Origin: Bacteroidia bacterium
GTDB taxonomy: Bacteria; Bacteroidota; Bacteroidia; UKL13-3
DNA length: 64,000 bases
Direction of reading: 5' to 3'
Assembly: GCA_021740845.1 (NCBI GenBank)
Contig: JAIOYZ010000021.1
Span: forward strand, 1 to 64,000
Shown here: piece after piece, positions 1 to 64,000 of the stretch
Layout of the letters: every line of letters begins with the position of its first letter
Position numbering within the stretch: position 1 is the first letter of the stretch
The notes under the pieces: generated by a model
What the model saw: the letters and a program-made list of their open reading frames with translations, nothing else
Told to the model about the DNA's origin: nothing
Databases searched by the model: none
Position numbers and translations under genes: made by a program

Positions 1-140
1 ATTACAGCCTCGCAGAGAACTATATGCGGCTTCATCGGAACTAACTTTAAGGAAACCGCCGTACACGCAAGTACATACGGTGGTGTGAGAGGACGGCAAA
101 GAGAATTTATTTAAATTATCTTTGCCTCCTACTTAATTTA
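1..140 (+). mobile_element. Probable 3' end of a group II intron
   Basis: No coding frame is apparent. Around 54-84 there is a hairpin with arms like ACCGCCGT and ACGGTGGT around a short inner GTAC/GTAC stem, followed by GTGTGAGAGG. This resembles the domain V region and tail that follow the reverse-transcriptase gene in group II introns of Bacteroidota. A perfect 8-bp inverted repeat (GGCAAAGA 95-102, TCTTTGCC 119-126) would form the last stem. The reverse-transcriptase gene would lie to the left, outside the window. Identification rests on remembered family appearance, so it is tentative. Confidence 0.45.
117..124 (+). promoter_or_regulatory. Candidate -7 box for the haem lipoprotein gene
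   Basis: TATCTTTG matches the Bacteroidota -7 consensus TAnnTTTG and ends 22 bases before the ATG at 147. It overlaps the right arm of the terminal stem of the putative intron, so the intron end may supply the promoter. No clear -33 TTTG is seen. Confidence 0.4.
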
Positions 141-146
141 TACCAA

Positions 147-614
147 ATGAGAAACAAATTAGTTATCCTTTCTATTTTTTTCTTGAGCATAATTATTTTT
201 CAAGCATGCCAAGAAAATACCAAACCACAAACAGAAACACCTAAGCCAAAAGATTCTACAGAAGCTTGTGTGCCCATAAAAGACCCTAATAACCCAAAGC
301 CAATGGCATTGATGATGCGTTTAATGGCTGCCAATGCCGACAGTATGCGGTCCCAATTATTACGAGGCGAAACATTAGATTCTAATCAATATGCCTTTAT
401 TAAATTTTATTTGGTTGAACCTACAGATCCCAATGTTTTAGAGCCACAATTTTTTGAAAATGCCCGCATGTTTCAATCTTCCTACCACGAATTATTCAAG
501 CATCCCAAGGAGCAAAAGAAGTATTACAATTTGATGATTAATGCTTGTATTAATTGCCATGAAAGCTATTGCAGTGGTCCTTTAAAACGCATCAGAAAGT
601 TTCCTATTGAATAG
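147..614 (+). CDS. Small cytochrome c-like lipoprotein
   Basis: This 155-residue protein has a hydrophobic signal segment and a lipobox-like FQAC with the lipidated Cys at residue 21, so it is probably anchored in a membrane and faces the periplasm or outside. A single haem c attachment motif, CINCH, lies near the C terminus (residues about 134-138), followed by another Cys. The middle is polar and unrecognised. The haem position near the end recalls cytochrome c-prime-like proteins, but the fold cannot be assigned. Likely role: electron transfer. It is followed by another exported protein with a haem motif. Confidence 0.7.
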   Translation: MRNKLVILSIFFLSIIIFQACQENTKPQTETPKPKDSTEACVPIKDPNNPKPMALMMRLMAANADSMRSQLLRGETLDSNQYAFIKFYLVEPTDPNVLEPQFFENARMFQSSYHELFKHPKEQKKYYNLMINACINCHESYCSGPLKRIRKFPIE

Positions 615-715
615 GAAAATATGACACATATTTTTTGTTTGTATATACATCTATTTTGTATATTTGATTGAGAAGCAGTAATAATGTTGCCTCTTAACCT
701 ATTAAAACCTAAAAT

Positions 716-1828
716 ATGAAAAAAAACTTTACTACATCTTTTGTTAAAAAACTCTTTGCTATAAGCTGCATGCTTTTGGTTGGAGAGTCTGTTTTTACTT
801 ATTCCTCTGGGCCACCTTCAGGGTATTCTAATGCACCGGGTGATGCAAATTGCACTTCTTGCCATTCTGATTATTCTGCTGTTACGAGTGGAACCACTTG
901 GGGAAATATTACCTTAACCAGAGCAGGTGGGTTATCCAATGCAGCAGCAAATTCTGCAAATGCGATGACCCTAAGTTTTAGTTCTTCTACAAGTACTTTA
1001 TTTGGTTTTCAATTAATTGCTTTGCCTTCTTCTGCAACAAGTTCTAGTGCTTCTGTGGGAACCTTTTCTGTTGGCAGCTCTTCCGATGTTCAAACTACTT
1101 CTTCCACATCACCAAATCGTATTTATTTAGAGCATACCTCTGCTGGTTCCGCTGCTAGTTCTGGTTCTAAATCTTGGAATTTCAATTGGCAAACACCAAC
1201 TGGATTTACAGGTGGTACCACTTTTTATGTGGTAGTAAATGAGGCTGATGGAAATACTTCCTCTACTGGTGATTATATTTATTTGAAGACATTTACGGCT
1301 ACAGTTTTGCCTGTAACTTGGCTAGATTTTAGCGCTAAAGAAATAGATGGAGAGGTTCAATTAAATTGGAGTACTGCTCAAGAAATAAACAACCAAAAGT
1401 TTGAGATTGAACAAAGTTTTGATGGTGAACATTTTCTAAATATTGGAGAAATAGAAGGTAAAGGAAATAAGGAAACAAAATCATTCTATGTTTTCAGAAC
1501 AGCATTAAATTCTGTTAAGACTTTCTATAGGATCAAACAAATCGACTTTGATGGAAAAGAGTCGTATTCAACTATTGTTAGTTATTTACATAACAATATG
1601 CTTGAACCAAATTTATTTGTAGATGCTGTAAATAAAAAGTTGTTATTTTCTGAACCGCAAAGTATTGAAAGGGTGCGTGTATTTAGTGTAGGTGGAAGTT
1701 TAATTCAAGATAATCCTAATTGGAAGGGAAATTCACTTTCTATGGATGGAATGAATACCGGATTATACTTAATTGAAGTAACTGGGAATTCTGGTAAGCA
1801 ATGGATGAAAAAGGTGCTTTACCAATAA
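716..1828 (+). CDS. Secreted choice-of-anchor V-like protein with haem motif and T9SS sorting domain
   Basis: The 370-residue product begins with a signal peptide. Just after it comes a GPPSGYSNAPGD segment and a CTSCH motif (residues 46-50), the arrangement seen in Bacteroidota proteins annotated choice-of-anchor V, which resemble Reeler-like domains. The middle is Ser/Thr-rich and probably beta-sandwich. Residues about 195-290 resemble the common linker found before sorting domains, and the last 70 or so residues, with MNTGLYLIEV and a basic end, look like a type A T9SS sorting domain. It is expected at the cell surface. A haem-attachment motif on a T9SS cargo is notable. Confidence 0.7.
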   Translation: MKKNFTTSFVKKLFAISCMLLVGESVFTYSSGPPSGYSNAPGDANCTSCHSDYSAVTSGTTWGNITLTRAGGLSNAAANSANAMTLSFSSSTSTLFGFQLIALPSSATSSSASVGTFSVGSSSDVQTTSSTSPNRIYLEHTSAGSAASSGSKSWNFNWQTPTGFTGGTTFYVVVNEADGNTSSTGDYIYLKTFTATVLPVTWLDFSAKEIDGEVQLNWSTAQEINNQKFEIEQSFDGEHFLNIGEIEGKGNKETKSFYVFRTALNSVKTFYRIKQIDFDGKESYSTIVSYLHNNMLEPNLFVDAVNKKLLFSEPQSIERVRVFSVGGSLIQDNPNWKGNSLSMDGMNTGLYLIEVTGNSGKQWMKKVLYQ

Positions 1829-1834
1829 CAAAAA

Positions 1835-1864
1835 AAAGAGGCTGATTTGATTATCAGCCTCTTT
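1835..1864. terminator. Bidirectional terminator
   Basis: Twelve-bp perfect stem AAAGAGGCTGAT / ATCAGCCTCTTT with a 6-base loop, flanked by an A run on the left and a T run on the right. It lies between convergent genes (the haem T9SS protein and pdhB) and can serve both. Confidence 0.9.
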
Positions 1865-1867
1865 TTT

Positions 1868-2845
1868 TTATCTATAAAGAACTTCTTTTATTGCTTTTAC
1901 GGTTCGTTCTACATTTGGTAAAAACTCTTGTACAAATGTTGGAGCATAACCCAATGGCGTGTCTTGGGTACAAATTCTTCTTATTGGCGCATCCAAATAA
2001 TCAAAGGCATTTTTCTGAACCATATAGGTAATCTCTGTAGAAATAGATGCCAATGGCCAAGCTTCTTCCACAATTACCAAACGGTTAGTTTTCTTTACAC
2101 TCTTAATTACAGTATCGTAATCAATCGGACGAACACTCATTAAATCTATTACTTCGCAGCTGATGCCTTCTTTTGCTAATTCTTCTCCAGTAGCTAATGC
2201 CACTTTCATTATTTTACCAAAAGAAACTATGGTGACATCGGTTCCTTCTCTTTTAATATCTGCAACACCAATTGGAATTAAATATTCTTCTTCAGGAACT
2301 TCTCCTTTGTCGCCATACATCTGCTCGCTTTCCATAAAAATAACTGGGTCGTTATCGCGGATAGCAGTTTTTAATAATCCTTTAGCATCTCTAGGGTTAG
2401 AAGGAACTACAACTTTTAAACCCGGGCAATTGGCAAACCAATTTTCAAAGGCTTGGCTATGTTGTGCTCCTAATTGGCCAGCACTTCCTGTTGGGCCTCT
2501 AAAAACCATTGGAATATTAAATTGACCACCACTCATTTGATACATTTTTGCAGCAGCATTTATTACTTGGTCAATAGCAACCAATGAGAAATTGAAAGTC
2601 ATAAATTCAATAACAGGTCTAAGACCATTCATAGCAGCACCAACGCCAATACCAGCAAAGCCTAATTCGGCAATTGGAGTATCAATTACTCTTTTAGCGC
2701 CAAATTCATCTAACATTCCTTGACTAACTTTATAAGCACCGTTGTATTCAGCAACTTCCTCGCCCATCAAGAAAACGTTTGGATCTAAACGCATTTCCTC
2801 CGAAAGGGCTTCTCTTAATGCTTCTCTAAATTGAATTACTCTCAT
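1868..2845 (-). CDS. pdhB: Pyruvate dehydrogenase E1 component, beta subunit
   Basis: The 325-residue product matches the E1-beta family over its whole length: N-terminal MRVIQFREAL, GEEVAEYNGAYKVSQG, the RVIDTPIAE segment, FRGPTG, and the C-terminal transketolase domain with VIDLMSVRPID. With E1-alpha and thiamine diphosphate it decarboxylates pyruvate and transfers the acetyl group to E2. The alpha subunit is not adjacent; the gene stands alone, with its own promoter and terminator. A branched-chain 2-oxoacid E1-beta is the main alternative, but the size and motifs fit pyruvate dehydrogenase better. Confidence 0.9.
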   Translation of the reverse strand: MRVIQFREALREALSEEMRLDPNVFLMGEEVAEYNGAYKVSQGMLDEFGAKRVIDTPIAELGFAGIGVGAAMNGLRPVIEFMTFNFSLVAIDQVINAAAKMYQMSGGQFNIPMVFRGPTGSAGQLGAQHSQAFENWFANCPGLKVVVPSNPRDAKGLLKTAIRDNDPVIFMESEQMYGDKGEVPEEEYLIPIGVADIKREGTDVTIVSFGKIMKVALATGEELAKEGISCEVIDLMSVRPIDYDTVIKSVKKTNRLVIVEEAWPLASISTEITYMVQKNAFDYLDAPIRRICTQDTPLGYAPTFVQEFLPNVERTVKAIKEVLYR

Positions 2846-2865
2846 ATGTATTTTTTATGGAGTTG

Positions 2866-2895
2866 CAAAAATAACAAGCTTTGGCTGATATCAAA
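2866..2895 (-). promoter_or_regulatory. pdhB promoter
   Basis: Read on the minus strand: TTTG (2892-2895), an 18-base spacer, then TATTTTTG (2866-2873). This is the Bacteroidota -33/-7 pattern, about 20 bases upstream of the pdhB ATG. Confidence 0.6.
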
Positions 2896-3029
2896 GTTTG
2901 TAATAAAAAATAGCAAGATTTGACGGAATGGCTAATTAAAAAGCTGGATTTTATTAAAACTAGCCTTTAATATTTAAGTTGACATTAAGTTTTCTAGAAT
3001 TAAATTTACATGCCATAGCTGCTATTATT

Positions 3030-4979
3030 ATGAAACCTAAATTGAAAATTAAACTACTCCTAATAATTTTCCTTTCTCCTATTTATTTATTTGCCACCCA
3101 TATAATTGGTGGAATGATGGAGCTGAATTGGATAGAGGGTGACAATTACCAACTAAATGTTCGGGTAATAAGGGATTGTAATTCTGGCAGTCCAAATGCC
3201 TATTTCGATAATACAATTTCGGTTGGTATTTTTGAAAAAGGGACAGATTCGTTAATTAGTAATTTTATTCTATCCTTTAGTAAATCCAATGATGATACCC
3301 TGAAAATTGAAGGAATTTGTGCTAAAAAATATTCCATTTGTTCTCAAATTGGCACCTACTCCAAGATAATTATTTTAGATTCTGCTGTCTTTAATAGCGA
3401 GAATGGCTATTATTTAAGTTCGCAACGTTGTTGTCGCAACGGTTCAATTTCTAATATAATAAATCCTGGAGATGCAGGTTTTTGTATTTATGCTGAGGTT
3501 CCAAAATCTCAAATAAGAAATAGAACTCCACACTATACCAATAAGCCTTTTTTGCTAGTAAATAAATCTTTCCCATTTACCTTTAATTTAGGAATTATAG
3601 ATGAGGATAAGGATAGTTTGAAATATTCCTTTGTTACTCCACTTAATGGTTTGTTAGATAAAAACAATCCATATTCTATTAATCCAATGGCAGGTCCTTA
3701 TCCCTTAGTCGGTTTTGGTATGGGTTACTCATTAGGTAATCTTTTGGGGAGCACTCAGCCCTTGCGAATAGATTCAACCACTGGTTTAATTTCTGGCTTA
3801 CCCGATAAGGAGGGCCGTTTCCTTGTGTGCATTTTGGTGGAAGAATTTAGGGCAGGGAAAAAAATTGGAGAAGTGAGGTTGGAGTTGGAAATTTATGTGT
3901 TTAGTAGTTCAAAACCGGCCCCAACAATGCTATTTACAGATGCCTCAAATACGGAAGTTTTAGGTGATTCAATTACCATGCATACTCCCGATTTATTTTC
4001 ATTTACCGCTTTAGGAAGTACAAGTTCTGATTCAATTTTTCTGGAAATAGAAATACCCGATTCACTTGTTTCCAAATTCCCAACCAAACCAATTTATTCA
4101 ACATTGACATTTGGTAAGAAAAATTGTTCAAGTAAATTTCAATGGCAAACCTATTGTGGCATGGATTCCATTCTAACTAAAATTCCAATTAAGATAATTG
4201 CCTACGATAATGATTGTCCTGTACCCATGAAAAATAGTAAAACGGTTTGGTTAAACATATCCAATTTGCCAGAATTGAAAGGTCCATCTGGCGTTTGTAT
4301 GGGCGCGCAGAATGTTGAATTTTCACTGCCAGAAAATTTATCGTCTAATTCTTATGTATGGACTTTGCCTTTTCAAATACTAGGTTCAAGCAACTCTAAT
4401 AAGATTAATACAAGTATTGCTAATTCCATATTTAATGGTGAGATTTCTGTGTATGGAAAAAATACTTGTGGCGCCAATGTTAGAGTTGTGCATCCAGTTG
4501 CTTCTACCTCCAAACCTAACAAGCCAGTATTATCTTTATGGGGAGCCTCGATTTATTCTAGTTCTCAAGTTGCCAACCAATGGTTCAGAAACGATACTCT
4601 TATTATAGGAGCCAACAAGAATTACTATGAAATTAAAAGCAATGGGCGCTACCATGCAATAGTAAATTGGAATGGTTGCAAATCTGATCCTTCATCTGCA
4701 ATTGATATTGACTTTATATATAATGGAGGTGCGGAAATTGAAGCTAATATAGAATTCCAAGTTTATCCAAATCCTTTTTCAAATAGCTTGTCAATTGATT
4801 ACAGTGGTGCTGATAAGAATGCTCAATATTCACTTTTTGCAAGTGATGGAATGCTTTTAGAAACGGGGATATTATTCCAAAAAACATATTTGAAAACGGA
4901 TGATTTTTCTTCTGGTGTCTATTTTTTGCATTTTCAAACCAATAAAGGCAATTACCATTTGAAAGTGATTAAAGAATAA
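3030..4979 (+). CDS. Large T9SS-secreted surface protein
   Basis: The frame is open from 2979, but the ATG at 3030 puts a typical signal peptide (MKPKLKIKLLLIIF) at the N terminus, giving 649 residues. Right after it comes ATHIIGGMMELNW and RDCNSGS, a signature of large Bacteroidota adhesin-like or gliding-associated surface proteins. Several Ig-like or PKD-like beta domains probably follow (for example GPSGVCMGAQNVEFS). The end, with VYPNPFSNSLSIDY and a basic VIKE terminus, is a type A T9SS sorting domain. Function unknown; probably a cell-surface protein. Confidence 0.75.
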   Translation: MKPKLKIKLLLIIFLSPIYLFATHIIGGMMELNWIEGDNYQLNVRVIRDCNSGSPNAYFDNTISVGIFEKGTDSLISNFILSFSKSNDDTLKIEGICAKKYSICSQIGTYSKIIILDSAVFNSENGYYLSSQRCCRNGSISNIINPGDAGFCIYAEVPKSQIRNRTPHYTNKPFLLVNKSFPFTFNLGIIDEDKDSLKYSFVTPLNGLLDKNNPYSINPMAGPYPLVGFGMGYSLGNLLGSTQPLRIDSTTGLISGLPDKEGRFLVCILVEEFRAGKKIGEVRLELEIYVFSSSKPAPTMLFTDASNTEVLGDSITMHTPDLFSFTALGSTSSDSIFLEIEIPDSLVSKFPTKPIYSTLTFGKKNCSSKFQWQTYCGMDSILTKIPIKIIAYDNDCPVPMKNSKTVWLNISNLPELKGPSGVCMGAQNVEFSLPENLSSNSYVWTLPFQILGSSNSNKINTSIANSIFNGEISVYGKNTCGANVRVVHPVASTSKPNKPVLSLWGASIYSSSQVANQWFRNDTLIIGANKNYYEIKSNGRYHAIVNWNGCKSDPSSAIDIDFIYNGGAEIEANIEFQVYPNPFSNSLSIDYSGADKNAQYSLFASDGMLLETGILFQKTYLKTDDFSSGVYFLHFQTNKGNYHLKVIKE

Positions 4980-5099
4980 GTCTCAGTATTTCAGGCTTAT
5001 GTGATTTTATTTAAGTACTAGTTTTGAAAAAAATGCTAAAATTTCCATCAATGTTAATTTAATGTTAACATAGTATTGTAAAATTATTATCTTTGATAT

Positions 5100-6284
5100 G
5101 TGATTCAAAGAAAGCAAATATTCATATGGTTGTCAGGTAAGTATAAATTAATTATTTTCCTGCTACTTCTTGTTACTGCTGCTTCAACTTCAAAAAGTGA
5201 GTGCCTTTCCAATGAGTTTCATCTCGATTTATATGGCCATCCTTTAAAATTTTCAGGTGCAAATTTTGGTTCAAGCCTTTCCGTTCCATATACAAAAGAA
5301 AAGATTAATAAGTATTTAAATGGTTTGGATCAAACCGAAATTGCCAGCTATGTTTCTCAAATGGATATCTATTCTGCTCAATTTGGTATGGATGATATGG
5401 CCTATTTGCTCCTTACAAAAAAATTGAGTTTAGTATTAGGAACAAATTTGAATTCCTCGAAATTGCTTCAATACAAATTATTAAAAGCTAAAGGCTATAA
5501 TTTAATTTTAGGCTACTCAGAAAACCAACTTACCGATTATGCATATTTAGGCTTTAATGTTCTTAATTGTACTTATGTAAGTCACCAAGGTTTAACCTAT
5601 ACTGATATATCTTTCGATCAAAAATTGGAACCTTGTAATGAGGAGTTATTTGAGTCTGCCAAAGGTGGTAGAGCCATTCTTATAAATGATAAAAGGGCTC
5701 CTTTCTATGATGCTAAAAGATCATCTTATAGTTATTATTTTGAGTTTGATGGCAAAGTGTATTTTTTTAATGGCACTTTAAATCAATCCTTAGCAGAGTA
5801 CTATAGAGAATTGCCAGATATTGAGTTTGGTTCTATTTATCAAAATTACCAATTATCTGATATAGCAAAGGGTGAATTAATTGCTGATTTAAAAGATGCA
5901 ATGGCAGGAATGTATTCTTCTAAACAAATTGATTTCTTGCTAACATTTACTCAAGAAGCCATTCCTTACAAAACAGATTTGTTGAACGTTGGAAAAGAAA
6001 AATTTGCCTTCCCGGAAGAAGTATTATTCAACCAATATGGCGACTGTGAGGATAAGTCGGTATTATTTGCCTATTTGGCAAAAGAGGTTTTGCAATTGCC
6101 TTCTCTTGCTTTAATTTATTTTCATCAAAATCACTTAAATGTGGCTGTTGCCATTAGCGATAAATCTGGATACAACTTTATCTACAACAACCAAAAATAC
6201 TTGGTTTGCGAGCCTTCTGGAATTGGCTTTGCTCCTGGCGATAATATCTATGATGTTAATAAAGCCAGTATTGTAAACTGGTAA
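5100..6284 (+). CDS. Exported protein with transglutaminase-like domain
   Basis: The product is 394 residues if started at the GTG at 5100; a TTG at 5130 would give a neater signal peptide (SGKYKLIIFLLLLV). A TATCTTTG box at 5088-5095 sits almost on the GTG. The C-terminal third carries the papain-like transglutaminase pattern: YGDCEDKSVLFAYL with the candidate catalytic Cys, then HLNVAVA with the candidate His, then VCEPSG. The N-terminal two thirds are unrecognised. Such domains in Bacteroidota act as proteases or are inactive binding modules. It ends one base before the convergent SDR gene. Confidence 0.6.
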   Translation: MIQRKQIFIWLSGKYKLIIFLLLLVTAASTSKSECLSNEFHLDLYGHPLKFSGANFGSSLSVPYTKEKINKYLNGLDQTEIASYVSQMDIYSAQFGMDDMAYLLLTKKLSLVLGTNLNSSKLLQYKLLKAKGYNLILGYSENQLTDYAYLGFNVLNCTYVSHQGLTYTDISFDQKLEPCNEELFESAKGGRAILINDKRAPFYDAKRSSYSYYFEFDGKVYFFNGTLNQSLAEYYRELPDIEFGSIYQNYQLSDIAKGELIADLKDAMAGMYSSKQIDFLLTFTQEAIPYKTDLLNVGKEKFAFPEEVLFNQYGDCEDKSVLFAYLAKEVLQLPSLALIYFHQNHLNVAVAISDKSGYNFIYNNQKYLVCEPSGIGFAPGDNIYDVNKASIVNW

Positions 6285-6986
6285 TTATTTTTTTGGTCCA
6301 CGCACTTGCAATGGCCGTATTTCCAAATTCACTGTATGAATATTTTGAGGCATTTCTAAGGCTTGCACCATTAATAACGCAACGTCTTCGGGCATAAGCA
6401 TATAATCGTGTGGTTGTATGCCCGGACTATTTCTAAAGAAATCTGTTTTGGTAGAACCTGGATAAACGCAGGTTACTTTGACTCCAAAATCTCTCACTTC
6501 TTTAAACAAAGATTCACTCAATCCTTTTACAGCCCATTTGGTAGCACAATAGCCGCTAACCATTGCCATTCCTTCAAGTGCAGCTGTAGATGCAATATTA
6601 ATTATATGCCCAAAACCGTCCTTTTTCATTTGCGGCAATACTTGCTTTATGCAATAAAACATACCATTGATATTGGTTTGAAACATCTCATCCCATTGGC
6701 TTTCTGGCATATCTTCTAAATAACCAAAATATCCTAAGCCAGCATTGTTTATCAAGCCATGAATTTCTGTTTTTGTTTCGTATATTTTAGTAAAGGAGGT
6801 TTGAACCGATTGGCTGTTTCTGACATCACAATTAATAAAATGAAAATTAGGATGCTTAAAATCTTCTGCTTGGTTTCTACCCAATCCAAAAACAATGGCG
6901 CCTTTTGCTATTAGTTGTTTGGCCAACGCTAAACCAATTCCTTTGCTAACACCCGTAATAACTATTGTTTTGTTATTTAATTCCAT
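6285..6986 (-). CDS. Short-chain dehydrogenase/reductase
   Basis: The 233-residue product is a classical SDR. It has the nucleotide-binding TGVSKGIG (residues 11-18), NNAG, an active-site Ser in NIASTAA, and YCATK with the catalytic Tyr and Lys, followed by VYPGSTKTDFF. It is expected to be a cytosolic NAD(P)-dependent oxidoreductase of unknown substrate. It follows the downstream T9SS protein gene on the same strand by only 2 bases, so the two may be cotranscribed. A GGTTTGAACC copy at 6798 lies in the gene and encodes SVQTS. Confidence 0.85.
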   Translation of the reverse strand: MELNNKTIVITGVSKGIGLALAKQLIAKGAIVFGLGRNQAEDFKHPNFHFINCDVRNSQSVQTSFTKIYETKTEIHGLINNAGLGYFGYLEDMPESQWDEMFQTNINGMFYCIKQVLPQMKKDGFGHIINIASTAALEGMAMVSGYCATKWAVKGLSESLFKEVRDFGVKVTCVYPGSTKTDFFRNSPGIQPHDYMLMPEDVALLMVQALEMPQNIHTVNLEIRPLQVRGPKK

Positions 6987-6988
6987 TC

Positions 6989-8116
6989 TTATTCTTTAAT
7001 AAATTTGACTTGGTTCAAACCAAATGCTCGTATAAAATAAATCCCATTTGGCAAATCTCTCACATCTATTTCTAGGTTTGAACCAAAACTCATTTCAATA
7101 GTTTTTAGGTTCAAACCGAAACAATTGATAATTTCTAGAGTAACATGCTCTGCTTGAAAATAGTTTGGCAATTCTAGTATTAATTTATCACTTACTGGAT
7201 TTGGATGGTATTGGAGATTTACCTTTTTTTTTTCATTTAATCCTGTTGGTTGGTAGTTTGGGATTGCTACTCTAAAAAAACCTGTTGGCCCTAGCACACT
7301 GCTTTCTTGTGTAAATAAAATGGAATTGGCATTTTCAAAAAAGTATCCTTCCTTTTGGGTTAAGGTAGGGTAGCTTAAAACCTGACTATTTCCTTTAAAA
7401 AAGTTATGGCCAGTAAAGTTGCTAAACACCCATATTTTCTCGTAGCCACCCATTATCATTTTGTTGGCATTTGGGTAAATGGCAGCTCCTGTTACAGAGG
7501 AGTTAAAATAAGAACCTGTTCCCGTATAAACACTATCAATTAATTTGGCAACGAGGGTAGAACTTTTGGCTGGCAATTGATAGCATTTGGTATAACCAGA
7601 GTAGGGGTTACTTCTATTTTTGCTAAACAAATACAAGGAATCATTATACCAAAAGAAGCCTTCTAAATCAAAATTTTGATTGGCAACTGCTGGTGGAAAT
7701 TCCTTTTGGTCTGAATACGTAAAACTAGTTACAGAAGCCACCACAGAGTCTTTTGTAAAGGTATTTGGACTTGCAATTTTATAGATTCTAAGGTTCTGTC
7801 TGCTATTGTCGTTATTGCCAAAATCTCCCACCCAAATATTTCCTATGGCATCCATGGTAATATCTTCCCAATCTATATTGGTGGCATTGGTAATTCTTAT
7901 TCTCCTATTAATGGTTCCCGAGCTATCAAAAACATAAATGATAGGCTCATTACCGCTATCGTTGTGGGTTAGAAATTTGTTAGGTCCAATTTTTATGAGG
8001 CCAGAAGTTTCATTCAGTTCTTCGGGTAAATCACAAATCTTATTGGGTGAAATGGTTTGCGATTGTGCATTCATGAATCCAAGTAGGACAGAAAAGAGGA
8101 ATAAGAATCTTTTCAT
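6989..8116 (-). CDS. T9SS-secreted propeller-like protein
   Basis: The 375-residue product has a signal peptide (MKRFLFLFSVLLGF), then repeated WEDITMDAIGNIWVGDFGNN-like and YLFSKN segments that suggest a beta-propeller, and a type A T9SS sorting domain over about the last 75 residues (YHPNPVSDKLILEL to a basic VKFIKE end). Enzymatic role unknown. Three copies of the GGTTCAAACC-family motif (7012, 7075, 7108) crowd into the sequence coding the sorting domain, where they encode FGLNQ, GSNLE and FGLNL. Confidence 0.7.
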   Translation of the reverse strand: MKRFLFLFSVLLGFMNAQSQTISPNKICDLPEELNETSGLIKIGPNKFLTHNDSGNEPIIYVFDSSGTINRRIRITNATNIDWEDITMDAIGNIWVGDFGNNDNSRQNLRIYKIASPNTFTKDSVVASVTSFTYSDQKEFPPAVANQNFDLEGFFWYNDSLYLFSKNRSNPYSGYTKCYQLPAKSSTLVAKLIDSVYTGTGSYFNSSVTGAAIYPNANKMIMGGYEKIWVFSNFTGHNFFKGNSQVLSYPTLTQKEGYFFENANSILFTQESSVLGPTGFFRVAIPNYQPTGLNEKKKVNLQYHPNPVSDKLILELPNYFQAEHVTLEIINCFGLNLKTIEMSFGSNLEIDVRDLPNGIYFIRAFGLNQVKFIKE

Positions 8117-8162
8117 AATTTTAGGTTTGGGTCAGTAAAAATAGGCTAGAATTTTAGAAATA

Positions 8163-8190
8163 AAAAAGGGAGCTTTTGGCTCCCTTTTTT
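8163..8190 (-). terminator. Terminator after the M16 peptidase gene
   Basis: Stem AAAAAAGGGAGC / GCTCCCTTTTTT with a short loop, immediately beyond the stop of the minus-strand peptidase gene. Confidence 0.85.
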
Positions 8191-8196
8191 ATTGAA

Positions 8197-11139
8197 TTAA
8201 TATCCAAATATTTCTTCGAGTGTTACTACCTCAACCTTGCCTAGTTTTTCTAAATCTTTCATGGCCAATTTATCTTTTGAACCCATAATGCAATAGGTAA
8301 AAGGTTTATTGGTATAATGACTCTTTTGAAAAGTTGCAATGTCTTTAAATGTTAAGTTAGGAACTTGCTCGTAAATAATTTGATTAACGTCTTTTTCTAA
8401 TCCTAATTTTTGAGCAGCTGCATATGCAAAAATGATATCGGCATCATTTACTCTTTCGGTTTCAATTCCGTTTAAAATAGAACTCTTTGCAGATTCAAAT
8501 CCATTATCAGATTGAGGCATTTCGTTCAATAACTCATTCATTGCAGGAATTGCTTCATTAAATTTATCTGCTTGCGTGCCTATGTAAGCAACAATGGTAT
8601 AAGGATCCTTTTTCTTACTAGGTGTATTGTATCTAGAATAGGTAGAATACGCCAAAGCTTTTGATTCGCGGATAGTTTGGAAAACAATAGACGACATACC
8701 ACCACCAAAATATTCGTTGAATAGGGTAACAATTGGAGCTTGGTTTTCATCATACCCAACAGTTGATTTGTTTAACCACATTATCTCTGCCTGAACCATA
8801 TTGTAGTCTACAAACAATACTTTGTTTTCGGTATTTTCATTTCTAGTAAATTCTATTGCTGCAGGATACGGAATAGCAGTTTTGTTTAACTTATGTTCTT
8901 TGTTTAAAGTTTGAGTTAATTGAGGCATTGATAAAGGTCCAAAATACCAAATCTTGTGCTGGTAAGAAGTTAATTTTTTCAAATAACCAATAAGCTCTTC
9001 AGCTTTTAATGCTTTCAATTCATCGCTACTAAGTTCATTTTTAAATGGATTTTTGCTACCGTAGATGGCATAATTTTGCAAGGCAGCTCTAAAGATTAAT
9101 CCTTTGTTCTTTTTGCCATCTTCTCTACTTTTCAATATTCTTTCAACAAGAGAATTTAATGCTTCCTGATTTGGTTTTGCATTAGCTAAAAGGCTTTCAA
9201 ATAATTTTAAAGCAGGAACAAAATTTTGGTTCAAACCGCTTAATGTAACATATACTTGTTCGTTGCTAACGTTTACTGAGAAGTTACAAGCAAGTTTAAA
9301 AAACTCTTGACTAATTTGATCTGCAGTATATTTATCTGTACCCAAGTATTGCAATAAATTTACCGCCATTGGTAACTTCAAATCATTGAATTTACCCATA
9401 TCCAAAACATAATACAATTGAAACAATTCATTATCCGTGTTATGAACATATTGGATAGGAGCGAAGCCTGTTTTACCAAAAGTGATATCTTTTTTGAAGT
9501 CCAAAAATCGAGGAGTAATTTTTGGGGATGGAGTTTCTAAAATGCTTTTAACAAAAGGAGAAACATCATTTCTATTTACATCTACTGGAGTGATTTCTGG
9601 TTTTTCTATTTTCTGGATGTCTTTATTTTCTCCAACTCTTTTGAAAATTACAACATAATTATTGGTGTAAAAGGTTTTTGCAAATTCTACCAATTCTGCT
9701 TTGGTGATTTTTTCCATTTCATCCAAATCAGCAACTGCATCAACCCAAGGGCGGTCTGTGGTAAATGCATCTAGCATAACTCCAGCTCTACCTTGGTTGC
9801 TTTCTCTTTCTTCAATTTTATAAACCTTTAAATTGGCAATAATTGCTTTTAGGGTTGCGTCGTCAAATTCTCCAGCTTTTACTTTTTCCATTTGAGCCAA
9901 AAGTAAATCTCTTAATTGCTCTAATGTTTGGTCTTTCTTAGGACGGCCAGTTATAAAGGCAATGCTATAATCTTTGTTAATCCATGTAGAAGAGCCAGCG
10001 CTTAAAACCAATTGTTTCTTGCTTAAGTTTAAATCTATTAAGCCAGCTTTTGCATTAGATAAAATCATATCTACAATTTGCATCATGCGTGCTTCTTTGG
10101 TATTTGCTCCTGGTAAACGGTAGCCTATCATTAAGTTCTCAGCATCCGGACCATAAATATTAACCTCGTCTGCTTTGCTTTGAGTTGGTTCAGGCTTAAA
10201 TGTAAATGCAGGAATAGGAGATGACTTCATATAAGAGAAGCGAGCATCAATCATTTGAATGGCTGCATCTGGATCAAAATCACCTGAAAGAACGATTGCC
10301 ATATTATTTGGCACATAATAGGTATTGAAGTAATTTCTAATTTTTACCAAAGATGGATTTTTCAAATGTTCAACTGTTCCAATTGTAGTTTGAGTTCCGT
10401 AGGTATGATTTTTAAACAAAGCAGTCATCATTGCTTCAAATACTTTTCTACCATCGTTGTCTAAAGAGATATTTTTCTCTTCGTAAACTGCCTCTAATTC
10501 TGTGTGGAATAAACGAAGAACCGGCATGCGAAATCTTTCAGCTTCAATCTCTACCCATTTCTCTAAATTGTTTTGAGGAATATCATTTACATACACAGTT
10601 TGCTCCAAAGAGGTAAATGCATTGGTTCCTTGTGCTCCAATTCCTTGCATTAATTTATCGTACTCGTTTGCAATAGCAAAAGTACTTGCCACGCCACTAA
10701 CAGAGTCTATTTGGTGGTAAATGTTTTTGCGTTGTGCTTCGTCGGTAGTTTTGTTATAAACTTCATACAAAGCATCAATTTTATCTAGTTGTTGTTTTTC
10801 TTTAGCCCAATCTTTAGTGCCGTATTTATCGGTTCCTTTAAACAACATGTGCTCTAGGTAATGCGCCAATCCTGTATTGTCTGATGGATCGTTTTTGCTA
10901 CCAGCTTTGGTGGCAATATAAGTTTGTATGCGTGGTTGTTTGCTATTAACCGCCATCATTACGGTTAAGCCATTAGATAGAACATAGGTTCTAACTTTCA
11001 TTGGGTCATTGGAAACTACTGTATAGGTATATTTTCCATCTGGTGATTTCTTTGTTTCGGTAACAAAGGTTTTGTTTTGAGCCAAAAGGCTCAGGCTTAA
11101 AAAGCTACTAATTAATAATAAACCAAAAATCTTTTTCAT
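8197..11139 (-). CDS. M16 family zinc metallopeptidase (two-lobed, exported)
   Basis: I chose the ATG at 11139, which gives 980 residues starting MKKIFGLLLISSF, a signal peptide; the frame is open 8 codons further. The zinc motif HxxEH is seen as HYLEH in the first M16 domain, with the downstream Glu in AVYEEKN. The length fits a full pitrilysin/insulinase-type protein with active N-terminal and inactive C-terminal halves. It should degrade peptides in the periplasm. A terminator follows it. One GGTTCAAACC copy at 9228 encodes SGLNQ. Confidence 0.85.
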   Translation of the reverse strand: MKKIFGLLLISSFLSLSLLAQNKTFVTETKKSPDGKYTYTVVSNDPMKVRTYVLSNGLTVMMAVNSKQPRIQTYIATKAGSKNDPSDNTGLAHYLEHMLFKGTDKYGTKDWAKEKQQLDKIDALYEVYNKTTDEAQRKNIYHQIDSVSGVASTFAIANEYDKLMQGIGAQGTNAFTSLEQTVYVNDIPQNNLEKWVEIEAERFRMPVLRLFHTELEAVYEEKNISLDNDGRKVFEAMMTALFKNHTYGTQTTIGTVEHLKNPSLVKIRNYFNTYYVPNNMAIVLSGDFDPDAAIQMIDARFSYMKSSPIPAFTFKPEPTQSKADEVNIYGPDAENLMIGYRLPGANTKEARMMQIVDMILSNAKAGLIDLNLSKKQLVLSAGSSTWINKDYSIAFITGRPKKDQTLEQLRDLLLAQMEKVKAGEFDDATLKAIIANLKVYKIEERESNQGRAGVMLDAFTTDRPWVDAVADLDEMEKITKAELVEFAKTFYTNNYVVIFKRVGENKDIQKIEKPEITPVDVNRNDVSPFVKSILETPSPKITPRFLDFKKDITFGKTGFAPIQYVHNTDNELFQLYYVLDMGKFNDLKLPMAVNLLQYLGTDKYTADQISQEFFKLACNFSVNVSNEQVYVTLSGLNQNFVPALKLFESLLANAKPNQEALNSLVERILKSREDGKKNKGLIFRAALQNYAIYGSKNPFKNELSSDELKALKAEELIGYLKKLTSYQHKIWYFGPLSMPQLTQTLNKEHKLNKTAIPYPAAIEFTRNENTENKVLFVDYNMVQAEIMWLNKSTVGYDENQAPIVTLFNEYFGGGMSSIVFQTIRESKALAYSTYSRYNTPSKKKDPYTIVAYIGTQADKFNEAIPAMNELLNEMPQSDNGFESAKSSILNGIETERVNDADIIFAYAAAQKLGLEKDVNQIIYEQVPNLTFKDIATFQKSHYTNKPFTYCIMGSKDKLAMKDLEKLGKVEVVTLEEIFGY

Positions 11140-11200
11140 GAAAGAATTAAATAAGGGATGCAAAGTAAGAATTATCCCATAATATTTATAATTTTGAGGA

Positions 11201-11359
11201 ATGACGTGTGGGTATGTTTGTCCGGTTTGCGAAGGTTCTGGGGTTTTAGAATCCGGAGAGCCTTGTGATTATTGCCAAAAACCAAAATCACCAAATAAAG
11301 CCGCTTATCCTATTTTAGGATTTGCAGCATTCTGTCTTTTCCTTGCAGGTCTTTTCTAA
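11201..11359 (+). CDS. 52-residue zinc-ribbon membrane microprotein
   Basis: This small reading frame starts with ATG at 11201 after a purine-rich GAGGA and ends with TAA at 11357-11359. It reads MTCGYVCPVCEGSG, then CDYC: two CxxC pairs in a DnaJ-type zinc-ribbon arrangement. After a short Lys/Pro linker comes a hydrophobic helix (about YPILGFAAFCLFLAGLF) that could span the membrane. It is divergent from the M16 peptidase gene and overlaps the 3' end of prmC by 50 bases on the opposite strand. Motif structure argues that it is real; function unknown. Confidence 0.5.
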   Translation: MTCGYVCPVCEGSGVLESGEPCDYCQKPKSPNKAAYPILGFAAFCLFLAGLF

Positions 11360-12197
11360 ACTCGTATTGGAAGCCTTTTCCATTTAAAAATTCAGTTAAA
11401 GCTATTTGCTGGTACTCACTTATTTCAAAAAATAAAGCTTTGGTTTGAACCGATTCTGTGAAGTAATTAATTACAGTTTTGTAAAATAAAAGCGGGTCGT
11501 TATTGCTAACAAATAAGGCCAAATGAGGTTCAAATTCCAATACATTTTTATGCATTTCCTCCTTTTCACTTTCACGGATATAGGGCGGATTACAAACCCA
11601 AATTTCGGATTGTTGCTTCAAAATAAGTTTCTTGCCTTCTTCTGTTAAAATATCTGTTTGGTTCAAACCAATTTCTAAACCCAAATTTTTTGCATTGCTT
11701 TTAACCAACTCAATTGCCTCTTTTGAAATATCTACTCCGCTAATATTTAAATTTTTAAAGCGTTTTTTTATGGCTAATCCTATGCAGCCGCTACCAGTGC
11801 AAATATCAAGTAAATTGCGTTTGTTTGGGTTAAGTTCGGTTTGAACCAAATTGTTTGCGGTAAGGTAATCGCATACCCAATTTACTAATTCTTCGGTTTC
11901 GGGACGAGGGATTAAAACATGTTTGTTTACATTTAAAACTAAATCTAAAAAGTAAGCTCTTCCTAAAATATATTGGATGGGTTCGCCATTTCTTAAGCGC
12001 GAAACAATTTCGTTCAGTTTTAATGACTCCGAAACTCCCAACTCTTTATTGAATAAACGGAGATGGGCTCTTTTTATAAGAAGTACATCTTCATAAACCC
12101 AATACATCAATTCTTCTGCTTCTTTTTTAGAATATAGGTCTGCCAATTTCTCAACAGACTCGTCAAAAAAGGTTTCCGCTTGAACGGCAATGCTCAT
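11310..12197 (-). CDS. prmC: Peptide chain release factor N5-glutamine methyltransferase
   Basis: The 295-residue product is of PrmC (HemK) type: N-terminal helical substrate-binding domain, YILGRAYF, the SAM-binding DICTGSGCIGLAI and the catalytic NPPYI that holds the Gln side chain. It methylates the GGQ glutamine of release factors RF1/RF2. Its ATG overlaps the stop of the upstream secreted-protein gene by 4 bases, so the pair is one operon. Three motif copies (11442, 11660, 11839) are in the gene and encode SVQTK, GLNQT and LVQTE. Confidence 0.9.
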   Translation of the reverse strand: MSIAVQAETFFDESVEKLADLYSKKEAEELMYWVYEDVLLIKRAHLRLFNKELGVSESLKLNEIVSRLRNGEPIQYILGRAYFLDLVLNVNKHVLIPRPETEELVNWVCDYLTANNLVQTELNPNKRNLLDICTGSGCIGLAIKKRFKNLNISGVDISKEAIELVKSNAKNLGLEIGLNQTDILTEEGKKLILKQQSEIWVCNPPYIRESEKEEMHKNVLEFEPHLALFVSNNDPLLFYKTVINYFTESVQTKALFFEISEYQQIALTEFLNGKGFQYEFRKDLQGKDRMLQILK

Positions 12198-12586
12198 TGT
12201 AATTTTATTATTTCGCTTGTAACTGTAAATTCAATATCCTTTGCTCTCGATTTTTGGATATAACTACTTTTCATTTTATCAAGAATCTGGCAAGTGACAA
12301 CCCTGTTTTTAGGATGGGGTTGGTTTCCTTGGTTTTCCAAAATCTTCTTTATTTTAAGGGTATTGGTGCAATCGTTGGTCCAATTAATTTTAAATTCAAA
12401 ATTCAATTTGGTGTAATCTTGAAATTCAATTTGCGTGGTTTTGGTTCTTGTTATAAATGTATTGACACTAGTCTTATCCTCCAATACAAATTGCCTTTCT
12501 ATAAAAGCAGCGCAATCTATGTTTTTGGAAAACGCTATTTGGTTCAAACCGAAAAAAAGAAAGAGCTGTATAAATAGCTTTGTCAT
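12194..12586 (-). CDS. Small exported protein, unknown function
   Basis: The 130-residue product has a signal peptide (MTKLFIQLFLFFGLNQIAFS) and four Cys residues in the mature part that could form disulfides. No family recognised. The end overlaps the prmC start by 4 bases (ATGA), implying translational coupling with prmC. A GGTTCAAACC copy at 12541 encodes FGLNQ inside the signal peptide. Confidence 0.6.
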   Translation of the reverse strand: MTKLFIQLFLFFGLNQIAFSKNIDCAAFIERQFVLEDKTSVNTFITRTKTTQIEFQDYTKLNFEFKINWTNDCTNTLKIKKILENQGNQPHPKNRVVTCQILDKMKSSYIQKSRAKDIEFTVTSEIIKLQ

Positions 12587-12654
12587 ATTTGCCCCAAAAA
12601 TACCATTAAATCCTTTATAGCATGTAAGTGTCTTTTATTATTTTTAAATTTTAC

Positions 12655-12662
12655 TATCTTCG
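12655..12662 (+). promoter_or_regulatory. -7 box upstream of the DUF5329-like gene
   Basis: TATCTTCG, a TAnnTTYG-type Bacteroidota -7 element, ends 20 bases before the ATG at 12683. No clear -33 element is seen. Confidence 0.45.
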
Positions 12663-12682
12663 ATTGGTAAAAGAAATTTGCC

Positions 12683-13093
12683 ATGAACCAATTCCTTCTC
12701 ACAATTATTTTATCGTTTCCATTTATGGCACATTCTATTGAGTTGCCATTTATTGGAGGACCAACGTATTTAAGTGAAGAACAAAAAATAAATCAGTTAA
12801 TCACTTTTGTTGAAAAATCGGAAGCCAAATTTGTTAGAAATGGCACTGTCTATTCTGGTGTTGAGGCTGCCAAGCATCTTAAAATGAAAAGAGAAAAGGC
12901 CGGCACAAAAATTAAAACTGCCAGAGATTTCATTGATTTAATTGCTAGTAAATCTAGTATGAGTGGAGACGCTTATTTAATGCGATATAAAAACGGCCAA
13001 ACCATTCCAGTTAGAGATATTTTATACAACGAACTCAGAAAAATGGATGCCAAGCAAGTAGGCTTTAAGATATCAAAAGTCCAGGCTTGTTAA
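12683..13093 (+). CDS. DUF5329-like exported protein
   Basis: The 136-residue product begins with a signal peptide (MNQFLLTIILSFPFMAHS). The mature part has FVRNGTVYSGVEAAKHLKMK and IASKSSMSGDAYLMRY, which fit the DUF5329 family of short periplasmic proteins of unknown role. Its 3' end overlaps the 3' end of the convergent next gene by 29 bases. Confidence 0.7.
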   Translation: MNQFLLTIILSFPFMAHSIELPFIGGPTYLSEEQKINQLITFVEKSEAKFVRNGTVYSGVEAAKHLKMKREKAGTKIKTARDFIDLIASKSSMSGDAYLMRYKNGQTIPVRDILYNELRKMDAKQVGFKISKVQAC

Positions 13094-13469
13094 GCAAACT
13101 AACCAACTCCAAACCATCTTCTTTTATAGTGTTTTCAAGAAAAACAAATTTACGGTCGTACATTTTTCCATTCACATAATAGCTGAGCCAATATTCATTA
13201 TTGAGTACAAATAAATCGCTTATTATTGGTTCAATTTTAGAATAGCTTAAAGGTTCTATAGTTTCCAAGAAGTGCCTCAATTGGCTGGTTTGAACCTCTT
13301 CTCCGTTTAGTTTTCCATAACCTTTGCTACTTACTAAAACACCTTCCAAAAGGTTTTGGGTATAATTAATAACATATACATTCCAAACCATTTCCATGTT
13401 TTCACCAAGCTCATTTACTACGGCAATGGAAACTCCTTCCAAACTTTCAACTTCAATATCTTTTAACAT
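13065..13469 (-). CDS. Conserved hypothetical protein
   Basis: The 134-residue protein is acidic and has no signal peptide or membrane segment. It resembles a small Bacteroidota protein sometimes misnamed a phenylalanyl-tRNA synthetase subunit; I see no synthetase motif. It follows the YkuK-like gene on the same strand after 24 bases, so the two probably form an operon. A GGTTTGAACC copy at 13287 encodes EVQTS and another (13482) sits in the gap between the two genes. Confidence 0.6.
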   Translation of the reverse strand: MLKDIEVESLEGVSIAVVNELGENMEMVWNVYVINYTQNLLEGVLVSSKGYGKLNGEEVQTSQLRHFLETIEPLSYSKIEPIISDLFVLNNEYWLSYYVNGKMYDRKFVFLENTIKEDGLELVSLLNKPGLLIS

Positions 13470-13493
13470 CCAGCAAATTTAGGTTTGAACCAA

Positions 13494-13967
13494 TTAATGC
13501 ACAATTTTATTTGCACAATAACTGCTGGCAAAGGCATCTGGCTTGGCTTTAAACACATATCCCATTCCTAAAATATAACCCATTGCATCGCTTAATGCGG
13601 TGTTAGATTTAAATTGGGGATTGGTATTTATATCTGCATGAACTTCTAAATCTAATTGGTATTGATCTAGAATTGGGCAGATTTTATAGGCAATTTGAAT
13701 TGACCTGCTTACTTCTTCCAACATTCTTTCTTTAATAGAAAATTTATGCTTTGTTTTTTCGCTACTAATGAGCATAAATGCACCATGCTTGGGCCTAACA
13801 AAAACAATAACGGTTGCAAATTCTGTCACCAAACCAGTTACCTGCGAATCGGTGCCAATGCAAATTTTAAGTTGGTTGCCAGTGGCTAATTCTCTTAAAA
13901 TTATTTGTTCTACTTCTTGTGAAATATCTCTATGGATAATTTCTCCATTTAGCCTTCTCCATTTCAT
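13494..13967 (-). CDS. YkuK-type RNase H-like nuclease (DUF458)
   Basis: The 157-residue product carries KICIGTDSQV near residue 35 with an acidic residue placed as in RNase H-like folds, then EVHADINTNPQFKSN and a C-terminal VFKAKPDAFASSYCANK. These are hallmarks of the YkuK family, a predicted RNase H-related nuclease group first seen in Bacillus. Substrate unknown. Confidence 0.75.
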   Translation of the reverse strand: MKWRRLNGEIIHRDISQEVEQIILRELATGNQLKICIGTDSQVTGLVTEFATVIVFVRPKHGAFMLISSEKTKHKFSIKERMLEEVSRSIQIAYKICPILDQYQLDLEVHADINTNPQFKSNTALSDAMGYILGMGYVFKAKPDAFASSYCANKIVH

Positions 13968-14040
13968 AGTTAAAAGTTTTTTAAAACTAAGTAATGATAT
14001 TGAAAAAGCAAGAACTCCTTCATTAACAAATGTTTAAATA

Positions 14041-14796
14041 TTATCTCTGTTGCCGAAGATAGTCGCTATAGCAGGCTTTAATGGCCAAAACCAAATCGTA
14101 ATCATTAGAATTTAAAACAAAATAATTGGGCAAATTGCAGAATTTTTTGAGCTCAAGTATCTTAGATTCATCAATTCCAGTTGCTCTCATTATAATATCA
14201 TTGGTATATCTTTCGTCTACTTTTCCCTGTTCGCGGTATAGTTCAATCAATCGATTTAGCTTATAATATTCTTGCAATTTAGAATTACTGCTAGCAAACA
14301 TATCCGTTACCAAACTACCAGAGCTGCCAGCAATCCATGAGTTTACGTGGTAATAATCATTTAAGAGAGGACTAGTTTTCAAAATTATTGCTGCCTCTCG
14401 GGCAACGCTATCTCTTTTGCGTTGGTTGTAATTTACTTCGGCTTGTTTTAATTTATAGGTAGTAGGTTTTAATCTAACCCTAATTGGGTCGGTCATATTA
14501 TTAACCACATATTTTTTTACGGGCAAATAATAAGTAGCATATCCAATTACAGAAAAAACAAGGGTGTCGGTTTCTAAAACCTGAATTCCAAAAGCACCAT
14601 AGCGATTGCTGATATATCTTTCTCCAGTTGGTTTCTTTAAAATATTAGCTAAAGGAATGGTATTATTGGTGTCGGCGCCAATAACATAACCTCTTAGCAA
14701 AAATTTTTTTGTTTCGGTTTGAGCCAAGCTTTTGTGAAGTAGCCCGCTAATAAGGATGAAAATTATGGTGAGAAAGATGTTTTTCACTACATGCAA
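14041..14796 (-). CDS. Exported protein with carboxypeptidase regulatory-like domain
   Basis: The 251-residue product has a signal peptide ending near LAQ. Residues about 32-110 (RGYVIGADTNNTIPLANILKK, then NRYGAFGIQV and FSVIGYATYY) form a CarboxypepD_reg-like beta-sandwich, as at the N terminus of many Bacteroidota outer-membrane proteins. No TonB-dependent barrel follows; the rest is helical and unrecognised. It probably sits in the periplasm or outer envelope. Confidence 0.7.
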   Translation of the reverse strand: MHVVKNIFLTIIFILISGLLHKSLAQTETKKFLLRGYVIGADTNNTIPLANILKKPTGERYISNRYGAFGIQVLETDTLVFSVIGYATYYLPVKKYVVNNMTDPIRVRLKPTTYKLKQAEVNYNQRKRDSVAREAAIILKTSPLLNDYYHVNSWIAGSSGSLVTDMFASSNSKLQEYYKLNRLIELYREQGKVDERYTNDIIMRATGIDESKILELKKFCNLPNYFVLNSNDYDLVLAIKACYSDYLRQQR

Positions 14797-15124
14797 ATAA
14801 AAGTTTTAGCACTCAACAATTCACCATTTATTTCTGAAGTCAGAAAAAAAAATTGAATAATTTTTGAACATTCCTAGAACGTATGAAAAGAAGTTTTACC
14901 AACCTAAAATTAGACATAATTAAATAATTATTTGAAATTCAATTAGATTGGTTCAATATGGCATTTATTTAGATTTTTTCTAAATAGTATTTTTTTTTCA
15001 CATGGTTAGGGCAAAAGCTTAATGTGCTTATATTCGCGGCTGATTTGCGAATGCTCATGGGTGAACTACAATTTGACCAAGGCGTTACAATTCAACCTAA
15101 AAAAGACATAATTATTTCAAATAA
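14797..15124 (+). promoter_or_regulatory. Upstream region of the act operon
   Basis: This gene-free AT-rich stretch separates the divergent envelope gene from actA. TATATTCG at 15029-15036 fits the TAnnTTYG -7 element and would give a leader of about 80 bases. No convincing -33 partner, riboswitch or hairpin was found. No copy of the GGTTCAAACC-family motif occurs here. Confidence 0.4.
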
Positions 15125-16414
15125 ATGAAGCTTTCTAGACTATTAACCTTAGCTGTTTCATTCCTTTTTGCGGTTCAACTGGCATTTGCCGACGCAGCGG
15201 AAGGAGAAAAACTGTTCCAAGCCAATTGTACTGCCTGTCATGCAATAAATGACAAGGTGGTTGGACCTGCTCTTAAAGACGTTCACAAACGACGAGAAGC
15301 AAAATGGCTTTTGAAGTGGATTAAAAACTCACAAGCACTTGTGAAGTCTGGTGATCCAATTGCTGTTCAAGTTTACAAAGAGAATAATGAAGCCTTAATG
15401 ACTTCATTTGAAACTTTGAGTGATGAGCAAATTTCGTCAATTGTTGATTATGTAAAACAGGCAAGTGAGGCACCTGCAAAACCAGTAACCGCTGGTCCTT
15501 CAGATGCAACAGGTACCGCTGCAGAAGTAAGCGCTAGTGGTTCTGGATTTTATTCCAGCACTACTTTCTACGGATTAACTATCATGGCTTTAATTCTGGT
15601 AGTTATTGTGTTTATTCTTTTCCGCATTAAAACTGTGGTTGAAGAATTGTATACACAAAAATTCCCAGAAGCTGCTGCTGCTGAAAAAGAAACTGTGATT
15701 GATTGGAGAACCAATACCTTAGACTTCCGCTATAAGTTGTTCAAGAAACATCCTGTAGTTGGAACCATCTTTGTTATGTTAGGTTTTACCTTGGTATTTG
15801 GCTTATTTGGATTTGATTACGGCAACAAGGAAATTGGTGTTCAAAAAGGATATGCTCCTGTTCAACCTATCAACTACTCTCATGAGTTGCATGCAGGTAC
15901 TTATAAAATTAATTGTATCTATTGCCACAACGGCGCAGATAAAGGTAAACAAGCAACAGTACCTTCTCCAGGTACTTGTATGAATTGCCATATGCACGTA
16001 ACTGCAAAAGACAAATACAATGGTTCGGTATCACCAGAAATTGCAAAAATTTATACCGCTGTAGGTTGGGATCCTGAGAAACGTGCTTACGATCCATCCC
16101 TACCTAAAACTCCAATTAAATGGGTTCGTATTCATAATTTACCTGACCATGCGTATTTCAACCACGCACAACACGTAAAAATTGGTAAAGTAGAATGCCA
16201 AGCTTGTCATGGACCAATTGAAACAATGGCTGTGGTTTCTCAACAAAGAAGCCTACAAATGGGATGGTGTATTAACTGTCACCGTGAAGCTAAAGTTGAC
16301 GTTGCTAACAACGACTACTATGAAAAGTTACATGCTAACTTAAAAGCAGATGGTAAATCAATGGTTACCGTTGCTCAAAATGGTGGTTTGGAATGTGGTA
16401 AGTGTCACTATTAA
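15125..16414 (+). CDS. actA: Alternative complex III subunit ActA, hexahaem cytochrome c
   Basis: The 429-residue product has a signal peptide, a monohaem cytochrome c domain (CTACH 35-39), membrane helices near 147-168 and 208-228, and a pentahaem domain with CIYCH 264-268, CMNCH 285-289, CQACH 358-362, CINCH 382-386 and CGKCH 424-428. ActA is the haem subunit of alternative complex III, which oxidises quinol in place of cytochrome bc1. The fused N-terminal monohaem domain is as in other Bacteroidota. It is the first gene of a six-gene operon. Confidence 0.92.
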   Translation: MKLSRLLTLAVSFLFAVQLAFADAAEGEKLFQANCTACHAINDKVVGPALKDVHKRREAKWLLKWIKNSQALVKSGDPIAVQVYKENNEALMTSFETLSDEQISSIVDYVKQASEAPAKPVTAGPSDATGTAAEVSASGSGFYSSTTFYGLTIMALILVVIVFILFRIKTVVEELYTQKFPEAAAAEKETVIDWRTNTLDFRYKLFKKHPVVGTIFVMLGFTLVFGLFGFDYGNKEIGVQKGYAPVQPINYSHELHAGTYKINCIYCHNGADKGKQATVPSPGTCMNCHMHVTAKDKYNGSVSPEIAKIYTAVGWDPEKRAYDPSLPKTPIKWVRIHNLPDHAYFNHAQHVKIGKVECQACHGPIETMAVVSQQRSLQMGWCINCHREAKVDVANNDYYEKLHANLKADGKSMVTVAQNGGLECGKCHY

Positions 16415-16478
16415 TAGGTACCAAAACCAATTAGAAAAAGTAAATTCATTTACAAACTAAACAGGAAAAAAATTATCA

Positions 16479-19400
16479 ATGGAAAATAAAAATCAATACT
16501 GGAGAGGTTTAGAGGAATTAAACAAGGATCCAAAATTCATGGAAGCTAAGAAACATGAATTTGCCGAAGGAATTCCTTTGGAAGAAGTATTTACCGAAGA
16601 AGATGGTGGCCTTAACGCAAATCGCAGAGACTTTTTGAAATATTTTGGTTTCAGTATTTCTGCTGTTGCATTAGCTGCTTGTAACAAAACACCGGTTAAA
16701 AATGTAATTCCATATATTGTTAAACCAGAAAACATTACCCCAGGTAATGCAAACTGGTACGCATCTACTTGTAATGCCTGTTCTGCAAATTGCAGTATCT
16801 TGGTAAAAACTCGTGAAGGTCGTCCAATTAAAATTGAAGGAAATAGCGAATCACCTGTATTTAAAGGTGCAACTTGTGGATCAGGACAAGCTAGTTTATT
16901 AGGTTTATACGATAACGAACGTTTACGTATGCCTATGGCTAATGGTTCTAATTCAACTTGGGAAGCTACTGATAAAGCCATTGCAGAAGGCTTAACTGCT
17001 GCTAATACAATTCGCTTGGTTACAGGTACTGTTAACAGTCCTTCAACTTTAAAAGCAATTGCAGAGTTCACAAGCAAATATCCAAAAACACAACATATCC
17101 AATACGAAAACAATTCTTTGGGTTCAATCGCTGAGGCAAGTAAAATTGCTTATGGCAAAAAGGTTGTTCCTGGTTACCGTTTCGATTTGGCTAAAGTTAT
17201 TGTAAGTTTTGGTGCTGATTTCTTAGGTACTTGGATTTCTCCAGTAGAGTTTACCAAACAATGGGTAAGCATGCGTAAGGCAGAAAACAAAAACATGAGC
17301 CGTCATATCCAGTTAGAATCAACCTTAACATTAACTGGTTCTAATGCAGATGTTCGCTATCCAATTAAACCTTCTGCTGAAGGTGCTTATTTGGTAAGTT
17401 TATACAATAAAATTGCAGCATTAGCTGGTGCTCCTGCTTTAGGCACAATGCCAACTGTTGAATTGCCTTTAGATGGAATTTCTACTACAGCTAATGAATT
17501 ATGGGCTGCTAAAGGAAGTTCATTAGTAGTTTGTGGTACCAATAATGTAGATTACCAATTATTGGTTCATGCCATCAACAACTTATTAGGAAATAATGGT
17601 ACAACTGTAGATTTCAAAAATTACAGTAACCAACATTATAGCGACGATGCTGCTTTCGAAGCATTTGCAAAAGAAGTAGAGGCAGGTTCGGTTGATGCAG
17701 TTATTTTCTACAATGTAAATCCAGTTTATAGCTATAGCAATGGTGCTAAATTGGCTGAAGGCATTAAGAAAATTAAATTATCAATTGCATCTAATACCAA
17801 TTTAGATGAAACTTCAAGTGTTTGTAAATACCAAACACCAGATAGCCATTACTTAGAATCATGGAATGATAACGAGCCTAAAGCTGGTTATGTTACCTTT
17901 ACTCAACCAACCATTTCTACAGTTTTTGATACTCGTCAAATGCAAGAAAGTTTATTGCGTTGGGCTGGTAATTCTGCTTCTTACTATGATTACATGAAAG
18001 CCAATTACGGCAGCATGTCTAAAGATTCATGGAACCAAGCTATTCACGATGGATTTATGGTTTCTGAAGTTGCTGCTTCAACAGTTACTTTCAATGCCAA
18101 CTTAAGCGAAACAGTAGCTCCTGCATACAACGCTTATACAAATAACAAAACTAAATTAGAGTTAAAATTATACAGCAAAATTGGTGTTCGTGATGGAGCC
18201 CATGGTCATAACCCATGGTTGCAAGAATTGCCTGATCCAATTAGTAAAGTATGCTGGGATAACTATGCTGTAATAAGCAATGCTACCGCAAAAGACCTAA
18301 AAGTTGCCGATGGTGATTTAATTAATATTACCGCTAAATCTGGTAAAATTGAAGCATTACCAGTTTTGGTTCAGCCAGGACAACCTAATAATGTTATTGC
18401 AGTTGCAATAGGTTATGGTAGAACTGCTGGTGGAAAATCTGGTTTAAATGTTGGTAAGAATGCTTATCCATTGCAAACTGGTTCAAGCATTGAAATTACT
18501 GCCGAAAAAGCTGCTGGTGAATACGAATTGGCTCAAACCCAAACACACCACACTATTGAAGGTCGTGCTTTAATAAAAGAAGCTTCTTTAAATGAATACA
18601 ATAAAGATGCTAAAGCGGGTAACCACGACCACCATAAAGCATTAAAAGAAAACGGTAATTTATTAACTCTTTGGGCCGAACGCGATAGCAAAGGTCACCG
18701 TTGGGCAATGGCCGTGGATATGAACAAATGTACTGGTTGCGGTGCTTGTGTAGTTAGTTGTAACGCAGAAAACAACGTTCCAGTTGTTGGTCGCCAAGAA
18801 GTATTAAATAGCCGCGAAATGCATTGGATTCGCATCGACCGCTATTACCGTTTCCACAATAAGGATAACAATAATATTACCAAGGAAAACGAATACAAAT
18901 TAGAAGCAACTGGTGTTGATTTCGAAAATGTAAGCGTAACCTTCCAACCAATGATGTGTCAACAATGTGGTCACGCTCCATGTGAGTCGGTTTGTCCAGT
19001 ATTGGCAACTGTTCATAGTAGTGAAGGTTTAAACCATATGGCATATAACCGTTGCGTAGGAACTCGTTATTGCGCGAATAACTGTCCATATAAAGTTCGT
19101 CGTTTCAATTGGTTTAAATACAGAGATAACAGCCAATTCGATTTCCATTTCAACAATGATTTAGGTAGAATGGTTATCAATCCAGATGTTACCGTTCGTT
19201 CTCGTGGGGTAATGGAAAAATGTTCATTCTGTGTTCAAAGAATTCAAGCAGGCAAATTGAAAGCTAAGTTAGAAAACAGAACCATTGTAGATGGTGATGT
19301 TAAAACCGCTTGCCAACAAAGTTGCCCTGCAGATGCTATCATCTTTGGAGATATCAACGATGAGAAGAGTGAAGTTAGAAAACACTTCCAAAACGATCGT

Positions 19401-19553
19401 TCTTTCTTCCTATTAGAAGAGTATAATGTTCAACCATCAGTAGCATACATGACCAAAGTAAGAAATGTGAATGAAGACCTTGCTGGAGCGCCACACGGTG
19501 CTGCTAAGCATGAAGATCACAAATCTGAAAAAGAAGTTGAACACCATTCATAA
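16479..19553 (+). CDS. actB: Alternative complex III subunit ActB, molybdopterin-oxidoreductase-like iron-sulfur protein
   Basis: The 1024-residue protein has a Tat-like NRRDFLKYFG near residue 50 followed by a lipobox LAAC (Cys 68). The large middle resembles molybdopterin oxidoreductases, and the C-terminal third resembles a four-cluster ferredoxin subunit: CTGCGACVVSC, CQQCGHAPCESVC, CVGTRYCANNC and CSFCVQRI with a late CQQSCP. This fusion defines ActB. The molybdopterin-like part is thought not to bind cofactor. Clusters carry electrons toward the haems of ActA. Confidence 0.92.
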   Translation: MENKNQYWRGLEELNKDPKFMEAKKHEFAEGIPLEEVFTEEDGGLNANRRDFLKYFGFSISAVALAACNKTPVKNVIPYIVKPENITPGNANWYASTCNACSANCSILVKTREGRPIKIEGNSESPVFKGATCGSGQASLLGLYDNERLRMPMANGSNSTWEATDKAIAEGLTAANTIRLVTGTVNSPSTLKAIAEFTSKYPKTQHIQYENNSLGSIAEASKIAYGKKVVPGYRFDLAKVIVSFGADFLGTWISPVEFTKQWVSMRKAENKNMSRHIQLESTLTLTGSNADVRYPIKPSAEGAYLVSLYNKIAALAGAPALGTMPTVELPLDGISTTANELWAAKGSSLVVCGTNNVDYQLLVHAINNLLGNNGTTVDFKNYSNQHYSDDAAFEAFAKEVEAGSVDAVIFYNVNPVYSYSNGAKLAEGIKKIKLSIASNTNLDETSSVCKYQTPDSHYLESWNDNEPKAGYVTFTQPTISTVFDTRQMQESLLRWAGNSASYYDYMKANYGSMSKDSWNQAIHDGFMVSEVAASTVTFNANLSETVAPAYNAYTNNKTKLELKLYSKIGVRDGAHGHNPWLQELPDPISKVCWDNYAVISNATAKDLKVADGDLINITAKSGKIEALPVLVQPGQPNNVIAVAIGYGRTAGGKSGLNVGKNAYPLQTGSSIEITAEKAAGEYELAQTQTHHTIEGRALIKEASLNEYNKDAKAGNHDHHKALKENGNLLTLWAERDSKGHRWAMAVDMNKCTGCGACVVSCNAENNVPVVGRQEVLNSREMHWIRIDRYYRFHNKDNNNITKENEYKLEATGVDFENVSVTFQPMMCQQCGHAPCESVCPVLATVHSSEGLNHMAYNRCVGTRYCANNCPYKVRRFNWFKYRDNSQFDFHFNNDLGRMVINPDVTVRSRGVMEKCSFCVQRIQAGKLKAKLENRTIVDGDVKTACQQSCPADAIIFGDINDEKSEVRKHFQNDRSFFLLEEYNVQPSVAYMTKVRNVNEDLAGAPHGAAKHEDHKSEKEVEHHS

Positions 19554-19575
19554 ACTAGTAAACAAGTAGTAACAC

Positions 19576-21000
19576 ATGTCATACGAATCACCAATTAGAG
19601 ATCAGTTAGTAACCGGTGGGAAAACATACCGTGATGTAACAAGAGACATTACGCGACCACTGGAAAATGCCCCATCAAAAGGATGGTGGATTGGCTTTAG
19701 CCTCTCAACTCTGGTTCTTGCCCTTTGGATAGGTGCCACCACTTACACCTTTTTGGTGGGTTTGGGCGTCTGGGGTTTGAACAAAACAGTAGGTTGGGCT
19801 TTTGATATTACCAACTTCGTATTCTGGGTAGGTATTGGTCACGCCGGTACCCTTATCTCAGCAGTATTGTTGTTGTTCCGTCAAAAATGGAGAATGTCTA
19901 TCAACCGTTCAGCAGAGGCAATGACCATTTTCGCGGTAATATGTGCCGCATCATTTATCGTTTCACATATGGGTCGTCCGTGGGTTGCCTATTGGCCAAT
20001 TCCACTTCCAAATGCTTTTGGTACCTTATGGGTTAATTTTAACTCACCATTGGTTTGGGACGTATTTGCAATCTCAACTTACTTCTCAGTATCCTTAGTA
20101 TTCTGGTATGTAGGTTTGATCCCAGATATTGCAACCGTAAGAGATAGAGCCACAACAAAAGCACGTAAATTCTGGTATGGTTTCTTTGCTATGGGTTGGA
20201 CAGGTTCTACTCGTACTTGGCATAGATATGAAGTTATCAGTTTAATTTTGGCTGGTATTTCAACACCACTTGTACTTTCGGTTCACTCAATTGTATCCAT
20301 GGACTTTGCTACCTCATTGGTACCAGGTTGGCATACAACCATCTTCCCTCCATATTTCGTTGCTGGTGCAATTTTCTCTGGTTTCGGAATGGTATTAACC
20401 TTATTGGTTATTGCCCGTGAGGTAATGAATTACAAAAACTATATCACCATCGAACATTTAGATGCAATGGCAAAAGTGGTAATGGTAACAGGTACCATGG
20501 TTGGTATGGCTTACATTACTGAATTCTTTGTGGCTGCTTACTCTGGTGTAGAATACGAACAATATGCATTCTTAAATCGTGCATTTGGTCCATACTGGTG
20601 GGCATATTGGACAATGATGAGTTGTAACCTTTTAGCTCCTCAAGTTTTTTGGTCGCGTAAAGCTAGAACAACACCTTGGTTCTTATTTGTGATGTCTATC
20701 ATTGTAAATATTGGTATGTGGTTCGAGCGTTTTGTAATTATCGTAACCTCATTACATAGAGATTTCTTACCATCTTCATGGACTATGTATACTCCAACTG
20801 TAATTGAATTTGCAATTTTATTTGGTTCATTTGGATTGTTCTTCTTCTTATTCTTCTTGTTCATCAAGTTCTTGCCATCTATCAATATGGCGGAAGTAAA
20901 AAGTATTATTCCAACACATGCACACGGAGACCACGATCATGGTCATTCGCATGATCACAACCACGATTTAGCTGAGAAAGGAGCCCTTCATGGAAACTAG
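19576..21000 (+). CDS. actC: Alternative complex III subunit ActC, NrfD-like quinol-binding membrane protein
   Basis: The 474-residue protein has about ten hydrophobic helices in NrfD/PsrC style, with GIGHAGTLISA and SHMGRPW near the predicted quinol site. It ends with a His/Asp-rich soluble tail (HAHGDHDHGHSHDH). In alternative complex III, ActC binds quinol and contacts ActB. The stop overlaps the start of actD by 11 bases, so the two are translationally coupled. Confidence 0.92.
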   Translation: MSYESPIRDQLVTGGKTYRDVTRDITRPLENAPSKGWWIGFSLSTLVLALWIGATTYTFLVGLGVWGLNKTVGWAFDITNFVFWVGIGHAGTLISAVLLLFRQKWRMSINRSAEAMTIFAVICAASFIVSHMGRPWVAYWPIPLPNAFGTLWVNFNSPLVWDVFAISTYFSVSLVFWYVGLIPDIATVRDRATTKARKFWYGFFAMGWTGSTRTWHRYEVISLILAGISTPLVLSVHSIVSMDFATSLVPGWHTTIFPPYFVAGAIFSGFGMVLTLLVIAREVMNYKNYITIEHLDAMAKVVMVTGTMVGMAYITEFFVAAYSGVEYEQYAFLNRAFGPYWWAYWTMMSCNLLAPQVFWSRKARTTPWFLFVMSIIVNIGMWFERFVIIVTSLHRDFLPSSWTMYTPTVIEFAILFGSFGLFFFLFFLFIKFLPSINMAEVKSIIPTHAHGDHDHGHSHDHNHDLAEKGALHGN

Positions 21001-21520
21001 TAAGAATTTAATTTTAGGGGTTTATGATAATCCTGATAAAACCTATTCTGTAACCAAAAAGCTAATAAGCAGCGGTTATAGCGTATACGATGTGTATTCA
21101 CCATTTGCCATTCACGGCTTGGATAGAGTGATGGGCATTAAGCGTTCTCGCTTATCAGTTGCAGCATTCTTATTTGCGATGACTGGCTTGTCTTTGGCTG
21201 TTACTTTCCAAGTATATGTGAGTTATTTTGATTGGCAAATGAATATTGGTGGTAAGCCATCATTGCATATCCCAACTTATATTCCAATTACATTTGAATT
21301 AAGTATCTTATTTACCGCTTTTGGTATGGTTGCTTGTTTCTTTATTGTAAACAGAATGTTCTGGGGTAAAAATGCAGACATTATGGATATTCGTGTTACA
21401 GACGATTTGTTTGTAGTTGCTGTAGATACCAAAAAGAGCAAAGCCGATTTAGGTTCATTAAATCAATTGTTAATGGATGGCGGTGCCATTGAAGTTAGAG
21501 AAAGGACTAAAGAATTATGA
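20990..21520 (+). CDS. actD: Alternative complex III subunit ActD (DUF3341)
   Basis: The 176-residue protein has an N-terminal soluble domain (ILGVYDNPDKTYSVTKKL, YDVYSPFAIHGLD) and two membrane helices (about residues 58-80 and 98-122), the standard ActD plan. It is a small structural subunit of the complex. It overlaps actC at its start and actE at its end (ATGA, 4 bases). Confidence 0.9.
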   Translation: METSKNLILGVYDNPDKTYSVTKKLISSGYSVYDVYSPFAIHGLDRVMGIKRSRLSVAAFLFAMTGLSLAVTFQVYVSYFDWQMNIGGKPSLHIPTYIPITFELSILFTAFGMVACFFIVNRMFWGKNADIMDIRVTDDLFVVAVDTKKSKADLGSLNQLLMDGGAIEVRERTKEL

Positions 21521-22131
21521 GATTGAAATTAACATATAGTTTATTAGTTGGTTCAGCCATAGCATTATTAAGCAGCTGCTCTGCAGGTGGAGAAGCTACT
21601 GGTTATGAATATGCACCAAACATGTATCATTCATTTGCTTACGAGTCTATGTCTCAAGAAGCAGATAAGCCTAATACAATTAACCCTTATGGTATGAACA
21701 TGCGTGAGCCTGTTAAAAATACCATTGCAAGAGGACAAATTGATTTTGCTAAATATGGTTTTGAAGTTAGCAATGCTTCATATGAGGCTTCAGCTTCTTT
21801 AAAGAATCCTATCGCTTCATCTCCAACAGTTATTGCAGAAGGTCAAACTTTATACAATATCAATTGTACTCCTTGTCATGGCGAAAAAGGCCTTGGTGAT
21901 GGATCAATTGTTGCTGCTGGTAAATTTCCTCCTCCACCTTCTTACGAATCAGATCGTATCAAAGGAACTCCTGATGGACAGATGTTTTATTCTATTCGTT
22001 ATGGTAAAAACTTAATGGGTGCTTATGGTACTTCATTAAATCCTGAGCAAATCTGGAAAGTTATCCATTATATCCGCACTGTAAGTGGACCTTATAAAGG
22101 TGCAGCAACAGCAAGCATCGCATCTAATTAA
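21517..22131 (+). CDS. actE: Alternative complex III subunit ActE, monohaem cytochrome c lipoprotein
   Basis: The 204-residue product has a lipobox ending in Cys 21 (LLSSC), so it is probably a lipoprotein. The cytochrome c domain has CTPCH at residues 117-121 followed by GEKGLGDGS, and a candidate axial Met in NLMGAYG. ActE probably relays electrons from ActA to the terminal acceptor. It overlaps actD by 4 bases. Confidence 0.92.
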   Translation: MRLKLTYSLLVGSAIALLSSCSAGGEATGYEYAPNMYHSFAYESMSQEADKPNTINPYGMNMREPVKNTIARGQIDFAKYGFEVSNASYEASASLKNPIASSPTVIAEGQTLYNINCTPCHGEKGLGDGSIVAAGKFPPPPSYESDRIKGTPDGQMFYSIRYGKNLMGAYGTSLNPEQIWKVIHYIRTVSGPYKGAATASIASN

Positions 22132-22156
22132 TCACTAACCGAAGAAAACATTTACA

Positions 22157-23464
22157 ATGGAACACGCAGAAGTTCATATCAGAGAAGAAAAATATCAAAT
22201 AACCGAAGGCAACAAGAAATGGGCATTCGGGTTAATGATTGTAGGTTTGATTTTAGCTGCTATTGGCTATTTTACTTACCACCCACACATCGAAGGTTTG
22301 TCTGAACACGACTTACATCACCTTACTACTAAACGTTTATTGGCTAATTTGCTAGTAAATGGTTACTTCTTTTTCATCGTATCTATTTGTGCTGCCGTAT
22401 TTATTGCAATTAGTCAAATTGCAAATGCTGGATGGTATGTAGCTATTAGAAGAATTCCTGAAGCAATGAGTGAATACACCTTAATTGGTGGTCCTATTTT
22501 GATTTTAATTACCATTTTTGGTTTACCTATTTTATACCATTGGGCACACGAAGGTATTATGACAGAAGGTGCTAGCAATTACGATGCTTTATTAGCGGGT
22601 AAAAGCTGGTACTTAAACAAGCCTTTCTTCATTATTAGAATGTCGGCTTATTTTGCTTTCTGGATTTTTTGTGCTCACATGTTTCGCAAGTATTCTAGAA
22701 ACGAAGACGAAATTGGTGGTTTAACTAATTACCATAAAACGTATAATTTATCTACCGCTTTCATGGTAGTATTTGCTTTTACCTTCTCTATGTATTCTTG
22801 GGATCAAATGATGAGTATTGATGCTCATTGGTATTCTACCATTTTCTCTATTTACAATTTTGCAACTGGTTGGGTTTCGGCTATTACTATCATTTATTTA
22901 TTTACTCATTACCTACGTGGTAAGAATTATTTAAATGTTGCAACAGATGAGCACCAACATGATTTAGGTAAATTTATGTTTGCCTTCTCTGTATTTTGGA
23001 CATACATGTGGGTTGCGCAGTTCTTGTTGATCTGGTACGCTAATATCCCTGAGGAAGTTGCTTATTACAAAACTCGTTTATTTGGTTCTTATAAGTTCTT
23101 ATTCTACTTTGTAGTTTTAGTTAACTTCTTAATTCCATTCTTCTTCTTTATGAGAAGAGATTTCAAACGTAGTCGTGCAGTAGGTTTCTTTGTAGGTGGA
23201 GCTTTATTAATTGGTCACTGGTTAGATGTTTATTTAATGACTATGCCAGGTGCTATGAATTTAGCTACAGACCCTTCAGATGCACATCCTGCTGGAATTA
23301 TTCAAGTTCCTTTCCAAGGAGTTGGAATTATGGAAGTTGGTTTCTTATGTTTATTCGCAGGTCTTTTCTTGTGGGTTACTTTGAAAGCATTAACCAAGGC
23401 TAATTTATATCCTACCAAGCATCCATACATTATGGAAAGTGCTTTACATGATGTAGGTATTTAA
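22157..23464 (+). CDS. actF: Alternative complex III subunit ActF, second NrfD-like membrane subunit
   Basis: The 435-residue protein has an N-terminal cytosolic segment and about ten membrane helices, related to ActC but lacking its His-rich tail. Typical family words include YSWDQMMSIDAHWYST and AGWYVAIRRIPE. It is the last gene of the operon and a strong terminator follows; the cytochrome oxidase genes often found downstream in other genomes are not here. Confidence 0.9.
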   Translation: MEHAEVHIREEKYQITEGNKKWAFGLMIVGLILAAIGYFTYHPHIEGLSEHDLHHLTTKRLLANLLVNGYFFFIVSICAAVFIAISQIANAGWYVAIRRIPEAMSEYTLIGGPILILITIFGLPILYHWAHEGIMTEGASNYDALLAGKSWYLNKPFFIIRMSAYFAFWIFCAHMFRKYSRNEDEIGGLTNYHKTYNLSTAFMVVFAFTFSMYSWDQMMSIDAHWYSTIFSIYNFATGWVSAITIIYLFTHYLRGKNYLNVATDEHQHDLGKFMFAFSVFWTYMWVAQFLLIWYANIPEEVAYYKTRLFGSYKFLFYFVVLVNFLIPFFFFMRRDFKRSRAVGFFVGGALLIGHWLDVYLMTMPGAMNLATDPSDAHPAGIIQVPFQGVGIMEVGFLCLFAGLFLWVTLKALTKANLYPTKHPYIMESALHDVGI

Positions 23465-23483
23465 TCATACAAAATTCATAATC

Positions 23484-23515
23484 AAAAAAGCCACATGTTT
23501 ACATGTGGCTTTTTT
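23484..23515 (+). terminator. act operon terminator
   Basis: Near-perfect 15-bp stem AAAAAAGCCACATGT / ACATGTGGCTTTTTT with a very tight loop, just after actF. Confidence 0.9.
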
Positions 23516-23530
23516 GTTTTTATGCTATTT

Positions 23531-23557
23531 GGTTTGAACCTAAATTTGGTTCAAACC
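23531..23557. repeat. Inverted pair of the GGTTTGAACC motif
   Basis: GGTTTGAACC (23531-23540) and GGTTCAAACC (23548-23557) face each other across 7 bases and can pair as a perfect 10-bp stem. The right copy is part of the extended form TTTGGTTCAAACCGAA. It lies between the act terminator and folB and belongs to the window-wide motif family. Confidence 0.85.
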
Positions 23558-23670
23558 GAATTATACAAACTGATTTTATATTTTAACAGAACAACATTTG
23601 TGAATACGAAAGCACTCACTATCTGTTGATACCAATTTTTTATTGGTTAAATAAGAATATGTTTTGGCAT

Positions 23671-24027
23671 TTAATATTGCAAGGTTATGCTTGCAGCACC
23701 GCTACCAAATTTACCTGCTGGATTGGGTTTGGTTATTTTTACCGTGATTAAAACTTCTCTTTCTGTTAAATGATGGCCGATGCGTTGAAGAATGGTTTTT
23801 CCTAGGTCTTCAATGAAATCGCGCTTAATTTCCATCTCTTCTTTTACAATATTGTAGATTTCTTCGTAATTGATAAGGTGACTTATTTGGGTGGCATCAT
23901 GGTTTTCTGGCAACTCTTCGTCAACCCAAACATCTACTTTAAAGATTCCACCTTTTTCTTTTTCTTCTGGATACATGCCATGGTATGCGAAAAATTCCAA
24001 GTTTTCGAGTGCTGTTTGTAACTTCAT
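23671..24027 (-). CDS. folB: Dihydroneopterin aldolase
   Basis: The 118-residue length fits FolB. It has EFFAYHGMYPEEKEKGGIF, with the conserved Glu of the pterin pocket area, VDVWVDEE, the INYEEIYNIV segment and KITKPNP with the conserved Lys near the end. It cleaves 7,8-dihydroneopterin to the hydroxymethyl pterin in folate synthesis. It is divergent from gcdH, with no other folate gene nearby. Confidence 0.88.
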   Translation of the reverse strand: MKLQTALENLEFFAYHGMYPEEKEKGGIFKVDVWVDEELPENHDATQISHLINYEEIYNIVKEEMEIKRDFIEDLGKTILQRIGHHLTEREVLITVKITKPNPAGKFGSGAASITLQY

Positions 24028-24058
24028 TTGTTTGATTTTTAACTACCATCAAAATAAC

Positions 24059-24066
24059 TAAATTCG
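24059..24066 (+). promoter_or_regulatory. -7 box upstream of gcdH
   Basis: TAAATTCG, a TAnnTTYG element, 28 bases before the ATG at 24095. A TTTG about 24 bases upstream could serve as -33 but the spacing is long. Confidence 0.4.
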
Positions 24067-24094
24067 CAGCAGTTTCAAACCAAAAAAATATTGT

Positions 24095-25309
24095 ATGAAC
24101 AACGCCAACGAATTTCACCGCGCAAGCAAACAAGATCAATACCAGCATCACGATTATTATTTGATGGATGAATTGTTAACTGAGGAACACAAACTTATTA
24201 GAGCTACTGTTCGCGATTTTGTTAAGAAAGAAATTTCTCCAATTATTGAAGATGCTGCACAGCGTGCCGCTTTCCCTGGTCACTTAATTAAAGGAATGGC
24301 TGAGGTAGGTTCATTTGGACCACAATTGCCAGTAGAATATGGTTGTGGCGGATTGGATTATATTAGTTATGGTATAATCATGCAAGAATTGGAACGTTGC
24401 GATTCTGGAATTCGTTCTACCGCTTCTGTTCAAGGAAGTTTGGTTATGTATCCAATTTATAAGTTTGGTTCAGAAGAACAAAAAATGAAGTATTTGCCTA
24501 AGTTGGCAGCTGGTGAAATGATGGGTTGCTTTGGATTAACCGAGCCAGATCATGGAAGTAATCCTGCTGGCATGACCACCAATTTTAAAGATGCTGGCGA
24601 CGGAAAGAATGTTATTTTAAATGGTGCTAAAATGTGGATTAGCAATGCGCCATTTGCTGATGTTGCTGTTGTTTGGGCAAAGAACGATGATGGGATTATA
24701 AAAGGAATTATTGTAGAACGTGGAATGCCTGGATTTACAACTCCAGAAACGCATAACAAATGGAGTTTACGTGCTAGTGCAACTGGCGAATTAGTATTTA
24801 ACGATGTACTGGTACCAAAAGAAAATATACTTCCAGGTGTAGAAGGTTTAAAAGGTCCTTTGACTTGCTTGAACTCTGCGAGATACGGAATTAGCTGGGG
24901 TGCCATTGGTGCTGCTTTAGATTGTTACGATACCGCTTTGCGTTATTCTATTGAGCGCAAACAATTTGGAAGACCTATTGCTGGTTTCCAATTGCAACAA
25001 AAGAAATTGGCCGAAATGATTACCGAAATTACCAAAGCACAATTGCTTACTTGGCGTTTGGGTGTATTGATGAATGAAGGAAGAGCAACACCAGCGCAAA
25101 TTTCTATGGCTAAGAGAAACAATGTAGACATGGCTTGTACAATTGCAAGAAATGCTCGTCAGATGTTGGGTGGAATGGGTATTACTGGTGAGTATTCAAT
25201 CATGCGCCATATGATGAATTTAGAATCTGTTGTTACTTATGAAGGTACCCATGATATCCATTTGTTGATTACAGGAATGGATGTTACAGGTGAGAATGCC
25301 TTTACTTAA
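24095..25309 (+). CDS. gcdH: Glutaryl-CoA dehydrogenase-like acyl-CoA dehydrogenase
   Basis: The 404-residue product is an acyl-CoA dehydrogenase with N-terminal helical, middle beta (CFGLTEPDHGSNPAGM, FAD contacts) and C-terminal helical domains. RSTASVQGSLVM and TYEGTHDIH, with the catalytic Glu, are typical of glutaryl-CoA dehydrogenase rather than of the short- or medium-chain enzymes. It would oxidise and decarboxylate glutaryl-CoA to crotonyl-CoA in lysine and tryptophan breakdown. Confidence 0.82.
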   Translation: MNNANEFHRASKQDQYQHHDYYLMDELLTEEHKLIRATVRDFVKKEISPIIEDAAQRAAFPGHLIKGMAEVGSFGPQLPVEYGCGGLDYISYGIIMQELERCDSGIRSTASVQGSLVMYPIYKFGSEEQKMKYLPKLAAGEMMGCFGLTEPDHGSNPAGMTTNFKDAGDGKNVILNGAKMWISNAPFADVAVVWAKNDDGIIKGIIVERGMPGFTTPETHNKWSLRASATGELVFNDVLVPKENILPGVEGLKGPLTCLNSARYGISWGAIGAALDCYDTALRYSIERKQFGRPIAGFQLQQKKLAEMITEITKAQLLTWRLGVLMNEGRATPAQISMAKRNNVDMACTIARNARQMLGGMGITGEYSIMRHMMNLESVVTYEGTHDIHLLITGMDVTGENAFT

Positions 25310-25386
25310 TAACTAGTTTTTTAGGTTCCTACTTAAACTTTTTGTCCTTTTCATTTTCGCTTTTATACTTATTCTAATTTTGGTTC

Positions 25387-25396
25387 GGTTTGAACC
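25387..25396. repeat. GGTTTGAACC motif copy between gcdH and the phosphohexomutase gene
   Basis: Within the extended form TTCGGTTTGAACCAAA; intergenic member of the window-wide family. Confidence 0.85.
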
Positions 25397-25484
25397 AAAA
25401 TTAAAATAAGTCACAATTATTTGTTGTAAGAAAAGTGGTGAATAACGGGCAGTTTCATAAATTGCAATCAAATTACCCAAGCAT

Positions 25485-26888
25485 ATGTATATTATAAAAT
25501 TTGGAACAGACGGCTGGAGAGGAATTATCGCCGATGAATTTACCGTTGAGAATGTTAGACGTGTAGCTCAAGGAACAGCAGATTATATTAAGAAAAATTC
25601 ACCCAACAATTTAAGTGTTGTGTTAGGTCATGATTGTAGATTTGCTGGTGAATTATTTGCAGAAAACACCGCTCGTGTGATGAACGCAAATGGTATTAAA
25701 GTAATTATGGCAAAAGGCTTTGTGTCTACGCCAATGATTAGTTTAGGTGCAGTAAAACATGGTGCTGCTTTGGGAGTTATCATTACTGCTTCTCATAATC
25801 CAGCTTCATATAATGGTTTTAAACTTAAAGCACATTATGGTGGACCAAGTAGTCCTGCAGTTATTGAAGCAGTTGAAAATGCAATTCCTGAACAAGTAAC
25901 TGTTACCCTAAAAACTCACGAAGAAAACTGTGCAGCCGGAATGGTTGAATACGTTGATTTAGAAACCATGTATGTGGATGAAGTGGAATCTAAATTTGAT
26001 TTAACAACTATCAAAGAAAGCAAAATGGAATTTGCCTACGATGCTATGTTTGGTGCAGGCCAAAATGTAATGCGTAGAGTTTTTCCAGATATCACTTTGT
26101 TACATTGCGACCATAACCCTGGTTTTGAGGGTCAGGCTCCTGAGCCTATTGACAAGAACTTGGCTGAGTTTAGGGAGTTGATAAAAGTTAGTGGTGATAT
26201 TGATTGTGGTTTAGTTACCGATGGGGATGCAGATAGAATTGGCTTGTATAATAAAGCTGGAAAATTTGTAGATTCACATCACATCATTTTGTTGTTGGTG
26301 CATTACTTGCATAAATACAAAGGCATGGATGGAAAGGTTATTACCACATTTAGCGCTACTTCAAAAATCACTCAATTGGCCAAGGCTTATGGCTTAGAAA
26401 TAGAAATTACCAAGATTGGTTTCAAATACATTTGCGAAAAAATGGTAACCGAAAACGTGTTGGTAGGTGGTGAAGAAAGTGGAGGAATTGCAATTAAAGG
26501 ATTTATTCCTGAGCGCGATGGTATTTGGATTGGATTAACCCTTTGGGAGTTTATGGCCAAAACAGGTAAGAGCTTAGATGAGTTGATACAAGAAGTATAT
26601 GATGTAGTTGGAAGTTTTGCCATGGGTAGAATTGATTTGCACATTACTGAAGAAATAAAACAAAAGGTTTTGGCTAATTGCAAAGCGGGAGCTTATACTC
26701 AGTTTGGTTCATACAAAATTGAAAAAACAGAAGACTTAGATGGATTTAAATTCCACTTGGGCAATGGCGAATGGGTTATGATTCGTGCTAGTGGCACTGA
26801 GCCTGTATTGCGTGTTTATAGCGAAAGTGATACCGATGAAAATGCAAGCAAAATACTTGAAGCTACCAAAGCTGTTTTGTTAGCATAG
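25485..26888 (+). CDS. Phosphoglucomutase/phosphomannomutase family protein
   Basis: The 467-residue alpha-D-phosphohexomutase has FGTDGWRG at the start, the phosphoserine loop TASHNP, the metal loop DGDADRIG, the sugar-binding loop GEESGG and the phosphate-binding RASGTEPVLRVY. It interconverts hexose 1- and 6-phosphates; the sugar (glucose, mannose or glucosamine) cannot be fixed from motifs alone. A single-gene unit closed by its own terminator. Confidence 0.88.
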   Translation: MYIIKFGTDGWRGIIADEFTVENVRRVAQGTADYIKKNSPNNLSVVLGHDCRFAGELFAENTARVMNANGIKVIMAKGFVSTPMISLGAVKHGAALGVIITASHNPASYNGFKLKAHYGGPSSPAVIEAVENAIPEQVTVTLKTHEENCAAGMVEYVDLETMYVDEVESKFDLTTIKESKMEFAYDAMFGAGQNVMRRVFPDITLLHCDHNPGFEGQAPEPIDKNLAEFRELIKVSGDIDCGLVTDGDADRIGLYNKAGKFVDSHHIILLLVHYLHKYKGMDGKVITTFSATSKITQLAKAYGLEIEITKIGFKYICEKMVTENVLVGGEESGGIAIKGFIPERDGIWIGLTLWEFMAKTGKSLDELIQEVYDVVGSFAMGRIDLHITEEIKQKVLANCKAGAYTQFGSYKIEKTEDLDGFKFHLGNGEWVMIRASGTEPVLRVYSESDTDENASKILEATKAVLLA

Positions 26889-26906
26889 TATTTAACTAGA
26901 TAAATA

Positions 26907-26944
26907 AAAAAGGGTGTTTGATTATTCTATCAAACACCCTTTTT
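26907..26944. terminator. Terminator after the phosphohexomutase gene
   Basis: Sixteen-bp stem AAAAAGGGTGTTTGAT / ATCAAACACCCTTTTT with a 6-base loop. A-rich on the left and T-rich on the right, it can also serve the convergent propeller gene. A GGTTCAAACC motif (26983) follows it. Confidence 0.88.
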
Positions 26945-27007
26945 CTATGTTTTTTCCTTTTAGATTTTCGTCAACTAAGTTTGGTTCAAACCGAATTTTT
27001 ATTAGAC

Positions 27008-28078
27008 TTATTTAAGCAAGGCAATTTTACCATTGCTGCCCGCCAATACAACCAAATTGCCTTTCTTGGCTTTTTTTACCACATGAAAAGATTCCGCAGA
27101 AATAAGGGTTTTTTCGGGGTGATACGTAACAGTTGTTGTGGTATTATTTACATCTACACCGCTTGTTCCACAAGTTATAAAATCACCTTTGTCTAATAAG
27201 GTAACACACGAACGATACCCGCTATAAAAAGGTTTGAAATTCATTAATTGGATTCCATCTTTATCGTATTTGTATCTGAAGAAAGCTTGTTTGGTTTTTG
27301 AGGAGTCTTGAGCATAGTTACCTCCAACAATAATTACAAAATCTGAATTATAATCAAAAGAAAATGCCCCTTGAGATGTATTGTCCTTAAAGTTGGGTAA
27401 TACAAAGCGTTGGTATCTTTTGTCTAGTTCGAGCCAATGAAAAACGCTCTGACTTCCACCAGTAACAAAGCCAATGCTTTTCTTTGGCATACATCTAAAA
27501 CAAGTACCAGATGCAGCAAACAAACTTTCTCCGGCAACTGCCCAAGGGCGCATTGATGTGTCTAAAGGGTGCCATGTATTTCCTCCATCAATAGTTTGGT
27601 ATAAAACAAAGCGATCATCAATTGGGTCGCCAATAACTATTCCTGCATCTTCGTTCCAAAAATCTATAGCATCAAAAAAAAGTAAGGTATCACTGCTTGC
27701 AAATACTTCCTTCCAACTTTCGCCACCATCATAGGTTTTGAGTATATAACTTGGCGTTCCGCTACTCATTACAATTGCAATATCATCATTAAAAGCTTCT
27801 ATGTCTCTAAATTCAGATTTTTCGTAGCCAGCAATTTGAATCAGTTTAAAATGCTCACCTCCATCTATACTTTTTGCCACAACACCTCTGCTAGAGCTTG
27901 CCCAAATTACTTTATTATTAACTACAGATAATCCTCTAAAAGATAAACTAGAAATATTTATTCCTTGTGGATTTTCAAATTGGGTAGAATCAAAAAGTAC
28001 TATTTGTTTCTGTGCTTTTGTCCTTGTTGATAGGAACAAAAGAAGGCTAACAATTAGATAAATACACTTCTTATTCAT
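27008..28078 (-). CDS. Exported Ycf48/BNR-type beta-propeller protein
   Basis: The 356-residue product has a signal peptide (MNKKCIYLIVSLLLFLSTRTKA) and at least three Asp-box-like repeats: SIDGGEHF, TYDGGESWK and TIDGGNTWH. These define a propeller similar to Ycf48/HCF136 and sialidase-fold proteins often annotated as oxidoreductase in Bacteroidota. There is no sorting domain at the C terminus. No enzymatic residues can be assigned. Confidence 0.72.
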   Translation of the reverse strand: MNKKCIYLIVSLLLFLSTRTKAQKQIVLFDSTQFENPQGINISSLSFRGLSVVNNKVIWASSSRGVVAKSIDGGEHFKLIQIAGYEKSEFRDIEAFNDDIAIVMSSGTPSYILKTYDGGESWKEVFASSDTLLFFDAIDFWNEDAGIVIGDPIDDRFVLYQTIDGGNTWHPLDTSMRPWAVAGESLFAASGTCFRCMPKKSIGFVTGGSQSVFHWLELDKRYQRFVLPNFKDNTSQGAFSFDYNSDFVIIVGGNYAQDSSKTKQAFFRYKYDKDGIQLMNFKPFYSGYRSCVTLLDKGDFITCGTSGVDVNNTTTTVTYHPEKTLISAESFHVVKKAKKGNLVVLAGSNGKIALLK

Positions 28079-28228
28079 TTAGCTAAATTAATTCTTACTA
28101 TTTTATTAATTTATTGATTGTTAACACAAGATGATGTTTAAAATACCCATTTGAGTACATATGGTCAAATGGATTGCTTTCTATTAAATTTAGGGCGCAT
28201 TTGATTATCATTGTTTAAATTTTTACGC

Positions 28229-28894
28229 ATGCAATTTCCGTTTGAACCATACCGTCAAGACCTATTTTTGGAAGAAGAAATTCTGAAAAAATCTCAAGTG
28301 AATTATCATTGGATGAACCAAAGAAGAACAGTTAGAGACATAGATTCTGTGCCAATACCAAAAGAAGTAATTGAACAACTTTTGTTAAGTGCTGGAACTG
28401 CTCCAAGTGGAGCCCACAAGCAACCTTGGACGTTTTGTGCTATCTCTTCACAAGAGTTGAAATCACAAATTAGAGAAGCAGCAGAGCAAGAAGAAAAAGA
28501 AAGTTACCAAGGTAGAATGAGCGAGGAATGGTTGAAGGATTTGGCTCCATTAGGTACTGATTGGGAGAAACCATTTTTAACTGAGGCTCCTTGGATTGTA
28601 GTGGTTTTTAGAAAGGCTTACGATTGGGATGAAAAAGGAAATAAAACCAATACCTATTATTCACAAGAATCGGTAGGCATTGCATGTGGTTTTCTTATAG
28701 ATGCCATTCATCATGCGGGTTTAGCAACCTTAACTCATACTCCTAGTCCTATGGGTTTTTTAACTAAAATTCTAAACAGGCCAGATAACGAAAGACCATT
28801 TTTATTGTTGCCGATTGGCTACCCAAAATTGGATGCAAAAGTTCCTGTTTTAAAAAGAAAATCTTTATCTGAAATTGCAGTTTTTTACGAATAG
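28229..28894 (+). CDS. Nitroreductase family protein
   Basis: Starting at the ATG at 28229 gives 221 residues; the open frame begins at a TTG 6 codons earlier. RRTVRDIDSVPIP and SAGTAPSGAHKQPW are the FMN-binding signatures, and VGIACGFLIDAIHHAGLATLTHTPSPM is typical of the subgroup related to iodotyrosine deiodinase (BluB/IYD-like). It is an FMN-dependent reductase of unknown substrate. The thioesterase gene follows after 5 bases, so they share an operon. Confidence 0.82.
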   Translation: MQFPFEPYRQDLFLEEEILKKSQVNYHWMNQRRTVRDIDSVPIPKEVIEQLLLSAGTAPSGAHKQPWTFCAISSQELKSQIREAAEQEEKESYQGRMSEEWLKDLAPLGTDWEKPFLTEAPWIVVVFRKAYDWDEKGNKTNTYYSQESVGIACGFLIDAIHHAGLATLTHTPSPMGFLTKILNRPDNERPFLLLPIGYPKLDAKVPVLKRKSLSEIAVFYE

Positions 28895-28899
28895 TTTTT

Positions 28900-29325
28900 A
28901 TGGCAAGAATAAAATTAGAACTTCCAGATAAGTTTGGGTTTCAAACAAAAATTCCAGTACGTATTTCTGATTTAAATTATGGCAATCATTTGGCCAATCA
29001 TGTTTACTTAGAAATGATGCAGGAGGCACGCATGCAATACTTGGCTCAATTTGGATACTCAGAAAAAGATTTGGCTGGAGTTGGGGTAATAATGGGCGAT
29101 ACAGCCATTGTTTACAAACAAGAATGCTTTTACGGAGATGTATTAACCATTGAAGTTATTGCTTCTGATTTTGGTGTGAGAAGCTTTGATTTACTCTACC
29201 GTTTTTCTAAACAAGATGGTAGTTTGGTTTGCGAGGCAAAAACAGGAATGGTTTGCTATAATTATGAAATTCGCAAAACGGTAAATGTGCCTGCAGAATT
29301 TATTTCAAAAGCTAGTGGGGCATAA
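28900..29325 (+). CDS. Hotdog-fold acyl-CoA thioesterase
   Basis: The 141-residue protein has the 4HBT-type pattern: VRISDLNYGNHLANHVYLEMMQEAR with the conserved Asp and Asn-His region, then VYKQECFYGDVLTIEV. It should hydrolyse an acyl-CoA; the substrate is unknown. It lies directly after the nitroreductase gene. Confidence 0.8.
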   Translation: MARIKLELPDKFGFQTKIPVRISDLNYGNHLANHVYLEMMQEARMQYLAQFGYSEKDLAGVGVIMGDTAIVYKQECFYGDVLTIEVIASDFGVRSFDLLYRFSKQDGSLVCEAKTGMVCYNYEIRKTVNVPAEFISKASGA

Positions 29326-29355
29326 CTGCTAGGCTGTTTTATTTCATTTAGGTTT

Positions 29356-29365
29356 GGTTCGAACC
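29356..29365. repeat. GGTTCGAACC motif copy
   Basis: Perfectly palindromic CG-centred variant of the window-wide motif, intergenic between the thioesterase and rnr. Possible -7 box TACCTTGC follows at 29409-29416. Confidence 0.8.
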
Positions 29366-29435
29366 AAATTTTTGTAATTTAGTTAAGAGAATTTAGCGCT
29401 TTATTGAATACCTTGCATCTATTATACTAGTAAGA

Positions 29436-31637
29436 ATGGCGAAGAAGTCGAATGATAAATTAAAAAAACAAATACAACGTGTTTTTGCAGAAGCAGGAAG
29501 AAAAATTCTGAATCACAAACAAGTTGCTAAGCGTTTGGAATTGGATAGTAGCGAAGGCAAAAATGAAGTGTTAAGAACGCTCAAAATTTTAGCCCAAGAA
29601 AAGTTAATTGAAGAGATAGATCCTGGAAGATATGTAACCCTTTTTGTGCATCAATTTGTAAAGGGTAGGGTAGATATGACCCAAAACGGAACCGCTTATG
29701 TGAAGAGAGATGACGGCGAAGAAGATATTTTTATTGCTTCCGAATTTAAGAACAATGCGCTCAATGGGGATTTGGTAAAAGTATCACTGTTTGCTCACCA
29801 AATGAATGGCAGGCAAAGTGGCGAAATTACAGAGGTTTTAGAAAGAGCAAAATCGCAATTTGTAGGTGTGGTTCAGGTGCATTATAATTATGCATTTCTT
29901 ATACCAGACGATAAAAAAATGCATACCAATATTTTTATTCCCAAAGAGAAAATTGGTGGTGCAAAACAAGGTGATAAAGCCATTGCTAGAATAACAGAAT
30001 GGTCGGCTGTAGAAGAAAATCCTTTTGGTGAAATTGTGGAAGTATTGGGTAAACCGGGCAATCACGAAACGGAGATGAATGCCATTGTGGTGGAATATGG
30101 TTTTGCCACTAGGTTTCCTGAGGAAGTTGAAAAAGAAGCTAACCGCATTCCAGATAAAATTACCAATGAAGAAATAAAGAAACGAAGGGATTTTAGAAAA
30201 ACATTAACCTTTACCATCGATCCAGAAGATGCCAAGGATTTTGACGATGCTATTTCTTTTAAAGTTTTAAGTCAAGGCTTATACGAAATTGGGGTGCACA
30301 TTGCAGATGTGAGTCATTATATTACCGAAGGTGGCAAATTGGATGAAGAAGCTTTAAGGCGCGCCACCTCTGTATATTTGGTGGATAGAACCATTCCCAT
30401 GTTGCCCGAAAAATTAAGCAACGGGCTTTGTTCTTTAAGGCCAAATGAAGATAAATTAACCTTTTCGGTGGTGGTTCAAATGAATGATAAAGCCGAGGTT
30501 TTGGATACTTGGTTTGGCAAAACTGTGATTCATTCTCAAAGGCGTTTTACTTATGAAGATGCCCAAGAACGTTTGGAAACCAAAGAAGGTGATTTGGCAA
30601 CCGAACTAAATATTTTAAACGAATTAGCAAAAACACTCAAAGAGAAACGCTTTAAAAAAGGTGCTATAAGCTTTGAAACCCAAGAGGTGAAATTTAGATT
30701 GGACGAGAATTTTAAACCGGTTGATTTATACATAAAAGTTAGAAAAGACGCGCATAAATTAATTGAAGAATTTATGTTGCTAGCCAATAGAAAAGTGGCG
30801 GAGTTTGGGTTTAATCAAGGTAAGGGTGATAACAAGAAAACTTACGTTTATCGCATTCACGAAGAACCCAACGAAGACAAAATTAGGATGTTCAATATTT
30901 TTGCTTCTAGGTTCGGACATAAAATTTTAACTCAAAGTCAGAAGGCAATTGCCAATTCTTTTAACCAATTATTAGAAGATGTAGAAGGTAAACCAGAACA
31001 AAACTTAATCATGAGTCAGGCCATTAGAACCATGAGCAAGGCCTATTACGGTACCAAAAAATCTATGCATTATGGTTTGGCTTTTGAGCATTATACTCAT
31101 TTTACTTCGCCCATTCGTAGGTATCCAGATTTAATGGTACATCGCCTGTTGCAACTGTATTTAAATAAAGGAGCAAGTGCCAACGAAGCGCATTACGAGG
31201 ACATGTGTAAGCAATCTTCTGCTATGGAGGTAAAAGCGGCCGACGCAGAGAGAGCTTCGGTTAGATTTAAACAGGTAGAATATATCAGTGAATTTATTGG
31301 GGATGAATTTGATGGAATCATAGCTGGCATAACCGAATGGGGCATTTATGTAGAAATTAGTCAATATAAATGCGAAGGTTTATTGCGCCTAAATAATTTG
31401 GGCGACGATTATTACGAATACGATTCAAATAACCAATGGATCATAGGAAAGCGAACCAAAAGGAAGTTTCAATTGGGCGATCCAATCAAGGTTATTGTGA
31501 TGGCTGCCGATATTTTTAAAAGGCAAATAGATTTGGGTGTGGTAGACAATAAAATGAAAGTTGATTTCAAAAAGGACTGGGATAGAGAAAAGAAAAGGAG
31601 AGAAAAGAAGCCTGCCAAACGGAGAAGAAGGTCGTAA
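29436..31637 (+). CDS. rnr: Ribonuclease R
   Basis: The 733-residue length fits RNase R. The order is an N-terminal winged-helix segment, cold-shock domains, the RNB catalytic domain with TIDPEDAKDFDDAISF (the metal-binding Asp cluster), a C-terminal S1 domain (FDGIIAGITEWGIYVEI) and a basic Lys/Arg-rich tail (KKRREKKPAKRRRR). It degrades structured RNA 3' to 5' in the cytosol. Confidence 0.93.
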   Translation: MAKKSNDKLKKQIQRVFAEAGRKILNHKQVAKRLELDSSEGKNEVLRTLKILAQEKLIEEIDPGRYVTLFVHQFVKGRVDMTQNGTAYVKRDDGEEDIFIASEFKNNALNGDLVKVSLFAHQMNGRQSGEITEVLERAKSQFVGVVQVHYNYAFLIPDDKKMHTNIFIPKEKIGGAKQGDKAIARITEWSAVEENPFGEIVEVLGKPGNHETEMNAIVVEYGFATRFPEEVEKEANRIPDKITNEEIKKRRDFRKTLTFTIDPEDAKDFDDAISFKVLSQGLYEIGVHIADVSHYITEGGKLDEEALRRATSVYLVDRTIPMLPEKLSNGLCSLRPNEDKLTFSVVVQMNDKAEVLDTWFGKTVIHSQRRFTYEDAQERLETKEGDLATELNILNELAKTLKEKRFKKGAISFETQEVKFRLDENFKPVDLYIKVRKDAHKLIEEFMLLANRKVAEFGFNQGKGDNKKTYVYRIHEEPNEDKIRMFNIFASRFGHKILTQSQKAIANSFNQLLEDVEGKPEQNLIMSQAIRTMSKAYYGTKKSMHYGLAFEHYTHFTSPIRRYPDLMVHRLLQLYLNKGASANEAHYEDMCKQSSAMEVKAADAERASVRFKQVEYISEFIGDEFDGIIAGITEWGIYVEISQYKCEGLLRLNNLGDDYYEYDSNNQWIIGKRTKRKFQLGDPIKVIVMAADIFKRQIDLGVVDNKMKVDFKKDWDREKKRREKKPAKRRRRS

Positions 31638-31697
31638 CGAGCTTTCCTATATTATTTGAATACTTGAAATTAGGATAATTTTTTATAATATTGGTTC

Positions 31698-32288
31698 ATG
31701 GATTTAGAAAAAGCTCGTGCGTTTGTATTGGAGAAAATTGAAAAGGAATTGCCTCCAGTATTGTTTTACCATAGCTTCAAGCATGTGCTCGATGTTTATG
31801 AGTCTGCAGAAAACCATGCACAAATAAATTCTATTACTGGCGAAGAATTAACCCTGCTAAGAACAGCGGTTTTATTTCACGATTCTGGCTTTATTTTTCA
31901 ATTAACCAACCACGAGGAAGTAGGCTGTGGTTTTGCAAGAAAAGTGCTTCCTGATTTTGATTATTCGAATGAGCAAATAGAGAGAATTTGTGGGATGATA
32001 ATGGCTACTCGCATTCCTCAAACGCCTAATAATTTGCTAGAAGAAATAATTTGTGATGCCGATTTGGATTATCTTGGAAGAGATGATTTTTGGGATATTG
32101 GTGCTAATTTATTTCGCGAATTAGTAGAACTTTCAATTCTTAAAACAGAAGAGGATTGGAATCGATTGCAAGTAAATTTTTTAACCAAGCATCGCTATTT
32201 TACCAAGAGTGCAAACAATTTAAGAGCTGAGAAAAAACAAATTCACCTAAATAAAATAATAGAGATAGTTGAAACCTATTCAAATTAA
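31698..32288 (+). CDS. HD-domain phosphohydrolase
   Basis: The 196-residue protein has the HD signature: H in YHSFKHVLDV, HD in VLFHDSGF, and a late Asp in CDADLDYLG. Substrate unknown; such small HD proteins hydrolyse nucleotides or act on other phosphates. It lies 5 bases upstream of the universal stress protein gene, and the hydrolase gene follows in turn, so the three may be cotranscribed. Confidence 0.8.
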   Translation: MDLEKARAFVLEKIEKELPPVLFYHSFKHVLDVYESAENHAQINSITGEELTLLRTAVLFHDSGFIFQLTNHEEVGCGFARKVLPDFDYSNEQIERICGMIMATRIPQTPNNLLEEIICDADLDYLGRDDFWDIGANLFRELVELSILKTEEDWNRLQVNFLTKHRYFTKSANNLRAEKKQIHLNKIIEIVETYSN

Positions 32289-32293
32289 AACAT

Positions 32294-33118
32294 ATGAAAA
32301 AACCAGTAATATTAGTTCCTGCTGATTTTACCCAAGTGGGTGATAGCGCTATTGATTATGCAACTAGCTTATCAAAAATTTTGCATGCCCGAATTGAACT
32401 ATTACATGTATTAGAAAAAGGTAAAGATGCTGCAGTTGCAAAAGCAGCTTTAAATGGTTTGGTTGCAACAATTGAAAAAAGCGGTATTGAGTCAGGTTCA
32501 AGAATAGAAATTGGAAATATTTTCGACGATATTGGTAAAGTAGCCAACGATTTGGATGCTCGTTTAATAGTGATGGGAACACATGGTGTTAAAGGAATGC
32601 AACACGTTATGGGTTCAAAAGCATTAAAGGTAATTACCAATTCGGATGTGCCTTTTATTGTGGTGCAGAAAAAGCCAATGAAGGAAGAAGGTTTTAAGAA
32701 TATTATTATTCCTGTAGATTTTAACCAAGAAGTAAAGCAAAGTATTAAATACGCTTGGGAAATTGGTAAATATTTCAATGCTAAAATCCATATCGCCTAC
32801 GTAAAAGAAAAGGATCCATTTATTGCTGCTAAGATTGAAAGAAACATTCCTTATGCTCAAGAATTGCTTGAAGAAAACAATGTGGCTTTTGAAATAACTG
32901 GTATTGAGAAAAATAACTTTAGTAAAGATGTAGTTTCATTTGCAGCCAGTGTGGATGCTGATTTGATAACTATCATCAATAACCACGAAAATATTTTCAC
33001 CTATATTGGAGGTTCTTTTGAGCAAAGTGTAATTGGAAATTCAGAAGAAATTCCAGTTTTAGTAATTAACCAAATTGCTTCTAAAACCGCTTATAGTTTT
33101 AGTACTTATTTTGGGTAA
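32294..33118 (+). CDS. Universal stress protein, tandem domains
   Basis: The 274-residue protein has two UspA-like domains. The first contains LVPADFTQVGDSAIDYA and VMGTHGVKGMQHVMGS with a nucleotide-binding loop; the second contains IIIPVDFNQEVKQSIKYA but a weakened loop (NNHENIFTYIGGSFEQSV). It is a cytosolic stress-response protein of unknown specific role. Confidence 0.88.
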   Translation: MKKPVILVPADFTQVGDSAIDYATSLSKILHARIELLHVLEKGKDAAVAKAALNGLVATIEKSGIESGSRIEIGNIFDDIGKVANDLDARLIVMGTHGVKGMQHVMGSKALKVITNSDVPFIVVQKKPMKEEGFKNIIIPVDFNQEVKQSIKYAWEIGKYFNAKIHIAYVKEKDPFIAAKIERNIPYAQELLEENNVAFEITGIEKNNFSKDVVSFAASVDADLITIINNHENIFTYIGGSFEQSVIGNSEEIPVLVINQIASKTAYSFSTYFG

Positions 33119-33123
33119 AATCA

Positions 33124-34083
33124 ATGGCCAATTTCAATAAAGAATTTGCTGGAAATAAATTCTTTAAAAACGGTCATTTAGAAACTATTCTTCCTAGTGT
33201 TTTTAGAAAAATTTCCCTTCCTTACCAACGGCAAAGATTAAATTTACCCGATGGTGATTTCTTGGATTTAGATTTCTTAAAACAAGGAAGTGATAAATTA
33301 CTTCTACTATTTCATGGTTTAGAGGGTTCTTCTCAATCCAACTATATCAAGGGTTTTGCAAGGTTCGGTTTGAACCAAGGCTTTGATATCTGTGCAGTGA
33401 ATTTGAGAAGTTGTAGCGGCGAGCCCAATAAATTGCTAAGAAGTTACCACAGTGGAGCAACCGAAGATGTGGATGCAATTCTTTCCTATTTGTTATCTAA
33501 AAATTCATACTCGCAAATTATTCCAATTGGTTTTAGTTTGGGTGGTAATTTATTGCTGAAGTATTTGGGCGAAGGTAAATTCAAGATTCCTTCTCAGATA
33601 AATCAGGCAGCAGCGTTTTCTGTCCCTATCGATTTAGGTGCAAGTGCTGTGCAATTAGGCAAGGTTCAAAACAAACTTTATATGCAAAGGTTCTTGCTTA
33701 GTTTGAACCAAAAGTTAATTGAAAAAGCACAGCGTTTTCCTGGTGAAATAAATTTAAAAGGTCTTTCTAAGATTACACGTTTCGAGGAATGGGATGATAG
33801 GTTTACAGCGCCTTTGCATGGGTTTTCTGGTGCCAAAGAGTATTACCAAAAATGTAGCAGCAAACAGTTTCTTAGCGGAATTTCAATTTCAACTTTATTG
33901 GTGAATGCGCAAAATGATCCCTTTTTGCCAGAATCTTGTTACCCAGAAAAAGGAAGTTTTGGTTCAAACCTACTTGTTGAAATACCCAAATTTGGCGGCC
34001 ACTGCGGGTTTTCTTATGGTTTTCCCAATGGATATTATTATAGTGAAGAAAGAGCATTTCATTTTTTTTCAAACAAAGAATAA
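33124..34083 (+). CDS. Alpha/beta hydrolase, YheT/EMB8 family
   Basis: The 319-residue product begins with the family's FKNGHLETILPSVFR. HGLEGSS is the oxyanion region, GFSLGGN holds the nucleophile Ser, NDPFLP the acid and FGGHCGF the His. These proteins are predicted esterases or thioesterases. Two motif copies (33367 and 33961) lie within it and encode FGLNQ and GSNLL. Confidence 0.85.
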   Translation: MANFNKEFAGNKFFKNGHLETILPSVFRKISLPYQRQRLNLPDGDFLDLDFLKQGSDKLLLLFHGLEGSSQSNYIKGFARFGLNQGFDICAVNLRSCSGEPNKLLRSYHSGATEDVDAILSYLLSKNSYSQIIPIGFSLGGNLLLKYLGEGKFKIPSQINQAAAFSVPIDLGASAVQLGKVQNKLYMQRFLLSLNQKLIEKAQRFPGEINLKGLSKITRFEEWDDRFTAPLHGFSGAKEYYQKCSSKQFLSGISISTLLVNAQNDPFLPESCYPEKGSFGSNLLVEIPKFGGHCGFSYGFPNGYYYSEERAFHFFSNKE

Positions 34084-34104
34084 GTTATGTATGTTTGAAC
34101 CCAT

Positions 34105-35073
34105 ATGTATAGCTATCCTCAACTTCTAGAACTGATAAACGAACAAATAAAATCTACTCAATACGGTTCTAATCCCAAAGAATTATACCAACCCATTGAT
34201 TATATGATGAGCTTAGGTGGCAAACGCCTTCGTCCGGTTTTAACATTAATGGCTTGCGATTTATTTGAAACCGAAGTGCAGCATGCCATTCATGCAGCTA
34301 TGGCCGTTGAGGTTTTTCATAACTTTACTTTGGTGCACGACGATATTATGGACAATGCTCCTTTGCGCAGAGGAATGGAAACCATTTACAAAAAATGGAA
34401 CATGCCTGTTGCAATTCTTAGTGGTGATTTAATGATGATTAAAGCCATCGAAATTTTGGCTCAAACCGAAAAAGGAAACTTTAAAGATTTATTGCAGGTG
34501 TTCAATACCACCGCTGCACAGGTTTGTGAAGGACAGCAAATTGATATGAACTTTGAAGCGCGCAACGATGTTTCCCACGAAGAATATATTGAGATGATAA
34601 CTCTAAAAACCGCAGTCCTTTTGGGTTGTTCCTTAAAATTGGGTGCCTTAATTGGAGGAGCAAATTTAGAAGATGCCAACCATTTGTATGAGTTTGGGAA
34701 AAACATTGGTATTGCATTTCAAATTCAAGACGATATGTTGGATAGTTTTGGAGAAGGCGATCAAGTAGGGAAAAGAATTGGTGGAGATATTGCCTCAAAC
34801 AAGAAAACCTTATTGTTAATTGAACTCATGAATTGCATGCAAAAAGACGATAAAGCCTTGCTTAAAGAGCTGTTTGTAGAAACTGATGAAGAGAAGAAAA
34901 TAAAAGAGGTTTTAGCTTTATATCAGAAGTATCAAATAAAGGATTTTGCAGAATCTAAAAAACAGAATTACCTTACTTTAGCTAACCAGCATTTAAATGA
35001 TATTTCTGTAAGTGAATCTAGAAAAGAAATTTTGCTTTCTACTGCAAAAGATTTGATGGAAAGAATGAGCTAA
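34105..35073 (+). CDS. Trans-polyprenyl diphosphate synthase
   Basis: The 322-residue product has the two aspartate-rich motifs LVHDDIMDNA and FQIQDDMLD, plus GGKRLRP near the start, so it is a trans-isoprenyl diphosphate synthase. Chain length is undetermined; octaprenyl or longer for the menaquinone tail would fit the quinol-dependent respiratory chain here. It overlaps the convergent next gene by 4 bases at their 3' ends. Confidence 0.87.
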   Translation: MYSYPQLLELINEQIKSTQYGSNPKELYQPIDYMMSLGGKRLRPVLTLMACDLFETEVQHAIHAAMAVEVFHNFTLVHDDIMDNAPLRRGMETIYKKWNMPVAILSGDLMMIKAIEILAQTEKGNFKDLLQVFNTTAAQVCEGQQIDMNFEARNDVSHEEYIEMITLKTAVLLGCSLKLGALIGGANLEDANHLYEFGKNIGIAFQIQDDMLDSFGEGDQVGKRIGGDIASNKKTLLLIELMNCMQKDDKALLKELFVETDEEKKIKEVLALYQKYQIKDFAESKKQNYLTLANQHLNDISVSESRKEILLSTAKDLMERMS

Positions 35074-35615
35074 TCTAAATGGAATTCCTGTGAGATTTTC
35101 CAACCAAATCCATCATTTTTTAGCAGGTTAATTTTATCTGCGATAAAGATACCCGTATAGGCTGTTTGAGCCAATTTGCTGGCCACTTTATTGAAACAGA
35201 ATTCTTTTATTTCTTGGTGTGCCAAAACCAATTTTCCATCAATATTTTGAATGGGGAGATTTTGTGTTTCTATTTCGTAATTAAATTTGGCAAAAATGGT
35301 TTCTATTATTTCCAATAAACTTGGCACTTGGTGCGTAGAAAGGTAAACCAAGTTTTGATTTTTGTCTTTTTCAAATCCAGAAATTTGCACCTCAAAAGAA
35401 TAAATAAGCGGAATAATTTGTTTGATTTTATGTACCAATAAATATTCCTCGCTATCAATCCATTTAAATTGGGGCAATAATGGAATATGAGGTAGTATTT
35501 CTGCTTCTGGAATAAAATGTTTTTTCACATCGGCACACGCTAATTCAAGTGCTCCCAAAACCGGATTTTCTGGAATAACCGCAAGGATATAAGTATTGGT
35601 TTTATAAGGGTTCAT
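35070..35615 (-). CDS. 2H phosphoesterase-like (2'-5' RNA ligase-type) protein
   Basis: The 181-residue protein resembles the 2'-5' RNA ligase superfamily of Bacteroidota (start TYILAVIPENP, middle PHIPLLPQF). The first catalytic motif is HIP instead of HxT/S, and a second HxT is not obvious, so it may be inactive or diverged. Assignment is moderate. Confidence 0.5.
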   Translation of the reverse strand: MNPYKTNTYILAVIPENPVLGALELACADVKKHFIPEAEILPHIPLLPQFKWIDSEEYLLVHKIKQIIPLIYSFEVQISGFEKDKNQNLVYLSTHQVPSLLEIIETIFAKFNYEIETQNLPIQNIDGKLVLAHQEIKEFCFNKVASKLAQTAYTGIFIADKINLLKNDGFGWKISQEFHLD

Positions 35616-35710
35616 GCTTGTGCAGATGCTTGCTGCAAGATACCCCCAGAACGATTAGGGTTTTTAACAATGGCCCAATTTTGTTGGATTTCTGACCATT
35701 TACACAAAAC

Positions 35711-37813
35711 TTAGGATATTCTGCCCCATTTTGCTGTTTTGCGGTAAATTGCATCAAATTGGGCCAAGGGTTTATTCACATCCAATTTCATTTCTGGGTC
35801 TGTTTCTAAAAGCAATTGTGCGGCATTTCTGGCCAAAGAAAGTATTTGTGTGTCTTTGCTTAAGTCGCCAATTTTTAAATCTAAAATGCCACTTTGGGCA
35901 GTGCCTTCCAATTCGCCTGGTCCACGTAATTTTAAATCTGCTTCGGCTATTTTAAAACCATCATTGGTTTCTACCATAGTTTTTAAGCGAGTTTTGGCTT
36001 CAGCACTTTGCTTTACATCGCTCATCAAAATACAATAGGATTGGTCTGCGCCTCGGCCAACTCTTCCCCTTAACTGATGCAATTGGGATAAGCCAAATTT
36101 TTGAGCACTTTCAATAATCATCACACTTGCATTTGGAACATTAACTCCAACTTCAATAACAGTTGTAGCTACCATAATATTTGTTTCACCTCGGATAAAC
36201 CTTCCCATCTCGTGTTCCTTTTCCTTAGGTTTTAAACGTCCGTGCAAAATGCTTACTTGGTAGTTTGGTTCAGGAAATTCTCTGCAAATGCTTTCGTATC
36301 CTTCTACCAAATTTTTATAATCCATCTTTTCAGACTCTTCAATCAACGGGTAAACAATATAAATCTGCCTGCCTTTCTTAATCTCATTTCTTATAAATCC
36401 AAATACTGCCAAACGGCTACCATCATAGCGTAACAAGGTTTGAATAGGTTTTCTTCCTGCTGGTAATTCATCAATGATAGAAGTGTCCAAATCGCCATAG
36501 AGTGTCATGGCTAAAGTTCTAGGAATAGGAGTGGCCGTCATTACCAAAACATGAGGAGGATATTTGTTTTTTTGCCACAATTTTGCCCTTTGCTCTACCC
36601 CAAATCTGTGTTGTTCATCCACTATGGCCATTCCCAAATTTTTAAAACTAACCTTGGTTTCTATTAAAGCATGGGTTCCAATAAGAATATTGAGTTCGCC
36701 ATTTTCGAGCATTTCATAAACTACTCTTTTCTCTTTTATGGGAGTGGAGCCAGTTAATAATTTTACGGTTACAGGCAATTCTTTTAAAAGTTCGCTTATG
36801 GTTTGAAAATGCTGTGTTGCCAATATCTCTGTTGGTGCCATCATGCAAGTTTGGTAGCCATTTTCTATGGCCATTAACATGCACATCAAGGCCACAACGG
36901 TTTTGCCACTTCCTACATCTCCTTGCACCAAGCGGTTCATTTGTATACCTTTTTTTACATCTACCCTAACTTCTTTTATAACACGTTTTTGAGCGTTTGT
37001 TAATTCAAAGGGCAAGTGGTGGTGGTAAAAGTTTTGAAACAAATCTCCAATTTTCTCCAGCTTTATTCCATTGAATAATTGATGTCTTTTTACCTTATAG
37101 CGCAACAATTTCAATTGAATAAAAAAGAACTCCTCAAATTTTAAACGAAATTCGGCTTGAGCCAATTGTTCTAAGTTTGTAGGGAAATGAACAGTTTGCA
37201 AAGCAGCTTTTCGGTTCATTAATTTATGTTCCAAAAGCAATTCCATTGATAAACATTCTGTAACCTCAAATTGCGGGTTTAGGATGAGTGTGTTTATCCA
37301 TTTCATTATGGTTTTAGAATCTATACCTCTTGCCTTCATTTTTTCTGTACAATTGTACATGGGCATAATGTGCAGGTATTTTTTTATGGCAGCATCTTCT
37401 GGATCATCCATATTTGGATGCACAATATTAATGGTGCCATTAAACTCATTGGGTTTTCCAAATACCAAGTAAACTTGGTTCGATTTAAGCGATTCTTTTA
37501 TCCATTTATGTCCTTGAAACCAAACCAATTCTAAAACACCCGTATCGTCTCTTAACTCCGCTACCAAACGTTGTCCGCCTTTTGTGCCGAGTGTTCTAAG
37601 GTTAGATAAAACGCCTTTAACTTGCACATAAGGCATATCTGGTCTAAGGTCCCTTATTTTATAAACTTTGCTTCTATCTATATGTCGGTAAGGGAAATGA
37701 AACAGTAAATCGTTAAATGTAAAAACCTGAATTTCCTTTTTGAGCAATTCCGCTTTGGCAGGGCCAATTCCTTTTAAGTATTCTATAGGAGTGGAAAGAT
37801 ATGCGTTCATCAA
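35711..37813 (-). CDS. recG: ATP-dependent DNA helicase RecG
   Basis: The 700-residue protein has an N-terminal wedge (OB) domain, then the helicase core: Walker A GDVGSGKT, the DEQH box (VDEQHRFG), TATPIPRTLA, and the RGRVGRG and YCIL motifs. RecG remodels stalled replication forks and branched DNA. The length is standard. The gene stands alone; a GGTTCAAACC motif (37824) with the extended form is just upstream of its start. Confidence 0.93.
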   Translation of the reverse strand: MMNAYLSTPIEYLKGIGPAKAELLKKEIQVFTFNDLLFHFPYRHIDRSKVYKIRDLRPDMPYVQVKGVLSNLRTLGTKGGQRLVAELRDDTGVLELVWFQGHKWIKESLKSNQVYLVFGKPNEFNGTINIVHPNMDDPEDAAIKKYLHIMPMYNCTEKMKARGIDSKTIMKWINTLILNPQFEVTECLSMELLLEHKLMNRKAALQTVHFPTNLEQLAQAEFRLKFEEFFFIQLKLLRYKVKRHQLFNGIKLEKIGDLFQNFYHHHLPFELTNAQKRVIKEVRVDVKKGIQMNRLVQGDVGSGKTVVALMCMLMAIENGYQTCMMAPTEILATQHFQTISELLKELPVTVKLLTGSTPIKEKRVVYEMLENGELNILIGTHALIETKVSFKNLGMAIVDEQHRFGVEQRAKLWQKNKYPPHVLVMTATPIPRTLAMTLYGDLDTSIIDELPAGRKPIQTLLRYDGSRLAVFGFIRNEIKKGRQIYIVYPLIEESEKMDYKNLVEGYESICREFPEPNYQVSILHGRLKPKEKEHEMGRFIRGETNIMVATTVIEVGVNVPNASVMIIESAQKFGLSQLHQLRGRVGRGADQSYCILMSDVKQSAEAKTRLKTMVETNDGFKIAEADLKLRGPGELEGTAQSGILDLKIGDLSKDTQILSLARNAAQLLLETDPEMKLDVNKPLAQFDAIYRKTAKWGRIS

Positions 37814-37842
37814 AGGCTCTTTTGGTTCAAACCGAATTTTTT

Positions 37843-38952
37843 TTATCTAGGTAAAATTTGGCCGCGTGAGTTTACATACAAATTAATACTCTTGAAAATT
37901 ACCTCAGCAATGCCGTCTTCAAAAATGCCAATGTTTTCAAATTCAAATGGAACCACAATTCTTCCTTGTTTATCTATTGCGCCCCATTTTCCTTTTAATT
38001 GTACTGGACATAATCCTTCGTTAAAATAGCCAGCTTGTTCAAAATAGGGTTGGTAAATATAGTTTCCTTTTGGGTCGATAAAAGCCCATTTGCCTTGGTA
38101 AAACACAGCTGCTCTGCCTTCAGAAAAAGGACGAATATCATCGTATAAGGCAGGAATTACAAGGGTGCCGCTGGTATTTATAAATCCAAATTTTCCTTCT
38201 ACTTCAACCGCTGCTAATCCTTCGTTAAATTCTTTTGCATAGGTATAAGTTGCTTCAATTACCATTTCTCCTTTGCGGTTAATAAAGCCAAATTTGCCCA
38301 TTTTATTTACAACAGCCAATTCTTCATTAAAGCTACTTATAAACTGATATTCGGCAGGCAATACTATGGTTCCATTGCTATCAATTAAGCCAAATTTAGT
38401 TCCTTGCAAAAAGCGAGCAAGACCATTGTCCATATCATCTGCATCGTCAAAAATGAAATCGGTAGCATAGGTTCCATCTTTTTTCATAAAGGCAAATTGG
38501 TAGCCCAAATTGCTAATGTCGAACCCAAATTTATTTTGAACAATATCAATTTTTTTTCCAACGCGGGCCAAGCCGTTATTAAAGGAGCGCGCATCATAAA
38601 TTTCTTTGGGTAAGGTTAAAACCACCCTTCCGTTTGCATCCAAATAGTAGCGCTTAAATTTGTAATCCATAACGCTAACTAATCCTTCCGAAAAAGTGCC
38701 TATATATTGGTACAATCCAGTGTCGATTACCCTTTTTTCGCTTTTGTTTATTAGGCAAGGCATATTACCCAAAGCTACAGAAGCATATCCATTTTGGAAA
38801 TTTTGTGCTAAATCGTATTTAAAATCAATGAGCATGGTTCCTTCCTGATTCATGTATCCCCATTTCTTTTTTTTCAATACAGGATAAAGGTTTTGTGCCA
38901 TTACGGTTTGAACCAAAAATGCGCCAATAAGCAATAATCGAAGGTTTTTCAT
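37843..38952 (-). CDS. Exported WG-repeat protein
   Basis: The 369-residue product has a signal peptide (MKNLRLLLIGAFLVQTVMAQ) and about ten WG-like repeats of roughly 30 residues, each of the style GKFGFINRKGEMVI or GKWGAIDKQGRIVV followed by a F-x-E-G-L/R-A segment. Such repeats form a folded ligand-binding array of unknown function. The signal peptide is partly encoded by a GGTTTGAACC copy (38905). Confidence 0.8.
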   Translation of the reverse strand: MKNLRLLLIGAFLVQTVMAQNLYPVLKKKKWGYMNQEGTMLIDFKYDLAQNFQNGYASVALGNMPCLINKSEKRVIDTGLYQYIGTFSEGLVSVMDYKFKRYYLDANGRVVLTLPKEIYDARSFNNGLARVGKKIDIVQNKFGFDISNLGYQFAFMKKDGTYATDFIFDDADDMDNGLARFLQGTKFGLIDSNGTIVLPAEYQFISSFNEELAVVNKMGKFGFINRKGEMVIEATYTYAKEFNEGLAAVEVEGKFGFINTSGTLVIPALYDDIRPFSEGRAAVFYQGKWAFIDPKGNYIYQPYFEQAGYFNEGLCPVQLKGKWGAIDKQGRIVVPFEFENIGIFEDGIAEVIFKSINLYVNSRGQILPR

Positions 38953-39070
38953 GCAGCTAAATTAATATGCAAAATGGTGGAGACAAAAAAAGATGTCGAC
39001 ACTTGTTAATGAAGACGACAAAAAATGAAATGTATTTTAGCTAGAATGAACAATTTTTAGGGAAACCTGT

Positions 39071-39078
39071 TAGATTTG
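39071..39078 (+). promoter_or_regulatory. -7 box upstream of the Nfu-type gene
   Basis: TAGATTTG, matching TAnnTTTG, ends 19 bases before the ATG at 39098. Confidence 0.45.
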
Positions 39079-39097
39079 TAGACTAATTCTAAATAGC

Positions 39098-39670
39098 ATG
39101 TCAGAACCGAAAGAGTTTTTTAATATTTACGCCGAAGAAACCCCCAATCCTGAGACGATGAAATTTGTTTTTAACAAAATGATTTTACCTGAGGATGCCA
39201 TTGATTTTCCAACAAGAGAAAAAGCCCAAGCCTCTCCTTTAGCTAAGAGTTTATTTGAGTTTAGCTTTGTGAACGGAGTTTTTATAATGAATAATTTTGT
39301 AACCATTACTCGATTACCAGGAACAGAATGGCACGATGTTATTCCAATTGTAAAGGAATTCTTGAAAGCATACGTGGAAGCGGATGAGCCTATTGTTTTT
39401 CAAAGAACCATACCTCACAAATATGAAGGCGCTGATAATTTGGTGGTGGCTCAGATTATTGATATTTTAGATACCTATATTAAGCCTGCAGTAGAAACAG
39501 ATGGTGGAATGATTTCCTTTAAATCTTTTAACGACGGTGTTGTAACCGTTGAGTTAAAAGGTTCTTGCAGTGGTTGTCCTTCTTCAACAGTAACTCTAAA
39601 AAGAGGAATAGAAGGAATGTTAACCAAGATGATTCCAGAAGTTAAGGAAGTGGTTGCAGAAGCTCTTTAA
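39098..39670 (+). CDS. NifU/Nfu-type iron-sulfur scaffold protein
   Basis: The 190-residue protein has an Nfu N-terminal domain (EETPNPETMKFVFNK) and a C-terminal NifU-like domain with the cluster-binding CxxC in SCSGCPSSTVTLK and the VETDGGMI start. It carries Fe-S clusters to apoproteins, which suits the cluster-rich respiratory complex in this window. It is a single gene. Confidence 0.87.
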   Translation: MSEPKEFFNIYAEETPNPETMKFVFNKMILPEDAIDFPTREKAQASPLAKSLFEFSFVNGVFIMNNFVTITRLPGTEWHDVIPIVKEFLKAYVEADEPIVFQRTIPHKYEGADNLVVAQIIDILDTYIKPAVETDGGMISFKSFNDGVVTVELKGSCSGCPSSTVTLKRGIEGMLTKMIPEVKEVVAEAL

Positions 39671-39708
39671 CGTTAAACAATTGTTATTTTTTGATAAGTG
39701 GTAATTTA

Positions 39709-39718
39709 GGTTCAAACC
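39709..39718. repeat. GGTTCAAACC motif copy between the Nfu gene and recX
   Basis: Intergenic, in the form TTAGGTTCAAACCGAA. Confidence 0.85.
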
Positions 39719-39856
39719 GAATTTTAAGAACAAGTATTTAAATTGAAATGCTTGTATATAAAGAGGTTTTGAACCCAAATTGTATTTCTAAAAGAAAGAT
39801 TAATTGTAATCGGTTTCTTACTATTTCCTTAATTGAAGCTTTTTTTACAATCCTAG

Positions 39857-39888
39857 TATTGCTCAAAAAATATTCAATTCTATCTTCG
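39857..39888 (+). promoter_or_regulatory. recX promoter
   Basis: TTG at 39858-39860, a spacer of about 20 bases and TATCTTCG at 39881-39888, just 9 bases before the ATG at 39898. It supports that ATG over the more upstream ATG at 39748 in the same frame. Confidence 0.55.
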
Positions 39889-39897
39889 CCCCAACCA

Positions 39898-40368
39898 ATG
39901 CCAAAGGAACAAATAAAATACAGTCCAGAAGAGGCCTTTTTAAAGGCTGCCCACTACTGTGCATACCAAGAAAGATGTCATAACGAGGTAGTTCTAAAAC
40001 TAGGCGAGTGGGGCGTTTATGGTATGGAAGCTCAAATTATTCTAAGCAAATTAATTGAGCAGAATTATTTAAACGAAGAACGTTTTGCCAAGGCTTTTGC
40101 TGGTGGAAAATTTAGAGTAAAGCAGTGGGGCAGACTAAAAATTAAAAGAGAATTGAAGGTAAGAGGGGTTTCTGATTTTTGTATCAACGAAGCCATAAAG
40201 GAAATTGAAGCAGATGATTACCTAGAAACTCTTAAAGAAGTTATTGAAAAGAAAATGGCGACTTTTAAATCACTTCAATTGGGTATTGCCAAAAAGAAAG
40301 TATACCATTACGCCGCAACCAAAGGCTTTGAGAGTGATTTAATTTGGGATTGCTTAAATGCTAATTAG
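39898..40368 (+). CDS. recX: RecX-like regulatory protein
   Basis: The 156-residue protein from the ATG at 39898 has three helical repeats of RecX style (SPEEAFLKAAHYCAYQERC, then EQNYLNEERFAKAFAGGKFR, then LKVRGVSDFCINEAI). RecX modulates RecA filaments. The longer frame from 39748 would add an unlikely 50-residue extension that covers the promoter. Confidence 0.82.
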   Translation: MPKEQIKYSPEEAFLKAAHYCAYQERCHNEVVLKLGEWGVYGMEAQIILSKLIEQNYLNEERFAKAFAGGKFRVKQWGRLKIKRELKVRGVSDFCINEAIKEIEADDYLETLKEVIEKKMATFKSLQLGIAKKKVYHYAATKGFESDLIWDCLNAN

Positions 40369-40422
40369 CCAAATTTTAAAGATTGGTTTTTTAGATTTGA
40401 GAGTCCTGCCTACCTTGCAACG

Positions 40423-41691
40423 GTGAATAAAACTAGCAATCAACGCTCTTTATTTTTACTTTTTACAGCCAATGCCATTTCTGGTTTATCACAAGGATTA
40501 AGCATGTTGGCCATTCCATGGTATTTTGCCAAAACCAACCAAAGCGAAACCTTTACCAGAGCCTATGGCTGGATTACTCTTTTGGTTCTATTCTTTGGAT
40601 TGTACGCCGGAACTTTAGTAGATAGATTTAGTAGAAAAGCCAATTTTTTAGCAATTAACCTTATCTGTGGAATTGTAATACTATCCATTGCTTTAGTTGG
40701 TTATCATAATATGGAATTGCCTGCACTTTTGGTGATTTCTGTTTTTGGAATTACACTGCTCAATTACAATATTCATTACCCAACTTTATACGCCTTTGCT
40801 CACGAAATTACCGAGCCAGAAAAATACCAAAAGGTTAACTCTTGGATTGAAATTGTAGGACAAACAACTTCCATTTTAAGTGGAGCTTTTGCTGCAATTC
40901 TTCTAGAAGGTATTGATCCAAATTCTGGTAAATTAGCTGGTTTTACGTTTCAGTTTTCCTTTCATATTCAACGCTGGGAAATATGGGAAATATTTATGCT
41001 CGATGCCGTAACTTATTTTATAGCAACAGCTTTAATTATGGGAATAAAATATACTCCCATATTAAAACCAAATATTGAATTGGGTTCTGTTATCAAAAGA
41101 GTAAAAACAGGATTTTCCTATTTAAAAGTGCATACTTCCCTTGCCGTTTTTGGCTTGTTTTCGTATTCTGTTTTTGCGGCTCTTATTGTTTGTATTCACT
41201 CCCTTTTGCCAATTTATATCGATAAACATTTGCACGAAGACGGTTCTGTTTTTGCCATGGCCGATTTAATTTATGCCTTGGGAGCGCTTAGTGCGGGCTT
41301 GTTTGTGGGCAAAGTGTTTCACTCCAACCAAACCTTACGCGCCATTATTTTACTCACTATTTTGGCAAGTCTTTTATTTGTTTGGGTTTCATTTACAAGT
41401 CAAGTTTGGATAGTTTATGCCTTTTCTATTTTACTGGGTTTTAGCAATGCAGGCATTCGCGTATTGCGCTTAACCTATTTCTTTAAGCACATTCCCAACG
41501 AAATTATGGGTAGGGTAAACAGTATTTTTAATATGAGCAATGTATTAACTCGCAGCCTTTTTATCTTCTTGTTTTCAATGCCGTTTTTTAGCTCAGGTCC
41601 TTATATAATTTGGGCCTTTTTTATCCTTTCAATTTATTTGGGTTTATCGGGTTTGGTGCTGCTGCTTCACCAACGCAAACTGGCTCCATAG
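40423..41691 (+). CDS. MFS transporter
   Basis: The 422-residue protein has about 12 hydrophobic helices and starts at a GTG (MNKTSNQRSLFLLF). Motif A-like features appear in the loop DRFSRKANF. It resembles MFS permeases of the macrolide/enterobactin-exporter type, possibly a drug or siderophore exporter; the substrate is not predictable. A TACCTTGC box (40411-40418) lies just upstream of the GTG. Confidence 0.78.
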   Translation: MNKTSNQRSLFLLFTANAISGLSQGLSMLAIPWYFAKTNQSETFTRAYGWITLLVLFFGLYAGTLVDRFSRKANFLAINLICGIVILSIALVGYHNMELPALLVISVFGITLLNYNIHYPTLYAFAHEITEPEKYQKVNSWIEIVGQTTSILSGAFAAILLEGIDPNSGKLAGFTFQFSFHIQRWEIWEIFMLDAVTYFIATALIMGIKYTPILKPNIELGSVIKRVKTGFSYLKVHTSLAVFGLFSYSVFAALIVCIHSLLPIYIDKHLHEDGSVFAMADLIYALGALSAGLFVGKVFHSNQTLRAIILLTILASLLFVWVSFTSQVWIVYAFSILLGFSNAGIRVLRLTYFFKHIPNEIMGRVNSIFNMSNVLTRSLFIFLFSMPFFSSGPYIIWAFFILSIYLGLSGLVLLLHQRKLAP

Positions 41692-41707
41692 CTTTTTTGT
41701 TTATTTC

Positions 41708-41774
41708 GGTTTGAACCAAATCTCCTTGTTAGAAATACCTTGTTGCAATTAAATAAGGCAGTTCGGTTTGAACC
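41708..41774. repeat. Two direct copies of the extended motif TTCGGTTTGAACCAAA
   Basis: GGTTTGAACC at 41708-41717 and 41765-41774, both in the full 16-base form and same orientation, 57 bases apart, in the gap before murF-alr. The remainder of the 280-base gap (41692-41971) shows nothing else clear. Confidence 0.85.
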
Positions 41775-41971
41775 AAATTTTCTAGCTTGCAGAGATTTAA
41801 TCTGTAGATCCAGGGTAATTTTGCCTCCTAAATATTCTATCGATTTTTAACACTTTAAGAAATTGTATAAGCAGCATTTCAAATTGGCATAATTTACTTC
41901 TTTTATCCGCCAAAATTCTTTAACCTTGAGGCTAGTAAAGCTTGATTTCGGCTTTTGAAAAACGTAACCCT

Positions 41972-44434
41972 ATGTTCACGCTTCAAGAATTAAAACTTGC
42001 ATTGGATGGTGTTTTTGTAAAACAAGATGCTGCGCCTTTGCCTATTCAGCATTTTGTAATCGATAGCAGAAAATTATTGTTTACAGAAGAGGCTGTTTTT
42101 ATTGCAATTAAAGGTGTTAGAAACGATAGTCATAATTACATTAAGGATGTTTATAATGCCGGAATTAGGAACTTTCTAATAGAAAAAGGCAATTACGATA
42201 AGCAGCTTTTAGGCGAATTCCCTCAGGCAAGTTTTTTAGAAGTAGAAAATGGAATACTTGCTTTGCAAAAAATAGCTGCTTTGCACCGTGCTCAATTTTC
42301 GATTCCAATTGTTGGTATAACTGGTAGTAATGGAAAAACTATAGTAAAAGAATGGTTGGCGCATTTGCTTAAAGAGGATTTAAGTTTGGTAAAAAACCCA
42401 AAGAGTTATAATTCGCAAATTGGTGTGCCATTATCTGTTCTCCAACTTAACTCTTCGCATCAAATAGGTTTTTTTGAGGCTGGTATTTCTGAACCAAATG
42501 AAATGCAAAAGCTTGAAAAAATAATTGCACCCACCATGGGTTTGTTTACAATTCTTGGCGATGCACATGGTGAAGGATTTTTATCTAGCTCCCAAAAATT
42601 GGAGGAAAAAGCTCAGTTATTTACTAATTGTTCTTCTCTTCTTTATTGCAGTGAACAACGTTTGGTGGATGATTATTTTGTGAGTCAAAAAACGTTTTTT
42701 CCTCAAAGAAAATTAATCACCTGGTCGCGCTTAAGCCACCAAGCAACTTTTTATTTCGAAACTACAATTGGTTCAAACCATACCCAACTTTTTTACAAGG
42801 GAAACTGCATAACCATACCTTTTGCAGATGAAGCTTCTATTTGGAATGCTTGTACTTGCTTGGCTTTTCTGCTTGCACAGGGCTACGAATTAAATAGGTA
42901 TATAGATAAGTTTTTAGACCTGCCCGTATTAGAAATGCGTTTGCAGTTAAAAGAAGCTCAGCAAAATTGTTTGCTAATAAATGATAGTTATAGCGCAGAT
43001 TTAGGTTCGCTCAAAATTGCTTTAGAATACATGCAGCAACATGCAAGCGGACAAAAACGTACGGTTATTTTATCTGATTTTTTGGAGAGTGGAAAATCGG
43101 AGAATGAGTTGTACCAAGAAATAAGTAAGCAATTAAAAGCCAATCAAATTGATAAGTTAATAGGTATTGGTAATGCTATGTTGCACAACGAGCATTTATT
43201 TGATTTGCCAGAAAATTATTTTTATAAAGATACCTTAAGTTTTATAACAAATTTTCCTGCAGAGAATTTTAAGAATGAACTCATTTTGCTTAAAGGCGCA
43301 AGGAGTTTTGCTTTTGAAAAAATCTCAAAAATTCTTGAGAAAAAAGTACATCAAACGGTATTTGAAATTAACCTAAATGCCTTGGTTCAAAACTTAAATG
43401 CCTATAGAAATTTACTGCAACCAAAAGTGAAAGTTATGGCTATGGTTAAGGCTTTTAGCTATGGTGCTGGAAGTTATGAAATTGCTAAAATTTTAAACTT
43501 TAATAGGGTAAATTACCTAACTGTTGCCTACGCAGATGAAGGCGTTGTTTTGCGTGATGCAGGCATAAAATTGCCTATCATGGTTATGAATCCTGAGCCT
43601 TCTAGTTTTGATGTAATCTTGCAAAACAACTTAGAGCCAGAAGTCTATAATTTTGAAATTCTAAATGCCTTGCTTTTAGCAGCTGATGGTGAAGAAGTAG
43701 GCGTGCATATTGAATTAGATTCTGGAATGAAACGATTGGGTTTTGATGCCAACCAATTGCATGAATTATTAAACTTGCTCAAAGAAAATCCGCAACTTAA
43801 AGTGCGTTCTGTGTTTACTCATTTAGCAGCGAGTGAAGATGAAATGCAAGACGATTTTTCAATGCATCAAATAGACTTATTTGCCAAGTTAAGTGAGAAA
43901 ATTTGTTCGGCATTTCCTTACACTATTTTGCGCCATTGTTTAAATAGTGGTGGAATTTCTAGATTCCCAAATGCTCAGTTTGATATGGTGCGTTTGGGCA
44001 TTGGTTTATATGGTGTTAATCCAACTTCGAGTCCTATGAACTTAGCAAATATTGGCACTTTAAAAACCGTTATTTCACAAATTAGAAACATTACATCCGA
44101 TGAAAGTATTGGATACGGTAGAAGAGGCAAATTGCCCAAAGATGGGAAAATAGCAATTGTTGCAATTGGCTACGCAGATGGTCTCGATAGGAAATTAAGT
44201 AATGGAAATGGCGACATGGTTGTTAATGGCAAAGCGGCTAAAATTGTTGGCAATATTTGCATGGACATGACTATGTTGGATGTTTCTGAAATTGATTGCA
44301 AAGTAGGGGATGAGGTAGAAGTTTTTGGTCCTCAAAACAGCATACTAAAATTGAGCGAACAAATAGGAACCATACCTTATGAAATCCTAACTGGAGTTTC
44401 GCAAAGGGTAAAAAGGGTGTATTATTATGAGTAG
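41972..44434 (+). CDS. Fused MurF ligase and alanine racemase
   Basis: The ATG at 41972 gives 820 residues (a TTG lies 10 codons earlier). The N-terminal half is MurF: GITGSNGKT binds ATP, followed by the central Mur ligase domain (FFEAGISEPNEMQKL). The C-terminal half is alanine racemase: KVKVMAMVKAFSYGAGSYE with the PLP-binding Lys, and GYGRRG and ICMDMTMLDV near the dimer end. The fusion supplies D-alanine and adds D-Ala-D-Ala to the peptidoglycan precursor; fused MurF-Alr is known in Bacteroidota. Confidence 0.9.
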   Translation: MFTLQELKLALDGVFVKQDAAPLPIQHFVIDSRKLLFTEEAVFIAIKGVRNDSHNYIKDVYNAGIRNFLIEKGNYDKQLLGEFPQASFLEVENGILALQKIAALHRAQFSIPIVGITGSNGKTIVKEWLAHLLKEDLSLVKNPKSYNSQIGVPLSVLQLNSSHQIGFFEAGISEPNEMQKLEKIIAPTMGLFTILGDAHGEGFLSSSQKLEEKAQLFTNCSSLLYCSEQRLVDDYFVSQKTFFPQRKLITWSRLSHQATFYFETTIGSNHTQLFYKGNCITIPFADEASIWNACTCLAFLLAQGYELNRYIDKFLDLPVLEMRLQLKEAQQNCLLINDSYSADLGSLKIALEYMQQHASGQKRTVILSDFLESGKSENELYQEISKQLKANQIDKLIGIGNAMLHNEHLFDLPENYFYKDTLSFITNFPAENFKNELILLKGARSFAFEKISKILEKKVHQTVFEINLNALVQNLNAYRNLLQPKVKVMAMVKAFSYGAGSYEIAKILNFNRVNYLTVAYADEGVVLRDAGIKLPIMVMNPEPSSFDVILQNNLEPEVYNFEILNALLLAADGEEVGVHIELDSGMKRLGFDANQLHELLNLLKENPQLKVRSVFTHLAASEDEMQDDFSMHQIDLFAKLSEKICSAFPYTILRHCLNSGGISRFPNAQFDMVRLGIGLYGVNPTSSPMNLANIGTLKTVISQIRNITSDESIGYGRRGKLPKDGKIAIVAIGYADGLDRKLSNGNGDMVVNGKAAKIVGNICMDMTMLDVSEIDCKVGDEVEVFGPQNSILKLSEQIGTIPYEILTGVSQRVKRVYYYE

Positions 44435-44474
44435 TTTCGGTTTGAACCAAACCAAGTTTTTAACAAATAAATAA

Positions 44475-45074
44475 ATGAAAAATAGTTTTTTGATTTTTGT
44501 TTTACTTGCCTTTTATTCTTGCTCAACACCTGGCGTATCAAGAGTTTGGTCGGATGAAACGCATGTGGTAAACCGCAAACAAGAACACCGTTTTATTTAT
44601 TTTGTACAAAGCAACAATCAAATAAATAGCAGAGTTGCTCAAGATGAATTGGTAAGGCTTTCTAATAATCCTTCTATTCAAGGTTATTTATATACGCAGG
44701 GCGAAAGAATTAATGAAGGCAACAGAGAATTTTACCGCCAAAAAATGCTCAAAGATTATTACGATTATGTGGTAGTGTTGCGATTAACAGATTCTATTTT
44801 TGTTACCAATACCGTTAATGGTGAAGGCACCACAAACAATAGAAGTTTTTATAGCGATTACTCATTTCAAATTGATCCATATGCTTATAATCCAAGTTAC
44901 GAAAGGCCCAATAAAATATTCCAAGTAGAAACCAATGTTTATTATATACCAAGCGGTAAATTGGTTTGGAGTTCATTGAGCAAAGTATATAACCCAAAAT
45001 CTGTTGAACAAGCTGTTAGAGATACCTCCAAAAAAGTAATGAAAAAAATGAAACGTGAAGGGTTCTTGAGGTAA
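44475..45074 (+). CDS. Lipoprotein, unknown function
   Basis: The 199-residue product has a lipobox (LAFYSC, Cys at about residue 16). The mature part is polar with no recognised domain, ending in a Lys-rich KKVMKKMKREGFLR. Probably attached to a membrane. Upstream is a GGTTTGAACC copy (44439) just after the murF-alr stop. Confidence 0.6.
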   Translation: MKNSFLIFVLLAFYSCSTPGVSRVWSDETHVVNRKQEHRFIYFVQSNNQINSRVAQDELVRLSNNPSIQGYLYTQGERINEGNREFYRQKMLKDYYDYVVVLRLTDSIFVTNTVNGEGTTNNRSFYSDYSFQIDPYAYNPSYERPNKIFQVETNVYYIPSGKLVWSSLSKVYNPKSVEQAVRDTSKKVMKKMKREGFLR

Positions 45075-45087
45075 TAATTAATAAGGT

Positions 45088-45759
45088 TTACTTTTCAATT
45101 AGAAAGTCGAAACGATAGTGGCTGTATGGTTGCCAAGTTTCTTGTTCTTGTAATTCTCCTTTTAGGTTAAGCTCTTTGCAAATTTGAAACAATTCATTTG
45201 GATGCCAAAATTTACCCATATCGTTTTTGCCTATTAGGGTTTGTTTTAGTAATGCAAACAATCTCTTTGGAGTATTGTAATACTTAAAGAATTTGCGTTT
45301 ATCAGTAATGTCGCCAATTAATATTTTTGAACCGGGTTTGGCATGTTTTACTAAATTTTCAACAACTAGTTTTCCCAATTCATAACTCTCAAAATATTGA
45401 AAACTAAAGTACAATAACACTGCATCAAATTCTTGGTTCAAATAGAAATTTTCTGCAGAACCTAAATGGAAATTTAATTTGGAAGAGGGAAGGGCTGAGG
45501 CTTGCTTGATTAAGGTTTCGGAGAAATCTACGCCTGCTACTTCTTTGCAATAGGGCAATAGTTTTGCAGATAATTGGCCATTGCCACAGCATACATCCAA
45601 AACAGATTTGGTACCTTCTAAGTTTAATTGAAGACTAATTTTAGCTGCAATTTTATCCATCAAATCTTCCTTCATCAATTGGCCATTAACAATTCTGGCA
45701 ACCTGCGCCTCTACTTGAGTTTCTTCAGCAGTTTTGTTCCAAAATGATTTCCAATCCAT
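45088..45759 (-). CDS. Class I SAM-dependent methyltransferase
   Basis: The 223-residue protein has the SAM-binding motif VLDVCCGNGQLS (near residue 55), then VDFSETLIKQAS and a motif IV region DAVLLYFSF. The substrate is unknown. It is convergent with the preceding lipoprotein gene. Confidence 0.8.
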   Translation of the reverse strand: MDWKSFWNKTAEETQVEAQVARIVNGQLMKEDLMDKIAAKISLQLNLEGTKSVLDVCCGNGQLSAKLLPYCKEVAGVDFSETLIKQASALPSSKLNFHLGSAENFYLNQEFDAVLLYFSFQYFESYELGKLVVENLVKHAKPGSKILIGDITDKRKFFKYYNTPKRLFALLKQTLIGKNDMGKFWHPNELFQICKELNLKGELQEQETWQPYSHYRFDFLIEK

Positions 45760-45883
45760 GGCTGCAATTTATGCCAAAGTGATTTAATATTTATACCCAA
45801 ATTTTGATTGTATGGCAGTTCAGGAATATGTTTTCTCCCTTTATTTCTTTTCTTAATTTGGTTCGAACCAAACCTGAAAAATA

Positions 45884-46348
45884 TTAGGCGTGGTGATAAG
45901 GCTCTCCTTTTAAAATGGTAAATGCTCTATACAATTGTTCGCCAAATAACAAGGGAACCAATTGATGTGAAAACGTAAAAGAGCTCAAAGAAAGTTGTGC
46001 ATTTGCCCGTTCGTAAATTCTATTATCGAAACCATAAGCACCGCCTATAATAAAAACCAAATGTTGAGTTTTTAGTTGCATTTCACTGAGGTAATTGGCA
46101 AATTTTTCACTGCTAAAAGTTTTGCCTCTTTCATCTAATAAAACCACAAAATCGGTGCTTTGTATTTTCTTAAGCATGGCCTCAGCTTCTGCTTTTTTTA
46201 TTTGTTCTGGTTCTTTGCTTTTGCTATTTACAACCAATAATTCATCTGCAAACTTTATATAATGTTGCAGCCTTTTTGCATATTCATCAAAGCCACTTTG
46301 TGCAAAGTTTAAGTGCAGTTTTCCTATTCGTATAAGACTAATTTTCAT
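45884..46348 (-). CDS. rlmH: 23S rRNA (pseudouridine1915-N3)-methyltransferase
   Basis: The 154-residue protein is RlmH-like: LLDERGKTFSSEKFA, FIIGGAYGFD and the C-terminal LVPLLFGEQLYRAFTILKGEPYHHA with the trefoil-knot SPOUT SAM site. It methylates N3 of pseudouridine 1915 in helix 69 of 23S rRNA. A GGTTCGAACC copy (45860) lies just beyond its stop. Confidence 0.92.
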   Translation of the reverse strand: MKISLIRIGKLHLNFAQSGFDEYAKRLQHYIKFADELLVVNSKSKEPEQIKKAEAEAMLKKIQSTDFVVLLDERGKTFSSEKFANYLSEMQLKTQHLVFIIGGAYGFDNRIYERANAQLSLSSFTFSHQLVPLLFGEQLYRAFTILKGEPYHHA

Positions 46349-46369
46349 TGGATATCAAACCTAAAAAAA

Positions 46370-46400
46370 AGAAGGCGCATGGTTTTACGATGCGCCTTCT
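46370..46400 (-). terminator. clpC terminator
   Basis: Stem AGAAGGCGCAT / ATGCGCCTTCT with a 9-base loop; on the minus strand a T run follows. It sits between clpC and rlmH. Confidence 0.88.
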
Positions 46401-46418
46401 AAATAAATATTTCAACTA

Positions 46419-48971
46419 TTATTCTGGCTTTTCAGCGGGTGGTGAATCTTTCTTTTTTCTTCCACCTTTCTTGCCCGAACTCGTTATTTTTAATTCTCCA
46501 GAATTGGCTTCTTTATCGTAGTCAATTTCGATGGTATCGCCTTCTGTCATTTCCATTTTTAATAACTCCTCAGCAATTGGATCTTCAACAAATTTCTGGA
46601 TAGTTCTTGCCAATGGTCTAGCTCCTAAATCGGCATCAAATCCTTTGTCTGCTAAGAACTCTTTTGATGCATCGCTAAACTTCACTTTAAAGCCTAATTC
46701 TTCAATACGTTTTATTAAAGTGATTAGGTTCAACTCAAGAATTTTAATAATAGATTCTTTTTCCAATGAAGAGAAAACAATCACATCATCAATTCTATTT
46801 AAGAACTCAGGCGAGAAGAAACGCTTCAATGCATTTTCAATAACTATCTTATTGTTCTTATCTACATCTGCATTTTTACTTGGTGTTGAAAATCCAACTC
46901 CTCCTCCAAAATCTTTCAATTGGCGCGATCCTAAATTGGATGTCATGATGATAATGGTATTTCTAAAATCTACCTTTCTTCCCATGCTATCGGTAATAAA
47001 ACCTTCGTCTAATACCTGTAATAAAATATTGAAAACATCTGGATGTGCTTTCTCAATTTCATCCAACAAAACTACCGAATATGGTTTTCTACGAATCTTT
47101 TCAGTAAGCTGTCCGCCTTCTTCATAACCAATATATCCTGGAGGCGCTCCAACCAAACGACTCACCGCAAATTTCTCCATATACTCGCTCATGTCAATTC
47201 TGATCATGGCTTCTTCGGTATCAAATAAATATTTGGCTAATACCTTGCCCATTTCTGTTTTTCCTACTCCGGTAGGACCTAAAAACACAAATGAACCGAT
47301 AGGCTTATTTGGATTTTTTAATCCAGAGCGGGTGCGTTGTATGGCCTTAGTAAGTTTTTTAATTGCTTCGTCTTGACCAATTACTTTACCTGCTAATTCA
47401 TTGCCCATATTCAACAATCGCAAACCTTCACTTTGTGCAATTCTTTTTACAGGTACGCCTGTCATCATAGCAATTACTTCAGCTACGCTATCTTCGGTAA
47501 CAGTATATCTTTGAGTTTTGGTTTCTTCTTCCCAACGAACTTTTTCGGTTTCTAATTGCTCCAACAAATGTTTCTCACGGTCGCGCAATTTGGCTGCTTC
47601 TTCGTATTTCTGACTCTTTACAACCTTGTTCTTTTCAACTTTTATTTCTTCAATCTGTTTTTCTAATTCAAGAATATTAGCAGGAACATGAATATTGCTC
47701 AAATGCACTCTAGCGCCAGATTCATCCAATACGTCAATTGCTTTATCTGGTAAATGCCTATCAGTAATATAACGGTTACTTAATTTAACACAAGCTTCTA
47801 TTGCTGCCTGGTCGTAATTAACGCTATGGTGAGCTTCGTATTTATCTTTTATATTATTAAGAATCTCAATACTTTCTTCAGCAGTGGCAGGTTCTATCAT
47901 CACCATTTGGAAACGTCTTTCTAATGCTCCGTCTTTCTCAATATACTGACGGTATTCATTTAAAGTAGTTGCTCCAATGCATTGAATTTCTCCTCTTGCT
48001 AAAGCAGGTTTAAACATATTAGAGGCATCCAAAGAACCGCTTGCTCCTCCTGCACCAACAAGGGTGTGAATTTCGTCAATGAATAGAATCACGTCAGGCG
48101 ATTTTTCCAATTCATTCATCACTGCCTTCATGCGTTCTTCAAACTGACCACGGTATTTTGTTCCTGCAACTAAACTTGCCAAATCCAACATCACCACGCG
48201 TTTGTTAAACAAAACCCTTGAAACTTTTCTTTGAATAATTCGTAAAGCCAAACCTTCTGCAATGGCTGTTTTACCAACACCCGGTTCGCCAATAAGAATT
48301 GGGTTGTTTTTCTTTCTACGAGAAAGTATTTGAGAAACACGTTCTATTTCTTTTTCTCTTCCTACAATAGGATCAAGCTTGCCTTCTTCACCTGCTTTGG
48401 TTAGGTCTCTGCCAAAATTATCAAGTACTGGAGTTTTTGATTTGCTGTTTTCGGTTTTGCGCGGCTCTGGTTTTCTTTCTTCTGGAGTGGATCCAAAAAA
48501 TTCATCTTCTTCTGCTGGCATTTCGTTTTTGGTCTCGCTGATATTGCCCTCAACGGCGGCTTTAAAAATTTCATAGGTAATGCCAAACTGGTTCAATATT
48601 TGCGATGCCAAATTGTCTTCGTCGCGCAGTATTGACAGAAGTAAGTGCTCTGTACCTATGATGTCTGTTTTAAATATTTTAGCTTCGAGGTAAGTAATCT
48701 TTAATACTTTCTCGGCTTGTTTGGTTAAAGGTATATTAACAAAATTGGTATTATTCGTTGCCGAACTCCTGATATTGTCTTCAATAGTTTTCTTAACCCT
48801 AATTTGGTCTACATCCAAGGCCTTGAGGGTTTTTAGAGCCCTTCCATCTCCTTCTCTAATCAGACCTAATAAAAGGTGCTCAGTCCCGATATAATCGTGA
48901 CCTAATCGAATGGCTTCTTCTCTACTGTAAGAAATCACATCCTTTACTCTTGGTGAAAATTTGGCTTCCAT
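46419..48971 (-). CDS. clpC: ATP-dependent Clp protease ATP-binding subunit ClpC
   Basis: The ATG at 48971 ([13 protein letters not shown]) gives 850 residues; a longer frame starting at 49025 lacks family support. N-terminal Clp repeats, AAA+ module 1 (GEPGVGKT), a UVR-like middle ([13 protein letters not shown]) and AAA+ module 2 (GPTGVGKT) with a C-terminal D2-small domain are in order. ClpC unfolds substrates for ClpP and is often linked to stress control. The long gene contains no motif copy. Confidence 0.93.
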
Positions 48972-49025
48972 AAAAATTTTAGATAAAGGAACTCTCCAAA
49001 AAGGGTTCCAATATGATGAATGCAA

Positions 49026-49511
49026 TGTAATATAAAATTAATAAAAAAATAGAATGTCGCCTATCAGAATTTTACTTTTTAGGAGTTTCTTTATTTTTAA
49101 CTTTTGTTTCCCAAACAAATAAGTAACCTTTACTTGATCCCTTTTGTTTTTTTCAAAACTCTTCACAAATCTAATTCCTCTTCAAAAAAAATCTAAAGGC
49201 TTTAGCCTTCTATTAAATGAGCCGTTTTCTTGCATCCAAACAGAAAAGAGTTTTAAGAATCCAGAATCCAGATGATTTTGCCATTTAAGCAAATCTCTGC
49301 TAGTTGCCAGATGCAAGAGAGTTTTAAGTGTTAAGTTTAAAGTTTTAAGTTTTTGAGCAAGAAGCGAGAAACCTAATGGCAAATTCCTGCCAGTTGCCAG
49401 AGGCCAAAAGCCAGAATACCAGAAGCCAACAGCCAACATCCAACATCCAACAGCCAGCAGCCAGCAGCCAGCAGCCAGCAGCCAGCGGCCAACAGCTAGA
49501 AGCCTTCCCCT
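49026..49511. repeat. Low-complexity repeat island between clpC and the peptide transporter
   Basis: No convincing gene. At 49451-49485 the heptamer CAGCCAG is repeated five times, bordered by near-copies of CAACATC/CAACAGC. Upstream words such as TTTTAAGTGTTAAG (49321-49340) and the complement of TCTGGATTCTGGATTCTTA (49254-49272) recur in the islands at 61.5 and 63.6 kb. Short open frames here are translations of repeats. Confidence 0.8.
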
Positions 49512-51143
49512 TTACAAATGCTCCTTCAAAATTTGGTTCAACCATTTAAGCATTAAAAACAAGCCAATTGCAGCAACCAATAACAAGCAACAATTCACCA
49601 AAAAGAAATTGGCTTTGTTTTCATAACCGTCCCAAAGGGTTGCTAAAATACCAGACAATTTATTTCCCAAAGAGGTTGCTAAAAACCAACCACCCATCAT
49701 AACGGCAGTGAGTCGTTTTGGACTTAATTTAGAAACTAAAGATAAGCCCATTGGACTTAAAAACAACTCTCCAATAGTTACAACTCCATAACAAGATACC
49801 AACCACATTGGCGAGACTTTTATGGTTCCATTGCTTCCAACGTAAACTGCCGCAGCCATAACTAGGGTTGATAAGCCCGTAATTAATAATCCAAATGCAA
49901 TTTTAGTAGCGGTACTAACTTGAATTTTCTTTCGAGATAAAAAGCCAAAGAATCCAACAACAACTGGTGTTAATACAATAACCCAAAATGGATTTACAGA
50001 TTGAAATAATTCGGTATTAAACAAATAACTAGTACTGCCTTCTGCAGGTAATTTCTCTGGATTTAGATTTTTAAAATAAACAGGTTTGCCAAAGGTTTTT
50101 TGAGCCACACCATTTTCCTTTATTACCTGAAATTTATCGTTGTATGCTGTAACCGAATCATCTTTATAAACCACTTGTTCGGCTAAATATAAATCGGTAG
50201 CAACGGGTTGAATAGCCGCGGGCATTTCTCTATCAGTATAGTATTGTGCCCAAGTTGTTAATGCGGTTCCGTTTTGTTTAAACACCGCCCAAAACATAAC
50301 CGATACAGCCATAATACTCAATAAGGCAGCAAGTGGTCGTTTGTCTTCCATAGAAGCTTTTACATACAAACTCACATAAAAAATAATCACAGGTATGCTT
50401 GCAAAAATAAAGGCATCAGTACTGTCTGAACCAAATAAATTTCCAGGTAAAAACCAAGCACCAACACCAACTGCAATGGCTGGTAAGAATACCTGACTAA
50501 TGATTCTCATTAAAGGAGTATCCTCTGGTTGCATTGCTTTGATTACATCTACATGTCTGTAATGTCTAAGGCCAATTAAGAATACTCCAACACCTATAAA
50601 CATTCCAATTCCCGCTGTTGCAAAAGCATAACCCCATCCATAGCGGTTGCGCATATAAGCGGCAAAAATATTACAAATGGCAGCTCCAATATTTATTCCC
50701 ATATAGAAAATATTGAAACCAGCATCTTTCTTTTCTTTATACTGAGGATCGTTATATAAATTGCCTAAAAGTGTGGAAATATTTGGCTTAAAAAAACCAT
50801 TTCCAAAAATGATTAAACCCAAGGAAACATAAAAGCTGGTCATGCCAGGTAAAGCCAAACCTAAATACCCAATACCCATTAAAACCCCACCAAATAAAAT
50901 GGCATTTTTATAACCCAAAATTCTATCAGCAAGTAGGCCTCCTAAGAAAGGTGTTAAGTAAACAAAAGCGATAAAAGTTCCGTATATATCTGCGGCTTCT
51001 TTTCTATCCATTCCTTTGCCACCATTGTCCATGGCATCGGTTAGGTACAATTGAAAAATTCCAATCATCAAATAGAAGCCAAAGCGCTCCCAAAATTCAG
51101 TAAAGAATAAATAACTTAATCCTATTGGGTGTTTACGTGCCAT
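49512..51143 (-). CDS. Peptide MFS transporter (POT/PTR family)
   Basis: The 543-residue membrane protein begins HPIGLSYLFFTEFWERFGFYLM, the POT signature with the ExxER-type motif, and has NPFWVIVLTPVV near the second half with a large central loop (about 280-400). It would import di- or tripeptides with protons. Flanked by motif copies: GGTTTGAACC at 51164 just upstream. Confidence 0.87.
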   Translation of the reverse strand: MARKHPIGLSYLFFTEFWERFGFYLMIGIFQLYLTDAMDNGGKGMDRKEAADIYGTFIAFVYLTPFLGGLLADRILGYKNAILFGGVLMGIGYLGLALPGMTSFYVSLGLIIFGNGFFKPNISTLLGNLYNDPQYKEKKDAGFNIFYMGINIGAAICNIFAAYMRNRYGWGYAFATAGIGMFIGVGVFLIGLRHYRHVDVIKAMQPEDTPLMRIISQVFLPAIAVGVGAWFLPGNLFGSDSTDAFIFASIPVIIFYVSLYVKASMEDKRPLAALLSIMAVSVMFWAVFKQNGTALTTWAQYYTDREMPAAIQPVATDLYLAEQVVYKDDSVTAYNDKFQVIKENGVAQKTFGKPVYFKNLNPEKLPAEGSTSYLFNTELFQSVNPFWVIVLTPVVVGFFGFLSRKKIQVSTATKIAFGLLITGLSTLVMAAAVYVGSNGTIKVSPMWLVSCYGVVTIGELFLSPMGLSLVSKLSPKRLTAVMMGGWFLATSLGNKLSGILATLWDGYENKANFFLVNCCLLLVAAIGLFLMLKWLNQILKEHL

Positions 51144-51255
51144 ATTACTAGTTTTTTAGTTTCGGTTTGAACCAAAAATACATCTTGACTTGGTTCAAAC
51201 AAATTTATAATAGGTTGTGAAAATGCTGGAAAGCTGGATTAATTCCAAGCATTCT

Positions 51256-51786
51256 TTATTTAAACGAAAAGTTTTTACCCAAAGAAACACCTATCCAATG
51301 AGTAATAGAGCCATTTTGATAGAAAGGAACATAACTCATTTTAAAGCAAATAGTATTGCTTTCAATAACCCTTAATCCGATGATAGCATGGGGAACAATT
51401 TCATTGGTTCCAAAATCTTTGGTGAATAAGGTAAAGCCTCCTCCCAATTCAAGTTTTTCTTTCCCTTCACCTTTAAGAATGGAGGTGGAGAAGGGAAACA
51501 TAAAAGTGTTTTTTGGTAAAAAAACAGTATTCAGAATATTGAAATTTACGGGGTTGTATCCTGCGCCAACTCTAGCCGTCCAAATATATTTATCGTCGTA
51601 TGTTTTGTATAGGTACTTCTCATAATTAATAGAATAAAATTGAGCGGCACCACCCAATTCAACATACCAATTATTTAGGCCCGTTGGGGCTTTGTAATCT
51701 TGTTCCTGAGAGTAAGCAAAATTGCTCAATAGCAGTAAAAAGATTAGCTTGCAGGTTCTTAATTTATTGAATAGCATTTGATACAA
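51256..51786 (-). CDS. Exported beta-barrel-like protein, unknown function
   Basis: The 176-residue product has a signal peptide (MYQMLFNKLRTCKLIFLLLLSNFAYS) and alternating aromatic/hydrophobic strands ending in an aromatic residue near the C terminus (GVSLGKNFSFK), as in small outer-membrane barrels. Family not recognised. It is divergent from the next gene with only 7 bases between, so one promoter must lie within a gene. Confidence 0.55.
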   Translation of the reverse strand: MYQMLFNKLRTCKLIFLLLLSNFAYSQEQDYKAPTGLNNWYVELGGAAQFYSINYEKYLYKTYDDKYIWTARVGAGYNPVNFNILNTVFLPKNTFMFPFSTSILKGEGKEKLELGGGFTLFTKDFGTNEIVPHAIIGLRVIESNTICFKMSYVPFYQNGSITHWIGVSLGKNFSFK

Positions 51787-51793
51787 ATAAAAC

Positions 51794-52639
51794 TTGTCTA
51801 GATCGATCTATCAACTATTATTTTTTTTACACCAATTCAGTTTGGATGTAGCTCTTGGAACTTGCGCCATGTTGTTTGCAGGCGCTCAGGTAATTTCAAC
51901 TCCCATTCCATGGTATTTTTACCTGCTTTTGTTCCAAGGAACTTTAGTAGTTTATTGGTTCGATCATATATTAGACAGCAGAAAACCTCTTTTGGTTCAA
52001 ACCGGCTCCCGACATTCTGTTTTTAAAGAGAAGCGAGTTTTATTTTATATTTTAATAAGCTTGTTAGTTTTAAGCAATGCCTTTGTTGCCTTATATTTCT
52101 TAAGTTTATTAGAATTGGTTTATGGTTTGATCCTATTTTTTGCCTTACTAATTTACCTTTTTCTACACCGAAAGTTCATTCGTATTTTTATTTTAGAAAA
52201 GGAATTATTGATTGCCATTTTATATACTTCCAGCCTTGTGTTTCCTCTATTTGCAATAGTTGAACCTAGCCTTTTTTCTTACAACACTTTATCTATTTTT
52301 TTAATAGGCAGCATGGTGTTTTTTGCTGTGTTACAGAATTTATTTTCTATCGCCAAAATGGAGTCAGAAAGCGACGAAGAAATGGAAATAAGAAATATTA
52401 CACAAAGCTTTGGGTCCTATAAATTAAGGCAATTGCAAGTGGCCATGTTGGCGTTACAGTTTTTCTTAGGTTTGGTTCTTTGGGTAATTTTTCCAAATAC
52501 TGTTACTCTTAAATTTGTGGGTATAAGTTTGCTAATTTCTTTCGGACAGTTTTTTCTCCCCAATGCATTTCAAGAAGCCAATAACGATTCCTATCGAATT
52601 GTAGGTGAATTGCTTTATTTGCTTGGTTTTTTTGTCTGA
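51794..52639 (+). CDS. UbiA-like multi-pass membrane protein
   Basis: The 281-residue protein starts at a TTG, the only start left in the frame after the stop at 51788. It has about eight membrane helices, and YWFDHILDSRK resembles one of the Asp-rich segments of UbiA prenyltransferases, with a late EANNDSYRIVGE. The fit is partial; it may be an inactive relative. Motif copy at 51994 encodes LVQTG. Confidence 0.5.
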   Translation: MSRSIYQLLFFLHQFSLDVALGTCAMLFAGAQVISTPIPWYFYLLLFQGTLVVYWFDHILDSRKPLLVQTGSRHSVFKEKRVLFYILISLLVLSNAFVALYFLSLLELVYGLILFFALLIYLFLHRKFIRIFILEKELLIAILYTSSLVFPLFAIVEPSLFSYNTLSIFLIGSMVFFAVLQNLFSIAKMESESDEEMEIRNITQSFGSYKLRQLQVAMLALQFFLGLVLWVIFPNTVTLKFVGISLLISFGQFFLPNAFQEANNDSYRIVGELLYLLGFFV

Positions 52640-52649
52640 AACCTCTTTT

Positions 52650-52659
52650 GGTTCAAACC
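52650..52659. repeat. GGTTCAAACC motif copy before the RlmI-like gene
   Basis: Extended form TTTGGTTCAAACCGAA in the intergenic gap; a TATATTTG promoter box follows at 52704. Confidence 0.85.
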
Positions 52660-52703
52660 GAATTTCTTTTAGTTTTTAAAGAATACCCCAACTAAAACTT
52701 CCC

Positions 52704-52711
52704 TATATTTG
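52704..52711 (+). promoter_or_regulatory. -7 box upstream of the RlmI-like gene
   Basis: TATATTTG matches TAnnTTTG and ends 5 bases before the ATG at 52717, implying a very short leader. Confidence 0.45.
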
Positions 52712-52716
52712 CGCCA

Positions 52717-53895
52717 ATGGAGTATAAGAAATTAGTTCTAAAAAGTGGTCGTGAAAGATCTTTAGTAAACCGTCATCCTTGGGTTTTTAGTGGTGCCATC
52801 AAAGATTTGCCTACTGCAAAAAATGGCGAAATCATTGAAGTGCGCAGCAACCACAACGATTTATTGGGATACGGTTTTTATTCTCCTAATAGTCAGATTA
52901 CTTGTAGGGTTTTTGAATTTACCAATGATGAAAAATTAATTGATGATGCCTATTGGTTGGCAAAATTGCAAAATGCATATCATTTACGTACCCAACTTCT
53001 CGATTTTAAAACTACAAATTGTTTCCGTTTGCTTCATGCGGAAGGAGATTTCTTTCCAGGTATTATTATAGATGTTTACGATAAAGTGGCCGTGGTTCAA
53101 TTGCTAATTAAAGGTATGGAGAACATAGCGCCTATTATTTATGGCGGTTTGAACCAATTAGGCTTTGATTATATTTATTTAAAGACCAAACAAAATACCC
53201 AACTTTTAGAGCAAGTTGAGCAAGGAAGCAGATGGGTAGGAGAGGCCGCTGAAATGCCAATTTTTGTTTTAGAGCACGGCGTTAAATTTAGTGTAAATGT
53301 GGAGACTGGACAAAAAACAGGTTTCTTCATCGACCAAAGAGAGAATAGAAAACTATTAGGAGAATGGTCTAAAGGAAAGAAAGTATTAAATACATTTTCA
53401 TATTCTGGGGGATTTAGTTTGTATGCTTTGGAAGCAGGAGCAACAGAGGTACATTCGGTTGATAGTTCTAAAGATGCCATTGCTTTATGTGAGCAGAATG
53501 TGGCACTTACACTATATGCAAGCAAACACCAATCTTTTGTGGAAGATTGCTTTGACTTCCTTAAAAAATCGGAAGCAAATTATTACGATATCATAATTTT
53601 AGATCCTCCAGCCTTTGCCAAAAATGCGCGTTCAGTGGATAATGCAGCTAGAGGGTATAAAAATTTAAATTTATTGGGTTTCCATAAAGTGAAACCAGGA
53701 GGTTTGGTTTTTACATACAGCTGTAGCCAACATATTGATAAGGATTTGTTCCGCAAAATTGTATTCTCAGCCGCAGCAGAAGCTCGCAGAAATGTTAGAG
53801 TTTTACGTCAGCTTTCTCAACCAGAAGATCATCCAATAAATATTTTTCATCCAGAAGGAGAATACCTCAAAGGCCTGATGCTATTGGTGGACTAA
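52717..53895 (+). CDS. RlmI-like class I SAM-dependent rRNA methyltransferase
   Basis: The 392-residue protein has an N-terminal PUA-like domain (GRERSLVNRHPWVFSGAI), a central beta-hairpin and a C-terminal Rossmann methyltransferase with FSYSGGFSLYALEAGA and DPPAFAKN. This is the RlmI/RlmK-L type plan; RlmI makes m5C at 1962 of 23S rRNA, and the exact target here is inferred. A motif copy (53146) encodes GGLNQ. Confidence 0.8.
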   Translation: MEYKKLVLKSGRERSLVNRHPWVFSGAIKDLPTAKNGEIIEVRSNHNDLLGYGFYSPNSQITCRVFEFTNDEKLIDDAYWLAKLQNAYHLRTQLLDFKTTNCFRLLHAEGDFFPGIIIDVYDKVAVVQLLIKGMENIAPIIYGGLNQLGFDYIYLKTKQNTQLLEQVEQGSRWVGEAAEMPIFVLEHGVKFSVNVETGQKTGFFIDQRENRKLLGEWSKGKKVLNTFSYSGGFSLYALEAGATEVHSVDSSKDAIALCEQNVALTLYASKHQSFVEDCFDFLKKSEANYYDIIILDPPAFAKNARSVDNAARGYKNLNLLGFHKVKPGGLVFTYSCSQHIDKDLFRKIVFSAAAEARRNVRVLRQLSQPEDHPINIFHPEGEYLKGLMLLVD

Positions 53896-54025
53896 TCCAC
53901 ACTGCATGTGTAAAAGTGGAAAATAGGTTTCAAAATGGGATTGATTTTAATTTTGGGATTTTCGTAAGCATTTGATTTTTAGCGGTTTTATGTTTTGGCA
54001 CTTCGTTGGTATATAGTGCGCTAAC

Positions 54026-54472
54026 ATGAAAGTGGCTTTAAAATACATTTGGTCTTTAGCGGTAATCCCCTTCCTCATTTTTTTGAAGGGTGATTTATCG
54101 ATGGACACCTTCATGCATATAAATAAAATTGAGCCTATCGAAAAAACAAAGGAGAAGATAATGGAGAATTTTCATCCTGAACCGAAGCCTTTTTTTGAGA
54201 TAAATGTAAAAGCCATTACCAAATCGGGCAACTTTACCGCCGATGGTATTCCAGTAAATTTATACGATTCTTCTTATAACTTAGTTTGTCAATCTCAAGT
54301 TGTTTTGGGTAAGGTTAAATTTCAATTGGAAGATTTAACACAAATGAAAAATTCCTATCATATAGTTGTTCCAAAAACTGCTGATCAATTAGAAATTTGT
54401 TCTGGAGTAATTTCTTCACCTCTTCTAATTTTTGAAGACCACATGAAGGAAGAAGCGGTTTATAATCGCTAA
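54026..54472 (+). CDS. Small exported protein, unknown function
   Basis: The 148-residue product has a hydrophobic N terminus (IWSLAVIPFLIFL) and a mature part with INVKAITKSGNFTADGIPVNLY, suggesting a short beta-sandwich. No family recognised. It is the last gene before the repeat array. Confidence 0.5.
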   Translation: MKVALKYIWSLAVIPFLIFLKGDLSMDTFMHINKIEPIEKTKEKIMENFHPEPKPFFEINVKAITKSGNFTADGIPVNLYDSSYNLVCQSQVVLGKVKFQLEDLTQMKNSYHIVVPKTADQLEICSGVISSPLLIFEDHMKEEAVYNR

Positions 54473-54569
54473 ACCCTTGCTTCGACTGCTAGGCGGCCTT
54501 TTACAAAAATCTTAAATTTATCCTCGTTGCTGCTTGGCCATCAGTTGGCAGGTTAGTCGAACAAAGCTA

Positions 54570-54740
54570 GGTGGCTGAGCTTAGTCGAAGCCTTGTATCA
54601 ATGTTAAGGTAAATTATTCAATCAAGTGAATTTCTAAAAACCTCCGAATAGCCATGGTGGCTGAGCTTAGTCGAAGCCCTGCATCAATGTTAAGGTGAAT
54701 CATTCAATCAAGAGAACTCCTAAAAAATTTCGAATAACCA
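54570..54740 (+). repeat. Tandem 85-bp subunits of the GGTGGCTGAG element
   Basis: Two roughly 85-bp direct units start with GGTGGCTGAGCTTAGTCGAA at 54570 and 54656, each followed by a GCC(C)TGCATCAATGTTAAGG-type segment; a third start at 54741 opens the next element. The 54473-54569 bases before them hold degraded repeat words only. Confidence 0.8.
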
Positions 54741-54927
54741 GGTGGCTGAGCTTAGTCGAATGGTTGGTGAGCTTAGTCGAACCAGCCCCGGTGAATGGAG
54801 ATGAATTTTCTTGGGGAATGCTCAATACATCATGGCATGTGGCTTCGACTGCGACGCATATTTTTGTTTTGAGTGGTGTTCATTGCGGTCGCGCTTGGCG
54901 CCTGAGCGGAGTCGATGGCCAGCCACC
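54741..54927 (+). repeat. Terminal-inverted-repeat element, copy A (187 bp)
   Basis: Starts GGTGGCTGAGC and ends CAGCCACC, so the ends are inverted. Inside are AGCTTAGTCGAACC, GGCTTCGACTGCGACGC and CCTGAGCGGAGTCGA blocks. No transposase frame. Spans that stay open by chance are not genes. Confidence 0.8.
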
Positions 54928-54935
54928 AGACTCCA

Positions 54936-55098
54936 GGTGGCTGAGCTTAGTCGAAGCCCCGGTGAATGGAGACGAATTTTCTTGGGGAATGCTCAGTACA
55001 TCATGGCAGGTAGCTTCGACTGCGACGCATGCATTTTCTTTGAGTGATGTTCATTTCAGTCGCGCTTGGCGCCTGAGCGGAGTCGATGGCCAGCCACC
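54936..55098 (+). repeat. Terminal-inverted-repeat element, copy B (163 bp)
   Basis: Same layout as copy A but lacking the second AGCTTAGTCGAACC block; the copies share long near-identical stretches (for example GAATTTTCTTGGGGAATGCT). Confidence 0.8.
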
Positions 55099-55106
55099 AG
55101 ACTCCA

Positions 55107-55166
55107 GGTGGCTGAGCTTATTCGAATGGTTGGTGAGCTTAGTCGAACCAGTCCCGGCGAATGGAG
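55107..55166 (+). repeat. Terminal-inverted-repeat element, left half, running into the GIY-YIG gene
   Basis: Begins GGTGGCTGAGCTTATTCGAA and continues to the CGAATGGAG block, where the reverse-strand GIY-YIG coding sequence takes over. The right end is missing, as if the gene interrupts the element or grew from its end. Confidence 0.7.
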
Positions 55167-55444
55167 TAGGATTCACTCAACAATGGCAACTCTTGCTCAC
55201 ATGCATTTATCAGCGCAATTTTCTTTTCCCTTCTCCAGCCTTGAATCTGTTTTTCTCTATAAAAAGCTAAGTCTATTCTTTGAAATTCTTCATAATATAC
55301 CAATCTCACTGGAAGTCTTTTTTTAGTGTGATTAGCACCTAAACCATCTTGATGATCATTCATTCTTCTAGCTAAGTCATATGTGCTTCCAACATAAAAA
55401 CTACCATCATTACATTCTAAAATATACATAAATCCAATTTCCAT
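55139..55444 (-). CDS. GIY-YIG family nuclease
   Basis: Starting at the ATG at 55444 gives 101 residues (the frame is open 17 codons further without conserved words). The family motifs are plain: FMYILECNDGSFYVGSTYDL for the GIY...YVG core, RRMNDH with the Arg and His, and a late Glu in FYREKQIQGW. It fits single-domain UvrC-N/intron-nuclease-like proteins of about 90 residues. The last 8 codons and the TAA (55139-55165) come from the repeat element, encoding SIRRDWFD. Confidence 0.8.
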   Translation of the reverse strand: MEIGFMYILECNDGSFYVGSTYDLARRMNDHQDGLGANHTKKRLPVRLVYYEEFQRIDLAFYREKQIQGWRREKKIALINACEQELPLLSESYSIRRDWFD

Positions 55445-55570
55445 ACTTCTATTTTTTTTAAAGAGTAAAAGTAGTTTTGTGCATCTTAAACTCAATAATT
55501 TGAAGTAAAAGTAAATCTTGTTTTTAGGAAAAGGGCATAATGTTAAATAAGATTAGGCGAAGTATTTCCA

Positions 55571-55732
55571 GGTGGCTGAGCTTAGTCGAATGGTTGGTGA
55601 GCTTAGTCGAACCAGCCCCAGTGAATGGAGGCGAATTTCCCTTGTGAAGCAGAGTACTTCAAGGCATGTTTGGCTTCGACACGACGCATGATTTCCATAA
55701 GTTCGAATTTTTATTCTGTCTGCTCAGCCACC
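55571..55732 (+). repeat. Terminal-inverted-repeat element, copy C (162 bp)
   Basis: Left end GGTGGCTGAGC, right end GCTCAGCCACC: a perfect 11-bp inverted pair. Interior shows GGCTTCGACACGACGCATG and TAAGTTCGAATTTTTATTC. Bases 55445-55570 between the nuclease gene and this copy hold nothing recognised. Confidence 0.8.
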
Positions 55733-55764
55733 GGTTCATTGGAGGCATAGTAGAAAAAAAGCTA

Positions 55765-55902
55765 GGTGCCTGAGCTTAGTCGAAGGCCCGGTGAATGGAA
55801 GCGAATTTCCCTGGGAATGCTCAGTACATCATGGCATGTGTGACTTCGACACGACGCATGATTTCCATAAGTTCGAATTTTTATTCTGTCTGCTCAGCCA
55901 CC
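55765..55902 (+). repeat. Terminal-inverted-repeat element, copy D (138 bp)
   Basis: Left end degenerate (GGTGCCTGAGC), right end GCTCAGCCACC; its right 70 bases are near-identical to copy C. A partial left end (GGTGGCTGAG at 55938) follows and runs toward the end of the polysaccharide gene. Confidence 0.75.
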
Positions 55903-56025
55903 GTGCTTTCAGTTGGCTGCTTAGTTGCACAAAGCCAGGTGGCTGAGCTTAGTCGAATGGTTGGTGAGCAGGGTCGAACCAGCCCCGGCGAATGGAATAG
56001 AATTAATATAAGTGAGCTCGCCGAA

Positions 56026-57996
56026 CTATTGCATTAACAAGCGTTGCAAATCTGTATCGTTTGGCAATTTTACATCGTTGTCAAGACTTTCAAAAATGGA
56101 ATTCTTGCTTTTAAATTCGGGTACGATGTTTTTCATTTTACCAACGATAACCATATTGTCTTGCACATTGTAAAGCTGTATTAGCTCGTCTATGCTGGAT
56201 TTTACAACAGAAAAATTGTATTGTCTTACTTTTCCAATCATAATTTTTTCATGATGAGTTGGTAAGGTGTTTTCTTCATCGTTTAATAGCTCTTCAAAAA
56301 TCTTTTCACCTGGACGTAAGCCCGAATAAACTATTTGAATATCCTTGCCAAGTGTTAAGCCAGAAAGTTTAACCATCTTCTTAGCCAAATCAACAATTTT
56401 GGTTGATTTACCCATATCGAAAATAAATATCTCTCCTCCATTGCCCATATTACCTGCCTCTAAAACCAATTGACAAGCTTCTGGTATGGTCATAAAGTAC
56501 CTTGTAATATCTGGGTGGGTTACCGTAATTGGCCCGCCTTCTTCTATTTGCTTTCTAAATTTAGGAATTACAGAACCACTAGAACCTAAAACATTTCCAA
56601 AACGTGTGGTTATGAACTTGGTTTTGGCGCCATGTGTTTTTGCTTGGTGTTCAAACAGGGATTGAACATAAATTTCTGCAATGCGTTTACTAGCTCCCAT
56701 TACATTGGTAGGATTTACTGCTTTATCTGTACTCACCATTACAAATCGCTCTACATTTTCCTTTACAGCTAAATCTGCCAATATCCTTGTTCCACTAACG
56801 TTTACACGAATAGCCTCACCTGGATTTTCTTCCATCAAAGGCACATGCTTATAAGCAGCGGCATGGTAAATAATTTCAGGATGAAATGCATCAAAAACCC
56901 TTTGCATTCTTGGCGCATTGGTTACATCTGCCACAATAATTTCTGTGAAGGTATTCATTGCTTGTGGATGTGAATCCCTAATTTCTGCATCTAACTCATA
57001 CAGTTTTATTTCAGAGCAATCCAAACAAAGCAATTTCTTTGGTTTAAACTGTAAAAGTTGTCTAACCATCTCAGAGCCAATAGAACCGCCTGCGCCAGTA
57101 ACAAGAACAACTTTATTGTTTACTTGCTGACCAATGGATTCTTTATTCAATGAAATTACGTCACGCTCAATTAAATCTTCAATCTTCACATGTTTCATTT
57201 GATTGAAACTCAATTCACCATTAATCCATTTTTCTACAGGAGGAACCGTTCTTACTATTACATTTAGGTTCAAACAGCGCTCTATTATATCTTGCTTTTT
57301 ACTAAGTTTTATATCAGAATCTGCTATAATTAATTGCTTTATTTTCAATCTATGAATTACACTTTCAAGGTCTAAATTGCCGTTGAATATGCTAATACCC
57401 TCTAATATTTTTTGTTGGTGATTTTCATTTTCATCAAAAAATGCCACCACTTTTATAGCTTCTTTGCTTTCCTGTTCCAACTTACGTTTTATGGTTAATC
57501 CAGAAGTGCCAGCGCCATAAACGGCAAAATTTTCTTTTTTCTCCGATGATGCACTACTAATTCTAATGAACATCAATTTTATGAAAACGCGAAATGCAGC
57601 TAAGAAAAATGTTGAAAATGTGAAGTCCAATAACAAAATACTTATTGGAAACAAATGGTCTTTACTGTTTGGAAAATATACAAAAAACGAATCAATAATA
57701 AATAAGAATAAGAATGCCGTTGCCATGGCGTAAAATATACGCAAGCCATCTTGAACACTTGTATGGCGAATAACAAAACTATGTAATCTGAAATAGCTAA
57801 TGGTTACTCCTTTAACTAGCAAGAAAATTGGGATTGCTGTTAAGGCAATATTAAACTGACCTAGTTCGAACGATAGACTGTATCTGGTTAATACTGCAAG
57901 CAAATAAGCTACTGCACATAAACCAATATCAAACAATAAAATAAACCAACGGGGTACCTGACTAGATTTATTAAATAGGAGCCGGAGTAGATTCAT
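56026..57996 (-). CDS. CapD/PglF-like NDP-sugar 4,6-dehydratase (polysaccharide biosynthesis)
   Basis: The 656-residue product has four N-terminal membrane helices (about 10-115), a CoA-binding-like domain with VYGAGTSGLTIKRKL, then an SDR domain: LVTGAGGSIGSEMVRQL for NAD, and STDKAVNPTNVMGASKR, where Met takes the usual Tyr place before the Lys, as in PglF/WbpM. It would make a 4-keto-6-deoxy UDP-sugar, the first step in surface glycan sugar synthesis. Encoded on its own strand unit with a good promoter. Confidence 0.88.
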   Translation of the reverse strand: MNLLRLLFNKSSQVPRWFILLFDIGLCAVAYLLAVLTRYSLSFELGQFNIALTAIPIFLLVKGVTISYFRLHSFVIRHTSVQDGLRIFYAMATAFLFLFIIDSFFVYFPNSKDHLFPISILLLDFTFSTFFLAAFRVFIKLMFIRISSASSEKKENFAVYGAGTSGLTIKRKLEQESKEAIKVVAFFDENENHQQKILEGISIFNGNLDLESVIHRLKIKQLIIADSDIKLSKKQDIIERCLNLNVIVRTVPPVEKWINGELSFNQMKHVKIEDLIERDVISLNKESIGQQVNNKVVLVTGAGGSIGSEMVRQLLQFKPKKLLCLDCSEIKLYELDAEIRDSHPQAMNTFTEIIVADVTNAPRMQRVFDAFHPEIIYHAAAYKHVPLMEENPGEAIRVNVSGTRILADLAVKENVERFVMVSTDKAVNPTNVMGASKRIAEIYVQSLFEHQAKTHGAKTKFITTRFGNVLGSSGSVIPKFRKQIEEGGPITVTHPDITRYFMTIPEACQLVLEAGNMGNGGEIFIFDMGKSTKIVDLAKKMVKLSGLTLGKDIQIVYSGLRPGEKIFEELLNDEENTLPTHHEKIMIGKVRQYNFSVVKSSIDELIQLYNVQDNMVIVGKMKNIVPEFKSKNSIFESLDNDVKLPNDTDLQRLLMQ

Positions 57997-58080
57997 ATCG
58001 AAGTTTTTTAAGGTTAATACTTGTGAAAGTAACTCTAAATTTCTTTTTTAAAGAAATTGCTTTTCCTTCCCAAGCAACCA

Positions 58081-58109
58081 CAAATATAGTTTTTTCGGCA
58101 AAAAAACAA
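58081..58109 (-). promoter_or_regulatory. Promoter of the CapD/PglF-like gene
   Basis: On the minus strand: TTG (58107-58109), 18 bases, TATATTTG (58081-58088). Leader about 80 bases. The rest of 57997-58292 has nothing else clear. Confidence 0.55.
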
Positions 58110-58292
58110 GGACAAATTATTTCTAAATTTTCTTGGCATCGGTTTCATAAGTAATAAGATGAAAGAAAACGCCGATGTTTTTGGGAATGCCTATAAATGC
58201 TCATGAAATGGATTGTATTTTTTTAATTAAAAGCCACATCCAAATTTAAAAAAACAGATAAATCGATGAATTATTATCCTAAAACCAGAAAG

Positions 58293-58703
58293 TTATTGGG
58301 CCACTTTTTTAGCATTAACTACCCAAACTGCAAACGGAATTAATGGAGTAAAGGCCAAAGGATGAACAAATTCGTGGCATTTTTCCAGTATAAAATTTGA
58401 GCCTTGAATCAGGAAAATATCAAGGATGGCTAATCCAAAAATCAAAAAATATAAATAGATAAATTGGCTTTTATTTGAAATGTTAAGTGCGGTTTGAACC
58501 AATTTTAAAATCACTAAGTTTAATGCCAATCGAATAAATTTATTGAGCAATAAAGACAATTCGATATCTTCATTTGGTTCAAACCGGTAAAAACCTTTTG
58601 GACTAAAATTGAAATGAATAAAATCAAAAGACTGAATAAAAATATTGAATGCGCTAAGAACTATAATTAGGGTAAAAAGTACCTGATTAGATTTTAAATT
58701 CAT
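58293..58703 (-). CDS. Exosortase F system-associated protein
   Basis: The 136-residue protein has four predicted membrane helices with FIQSFDFIHFNFSPKGFYRFEPNEDIELS in the first loop and ends in a hydrophobic segment plus VVNAKKVA. This is the plan of the small protein found next to XrtF in Bacteroidota (exosortase F-associated). It follows xrtF by 9 bases. Two motif copies (58491 and 58576) lie in it. Confidence 0.75.
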   Translation of the reverse strand: MNLKSNQVLFTLIIVLSAFNIFIQSFDFIHFNFSPKGFYRFEPNEDIELSLLLNKFIRLALNLVILKLVQTALNISNKSQFIYLYFLIFGLAILDIFLIQGSNFILEKCHEFVHPLAFTPLIPFAVWVVNAKKVAQ

Positions 58704-58712
58704 AGTCTAAAA

Positions 58713-59210
58713 TTAAACAAGTTTGTTGTTTTTTCTTACCCAAAAAAACATCATCCCAAATGCAATAAGATAGAGAATAATCGGGAAAATATATTCATGA
58801 AAGAATGCAAATTGGTCTGGGAAATTTACTTTTATTTGAACCAAAGCATAAATGCGGAAAAGGTTGGCAATGGCCAGAAAAATTGTCCCCAAGGAAATAT
58901 ATACCCAATGCTTTTTCTGAAGTTTACCATAGGCCAATACAAAGGAAATAAATACAATAACTACACTAATTCCATTGCAAGCCTCTTTAATATTTATAAT
59001 CGCTTTTCCATTTAAAAGGAATTGAACCTTAGCAAATTCAGGCATTACCAATAAACTGGAATTAGAGAATAAGGTCGTCAATGCTTCCGCTATCCATAAA
59101 CTTACTGGATCTATTGTTGGTTCAAACCGCCATAAATAAAAAATATAAATAACTTGCAAAAGCGCGTATAGGCCAATGAATTTAAAAATAAATTTGAGTG
59201 CTGGTGTCAT
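58713..59210 (-). CDS. xrtF: Exosortase family protein XrtF
   Basis: The 165-residue membrane protein has the exosortase triad: Cys in EACNGISVV, Arg in LFRIYALV and His in FFHEYIFP, each at a helix border. XrtF is the short, Bacteroidota-specific exosortase; unlike long exosortases it has no known PEP-CTERM partner nearby. Exosortases process and anchor exported proteins, typically in cells making extracellular polysaccharide. A motif copy (59119) lies near its start. Confidence 0.85.
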   Translation of the reverse strand: MTPALKFIFKFIGLYALLQVIYIFYLWRFEPTIDPVSLWIAEALTTLFSNSSLLVMPEFAKVQFLLNGKAIINIKEACNGISVVIVFISFVLAYGKLQKKHWVYISLGTIFLAIANLFRIYALVQIKVNFPDQFAFFHEYIFPIILYLIAFGMMFFWVRKNNKLV

Positions 59211-59677
59211 CCGTTTTGCGAATGTATAGGATAATTAATAAAGGTAATTCAATTTTTTTTGATAGGTAAAGTATTACACCATGGTAAGTATTATTTAATT
59301 ATAATTTGTTCCTGAATTTAGTGACATTTTTTTGGATAATGTCCAGAGTTTTTTGAATATGTGCGGCTGGGATCCAACAGAAGAGCGAACTGGGAAGATT
59401 TTGGCCAGCGTGGGGTAAGCCTGTGCGACAAAAAATCTTTCAAGTTGGTTCTGTTGGTGCCCTTTTTTGTCCCGATATTTATCGGGATTTTTTGGGCAAG
59501 CAAAAAAGTAACAATACATGCTTTAAGGATAATTTTCAATCTTAGTAATAATTATTCATGAATTTACTATACCTATTTACCAATTAATTTTTACCTTCCT
59601 CCTATAATAAAGAAAAACAGGATTTAAGTTTACACCTAAATTCCTAAAATATTTCCATAAGATTGTAAGAAAATATC
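59211..59677. other. Gene-free stretch with a hairpin-bearing repeat
   Basis: A block at about 59340-59520 contains ATCCAACAGAAGAGCG, a palindrome TCCCGATATTTATCGGGA (59470-59487) and an A/T-run segment around it. Such blocks recur in Bacteroidota intergenic DNA as degraded mobile-element remnants; the open frames through it look accidental. No promoter is clearly placed. Confidence 0.4.
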
Positions 59678-61501
59678 ATGCTTTTTTTACTTCCCATTTT
59701 TGTTTGGATTGTCCTTCTAAGTTATATTTATGGCATTCTTCCCTACATACTTTTTAAACGAGTTCTGCCAATAAATCCGGTACTTCCCGTTCTTTTGGGC
59801 TTTGCCGTTTTGGGCATAATTAGTCAATGGATGTTTGTTGGTGGACCCATTACCATCTTCGCTCAATTGGTATTGATTTTTGGTGCAATGGTTGCCGTTT
59901 GGCGCTATACTTTTTGGTATAAAGCACATTTGCAAAATGTTTGGAATTGGCTATTATCTCTCAGTAAATTGTCTATTGTTTTATTAGTCACAATTCTTCT
60001 AGTTATCCTTTATCAAAGTGCTTTGCCTACCAAAATAAATGATATGGGAATGTACTATTTGCAAACCCTGCAATGGATGAAACAATTTGGAATGGTTAAG
60101 GGTTTGGGCAACGTGCATCCCGCGTTAGGACTAGCTTCTGCATGGCATAGTTTATTGGTGCATTTCGATTTTTTTGGAAATGATTTGCATTTTTATGCCA
60201 TCAATGGAGTATTGGTTTTTGTGGTTTTTGCCTTCCTTTTAGCTGAATGGAAAATTCGTCCAAATGCCTTTATTTTTTGCTATACATTATTGTTTTTTCC
60301 TCTGGCATTTTTGTATCTTACAGCTCCTAGTCCCGATTTGCCTTTGTTGGCTTTAACGCCATTAATTTTGTATTGGGCATTTTTTCAAAAAGATGAAATA
60401 TCCTTTGAAGCCATCCTGCTTTTTTCAAGTTTCGTTTTTTCATGCAAACCGCCTAGTTTTATCCCAGTAATTATTGCTATAGTTTTGGTTATTCAACAAG
60501 TACTAATTTTGGTTCGAACCAAAAGAGAAAAAAGTAAAACCAACAAGCAAATTTTATATGCTTACCTGGCAATTGCACTTTTATTGTTGTTTTCTATAAG
60601 TCCAGTTTTTATCAGAAATTATTTCCAAACGGGCTATGTATTGTATCCAATGTCCTTATCATCCAAGGCAGCTAATGTTCAAGAGCTAGAAAATTACAGC
60701 AATCCCAAATGGCAAATCCCTAGCGATTTTAACCAAGCTTATCGCAGTGGAATAATTTCTTGGGGTTTAAATGATAAAGTAGATAAAAACACTTTCATCA
60801 GTTCAGAGCAATCCAAATCCACACGATTTCAATTATGGCTTACACGTTCAGGCTATAAAGGATTTATGAATAAACTAATTTTTGCAAATGGCGTATTTCT
60901 CATTCTTTTGTTGCTTTATTTATTTGCTATTAAAAGGCGGTTTCGGTTTGAACCAAACAAAGCCAGTTTATTAGTTATTTCGATTCTACTTTTAGTCGTA
61001 CAAGTGCTGGAGTGGTATTTGTTAAGTCAGTACCGCTTGATGCTGCCAAGCGCCATTGCAATTGCCTGTTGGAGTGCAGGCCTTATTTATTTTAGCAAGG
61101 ACGATTATTCATTTCCCCCAAGTGGAAACAGTTTTCAAAGCAAAATTTTCGGGCAATTACCGATTATTCCAATTGCAATTATTTATTTGGTTTTGGCATT
61201 TGTTCCCTTCTCACTTTTCAAAGACAGTTCCCGAAATAAATCTATCACCCAAACAGATGGTTTTACTTCATCATATTTACTAAAACCCTATTCCACTTAT
61301 CAACTAGGTACATTAAGTTCCTATCCAATAGATAGCCTAAATTTTAATTATTATACAGATAAAACCTATGCCTGGGATTGCCCAATTCCTGCAAGAAGCC
61401 TTAGCCAGAAAATCTTTGTGGATAGCATATTTCACTACCAATTACACGCTTTTACTTCTAATCCTAAAGATGGTTTTTATTTATCTAGGCTTGGGGAATG
61501 A
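59678..61501 (+). CDS. Large multi-pass membrane protein (LIC_10190-like)
   Basis: The 607-residue protein has about 13 hydrophobic helices with an extended soluble tail. Its start (PIFVWIVLLSYIYGILPYILF) and the MGMYYLQTLQWMKQFGMVKGLGNVHP segment fit a family of Bacteroidota and Leptospira membrane proteins that looks like GT-C-fold glycosyltransferases; that function is inferred. It lies in the surface-glycan neighbourhood. Two motif copies (60511, 60945) encode LVRTK and RFEPN. Confidence 0.6.
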   Translation: MLFLLPIFVWIVLLSYIYGILPYILFKRVLPINPVLPVLLGFAVLGIISQWMFVGGPITIFAQLVLIFGAMVAVWRYTFWYKAHLQNVWNWLLSLSKLSIVLLVTILLVILYQSALPTKINDMGMYYLQTLQWMKQFGMVKGLGNVHPALGLASAWHSLLVHFDFFGNDLHFYAINGVLVFVVFAFLLAEWKIRPNAFIFCYTLLFFPLAFLYLTAPSPDLPLLALTPLILYWAFFQKDEISFEAILLFSSFVFSCKPPSFIPVIIAIVLVIQQVLILVRTKREKSKTNKQILYAYLAIALLLLFSISPVFIRNYFQTGYVLYPMSLSSKAANVQELENYSNPKWQIPSDFNQAYRSGIISWGLNDKVDKNTFISSEQSKSTRFQLWLTRSGYKGFMNKLIFANGVFLILLLLYLFAIKRRFRFEPNKASLLVISILLLVVQVLEWYLLSQYRLMLPSAIAIACWSAGLIYFSKDDYSFPPSGNSFQSKIFGQLPIIPIAIIYLVLAFVPFSLFKDSSRNKSITQTDGFTSSYLLKPYSTYQLGTLSSYPIDSLNFNYYTDKTYAWDCPIPARSLSQKIFVDSIFHYQLHAFTSNPKDGFYLSRLGE

Positions 61502-61510
61502 TATTACTTA

Positions 61511-61575
61511 GGGGGGGGGTTAAGAGTTAAGAGTTAAGAGTTAAGAGTTAAGAGTTAAGAGTTAAGAGTTAAGAG
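61511..61575. repeat. G9 tract plus eight tandem copies of TTAAGAG
   Basis: Nine G residues (61511-61519) directly after the stop of the membrane protein gene, followed by eight perfect TTAAGAG heptamers (61520-61575), then a looser 14-15 bp repeat of GTTAAGTTTTAAGT to about 61625. A slippage-prone region. Confidence 0.9.
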
Positions 61576-61622
61576 TTTTAAGTTTTAAGTGTTAAGTTTT
61601 AAGTGTTAAGTTTTAAGTGTTG

Positions 61623-62168
61623 AGTTGAATTATTTTTATTACTTAAAAGATAGATTTTGAGTTAAGTGTATTTTTACTAAGCCAACGGATATAGGTGGCT
61701 GAGCTTAGTCGAAAGGTTGGTGAGCAGGGTCGAACCAGTCAGGTGACTGAGCTTAGTCGAAGTCCCGATGAATGAAGGCGAATTTTCCTAGGGATGCTCA
61801 CTACTTAATTGAATGTGGGCTTCGACACGACACAAGATTTCTATAAGCCGTATTATTATTCAGTCTGCTTGGTGCCTGAGCGGAGTCGTAGGCCAGCCAC
61901 CAGGCTTACCAGTGGAAATGCTTTTCTTAATTGAAGCCAAGTTCCAGAGAATAGTCCAAAAAACAGGTGGCTGAGCAGGGTCGAACCATTATCGGAGAGC
62001 GGAGTCAAACCATTCAGGTGACTGAGCTTAGTCGAGTCACCACGGTGAATGGAGGCGAATTTCCCTAGGGATGCTCGCATCTCGATTCTCACCTCTCATT
62101 TTCTGGATTTCTCGCATCTCGTCTCTCGCATCTCGATTCTCCTGTCTGGATTCTGGAATCTGGATTCT
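61623..62168. repeat. Left bracket of the compound direct repeat
   Basis: Contains, in order: a 75-bp block (61623-61697), a terminal-inverted-repeat element 61694-61901 with a 78-bp block (61759-61836), a partial copy from 61966, and a 47-bp block (62122-62168) rich in CTCGCATCTCG and TCTGGATTCTGG words. The matching blocks recur in the same order at 63165-63651. Confidence 0.85.
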
Positions 62169-62193
62169 TAACAGAGCAATTGAATTAATTTTA

Positions 62194-62201
62194 TATATTT
62201 G
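62194..62201 (+). promoter_or_regulatory. -7 box for the toxin-antitoxin-like pair
   Basis: TATATTTG, matching TAnnTTTG, ends 9 bases before the ATG at 62211, just past the 47-bp repeat block. Confidence 0.4.
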
Positions 62202-62210
62202 AATTTTATC

Positions 62211-62522
62211 ATGAAAATGGAATCTAAAAGGCCAATTGATTTATTGTCTAAGCATCTTTTTTGGGATATTAATCCAGATTTATTGGAATGGGAAAAAAGT
62301 AAAAATACAATAATAGGAAGGGTTCTAGAAAGAGGAACTCTTATGGAATGGAAATGTATTGTTGAAATTTATTCCTTAGAAAAAATAACAGAAATTTTAA
62401 AAAAATTTAGCAATTTAGATCCCATTGATTTAAATTTTATTGCTACAATTTCTAATACGCCTAAAGAACAGTTTAAATGCTACAATACAAGGTTGTTGAC
62501 CAGCCAACACTGGATTTATTAA
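62211..62522 (+). CDS. DUF6922-like protein, probable antitoxin
   Basis: From the ATG at 62211 (a second ATG lies at 62217) the product has 103 residues. It contains HLFWDINPDLLEWEKSK and RVLERGTLMEWK, then LNFIATISNTPKEQFKCY at the end; this matches a small Bacteroidota family (DUF6922) found directly upstream of AbiEii-type nucleotidyltransferases. The role as antitoxin is inferred from context. It overlaps the next gene by 46 bases. Confidence 0.65.
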   Translation: MKMESKRPIDLLSKHLFWDINPDLLEWEKSKNTIIGRVLERGTLMEWKCIVEIYSLEKITEILKKFSNLDPIDLNFIATISNTPKEQFKCYNTRLLTSQHWIY

Positions 62523-63097
62523 TTAAAATAAATAAGTGTGATTTATTTAAAAACTATCGATTAGTTGGTGGTACTGCGCTTGCATTGATTCATGGTCATA
62601 GAAAATCAATTGATTTAGACTTTTTCGGGAATGAGAAAATTGACTCTTATGAACTGATTCAATTTTTTAAATCATTAGGTAAAGTGGAAAATGTAAAATC
62701 ATCAAAAAGGATTGATTCATTATTTATTAATGATATTAAAATTGATGTAGTTTCTTATCCATACGAATGGATTGATAATGTTTTATATAAGGATGATATC
62801 CGTTTGGCAACATCAAAAGAAATTGCAGCAATGAAAATTGCAGCAATTACAAATCGGGGATCAAAGAAAGATTTTTACGATTTAAATAAATTACTTGAAA
62901 TTTTCTCTCTTCACCAGATTCTTGATTTCTATATGGAAAAATTCAACGATGGCTCGTTATTTTTTGCATTAAAAAGTCTTGTTTATTTCGGTGAAGCAGA
63001 AGAGCAGGAAGAGCCATTAATGTTTGAACCAATTACATGGGACCAAGTAAAAATTAATATTATCCAAGCACAATTAGAGTATTTGAAAAATCTTTGA
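62477..63097 (+). CDS. AbiEii/AbiGii-like nucleotidyltransferase (probable toxin)
   Basis: The 206-residue product has LVGGTALALIHGHRKSIDLDFFG (the GG/GS and DxD nucleotidyltransferase motif) near residue 30-52, a third Asp in KIDVVSY and KIAAITNRGSKKDFYDL typical of AbiEii. Type IV AbiE toxins block growth, possibly as nucleotidyltransferases, during phage infection. The order here is antitoxin first, with a 46-base overlap that ties the two together. Confidence 0.75.
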   Translation: MLQYKVVDQPTLDLLIKINKCDLFKNYRLVGGTALALIHGHRKSIDLDFFGNEKIDSYELIQFFKSLGKVENVKSSKRIDSLFINDIKIDVVSYPYEWIDNVLYKDDIRLATSKEIAAMKIAAITNRGSKKDFYDLNKLLEIFSLHQILDFYMEKFNDGSLFFALKSLVYFGEAEEQEEPLMFEPITWDQVKINIIQAQLEYLKNL

Positions 63098-63740
63098 TTT
63101 AGTACTTTTTTGAGTTATGAGTGTTTTGTTTGAAAGAGTTAAGAGTTTTAAGTGTTAAGTTTTAAGTTGAATTATTTTTATTGCTTAAAAGATAGATTTT
63201 GAGTTAAGTGTATTTTTACTAAGCCATCGGATATAGGTGACTAAGACTTGTCGAAGTCCCGATGAATGTAGGCGAATTTCCCAAGGGATGCTCACTACTT
63301 CATTGAATGTGGGCTTCGACACGACACAAGTTTTCTGGAAGACCGAATTTTTTTTGCAGTCTGCTCAGCCACCAGACTTCGACACGACGCAAGATTTCTA
63401 TAAGCCGTATTATTATTCTGTCTGTTTGGTGCCTGAGCGGAGTCGTAGGCCAGCCACCGGTGATACCAATGATTTTCTTTAACATGCTTCAACCACGCAC
63501 GGTGGCTGAGCAGGGTCGAAGCCCTGTATCAATGAGGAATCCAAACATTCAATAAGCAGAATTTCCCACAATGTCAACTTAAAACTTAAAACTCACTTCT
63601 TCCTTCTCTCGCATCTCGATTCTCCTGTCTGGATTCTGGAATCTGGATTCTGGATTCTTTCTTTTACGATTGCTCTCAGCCAACACAGCTAAGAAAAATC
63701 TCCTCCACAGAATAAAATATTCCCTATTTTCGCCCAAGCC
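63098..63740. repeat. Right bracket of the compound direct repeat
   Basis: Contains the TTTTAAGTGTTAAG words (63145-63170), a 75-bp block (63165-63239, 2 mismatches to 61623-61697), a 78-bp block (63253-63330), two right ends GCTCAGCCACC/CAGCCACC (63363-63373, 63451-63458), a left end (63501-63510) and a 47-bp block (63605-63651) identical to 62122-62168. No gene is credible inside; open frames are repeat translations. Confidence 0.85.
63725..63732 (+). promoter_or_regulatory. -7 box for the UpxY-like gene
   Basis: TATTTTCG, a TAnnTTYG element, 8 bases before the ATG at 63741. A short leader is implied. Confidence 0.45.
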
Positions 63741-64000
63741 ATGATTGAGAAAAAGAAAGAGTCAACGCCACATTGGTATTTATTATACACCAACCCTCGC
63801 GCTGAGAAAAAGGTAGAGGTAGAATTGCAGGTCCGCGGGTTTGAAGTTTTTTTGCCCATCCATAAAACCCTTCGTCAATGGAGTGATAGAAAAAAATGGG
63901 TGGAAGAACCTTTGTTTAAATCCTATCTTTTTATTTATACCGAACTTGAGAAAAATTTCTATAGTATTTTGAGTGTTCCTGGCGTGGTAAAGTTTGTTAA
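63741..64000 (+). CDS. UpxY/NusG-like antiterminator, truncated by the window edge
   Basis: The first 86 codons are visible, running off the right end. WYLLYTNPRAEKKVEVEL, RGFEVFLPIHKTLRQWSDRKKWVEEPLF and FIYTELEKNF are the N-terminal NusG domain of UpxY-type proteins that let polymerase read through capsule or exopolysaccharide operons. A polysaccharide locus probably follows. Complete length, KOW domain and downstream genes cannot be seen. Confidence 0.75.
   Translation, partial: MIEKKKESTPHWYLLYTNPRAEKKVEVELQVRGFEVFLPIHKTLRQWSDRKKWVEEPLFKSYLFIYTELEKNFYSILSVPGVVKFV

Follow-up and report, generated by a model that had tools for sequence, protein, structure and literature searches.

A short DNA word that is over-represented throughout a genus of freshwater Bacteroidota (the lake origin of the bins being read from isolate names) forms the core of a directional 16-mer, TTCGGTTTGAACCAAA, which is maintained at the level of DNA, is spelled in clade-specific dialects and keeps its sites among close relatives. 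By analogy with known systems it may be a genus-wide self tag resembling DNA uptake sequences, a reading that we regard as evenly poised between right and wrong. The window, that is, the whole stretch of 64,000 nucleotides analysed (contig C65:1-64000 of the 4.09-Mb, 66-contig genome G000), contains 36 copies of GGTTYRAACC versus 0.37 expected (standard deviation 0.71 and maximum 5 in 100 dinucleotide-preserving shuffles), of which 14 lie outside the listed ORFs (>=100 aa), and the entire genome holds 1,424 copies versus 55 of the reversed control. Among the copies in 315.7 kb of G000, the centre was TG/CA in 105, CG in 13 and TA in two. Coding DNA has no surplus of the TA-centred type (2 observed versus 1.7 expected), and the TA-centred match counted among the 36 of the window, GGTTTAAACC at position 19026, probably arose by chance.

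The consensus derived from oriented logos is directional, and the view of GGTTYRAACC as a symmetric palindrome was dropped once these logos revealed the direction. When copies are oriented on GGTTTGAACC, TTC stands on the left and AAA on the right, with both flanks present in 36 of the 105 copies of the first sample; across 146 copies, the preceding base is C in 101, the following base is A in 109 and the second following base is A in 139. The 146 perfect copies of GGTTTGAACC rival, without exceeding, the 167 copies with a single mismatch (48 expected, the CG-centred form excluded), and the excess of the latter stems mainly from the left half and position 8, with nearly none at positions 9 and 10. 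Beyond ~16 bp there is no conservation save a weak preference for T at +10/+11 past the core, roughly a helical turn beyond the AAA flank, seen in G000 only. Helical phasing of AT tracts was considered and set aside as a weak signal from a single genome. Direction is a property of dialects I and III, the form of dialect II being symmetric.

Inside genes, the nucleotide string is retained far beyond what the encoded proteins demand. The 244 predicted coding sequences of G000 (271.5 kb, from a simple home-made caller) include 57 TG/CA copies, compared with 4.2 on average and at most 9 when synonymous codons were shuffled within genes 200 times; the reversed control pattern, observed once, averaged 1.1 in these shuffles. 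In twelve genomes, six of dialect I and six of dialect III, the observed count likewise surpassed every one of the genome's 40 shuffles (e.g. 29 observed with a shuffle maximum of 6 in G005, 24 with 2 in G008, 40 with 6 in G003 and 41 with 9 in G004), and the four dialect II samples hold just 1-4 coding sites each. The copies of G000 are read as VQT (24), GLN (17), GSN (8), FEP (5) and FKP (3), and the tag is used in 17 of 22 places where the protein permits it as GLN, 24 of 32 as VQT, 5 of 7 as FEP, 3 of 4 as FKP and 8 of 21 as GSN. An earlier note on the window had proposed, without offering a mechanism, that the 10-mer is read in all frames inside genes and that the string itself is favoured. 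All 17 places it cited carry GGTTTGAACC, GGTTCAAACC or GGTTCGAACC in the reading given, with correct translations and coordinates, except that 11839 should be 11838. Its claim of all frames is right for five of the six, which are used in all three sets of sites (51, 39, 25, 12 and 8 sites in dialect III); the frame that yields a TGA stop has no uses. That the tag is a by-product of codon or amino-acid bias, or of conserved protein motifs, would agree with the dominance of the VQT and GLN readings, and yet has next to no chance of being correct, given the shuffles (4.2 versus 57), the intergenic excess in G000, the use of five frames in three sets and the limitation to one genus. Codon bias, which the earlier note had named as one explanation that might overturn its own, fails to reproduce the counts (maximum 9 versus 57), and synonymous and dinucleotide shuffles together rule out codon bias and chance. 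The evidence supports maintenance of the tag at the DNA level, through selection or through biased exchange, and the favouring of the string itself is borne out by the shuffles, by site retention in near relatives and by a loop of prmC in which the tag is read differently between species.

Table 1. Tag copies and host gene in the window (positions in nucleotides; a dot marks features without an assigned strand)
Feature	Position	Strand	Basis or remark
Tag GGTTTGAACC, VQT, short-chain dehydrogenase gene	6798..6807	+	translation, Pfam
Tag, GLNQ	7012..7021	-	translation
Tag, GSN, left half of facing pair with 7108	7075..7084	+	
Tag, GLN, right half of facing pair with 7075	7108..7117	-	
Tag, GLNQ, M16 peptidase gene	9228..9237	-	retained in G013 and G009
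prmC, host gene	11310..12197	-	Pfam PrmC_N and MTS domains
Tag in prmC, SVQTK	11442..11451	+	translation, prmC alignment
Tag in prmC, GLNQT	11660..11669	-	translation, prmC alignment
Tag in prmC, LVQTE	11838..11847	+	starts in last codon of a four-codon insertion; 16 congeners without the insertion
Tag, GLNQ, ORF 12194-12586	12541..12550	-	ORF rejected by codon model
Tag, EVQTS	13287..13296	+	
Tag, intergenic	13482..13491	+	
TA-centred GGTTTAAACC, probably chance, non-member	19026..19035	.	shuffle counts
Tag, intergenic, left arm of facing pair, convergent genes	23531..23540	+	
Tag, intergenic, right arm of pair with 23531	23548..23557	-	
Tag, intergenic, full 16-mer	25387..25396	+	
Tag, intergenic, full 16-mer	26983..26992	-	
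Tag, CG-centred, intergenic	29356..29365	.	
Tag, GLNQ	33367..33376	+	
Tag, GSN	33961..33970	-	
Tag, intergenic, full 16-mer	37824..37833	-	
Tag, LVQT	38905..38914	+	
Tag, intergenic	39709..39718	-	
Tag, intergenic, full 16-mer	41708..41717	+	
Tag, intergenic, full 16-mer	41765..41774	+	
Tag, GSN	42770..42779	-	
Tag, intergenic, full 16-mer, 4 bases past stop codon	44439..44448	+	
Tag, CG-centred, intergenic	45860..45869	.	
Tag, intergenic, full 16-mer	51164..51173	+	
Tag, LVQT	51994..52003	-	
Tag, intergenic, full 16-mer	52650..52659	-	
Tag, GLNQ	53146..53155	+	
Tag, LVQT, ORF 58293-58703	58491..58500	+	ORF rejected by codon model
Tag, FEPN, ORF 58293-58703	58576..58585	-	ORF rejected by codon model
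Tag, FEPT, ORF 58713-59210	59119..59128	-	ORF rejected by codon model
Tag, CG-centred, VRT	60511..60520	.	
Tag, FEPN	60945..60954	+	

The prmC gene, in which three copies had been seen from the window's sequence, indeed carries all three, read as SVQTK, GLNQT and LVQTE (Table 1). This gene is 49-58% identical to its counterparts in Bacteroidota metagenome-bin records (e.g. NKJG01, which is Bacteroidetes bacterium B1(2017), CAMCJW01, CANKQY01, CANFSD01, CAILJQ01 and JACMQU01), and none of its three tags occurs at the equivalent codon in the 16 congener prmC genes aligned. In the variable loop near codon 250, G000 has GGTTCAAACC read as VQT; G008 and G010 have the 10-mer a few bases earlier, read as GSN. 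At codon 104, four dialect III species have a spelling of their own in common, read as LVQ; the others carry another residue where these have Q.

Retention of tags at orthologous sites is high in close and low in distant relatives, indicating that sites are held on short time scales and turned over on long ones. From G005 to G008, 9 of 10 tags were kept (81.7% identity over 34.9 kb; P = 1e-6), as were 9 of 14 in the opposite direction, with a baseline of 16.9% for 10-mers in general. From G008 to G010, at 94% identity, 22 of 25 tags persisted (baseline 59.9%), and G009 and G012 kept 5 of 5 (baseline 46.7%). Within dialect III, the values were 4 of 4 from G007 to G014 and 4 of 5 from G014 to G007 (baseline 23.5%), and 4 of 6 each way between G004 and G014 (baseline 16.4%). 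Few tags of G000 were kept in distant congeners (1/12 in G013, 2/6 in G009, 2/8 in G012, 0/3 in G002, 1/7 in G003, 0/3 in G014, 0/4 in G008, 1/6 in G005 and 0/4 in G010), in which the tag is placed elsewhere or spelled in another dialect. Absence of the 10-mer from most orthologous sites, which the earlier note had said would overturn its reading, therefore applies in part: close relatives keep the sites (9/10 and 22/25), and distant ones mostly lack them.

Within the family, the enrichment is confined to the genus, represented here by G000 and 18 congeners. GGTTYRAACC is enriched in all 18 congeners (109-880 copies; reversed control, 14-74) and in none of the six other genera of the family searched (6-39 copies; control, 14-58). 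The dialects have the TGAACC(A)AA side in common, and STGAACCAAA occurs 44-516 times in the 19 genus genomes versus 16-41 times in 18 other genomes of the family, although in G005, G008, G011, G013, G016, G017 and a few non-genus genomes it is about twofold over the reversed control and no more. The word CGGTTTGAACCAA is present in 723 copies in G000 (reversed control, 0), in 276, 300 and 281 copies in G005, G008 and G010, in 144 and 135 copies in G009 and G012, in 11-85 copies in the other 13 congeners and in 0-2 copies in the 19 non-genus genomes. GGTTCGAACC reaches its highest counts in G002, G011, G013 and G016 (186-300 copies, with 6-164 in the others), and CTGAACCAA is the leading spelling in G001, G003, G004, G006, G007 and G014. 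One dialect of the tag is spelled CTGAACCAAA. The dialects are therefore predominances and are not exclusive. An rpoB tree was built for 15 members of the genus with three outgroups (without G007, which gave no rpoB match, and G016-G018, which were outside that search); on it, the author-assigned dialect labels, with G015 unlabelled, require 4 changes, compared with a mean of 9.4 for shuffled labels, none of 200 shuffles being equally low; dialect I turns up in separate branches. Two other repeats were encountered in these genomes: words of the GTACATCGTA/GTACGATGTA type, a different repeat, number 21 and 19 in 60 kb of G015 (L048-L050) versus 0.08 expected each, and the words GCTTCCCACCA / AAATGGTGGGAA, with 12 copies in 40 kb of G010 (L058-L059), are probably a local repeat.

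The arrangement of the tag along the chromosome bears on two further explanations. Tags of G000 facing each other within 60 bp number 7 versus 0.7 expected, and facing pairs are rare in congeners. The three intergenic facing pairs that we folded all form hairpins (stem z from -4.9 to -8.7), the pair at 23531/23548 giving a 14-bp hairpin of -19 kcal/mol (z -7.8). Such well-folding pairs at convergent genes would suit a transcription terminator or a small mobile element spread by copying, an explanation that we nevertheless consider highly improbable, considering that most copies are single, that 63 of 118 copies lie wholly within genes, that relatives retain the same sites and that no conservation extends past ~16 bp save the weak T preference. 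Non-coding DNA holds 67 of the 146 sites in G000, versus 17.8 expected; an intergenic preference was not clear in dialect III genomes G003, G004, G006 and G014 (2/42, 4/45, 0/21 and 0/16) or in G005, G008 and G010 (4/33, 6/30 and 5/24). The density in G000 is ~0.35 per kb, one per kb being usual for uptake sequences, and the spacing is no more even than random (coefficient of variation 1.02 over 140 gaps, contigs having been sampled in pieces). Both strands are used evenly (72 versus 74 copies), uncorrelated with GC skew. Even strand use, a near-palindromic core whose near-dyad symmetry suits a dimer, and the mostly coding location of congener sites would all be compatible with a binding site on the chromosome for an internal protein acting in nucleoid organization, segregation, repair or recombination, in the manner of Chi or KOPS. 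Sites of the Chi and KOPS type are short and aligned with the direction of replication, whereas the tag is balanced between strands, and it would be unusual for them to number more than 1,000, to be spelled differently from clade to clade and to form inverted pairs where genes end; we judge this explanation unlikely, though the least so of those that compete with a self tag.

The PilB/PilT-type ATPase is the engine of uptake in both known tag systems. No full-length match to its family, PF00437, was found in the 37 genomes of the family searched, which gave short partial matches only; all 14 control genomes were positive, and seven other genomes of the class matched at ~1e-127 or better. ComEC (PF03772) is present in 60 of 60 genomes, and so does not explain a tag limited to one genus. 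With ComEC at hand and a type IV pilus ATPase not detected, the receptor of an uptake system would be a new one. As for DNA methyltransferases, PF01555 exceeded the cut-off in 4 of the 16 genus members searched (G001, G004, G010 and G015), PF02086 in 6 of 16 (the one in G000 being a broken fragment), PF00145 in 6 of 19 and PF02384 in 15 of 19. None of the four families passed the cut-off in G014 (98% complete) or G009 (96%), both of which have the tag, and a solitary methyltransferase of these four families shared across the genus was accordingly discarded, all of them being patchy and none genus-wide. This matters for comparison with HIP1 (GCGATCGC), a highly iterated word of cyanobacteria that, like the tag, is used in many reading frames inside genes. 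A HIP1-like highly iterated palindrome served by a solitary DNA methyltransferase would match the tag in scale, all-frame genic use and maintenance at the DNA level; with a directional tag in dialects I and III and none of the tested methyltransferase families genus-wide, we find it improbable. HIP1 itself, according to PMC4390886, is a true palindrome tied to solitary methyltransferases, whereas the tag is directional and its bearers share none of the families tested.

A closer parallel is offered by DNA-uptake self tags, which are known only from Neisseriaceae and Pasteurellaceae (PMC12616744). The DUS of Neisseriaceae, as PMC3630211 describes it, likewise has a direction: it is a 10-12-mer numbering roughly a thousand copies or more, which varies in dialects around a fixed core, gives a TGA stop in one frame and occurs both within and between genes, and also as inverted pairs. 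Unlike the DUS, the tag belongs to another phylum, has another spelling and a lower density, and is known here from sequence alone; its family is also without the type IV pilus ATPase and hence without a ComP-type pilin route. The USS of Pasteurellaceae resembles it in a strong core with a weak AT flank, subclade-specific types, absence of orientation bias and stability of sites in relatives, and most of the uptake-sequence features listed in PMC1626085 are matched by the tag. USS spacing is even, whereas that of the tag is random, and, unlike in the USS, the +10/+11 T preference of the tag is weak and restricted to G000. We do not claim membership in the uptake-sequence class: uptake itself is a prediction, the pilus feature and even spacing are lacking, and the intergenic preference appears in one genome only.

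If the tag is a self tag, a receptor on the outer surface would recognize its TGAACC(A)AA side, and DNA that carries the tag, and hence comes from kin, would be let into a ComEC-type channel. Imported strands would then recombine homologously, spreading and repairing tags, so that close relatives would go on sharing sites; between clades, the favoured spelling would drift together with the receptor and give rise to dialects. Uptake, a receptor and competence in the genus are what we infer. Uptake sequences may even have arisen a third time, independently, in Bacteroidota, with three or more dialects in this one genus and a route that needs no type IV pilus; we place this proposal slightly on the doubtful side of even. 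Our literature search, which subscription journals and most preprints lay outside, found neither this motif nor an established Bacteroidota tag. In the phylum, Porphyromonas gingivalis requires ComEA and ComEC, with the step of DNA crossing the outer membrane left unexplained in PMC11532111; Riemerella columbina prefers its own DNA, with no tag established and frequent k-mer words left untested by the authors of PMC7965970. A self tag would, by analogy, offer a reason for the own-DNA preference of some Bacteroidota, would provide a sequence handle on the outer-membrane DNA receptor of the phylum, and would mean that bacteria lacking type IV pili can still evolve self-recognition through tags. 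The natural dialects lend themselves to a direct test: exchanging tags would be expected to show barriers to transformation, and the receptor to differ between dialects.

Three stretches, chosen post hoc, are poor in tags: L032 has none in 8.2 kb (3.1 expected), L038 none in 10.7 kb (4.0) and L035 one in 20 kb (7.5). Their pooled Pfam matches include glycosyltransferases, sugar-nucleotide genes, a BT4734-like domain and sensor kinases, and L038 has primase-like and phage-lysin-like matches. Depletion of the tag in mobile DNA is only suggested by these data, the foreign origin of the three stretches not being firm. In the viral collection at large, the exact 16-mer was found in 21 stretches, one copy each, with no tag-rich virus. 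Apart from the tag, the window carries dispersed repeats with AGGTGGCTGAGCTTAGTCGAA at 54541-56015 and 61665-63585 (a 33-nt family of 12 copies, mostly in non-coding DNA), tandem heptads of the AAGAGTT/TTAAGTT type at 61522-61626 and 63134-63168, and, at 41942-44434, a fusion gene, a single frame whose two halves match Mur ligase and alanine racemase in Pfam.

Follow-up and report, generated by a model that had tools for sequence, protein, structure and literature searches.

A single-domain GIY-YIG nuclease gene and a family of short, tagged hairpin repeats probably make up one genetic family, a REP-like system with a GIY-YIG enzyme as companion instead of a RAYT. Nuclease and hairpins occur together at well over a hundred loci, which span several bacterial phyla. 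The genes are bracketed by the hairpins, the stems of the hairpins covary, the tags co-segregate with the nuclease clades, homology between copies of the unit is bounded by the hairpins, and the number of repeats correlates with the presence of the nuclease at the genome level.

The nuclease gene and the repeats in the window

The window, meaning the whole stretch of 64,000 nucleotides that was analysed, contains one such gene, listed with the surrounding repeats in Table 1. In a profile search the product matched PF01541 with an E value of 1.5e-16 (60.9 bits, cutoff 22.6), and the domain together with conserved Tyr, Arg and Glu residues places it in the GIY-YIG superfamily. Tyr17, Gly19, Arg27 and Glu64 were invariant across 26 homologues. 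An AF2 model had a confident predicted fold (pLDDT 87.5), and the closest PDB structures were UPF0213 proteins and SLX1. ATG at 55444 is the preferred start of the ORF, and its extension to a TTG at 55495 is mechanical.

The preliminary description had stated that the C terminus of this protein, SIRRDWFD-stop, consists of repeat sequence. Translation of 55139–55165 confirmed both the coordinates and the content, as the + strand reads TTAGTCGAACCAGTCCCGGCGAATGGA, which in reverse complement encodes S-I-R-R-D-W-F-D-stop. About 8–10 residues separate the end of the conserved GIY-YIG domain from the stop codon, which makes the repeat-derived part a tail outside the domain. The same bases were found, as had also been described, in gene-less 81-nt copies at 54738–54818, 55568–55648 and 55935–56015. 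Members of this family (D4) are 81–91% identical to the reference copy (54738–54818) over 81 nt.

Table 1. Positions of the nuclease gene and of repeat features in the window
Feature	Position	Strand	Remarks
Tagged hairpin AGGT-GGCT-GAGCTTAGTCGA-AGCC	54569–54592	+	
Tagged hairpin TGGT-GGCT-GAGCTTAGTCGA-AGCC	54655–54678	+	
81-nt D4 reference copy	54738–54818	+	No gene attached
Tagged hairpin TGGT-TGGT-GAGCTTAGTCGA-ACCA	54761–54784	+	
Two 171-nt tandem units	54784–55125	+	92% alike; hairpins 54896–54919, 54935–54958 and 55067–55090
D4 copy overlapping 3' end of nuclease gene	55104–55184	+	
Tagged hairpin TGGT-TGGT-GAGCTTAGTCGA-ACCA	55127–55150	+	3' end of nuclease gene
GIY-YIG single-domain nuclease gene	55139–55444	-	101 aa; ATG at 55444, stop 55139–55141
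Repeat-made last 8 codons and stop of nuclease	55139–55165	-	
D4 copy on 5' side of nuclease gene	55568–55648	+	Same orientation as 3' copy
Tagged hairpin TGGT-TGGT-GAGCTTAGTCGA-ACCA	55591–55614	+	5' side of nuclease gene
Tagged hairpin AGGT-GCCT-GAGCTTAGTCGA-AGGC	55764–55787	+	
D4 copy	55935–56015	+	Hairpin 55958–55981; no gene attached
Second repeat cluster, without nuclease	61714–61764	+	Hairpins 61714–61737 and 61741–61764
Tagged hairpin CGGT-GGCT-GAGCAGGGTCGA-AGCC	63500–63523	+	No gene attached

The core motif GGCTGAGCnnnGTCGAA was present in 18 copies in the genome from which the window comes, against none for a reversed control, and no Rfam structure matched up to an E value of 1 between 53.8 and 64.0 kb. 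The tandem units, which comprise hairpins and spacer, suggest local amplification of composite repeats. Tandem runs of 7-nt units (AAGAGTT / TTAAGTG) at 61522–61626 and 63134–63168 immediately precede the second and third repeat clusters.

A separate 16-bp palindrome, TTYGGTTYRAACCRAA, occurs 540 times in the window's genome (G000; reversed control, 0), and 36 sites with the core GGTTYRAACC lie in the window between 6798 and 60945. This highly iterated palindrome looks genus-restricted among the genomes searched, with 3 to 187 copies in 15 genomes of the same genus and 0–1 in nine genomes from other families of the class.

Anatomy of the hairpin

Eighty homologous loci were collected from GTDB genomes. 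The protein tails beyond the GIY-YIG domain (FDSAQPP, PELVEG, VVSTSSTT and LRLRSG) proved to be a single sequence read in varied frames and directions, and the DNA beneath them is GAGC-n(2–3)-GTCGA within a short stem. The repeat is thus a tagged hairpin with a covarying 4-bp stem and an invariant GAG...CGA loop, of the general form tag + N4 + GAG n(3–8) CGA + N4'. With a trailing A, the motif gave 221 matches in 727 kb of homologue loci, against one for the reversed control, and 184 of these fall between -1000 and +500 from the end of the domain. When elements were chosen by the loop alone and one was taken per locus, pair 3 of the stem was paired in 95% of elements, compared with 44% when partners were shuffled. 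The sequence of the stem varies from genome to genome, with the pairing retained.

Nuclease genes are bracketed by hairpins

A hairpin with a perfect stem was found within 350 bp of 94/99 genes in the clade that includes the window nuclease (the core clade) and 44/59 genes in a sister clade, against about 4% of control windows in the same loci. In two other single-domain GIY-YIG groups only 1/9 and 0/18 genes had one at this distance; the SGRAF-type GIY-YIG group tested is not bracketed by tagged hairpins. Among Y1_Tnp loci (RAYT/IS200-type) from genomes of the same family, 0/30 had a hairpin in the flanks, which were taken at fixed locus coordinates.

Similarity between the flanks was also assessed independently of the motif, in three nuclease groups defined by profile score. 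It exceeded the 99th percentile of control positions for 72% of genes in the core group, 90% in the second and 59% in the third. This analysis also flagged 6/24 genes of the negative group, which on inspection were found to have tandem duplications, tRNA repeats or terminators, and not tagged hairpins.

The upstream hairpin lies a median of 44–47 bp from the start codon. At the other end, a hairpin overlaps the end of the ORF in 44/87 core genes, and this overlap accounts for the repeat-derived C termini. The expectation that C termini would repeatedly derive from the element was therefore borne out among the homologues (FDSAQPP, PELVEG and VVSTSSTT being examples), and the overlap between nuclease end and repeat is the rule, not an oddity or a product of chance. 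The link with inverted repeats that had been drawn earlier holds in part. The nearest hairpins face inward, with the tags outermost, in 56 of the 89 genes bracketed on both sides, but the window gene sits between direct repeats, as all of the surrounding copies are on the + strand.

The tag follows the nuclease clade

In the core clade the tag was NGNT, mostly GGT, in 88/88 callable genes, and in the sister clade it was GTCA in 34/41. The seven exceptions we read mostly as core-type genes that are truncated or outlying. Mapped on a tree of 241 nucleases, the tag changed twice, against a mean of 36.2 changes when tags were shuffled (0/500 shuffles gave a value as low as two), on a tree built from few columns with many weak branches and in a type of test that near-copies inflate. 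The separation of tags between the nuclease clades is very strong. When tetramers were scanned, TGTC, GTCA and CGTC emerged in the second and third groups, but GGT was missed in the core clade, whose tag was obtained by loop-anchored extraction.

Copies of the unit

In genome G205, two units about 6 kb apart are 77% alike, and the homology between them has the hairpins as its exact limits, with unrelated sequence beyond. Because it ends there, gene and hairpins travel together. G021 has two units, on different contigs, that are 84% alike over 399 bp. No nuclease remnants were found in the other repeat clusters of the window's genome. Judged from sequence, the arrangement fits an autonomous unit accompanied by non-autonomous copies. 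At one further locus (L348, G037:C5:11000-16200) a GIY-YIG gene and its flanks are tandemly duplicated, with 98.6% identity over 763 bp.

Repeat number and nuclease presence across genomes

Motif copies were counted across 346 genomes, all from the window's class and at least 90% complete. The median was 28 copies in genomes with a core nuclease (control 6) and six in genomes without any match at an E value of 1e-15 (control 6). The difference was significant (Mann–Whitney p 9e-11) and persisted in a within-family permutation (p 0.0005), which corrects in part for relatedness. Repeat density thus tracks the presence of the nuclease, as had been proposed as a check.

Two observations had been named in advance as ones that would count against the link. 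Orthologues lacking nearby repeats are not the general pattern, nearly all core genes being flanked, but genomes G063 and G070 have few repeats despite a core nuclease. Likewise, repeats are not in general equally dense in genomes lacking the nuclease, but some near-complete genomes without this type are rich in them: G074 has 249 copies, G052 has 182 and G081 has 83, and the GIY-YIG genes in these three are of other kinds. The copies in G074 carry GTCA and some of those in G052 carry GGT, and by their sequence the repeats in G074 and G052 may be remnants of systems that have been lost. One contig of G081 (C11:86-2095) also has GAGCTTGTCGAA ten times, spaced exactly 222 bp apart.

Other phyla and the CGTC-tagged repeats

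Homologues belonging to the core clade are placed by their record titles in Bacteroidota, Cyanobacteria, Chloroflexi, Microbacterium, Fibrobacter and proteobacterial bins, some of which may reflect binning errors. A further 57 genomes were sampled from the class of an alphaproteobacterial bin. Strict CGTC/TGTC-tagged hairpins lay within 250 bp of 14/31 related alphaproteobacterial genes, compared with 18/513 control windows, and were associated with 0/13 other GIY-YIG genes in this sample. At locus L231, CGTCATCCCCGCGAAGGCGGGGATCCA flanks both sides of the GIY-YIG gene. Counts of specific stems across the 57 genomes were mixed: G390 has 24 copies of a stem that also brackets its gene, and G399 and G385 have 59 and 37 copies, respectively, with no matching bracket seen.

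The hairpins that bracket the alphaproteobacterial GIY-YIG genes match the CGTC-tagged REPs, a superfamily that includes dRS3 and RPE-4/RPE-6 and that, according to the authors who described it, apparently has no dedicated transposase, none adjoining the repeats (Di Nocera 2013, PMC3733652). An unpaired CGTC/TGTC/CCTC tag is seen in the sister-clade (GTCA) and alphaproteobacterial elements and is absent from the window element (AGGT/TGGT). A stem of 8–9 bp starting with AT, with a loop of 4–5 and a CCA tail, was seen in alphaproteobacterial elements such as CGTCATCCCCGCGAAGGCGGGGATCCA and not in the window element.

Proposed mechanism and alternatives

From these patterns we infer that the nuclease cleaves DNA, where it cleaves, and that the repeats are mobilised in consequence. 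The autonomous unit would be about 400 bp long and consist of a tagged hairpin, the short nuclease gene and a second tagged hairpin, with single or paired gene-less hairpins as its putative non-autonomous copies. What the nuclease recognises is most likely the imperfect hairpin (the 4-bp stem and invariant GAG...CGA apex) together with the 5' tag, probably when the hairpin DNA is single-stranded or extruded, and it would cut at or near this structure. SLX1, one of its fold neighbours, is a structure-specific endonuclease, which we count in favour of this explanation. Spread could then occur if the cut were repaired by copying, or if a released unit were captured during repair. We know of no DNA-joining activity among GIY-YIG enzymes, and joining would therefore fall to the host. 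The repeat-made C terminus simply arises where translation runs on into the downstream hairpin until it meets a stop.

Other explanations have to be weighed against this one. The nuclease unit could be a separate selfish element, similar to a freestanding homing endonuclease, that finds a landing site or a safe haven in pre-existing hairpins and does not mobilise them. Homing endonucleases commonly have GIY-YIG domains, the nuclease genes are far fewer than the repeats, and G074, G052 and G081 retain repeats in the absence of the nuclease. However, the tag follows the nuclease tree with only two changes, which would not be needed of a passive landing site, and both the exact end of unit homology at the hairpins and the increase in repeat counts with nuclease presence argue against this explanation, which we regard as unlikely. 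It is considerably less probable again that another enzyme, a RAYT or an IS200-type HUH transposase, moves the hairpins with the nuclease as a passenger. The window's genome does have four Y1_Tnp genes and most of its relatives have some, but the lack of a hairpin beside any of the 30 Y1_Tnp loci led us to reject a RAYT as the mobiliser, and the CGTC repeats are likewise without an adjoining transposase (Di Nocera 2013, PMC3733652).

The positions of the hairpins, close upstream of the start codon and, in half of the core genes, overlapping the stop region, would suit regulatory parts of the nuclease gene, such as a terminator or a cleavage site for mRNA autoregulation, that were later copied by recombination. 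Yet most genomic copies are gene-less, including the window clusters at 61.7 and 63.5 kb, no trace of the nuclease was found in the genome's other clusters, and the tags, which lie outside the 4-bp stem, are conserved, so that we give this explanation marginally less weight than movement by another enzyme. Small ORFs are easily miscalled in dense intergenic repeats, and a chance association or annotation artefact might have been suspected for that reason. The ORF encodes a conserved catalytic domain, and the scarcity of hairpins in control windows of the same loci and their near absence from other GIY-YIG groups refute such an artefact, to which we attach scarcely any credence. As the agent that spreads a large repeat family reported to be without a transposase, the GIY-YIG class is so far the best candidate. 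On balance we also favour, somewhat less firmly than the basic link between gene and repeats, the broader proposal that single-domain GIY-YIG nucleases are the dedicated mobilisers of the entire CGTC-tagged REP superfamily and its GGT relatives, a second REP class that is independent of RAYTs and spans several phyla.

Comparison with known systems

UPF0213/YhbQ-like GIY-YIG proteins and SLX1 are the nearest solved structures, and we know of no association of either with repeats. The freestanding GIY-YIG homing endonucleases are similar in being mobile genes encoding little beyond one GIY-YIG nuclease, but here the gene lies between hairpins that it shares with many gene-less copies.

The repeats themselves are in part already known, and as far as the open-access literature shows their link to an enzyme is unreported; we found no prior report there connecting a GIY-YIG enzyme with them, which is not proof that none exists. 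Palindromic repeats of the CGTC superfamily are present in many bacterial genomes and were reported without an enzyme. The bracketing nuclease, whose clade predicts the tag of the repeat, offers a concrete candidate amenable to purification and testing. The link also explains the odd, repeat-derived C termini of many annotated GIY-YIG proteins. TGTCA/CGTCA-tagged hairpins bracket the sister-clade and alphaproteobacterial nucleases, several with the CCA tail of the CGTC superfamily, whereas the window element has a GGT-type tag and is, by that tag, a relative and not a CGTC REP. If the proposal is correct, the question of the CGTC REP enzyme left open in 2013 is answered.

The closest parallel is with the REP/REPIN-RAYT systems of the GTAG superfamily, to which the preliminary description had likened the window locus. 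The anatomy is shared: short tagged hairpins, often in opposite-facing pairs and in many copies per genome, flank one small nuclease gene, and the type of repeat matches the clade of the enzyme. The likeness does not extend to the enzyme or the tag. The companion here is a GIY-YIG nuclease, unrelated in fold and chemistry to the HUH Y1_Tnp enzymes, the tag is NGNT (mostly GGT) or GTCA and not a 5' GTAG, and the GAG...CGA loop is invariant. If the nuclease does spread these hairpins, REP-like systems have had at least two origins, each with a chemistry unrelated to the other.
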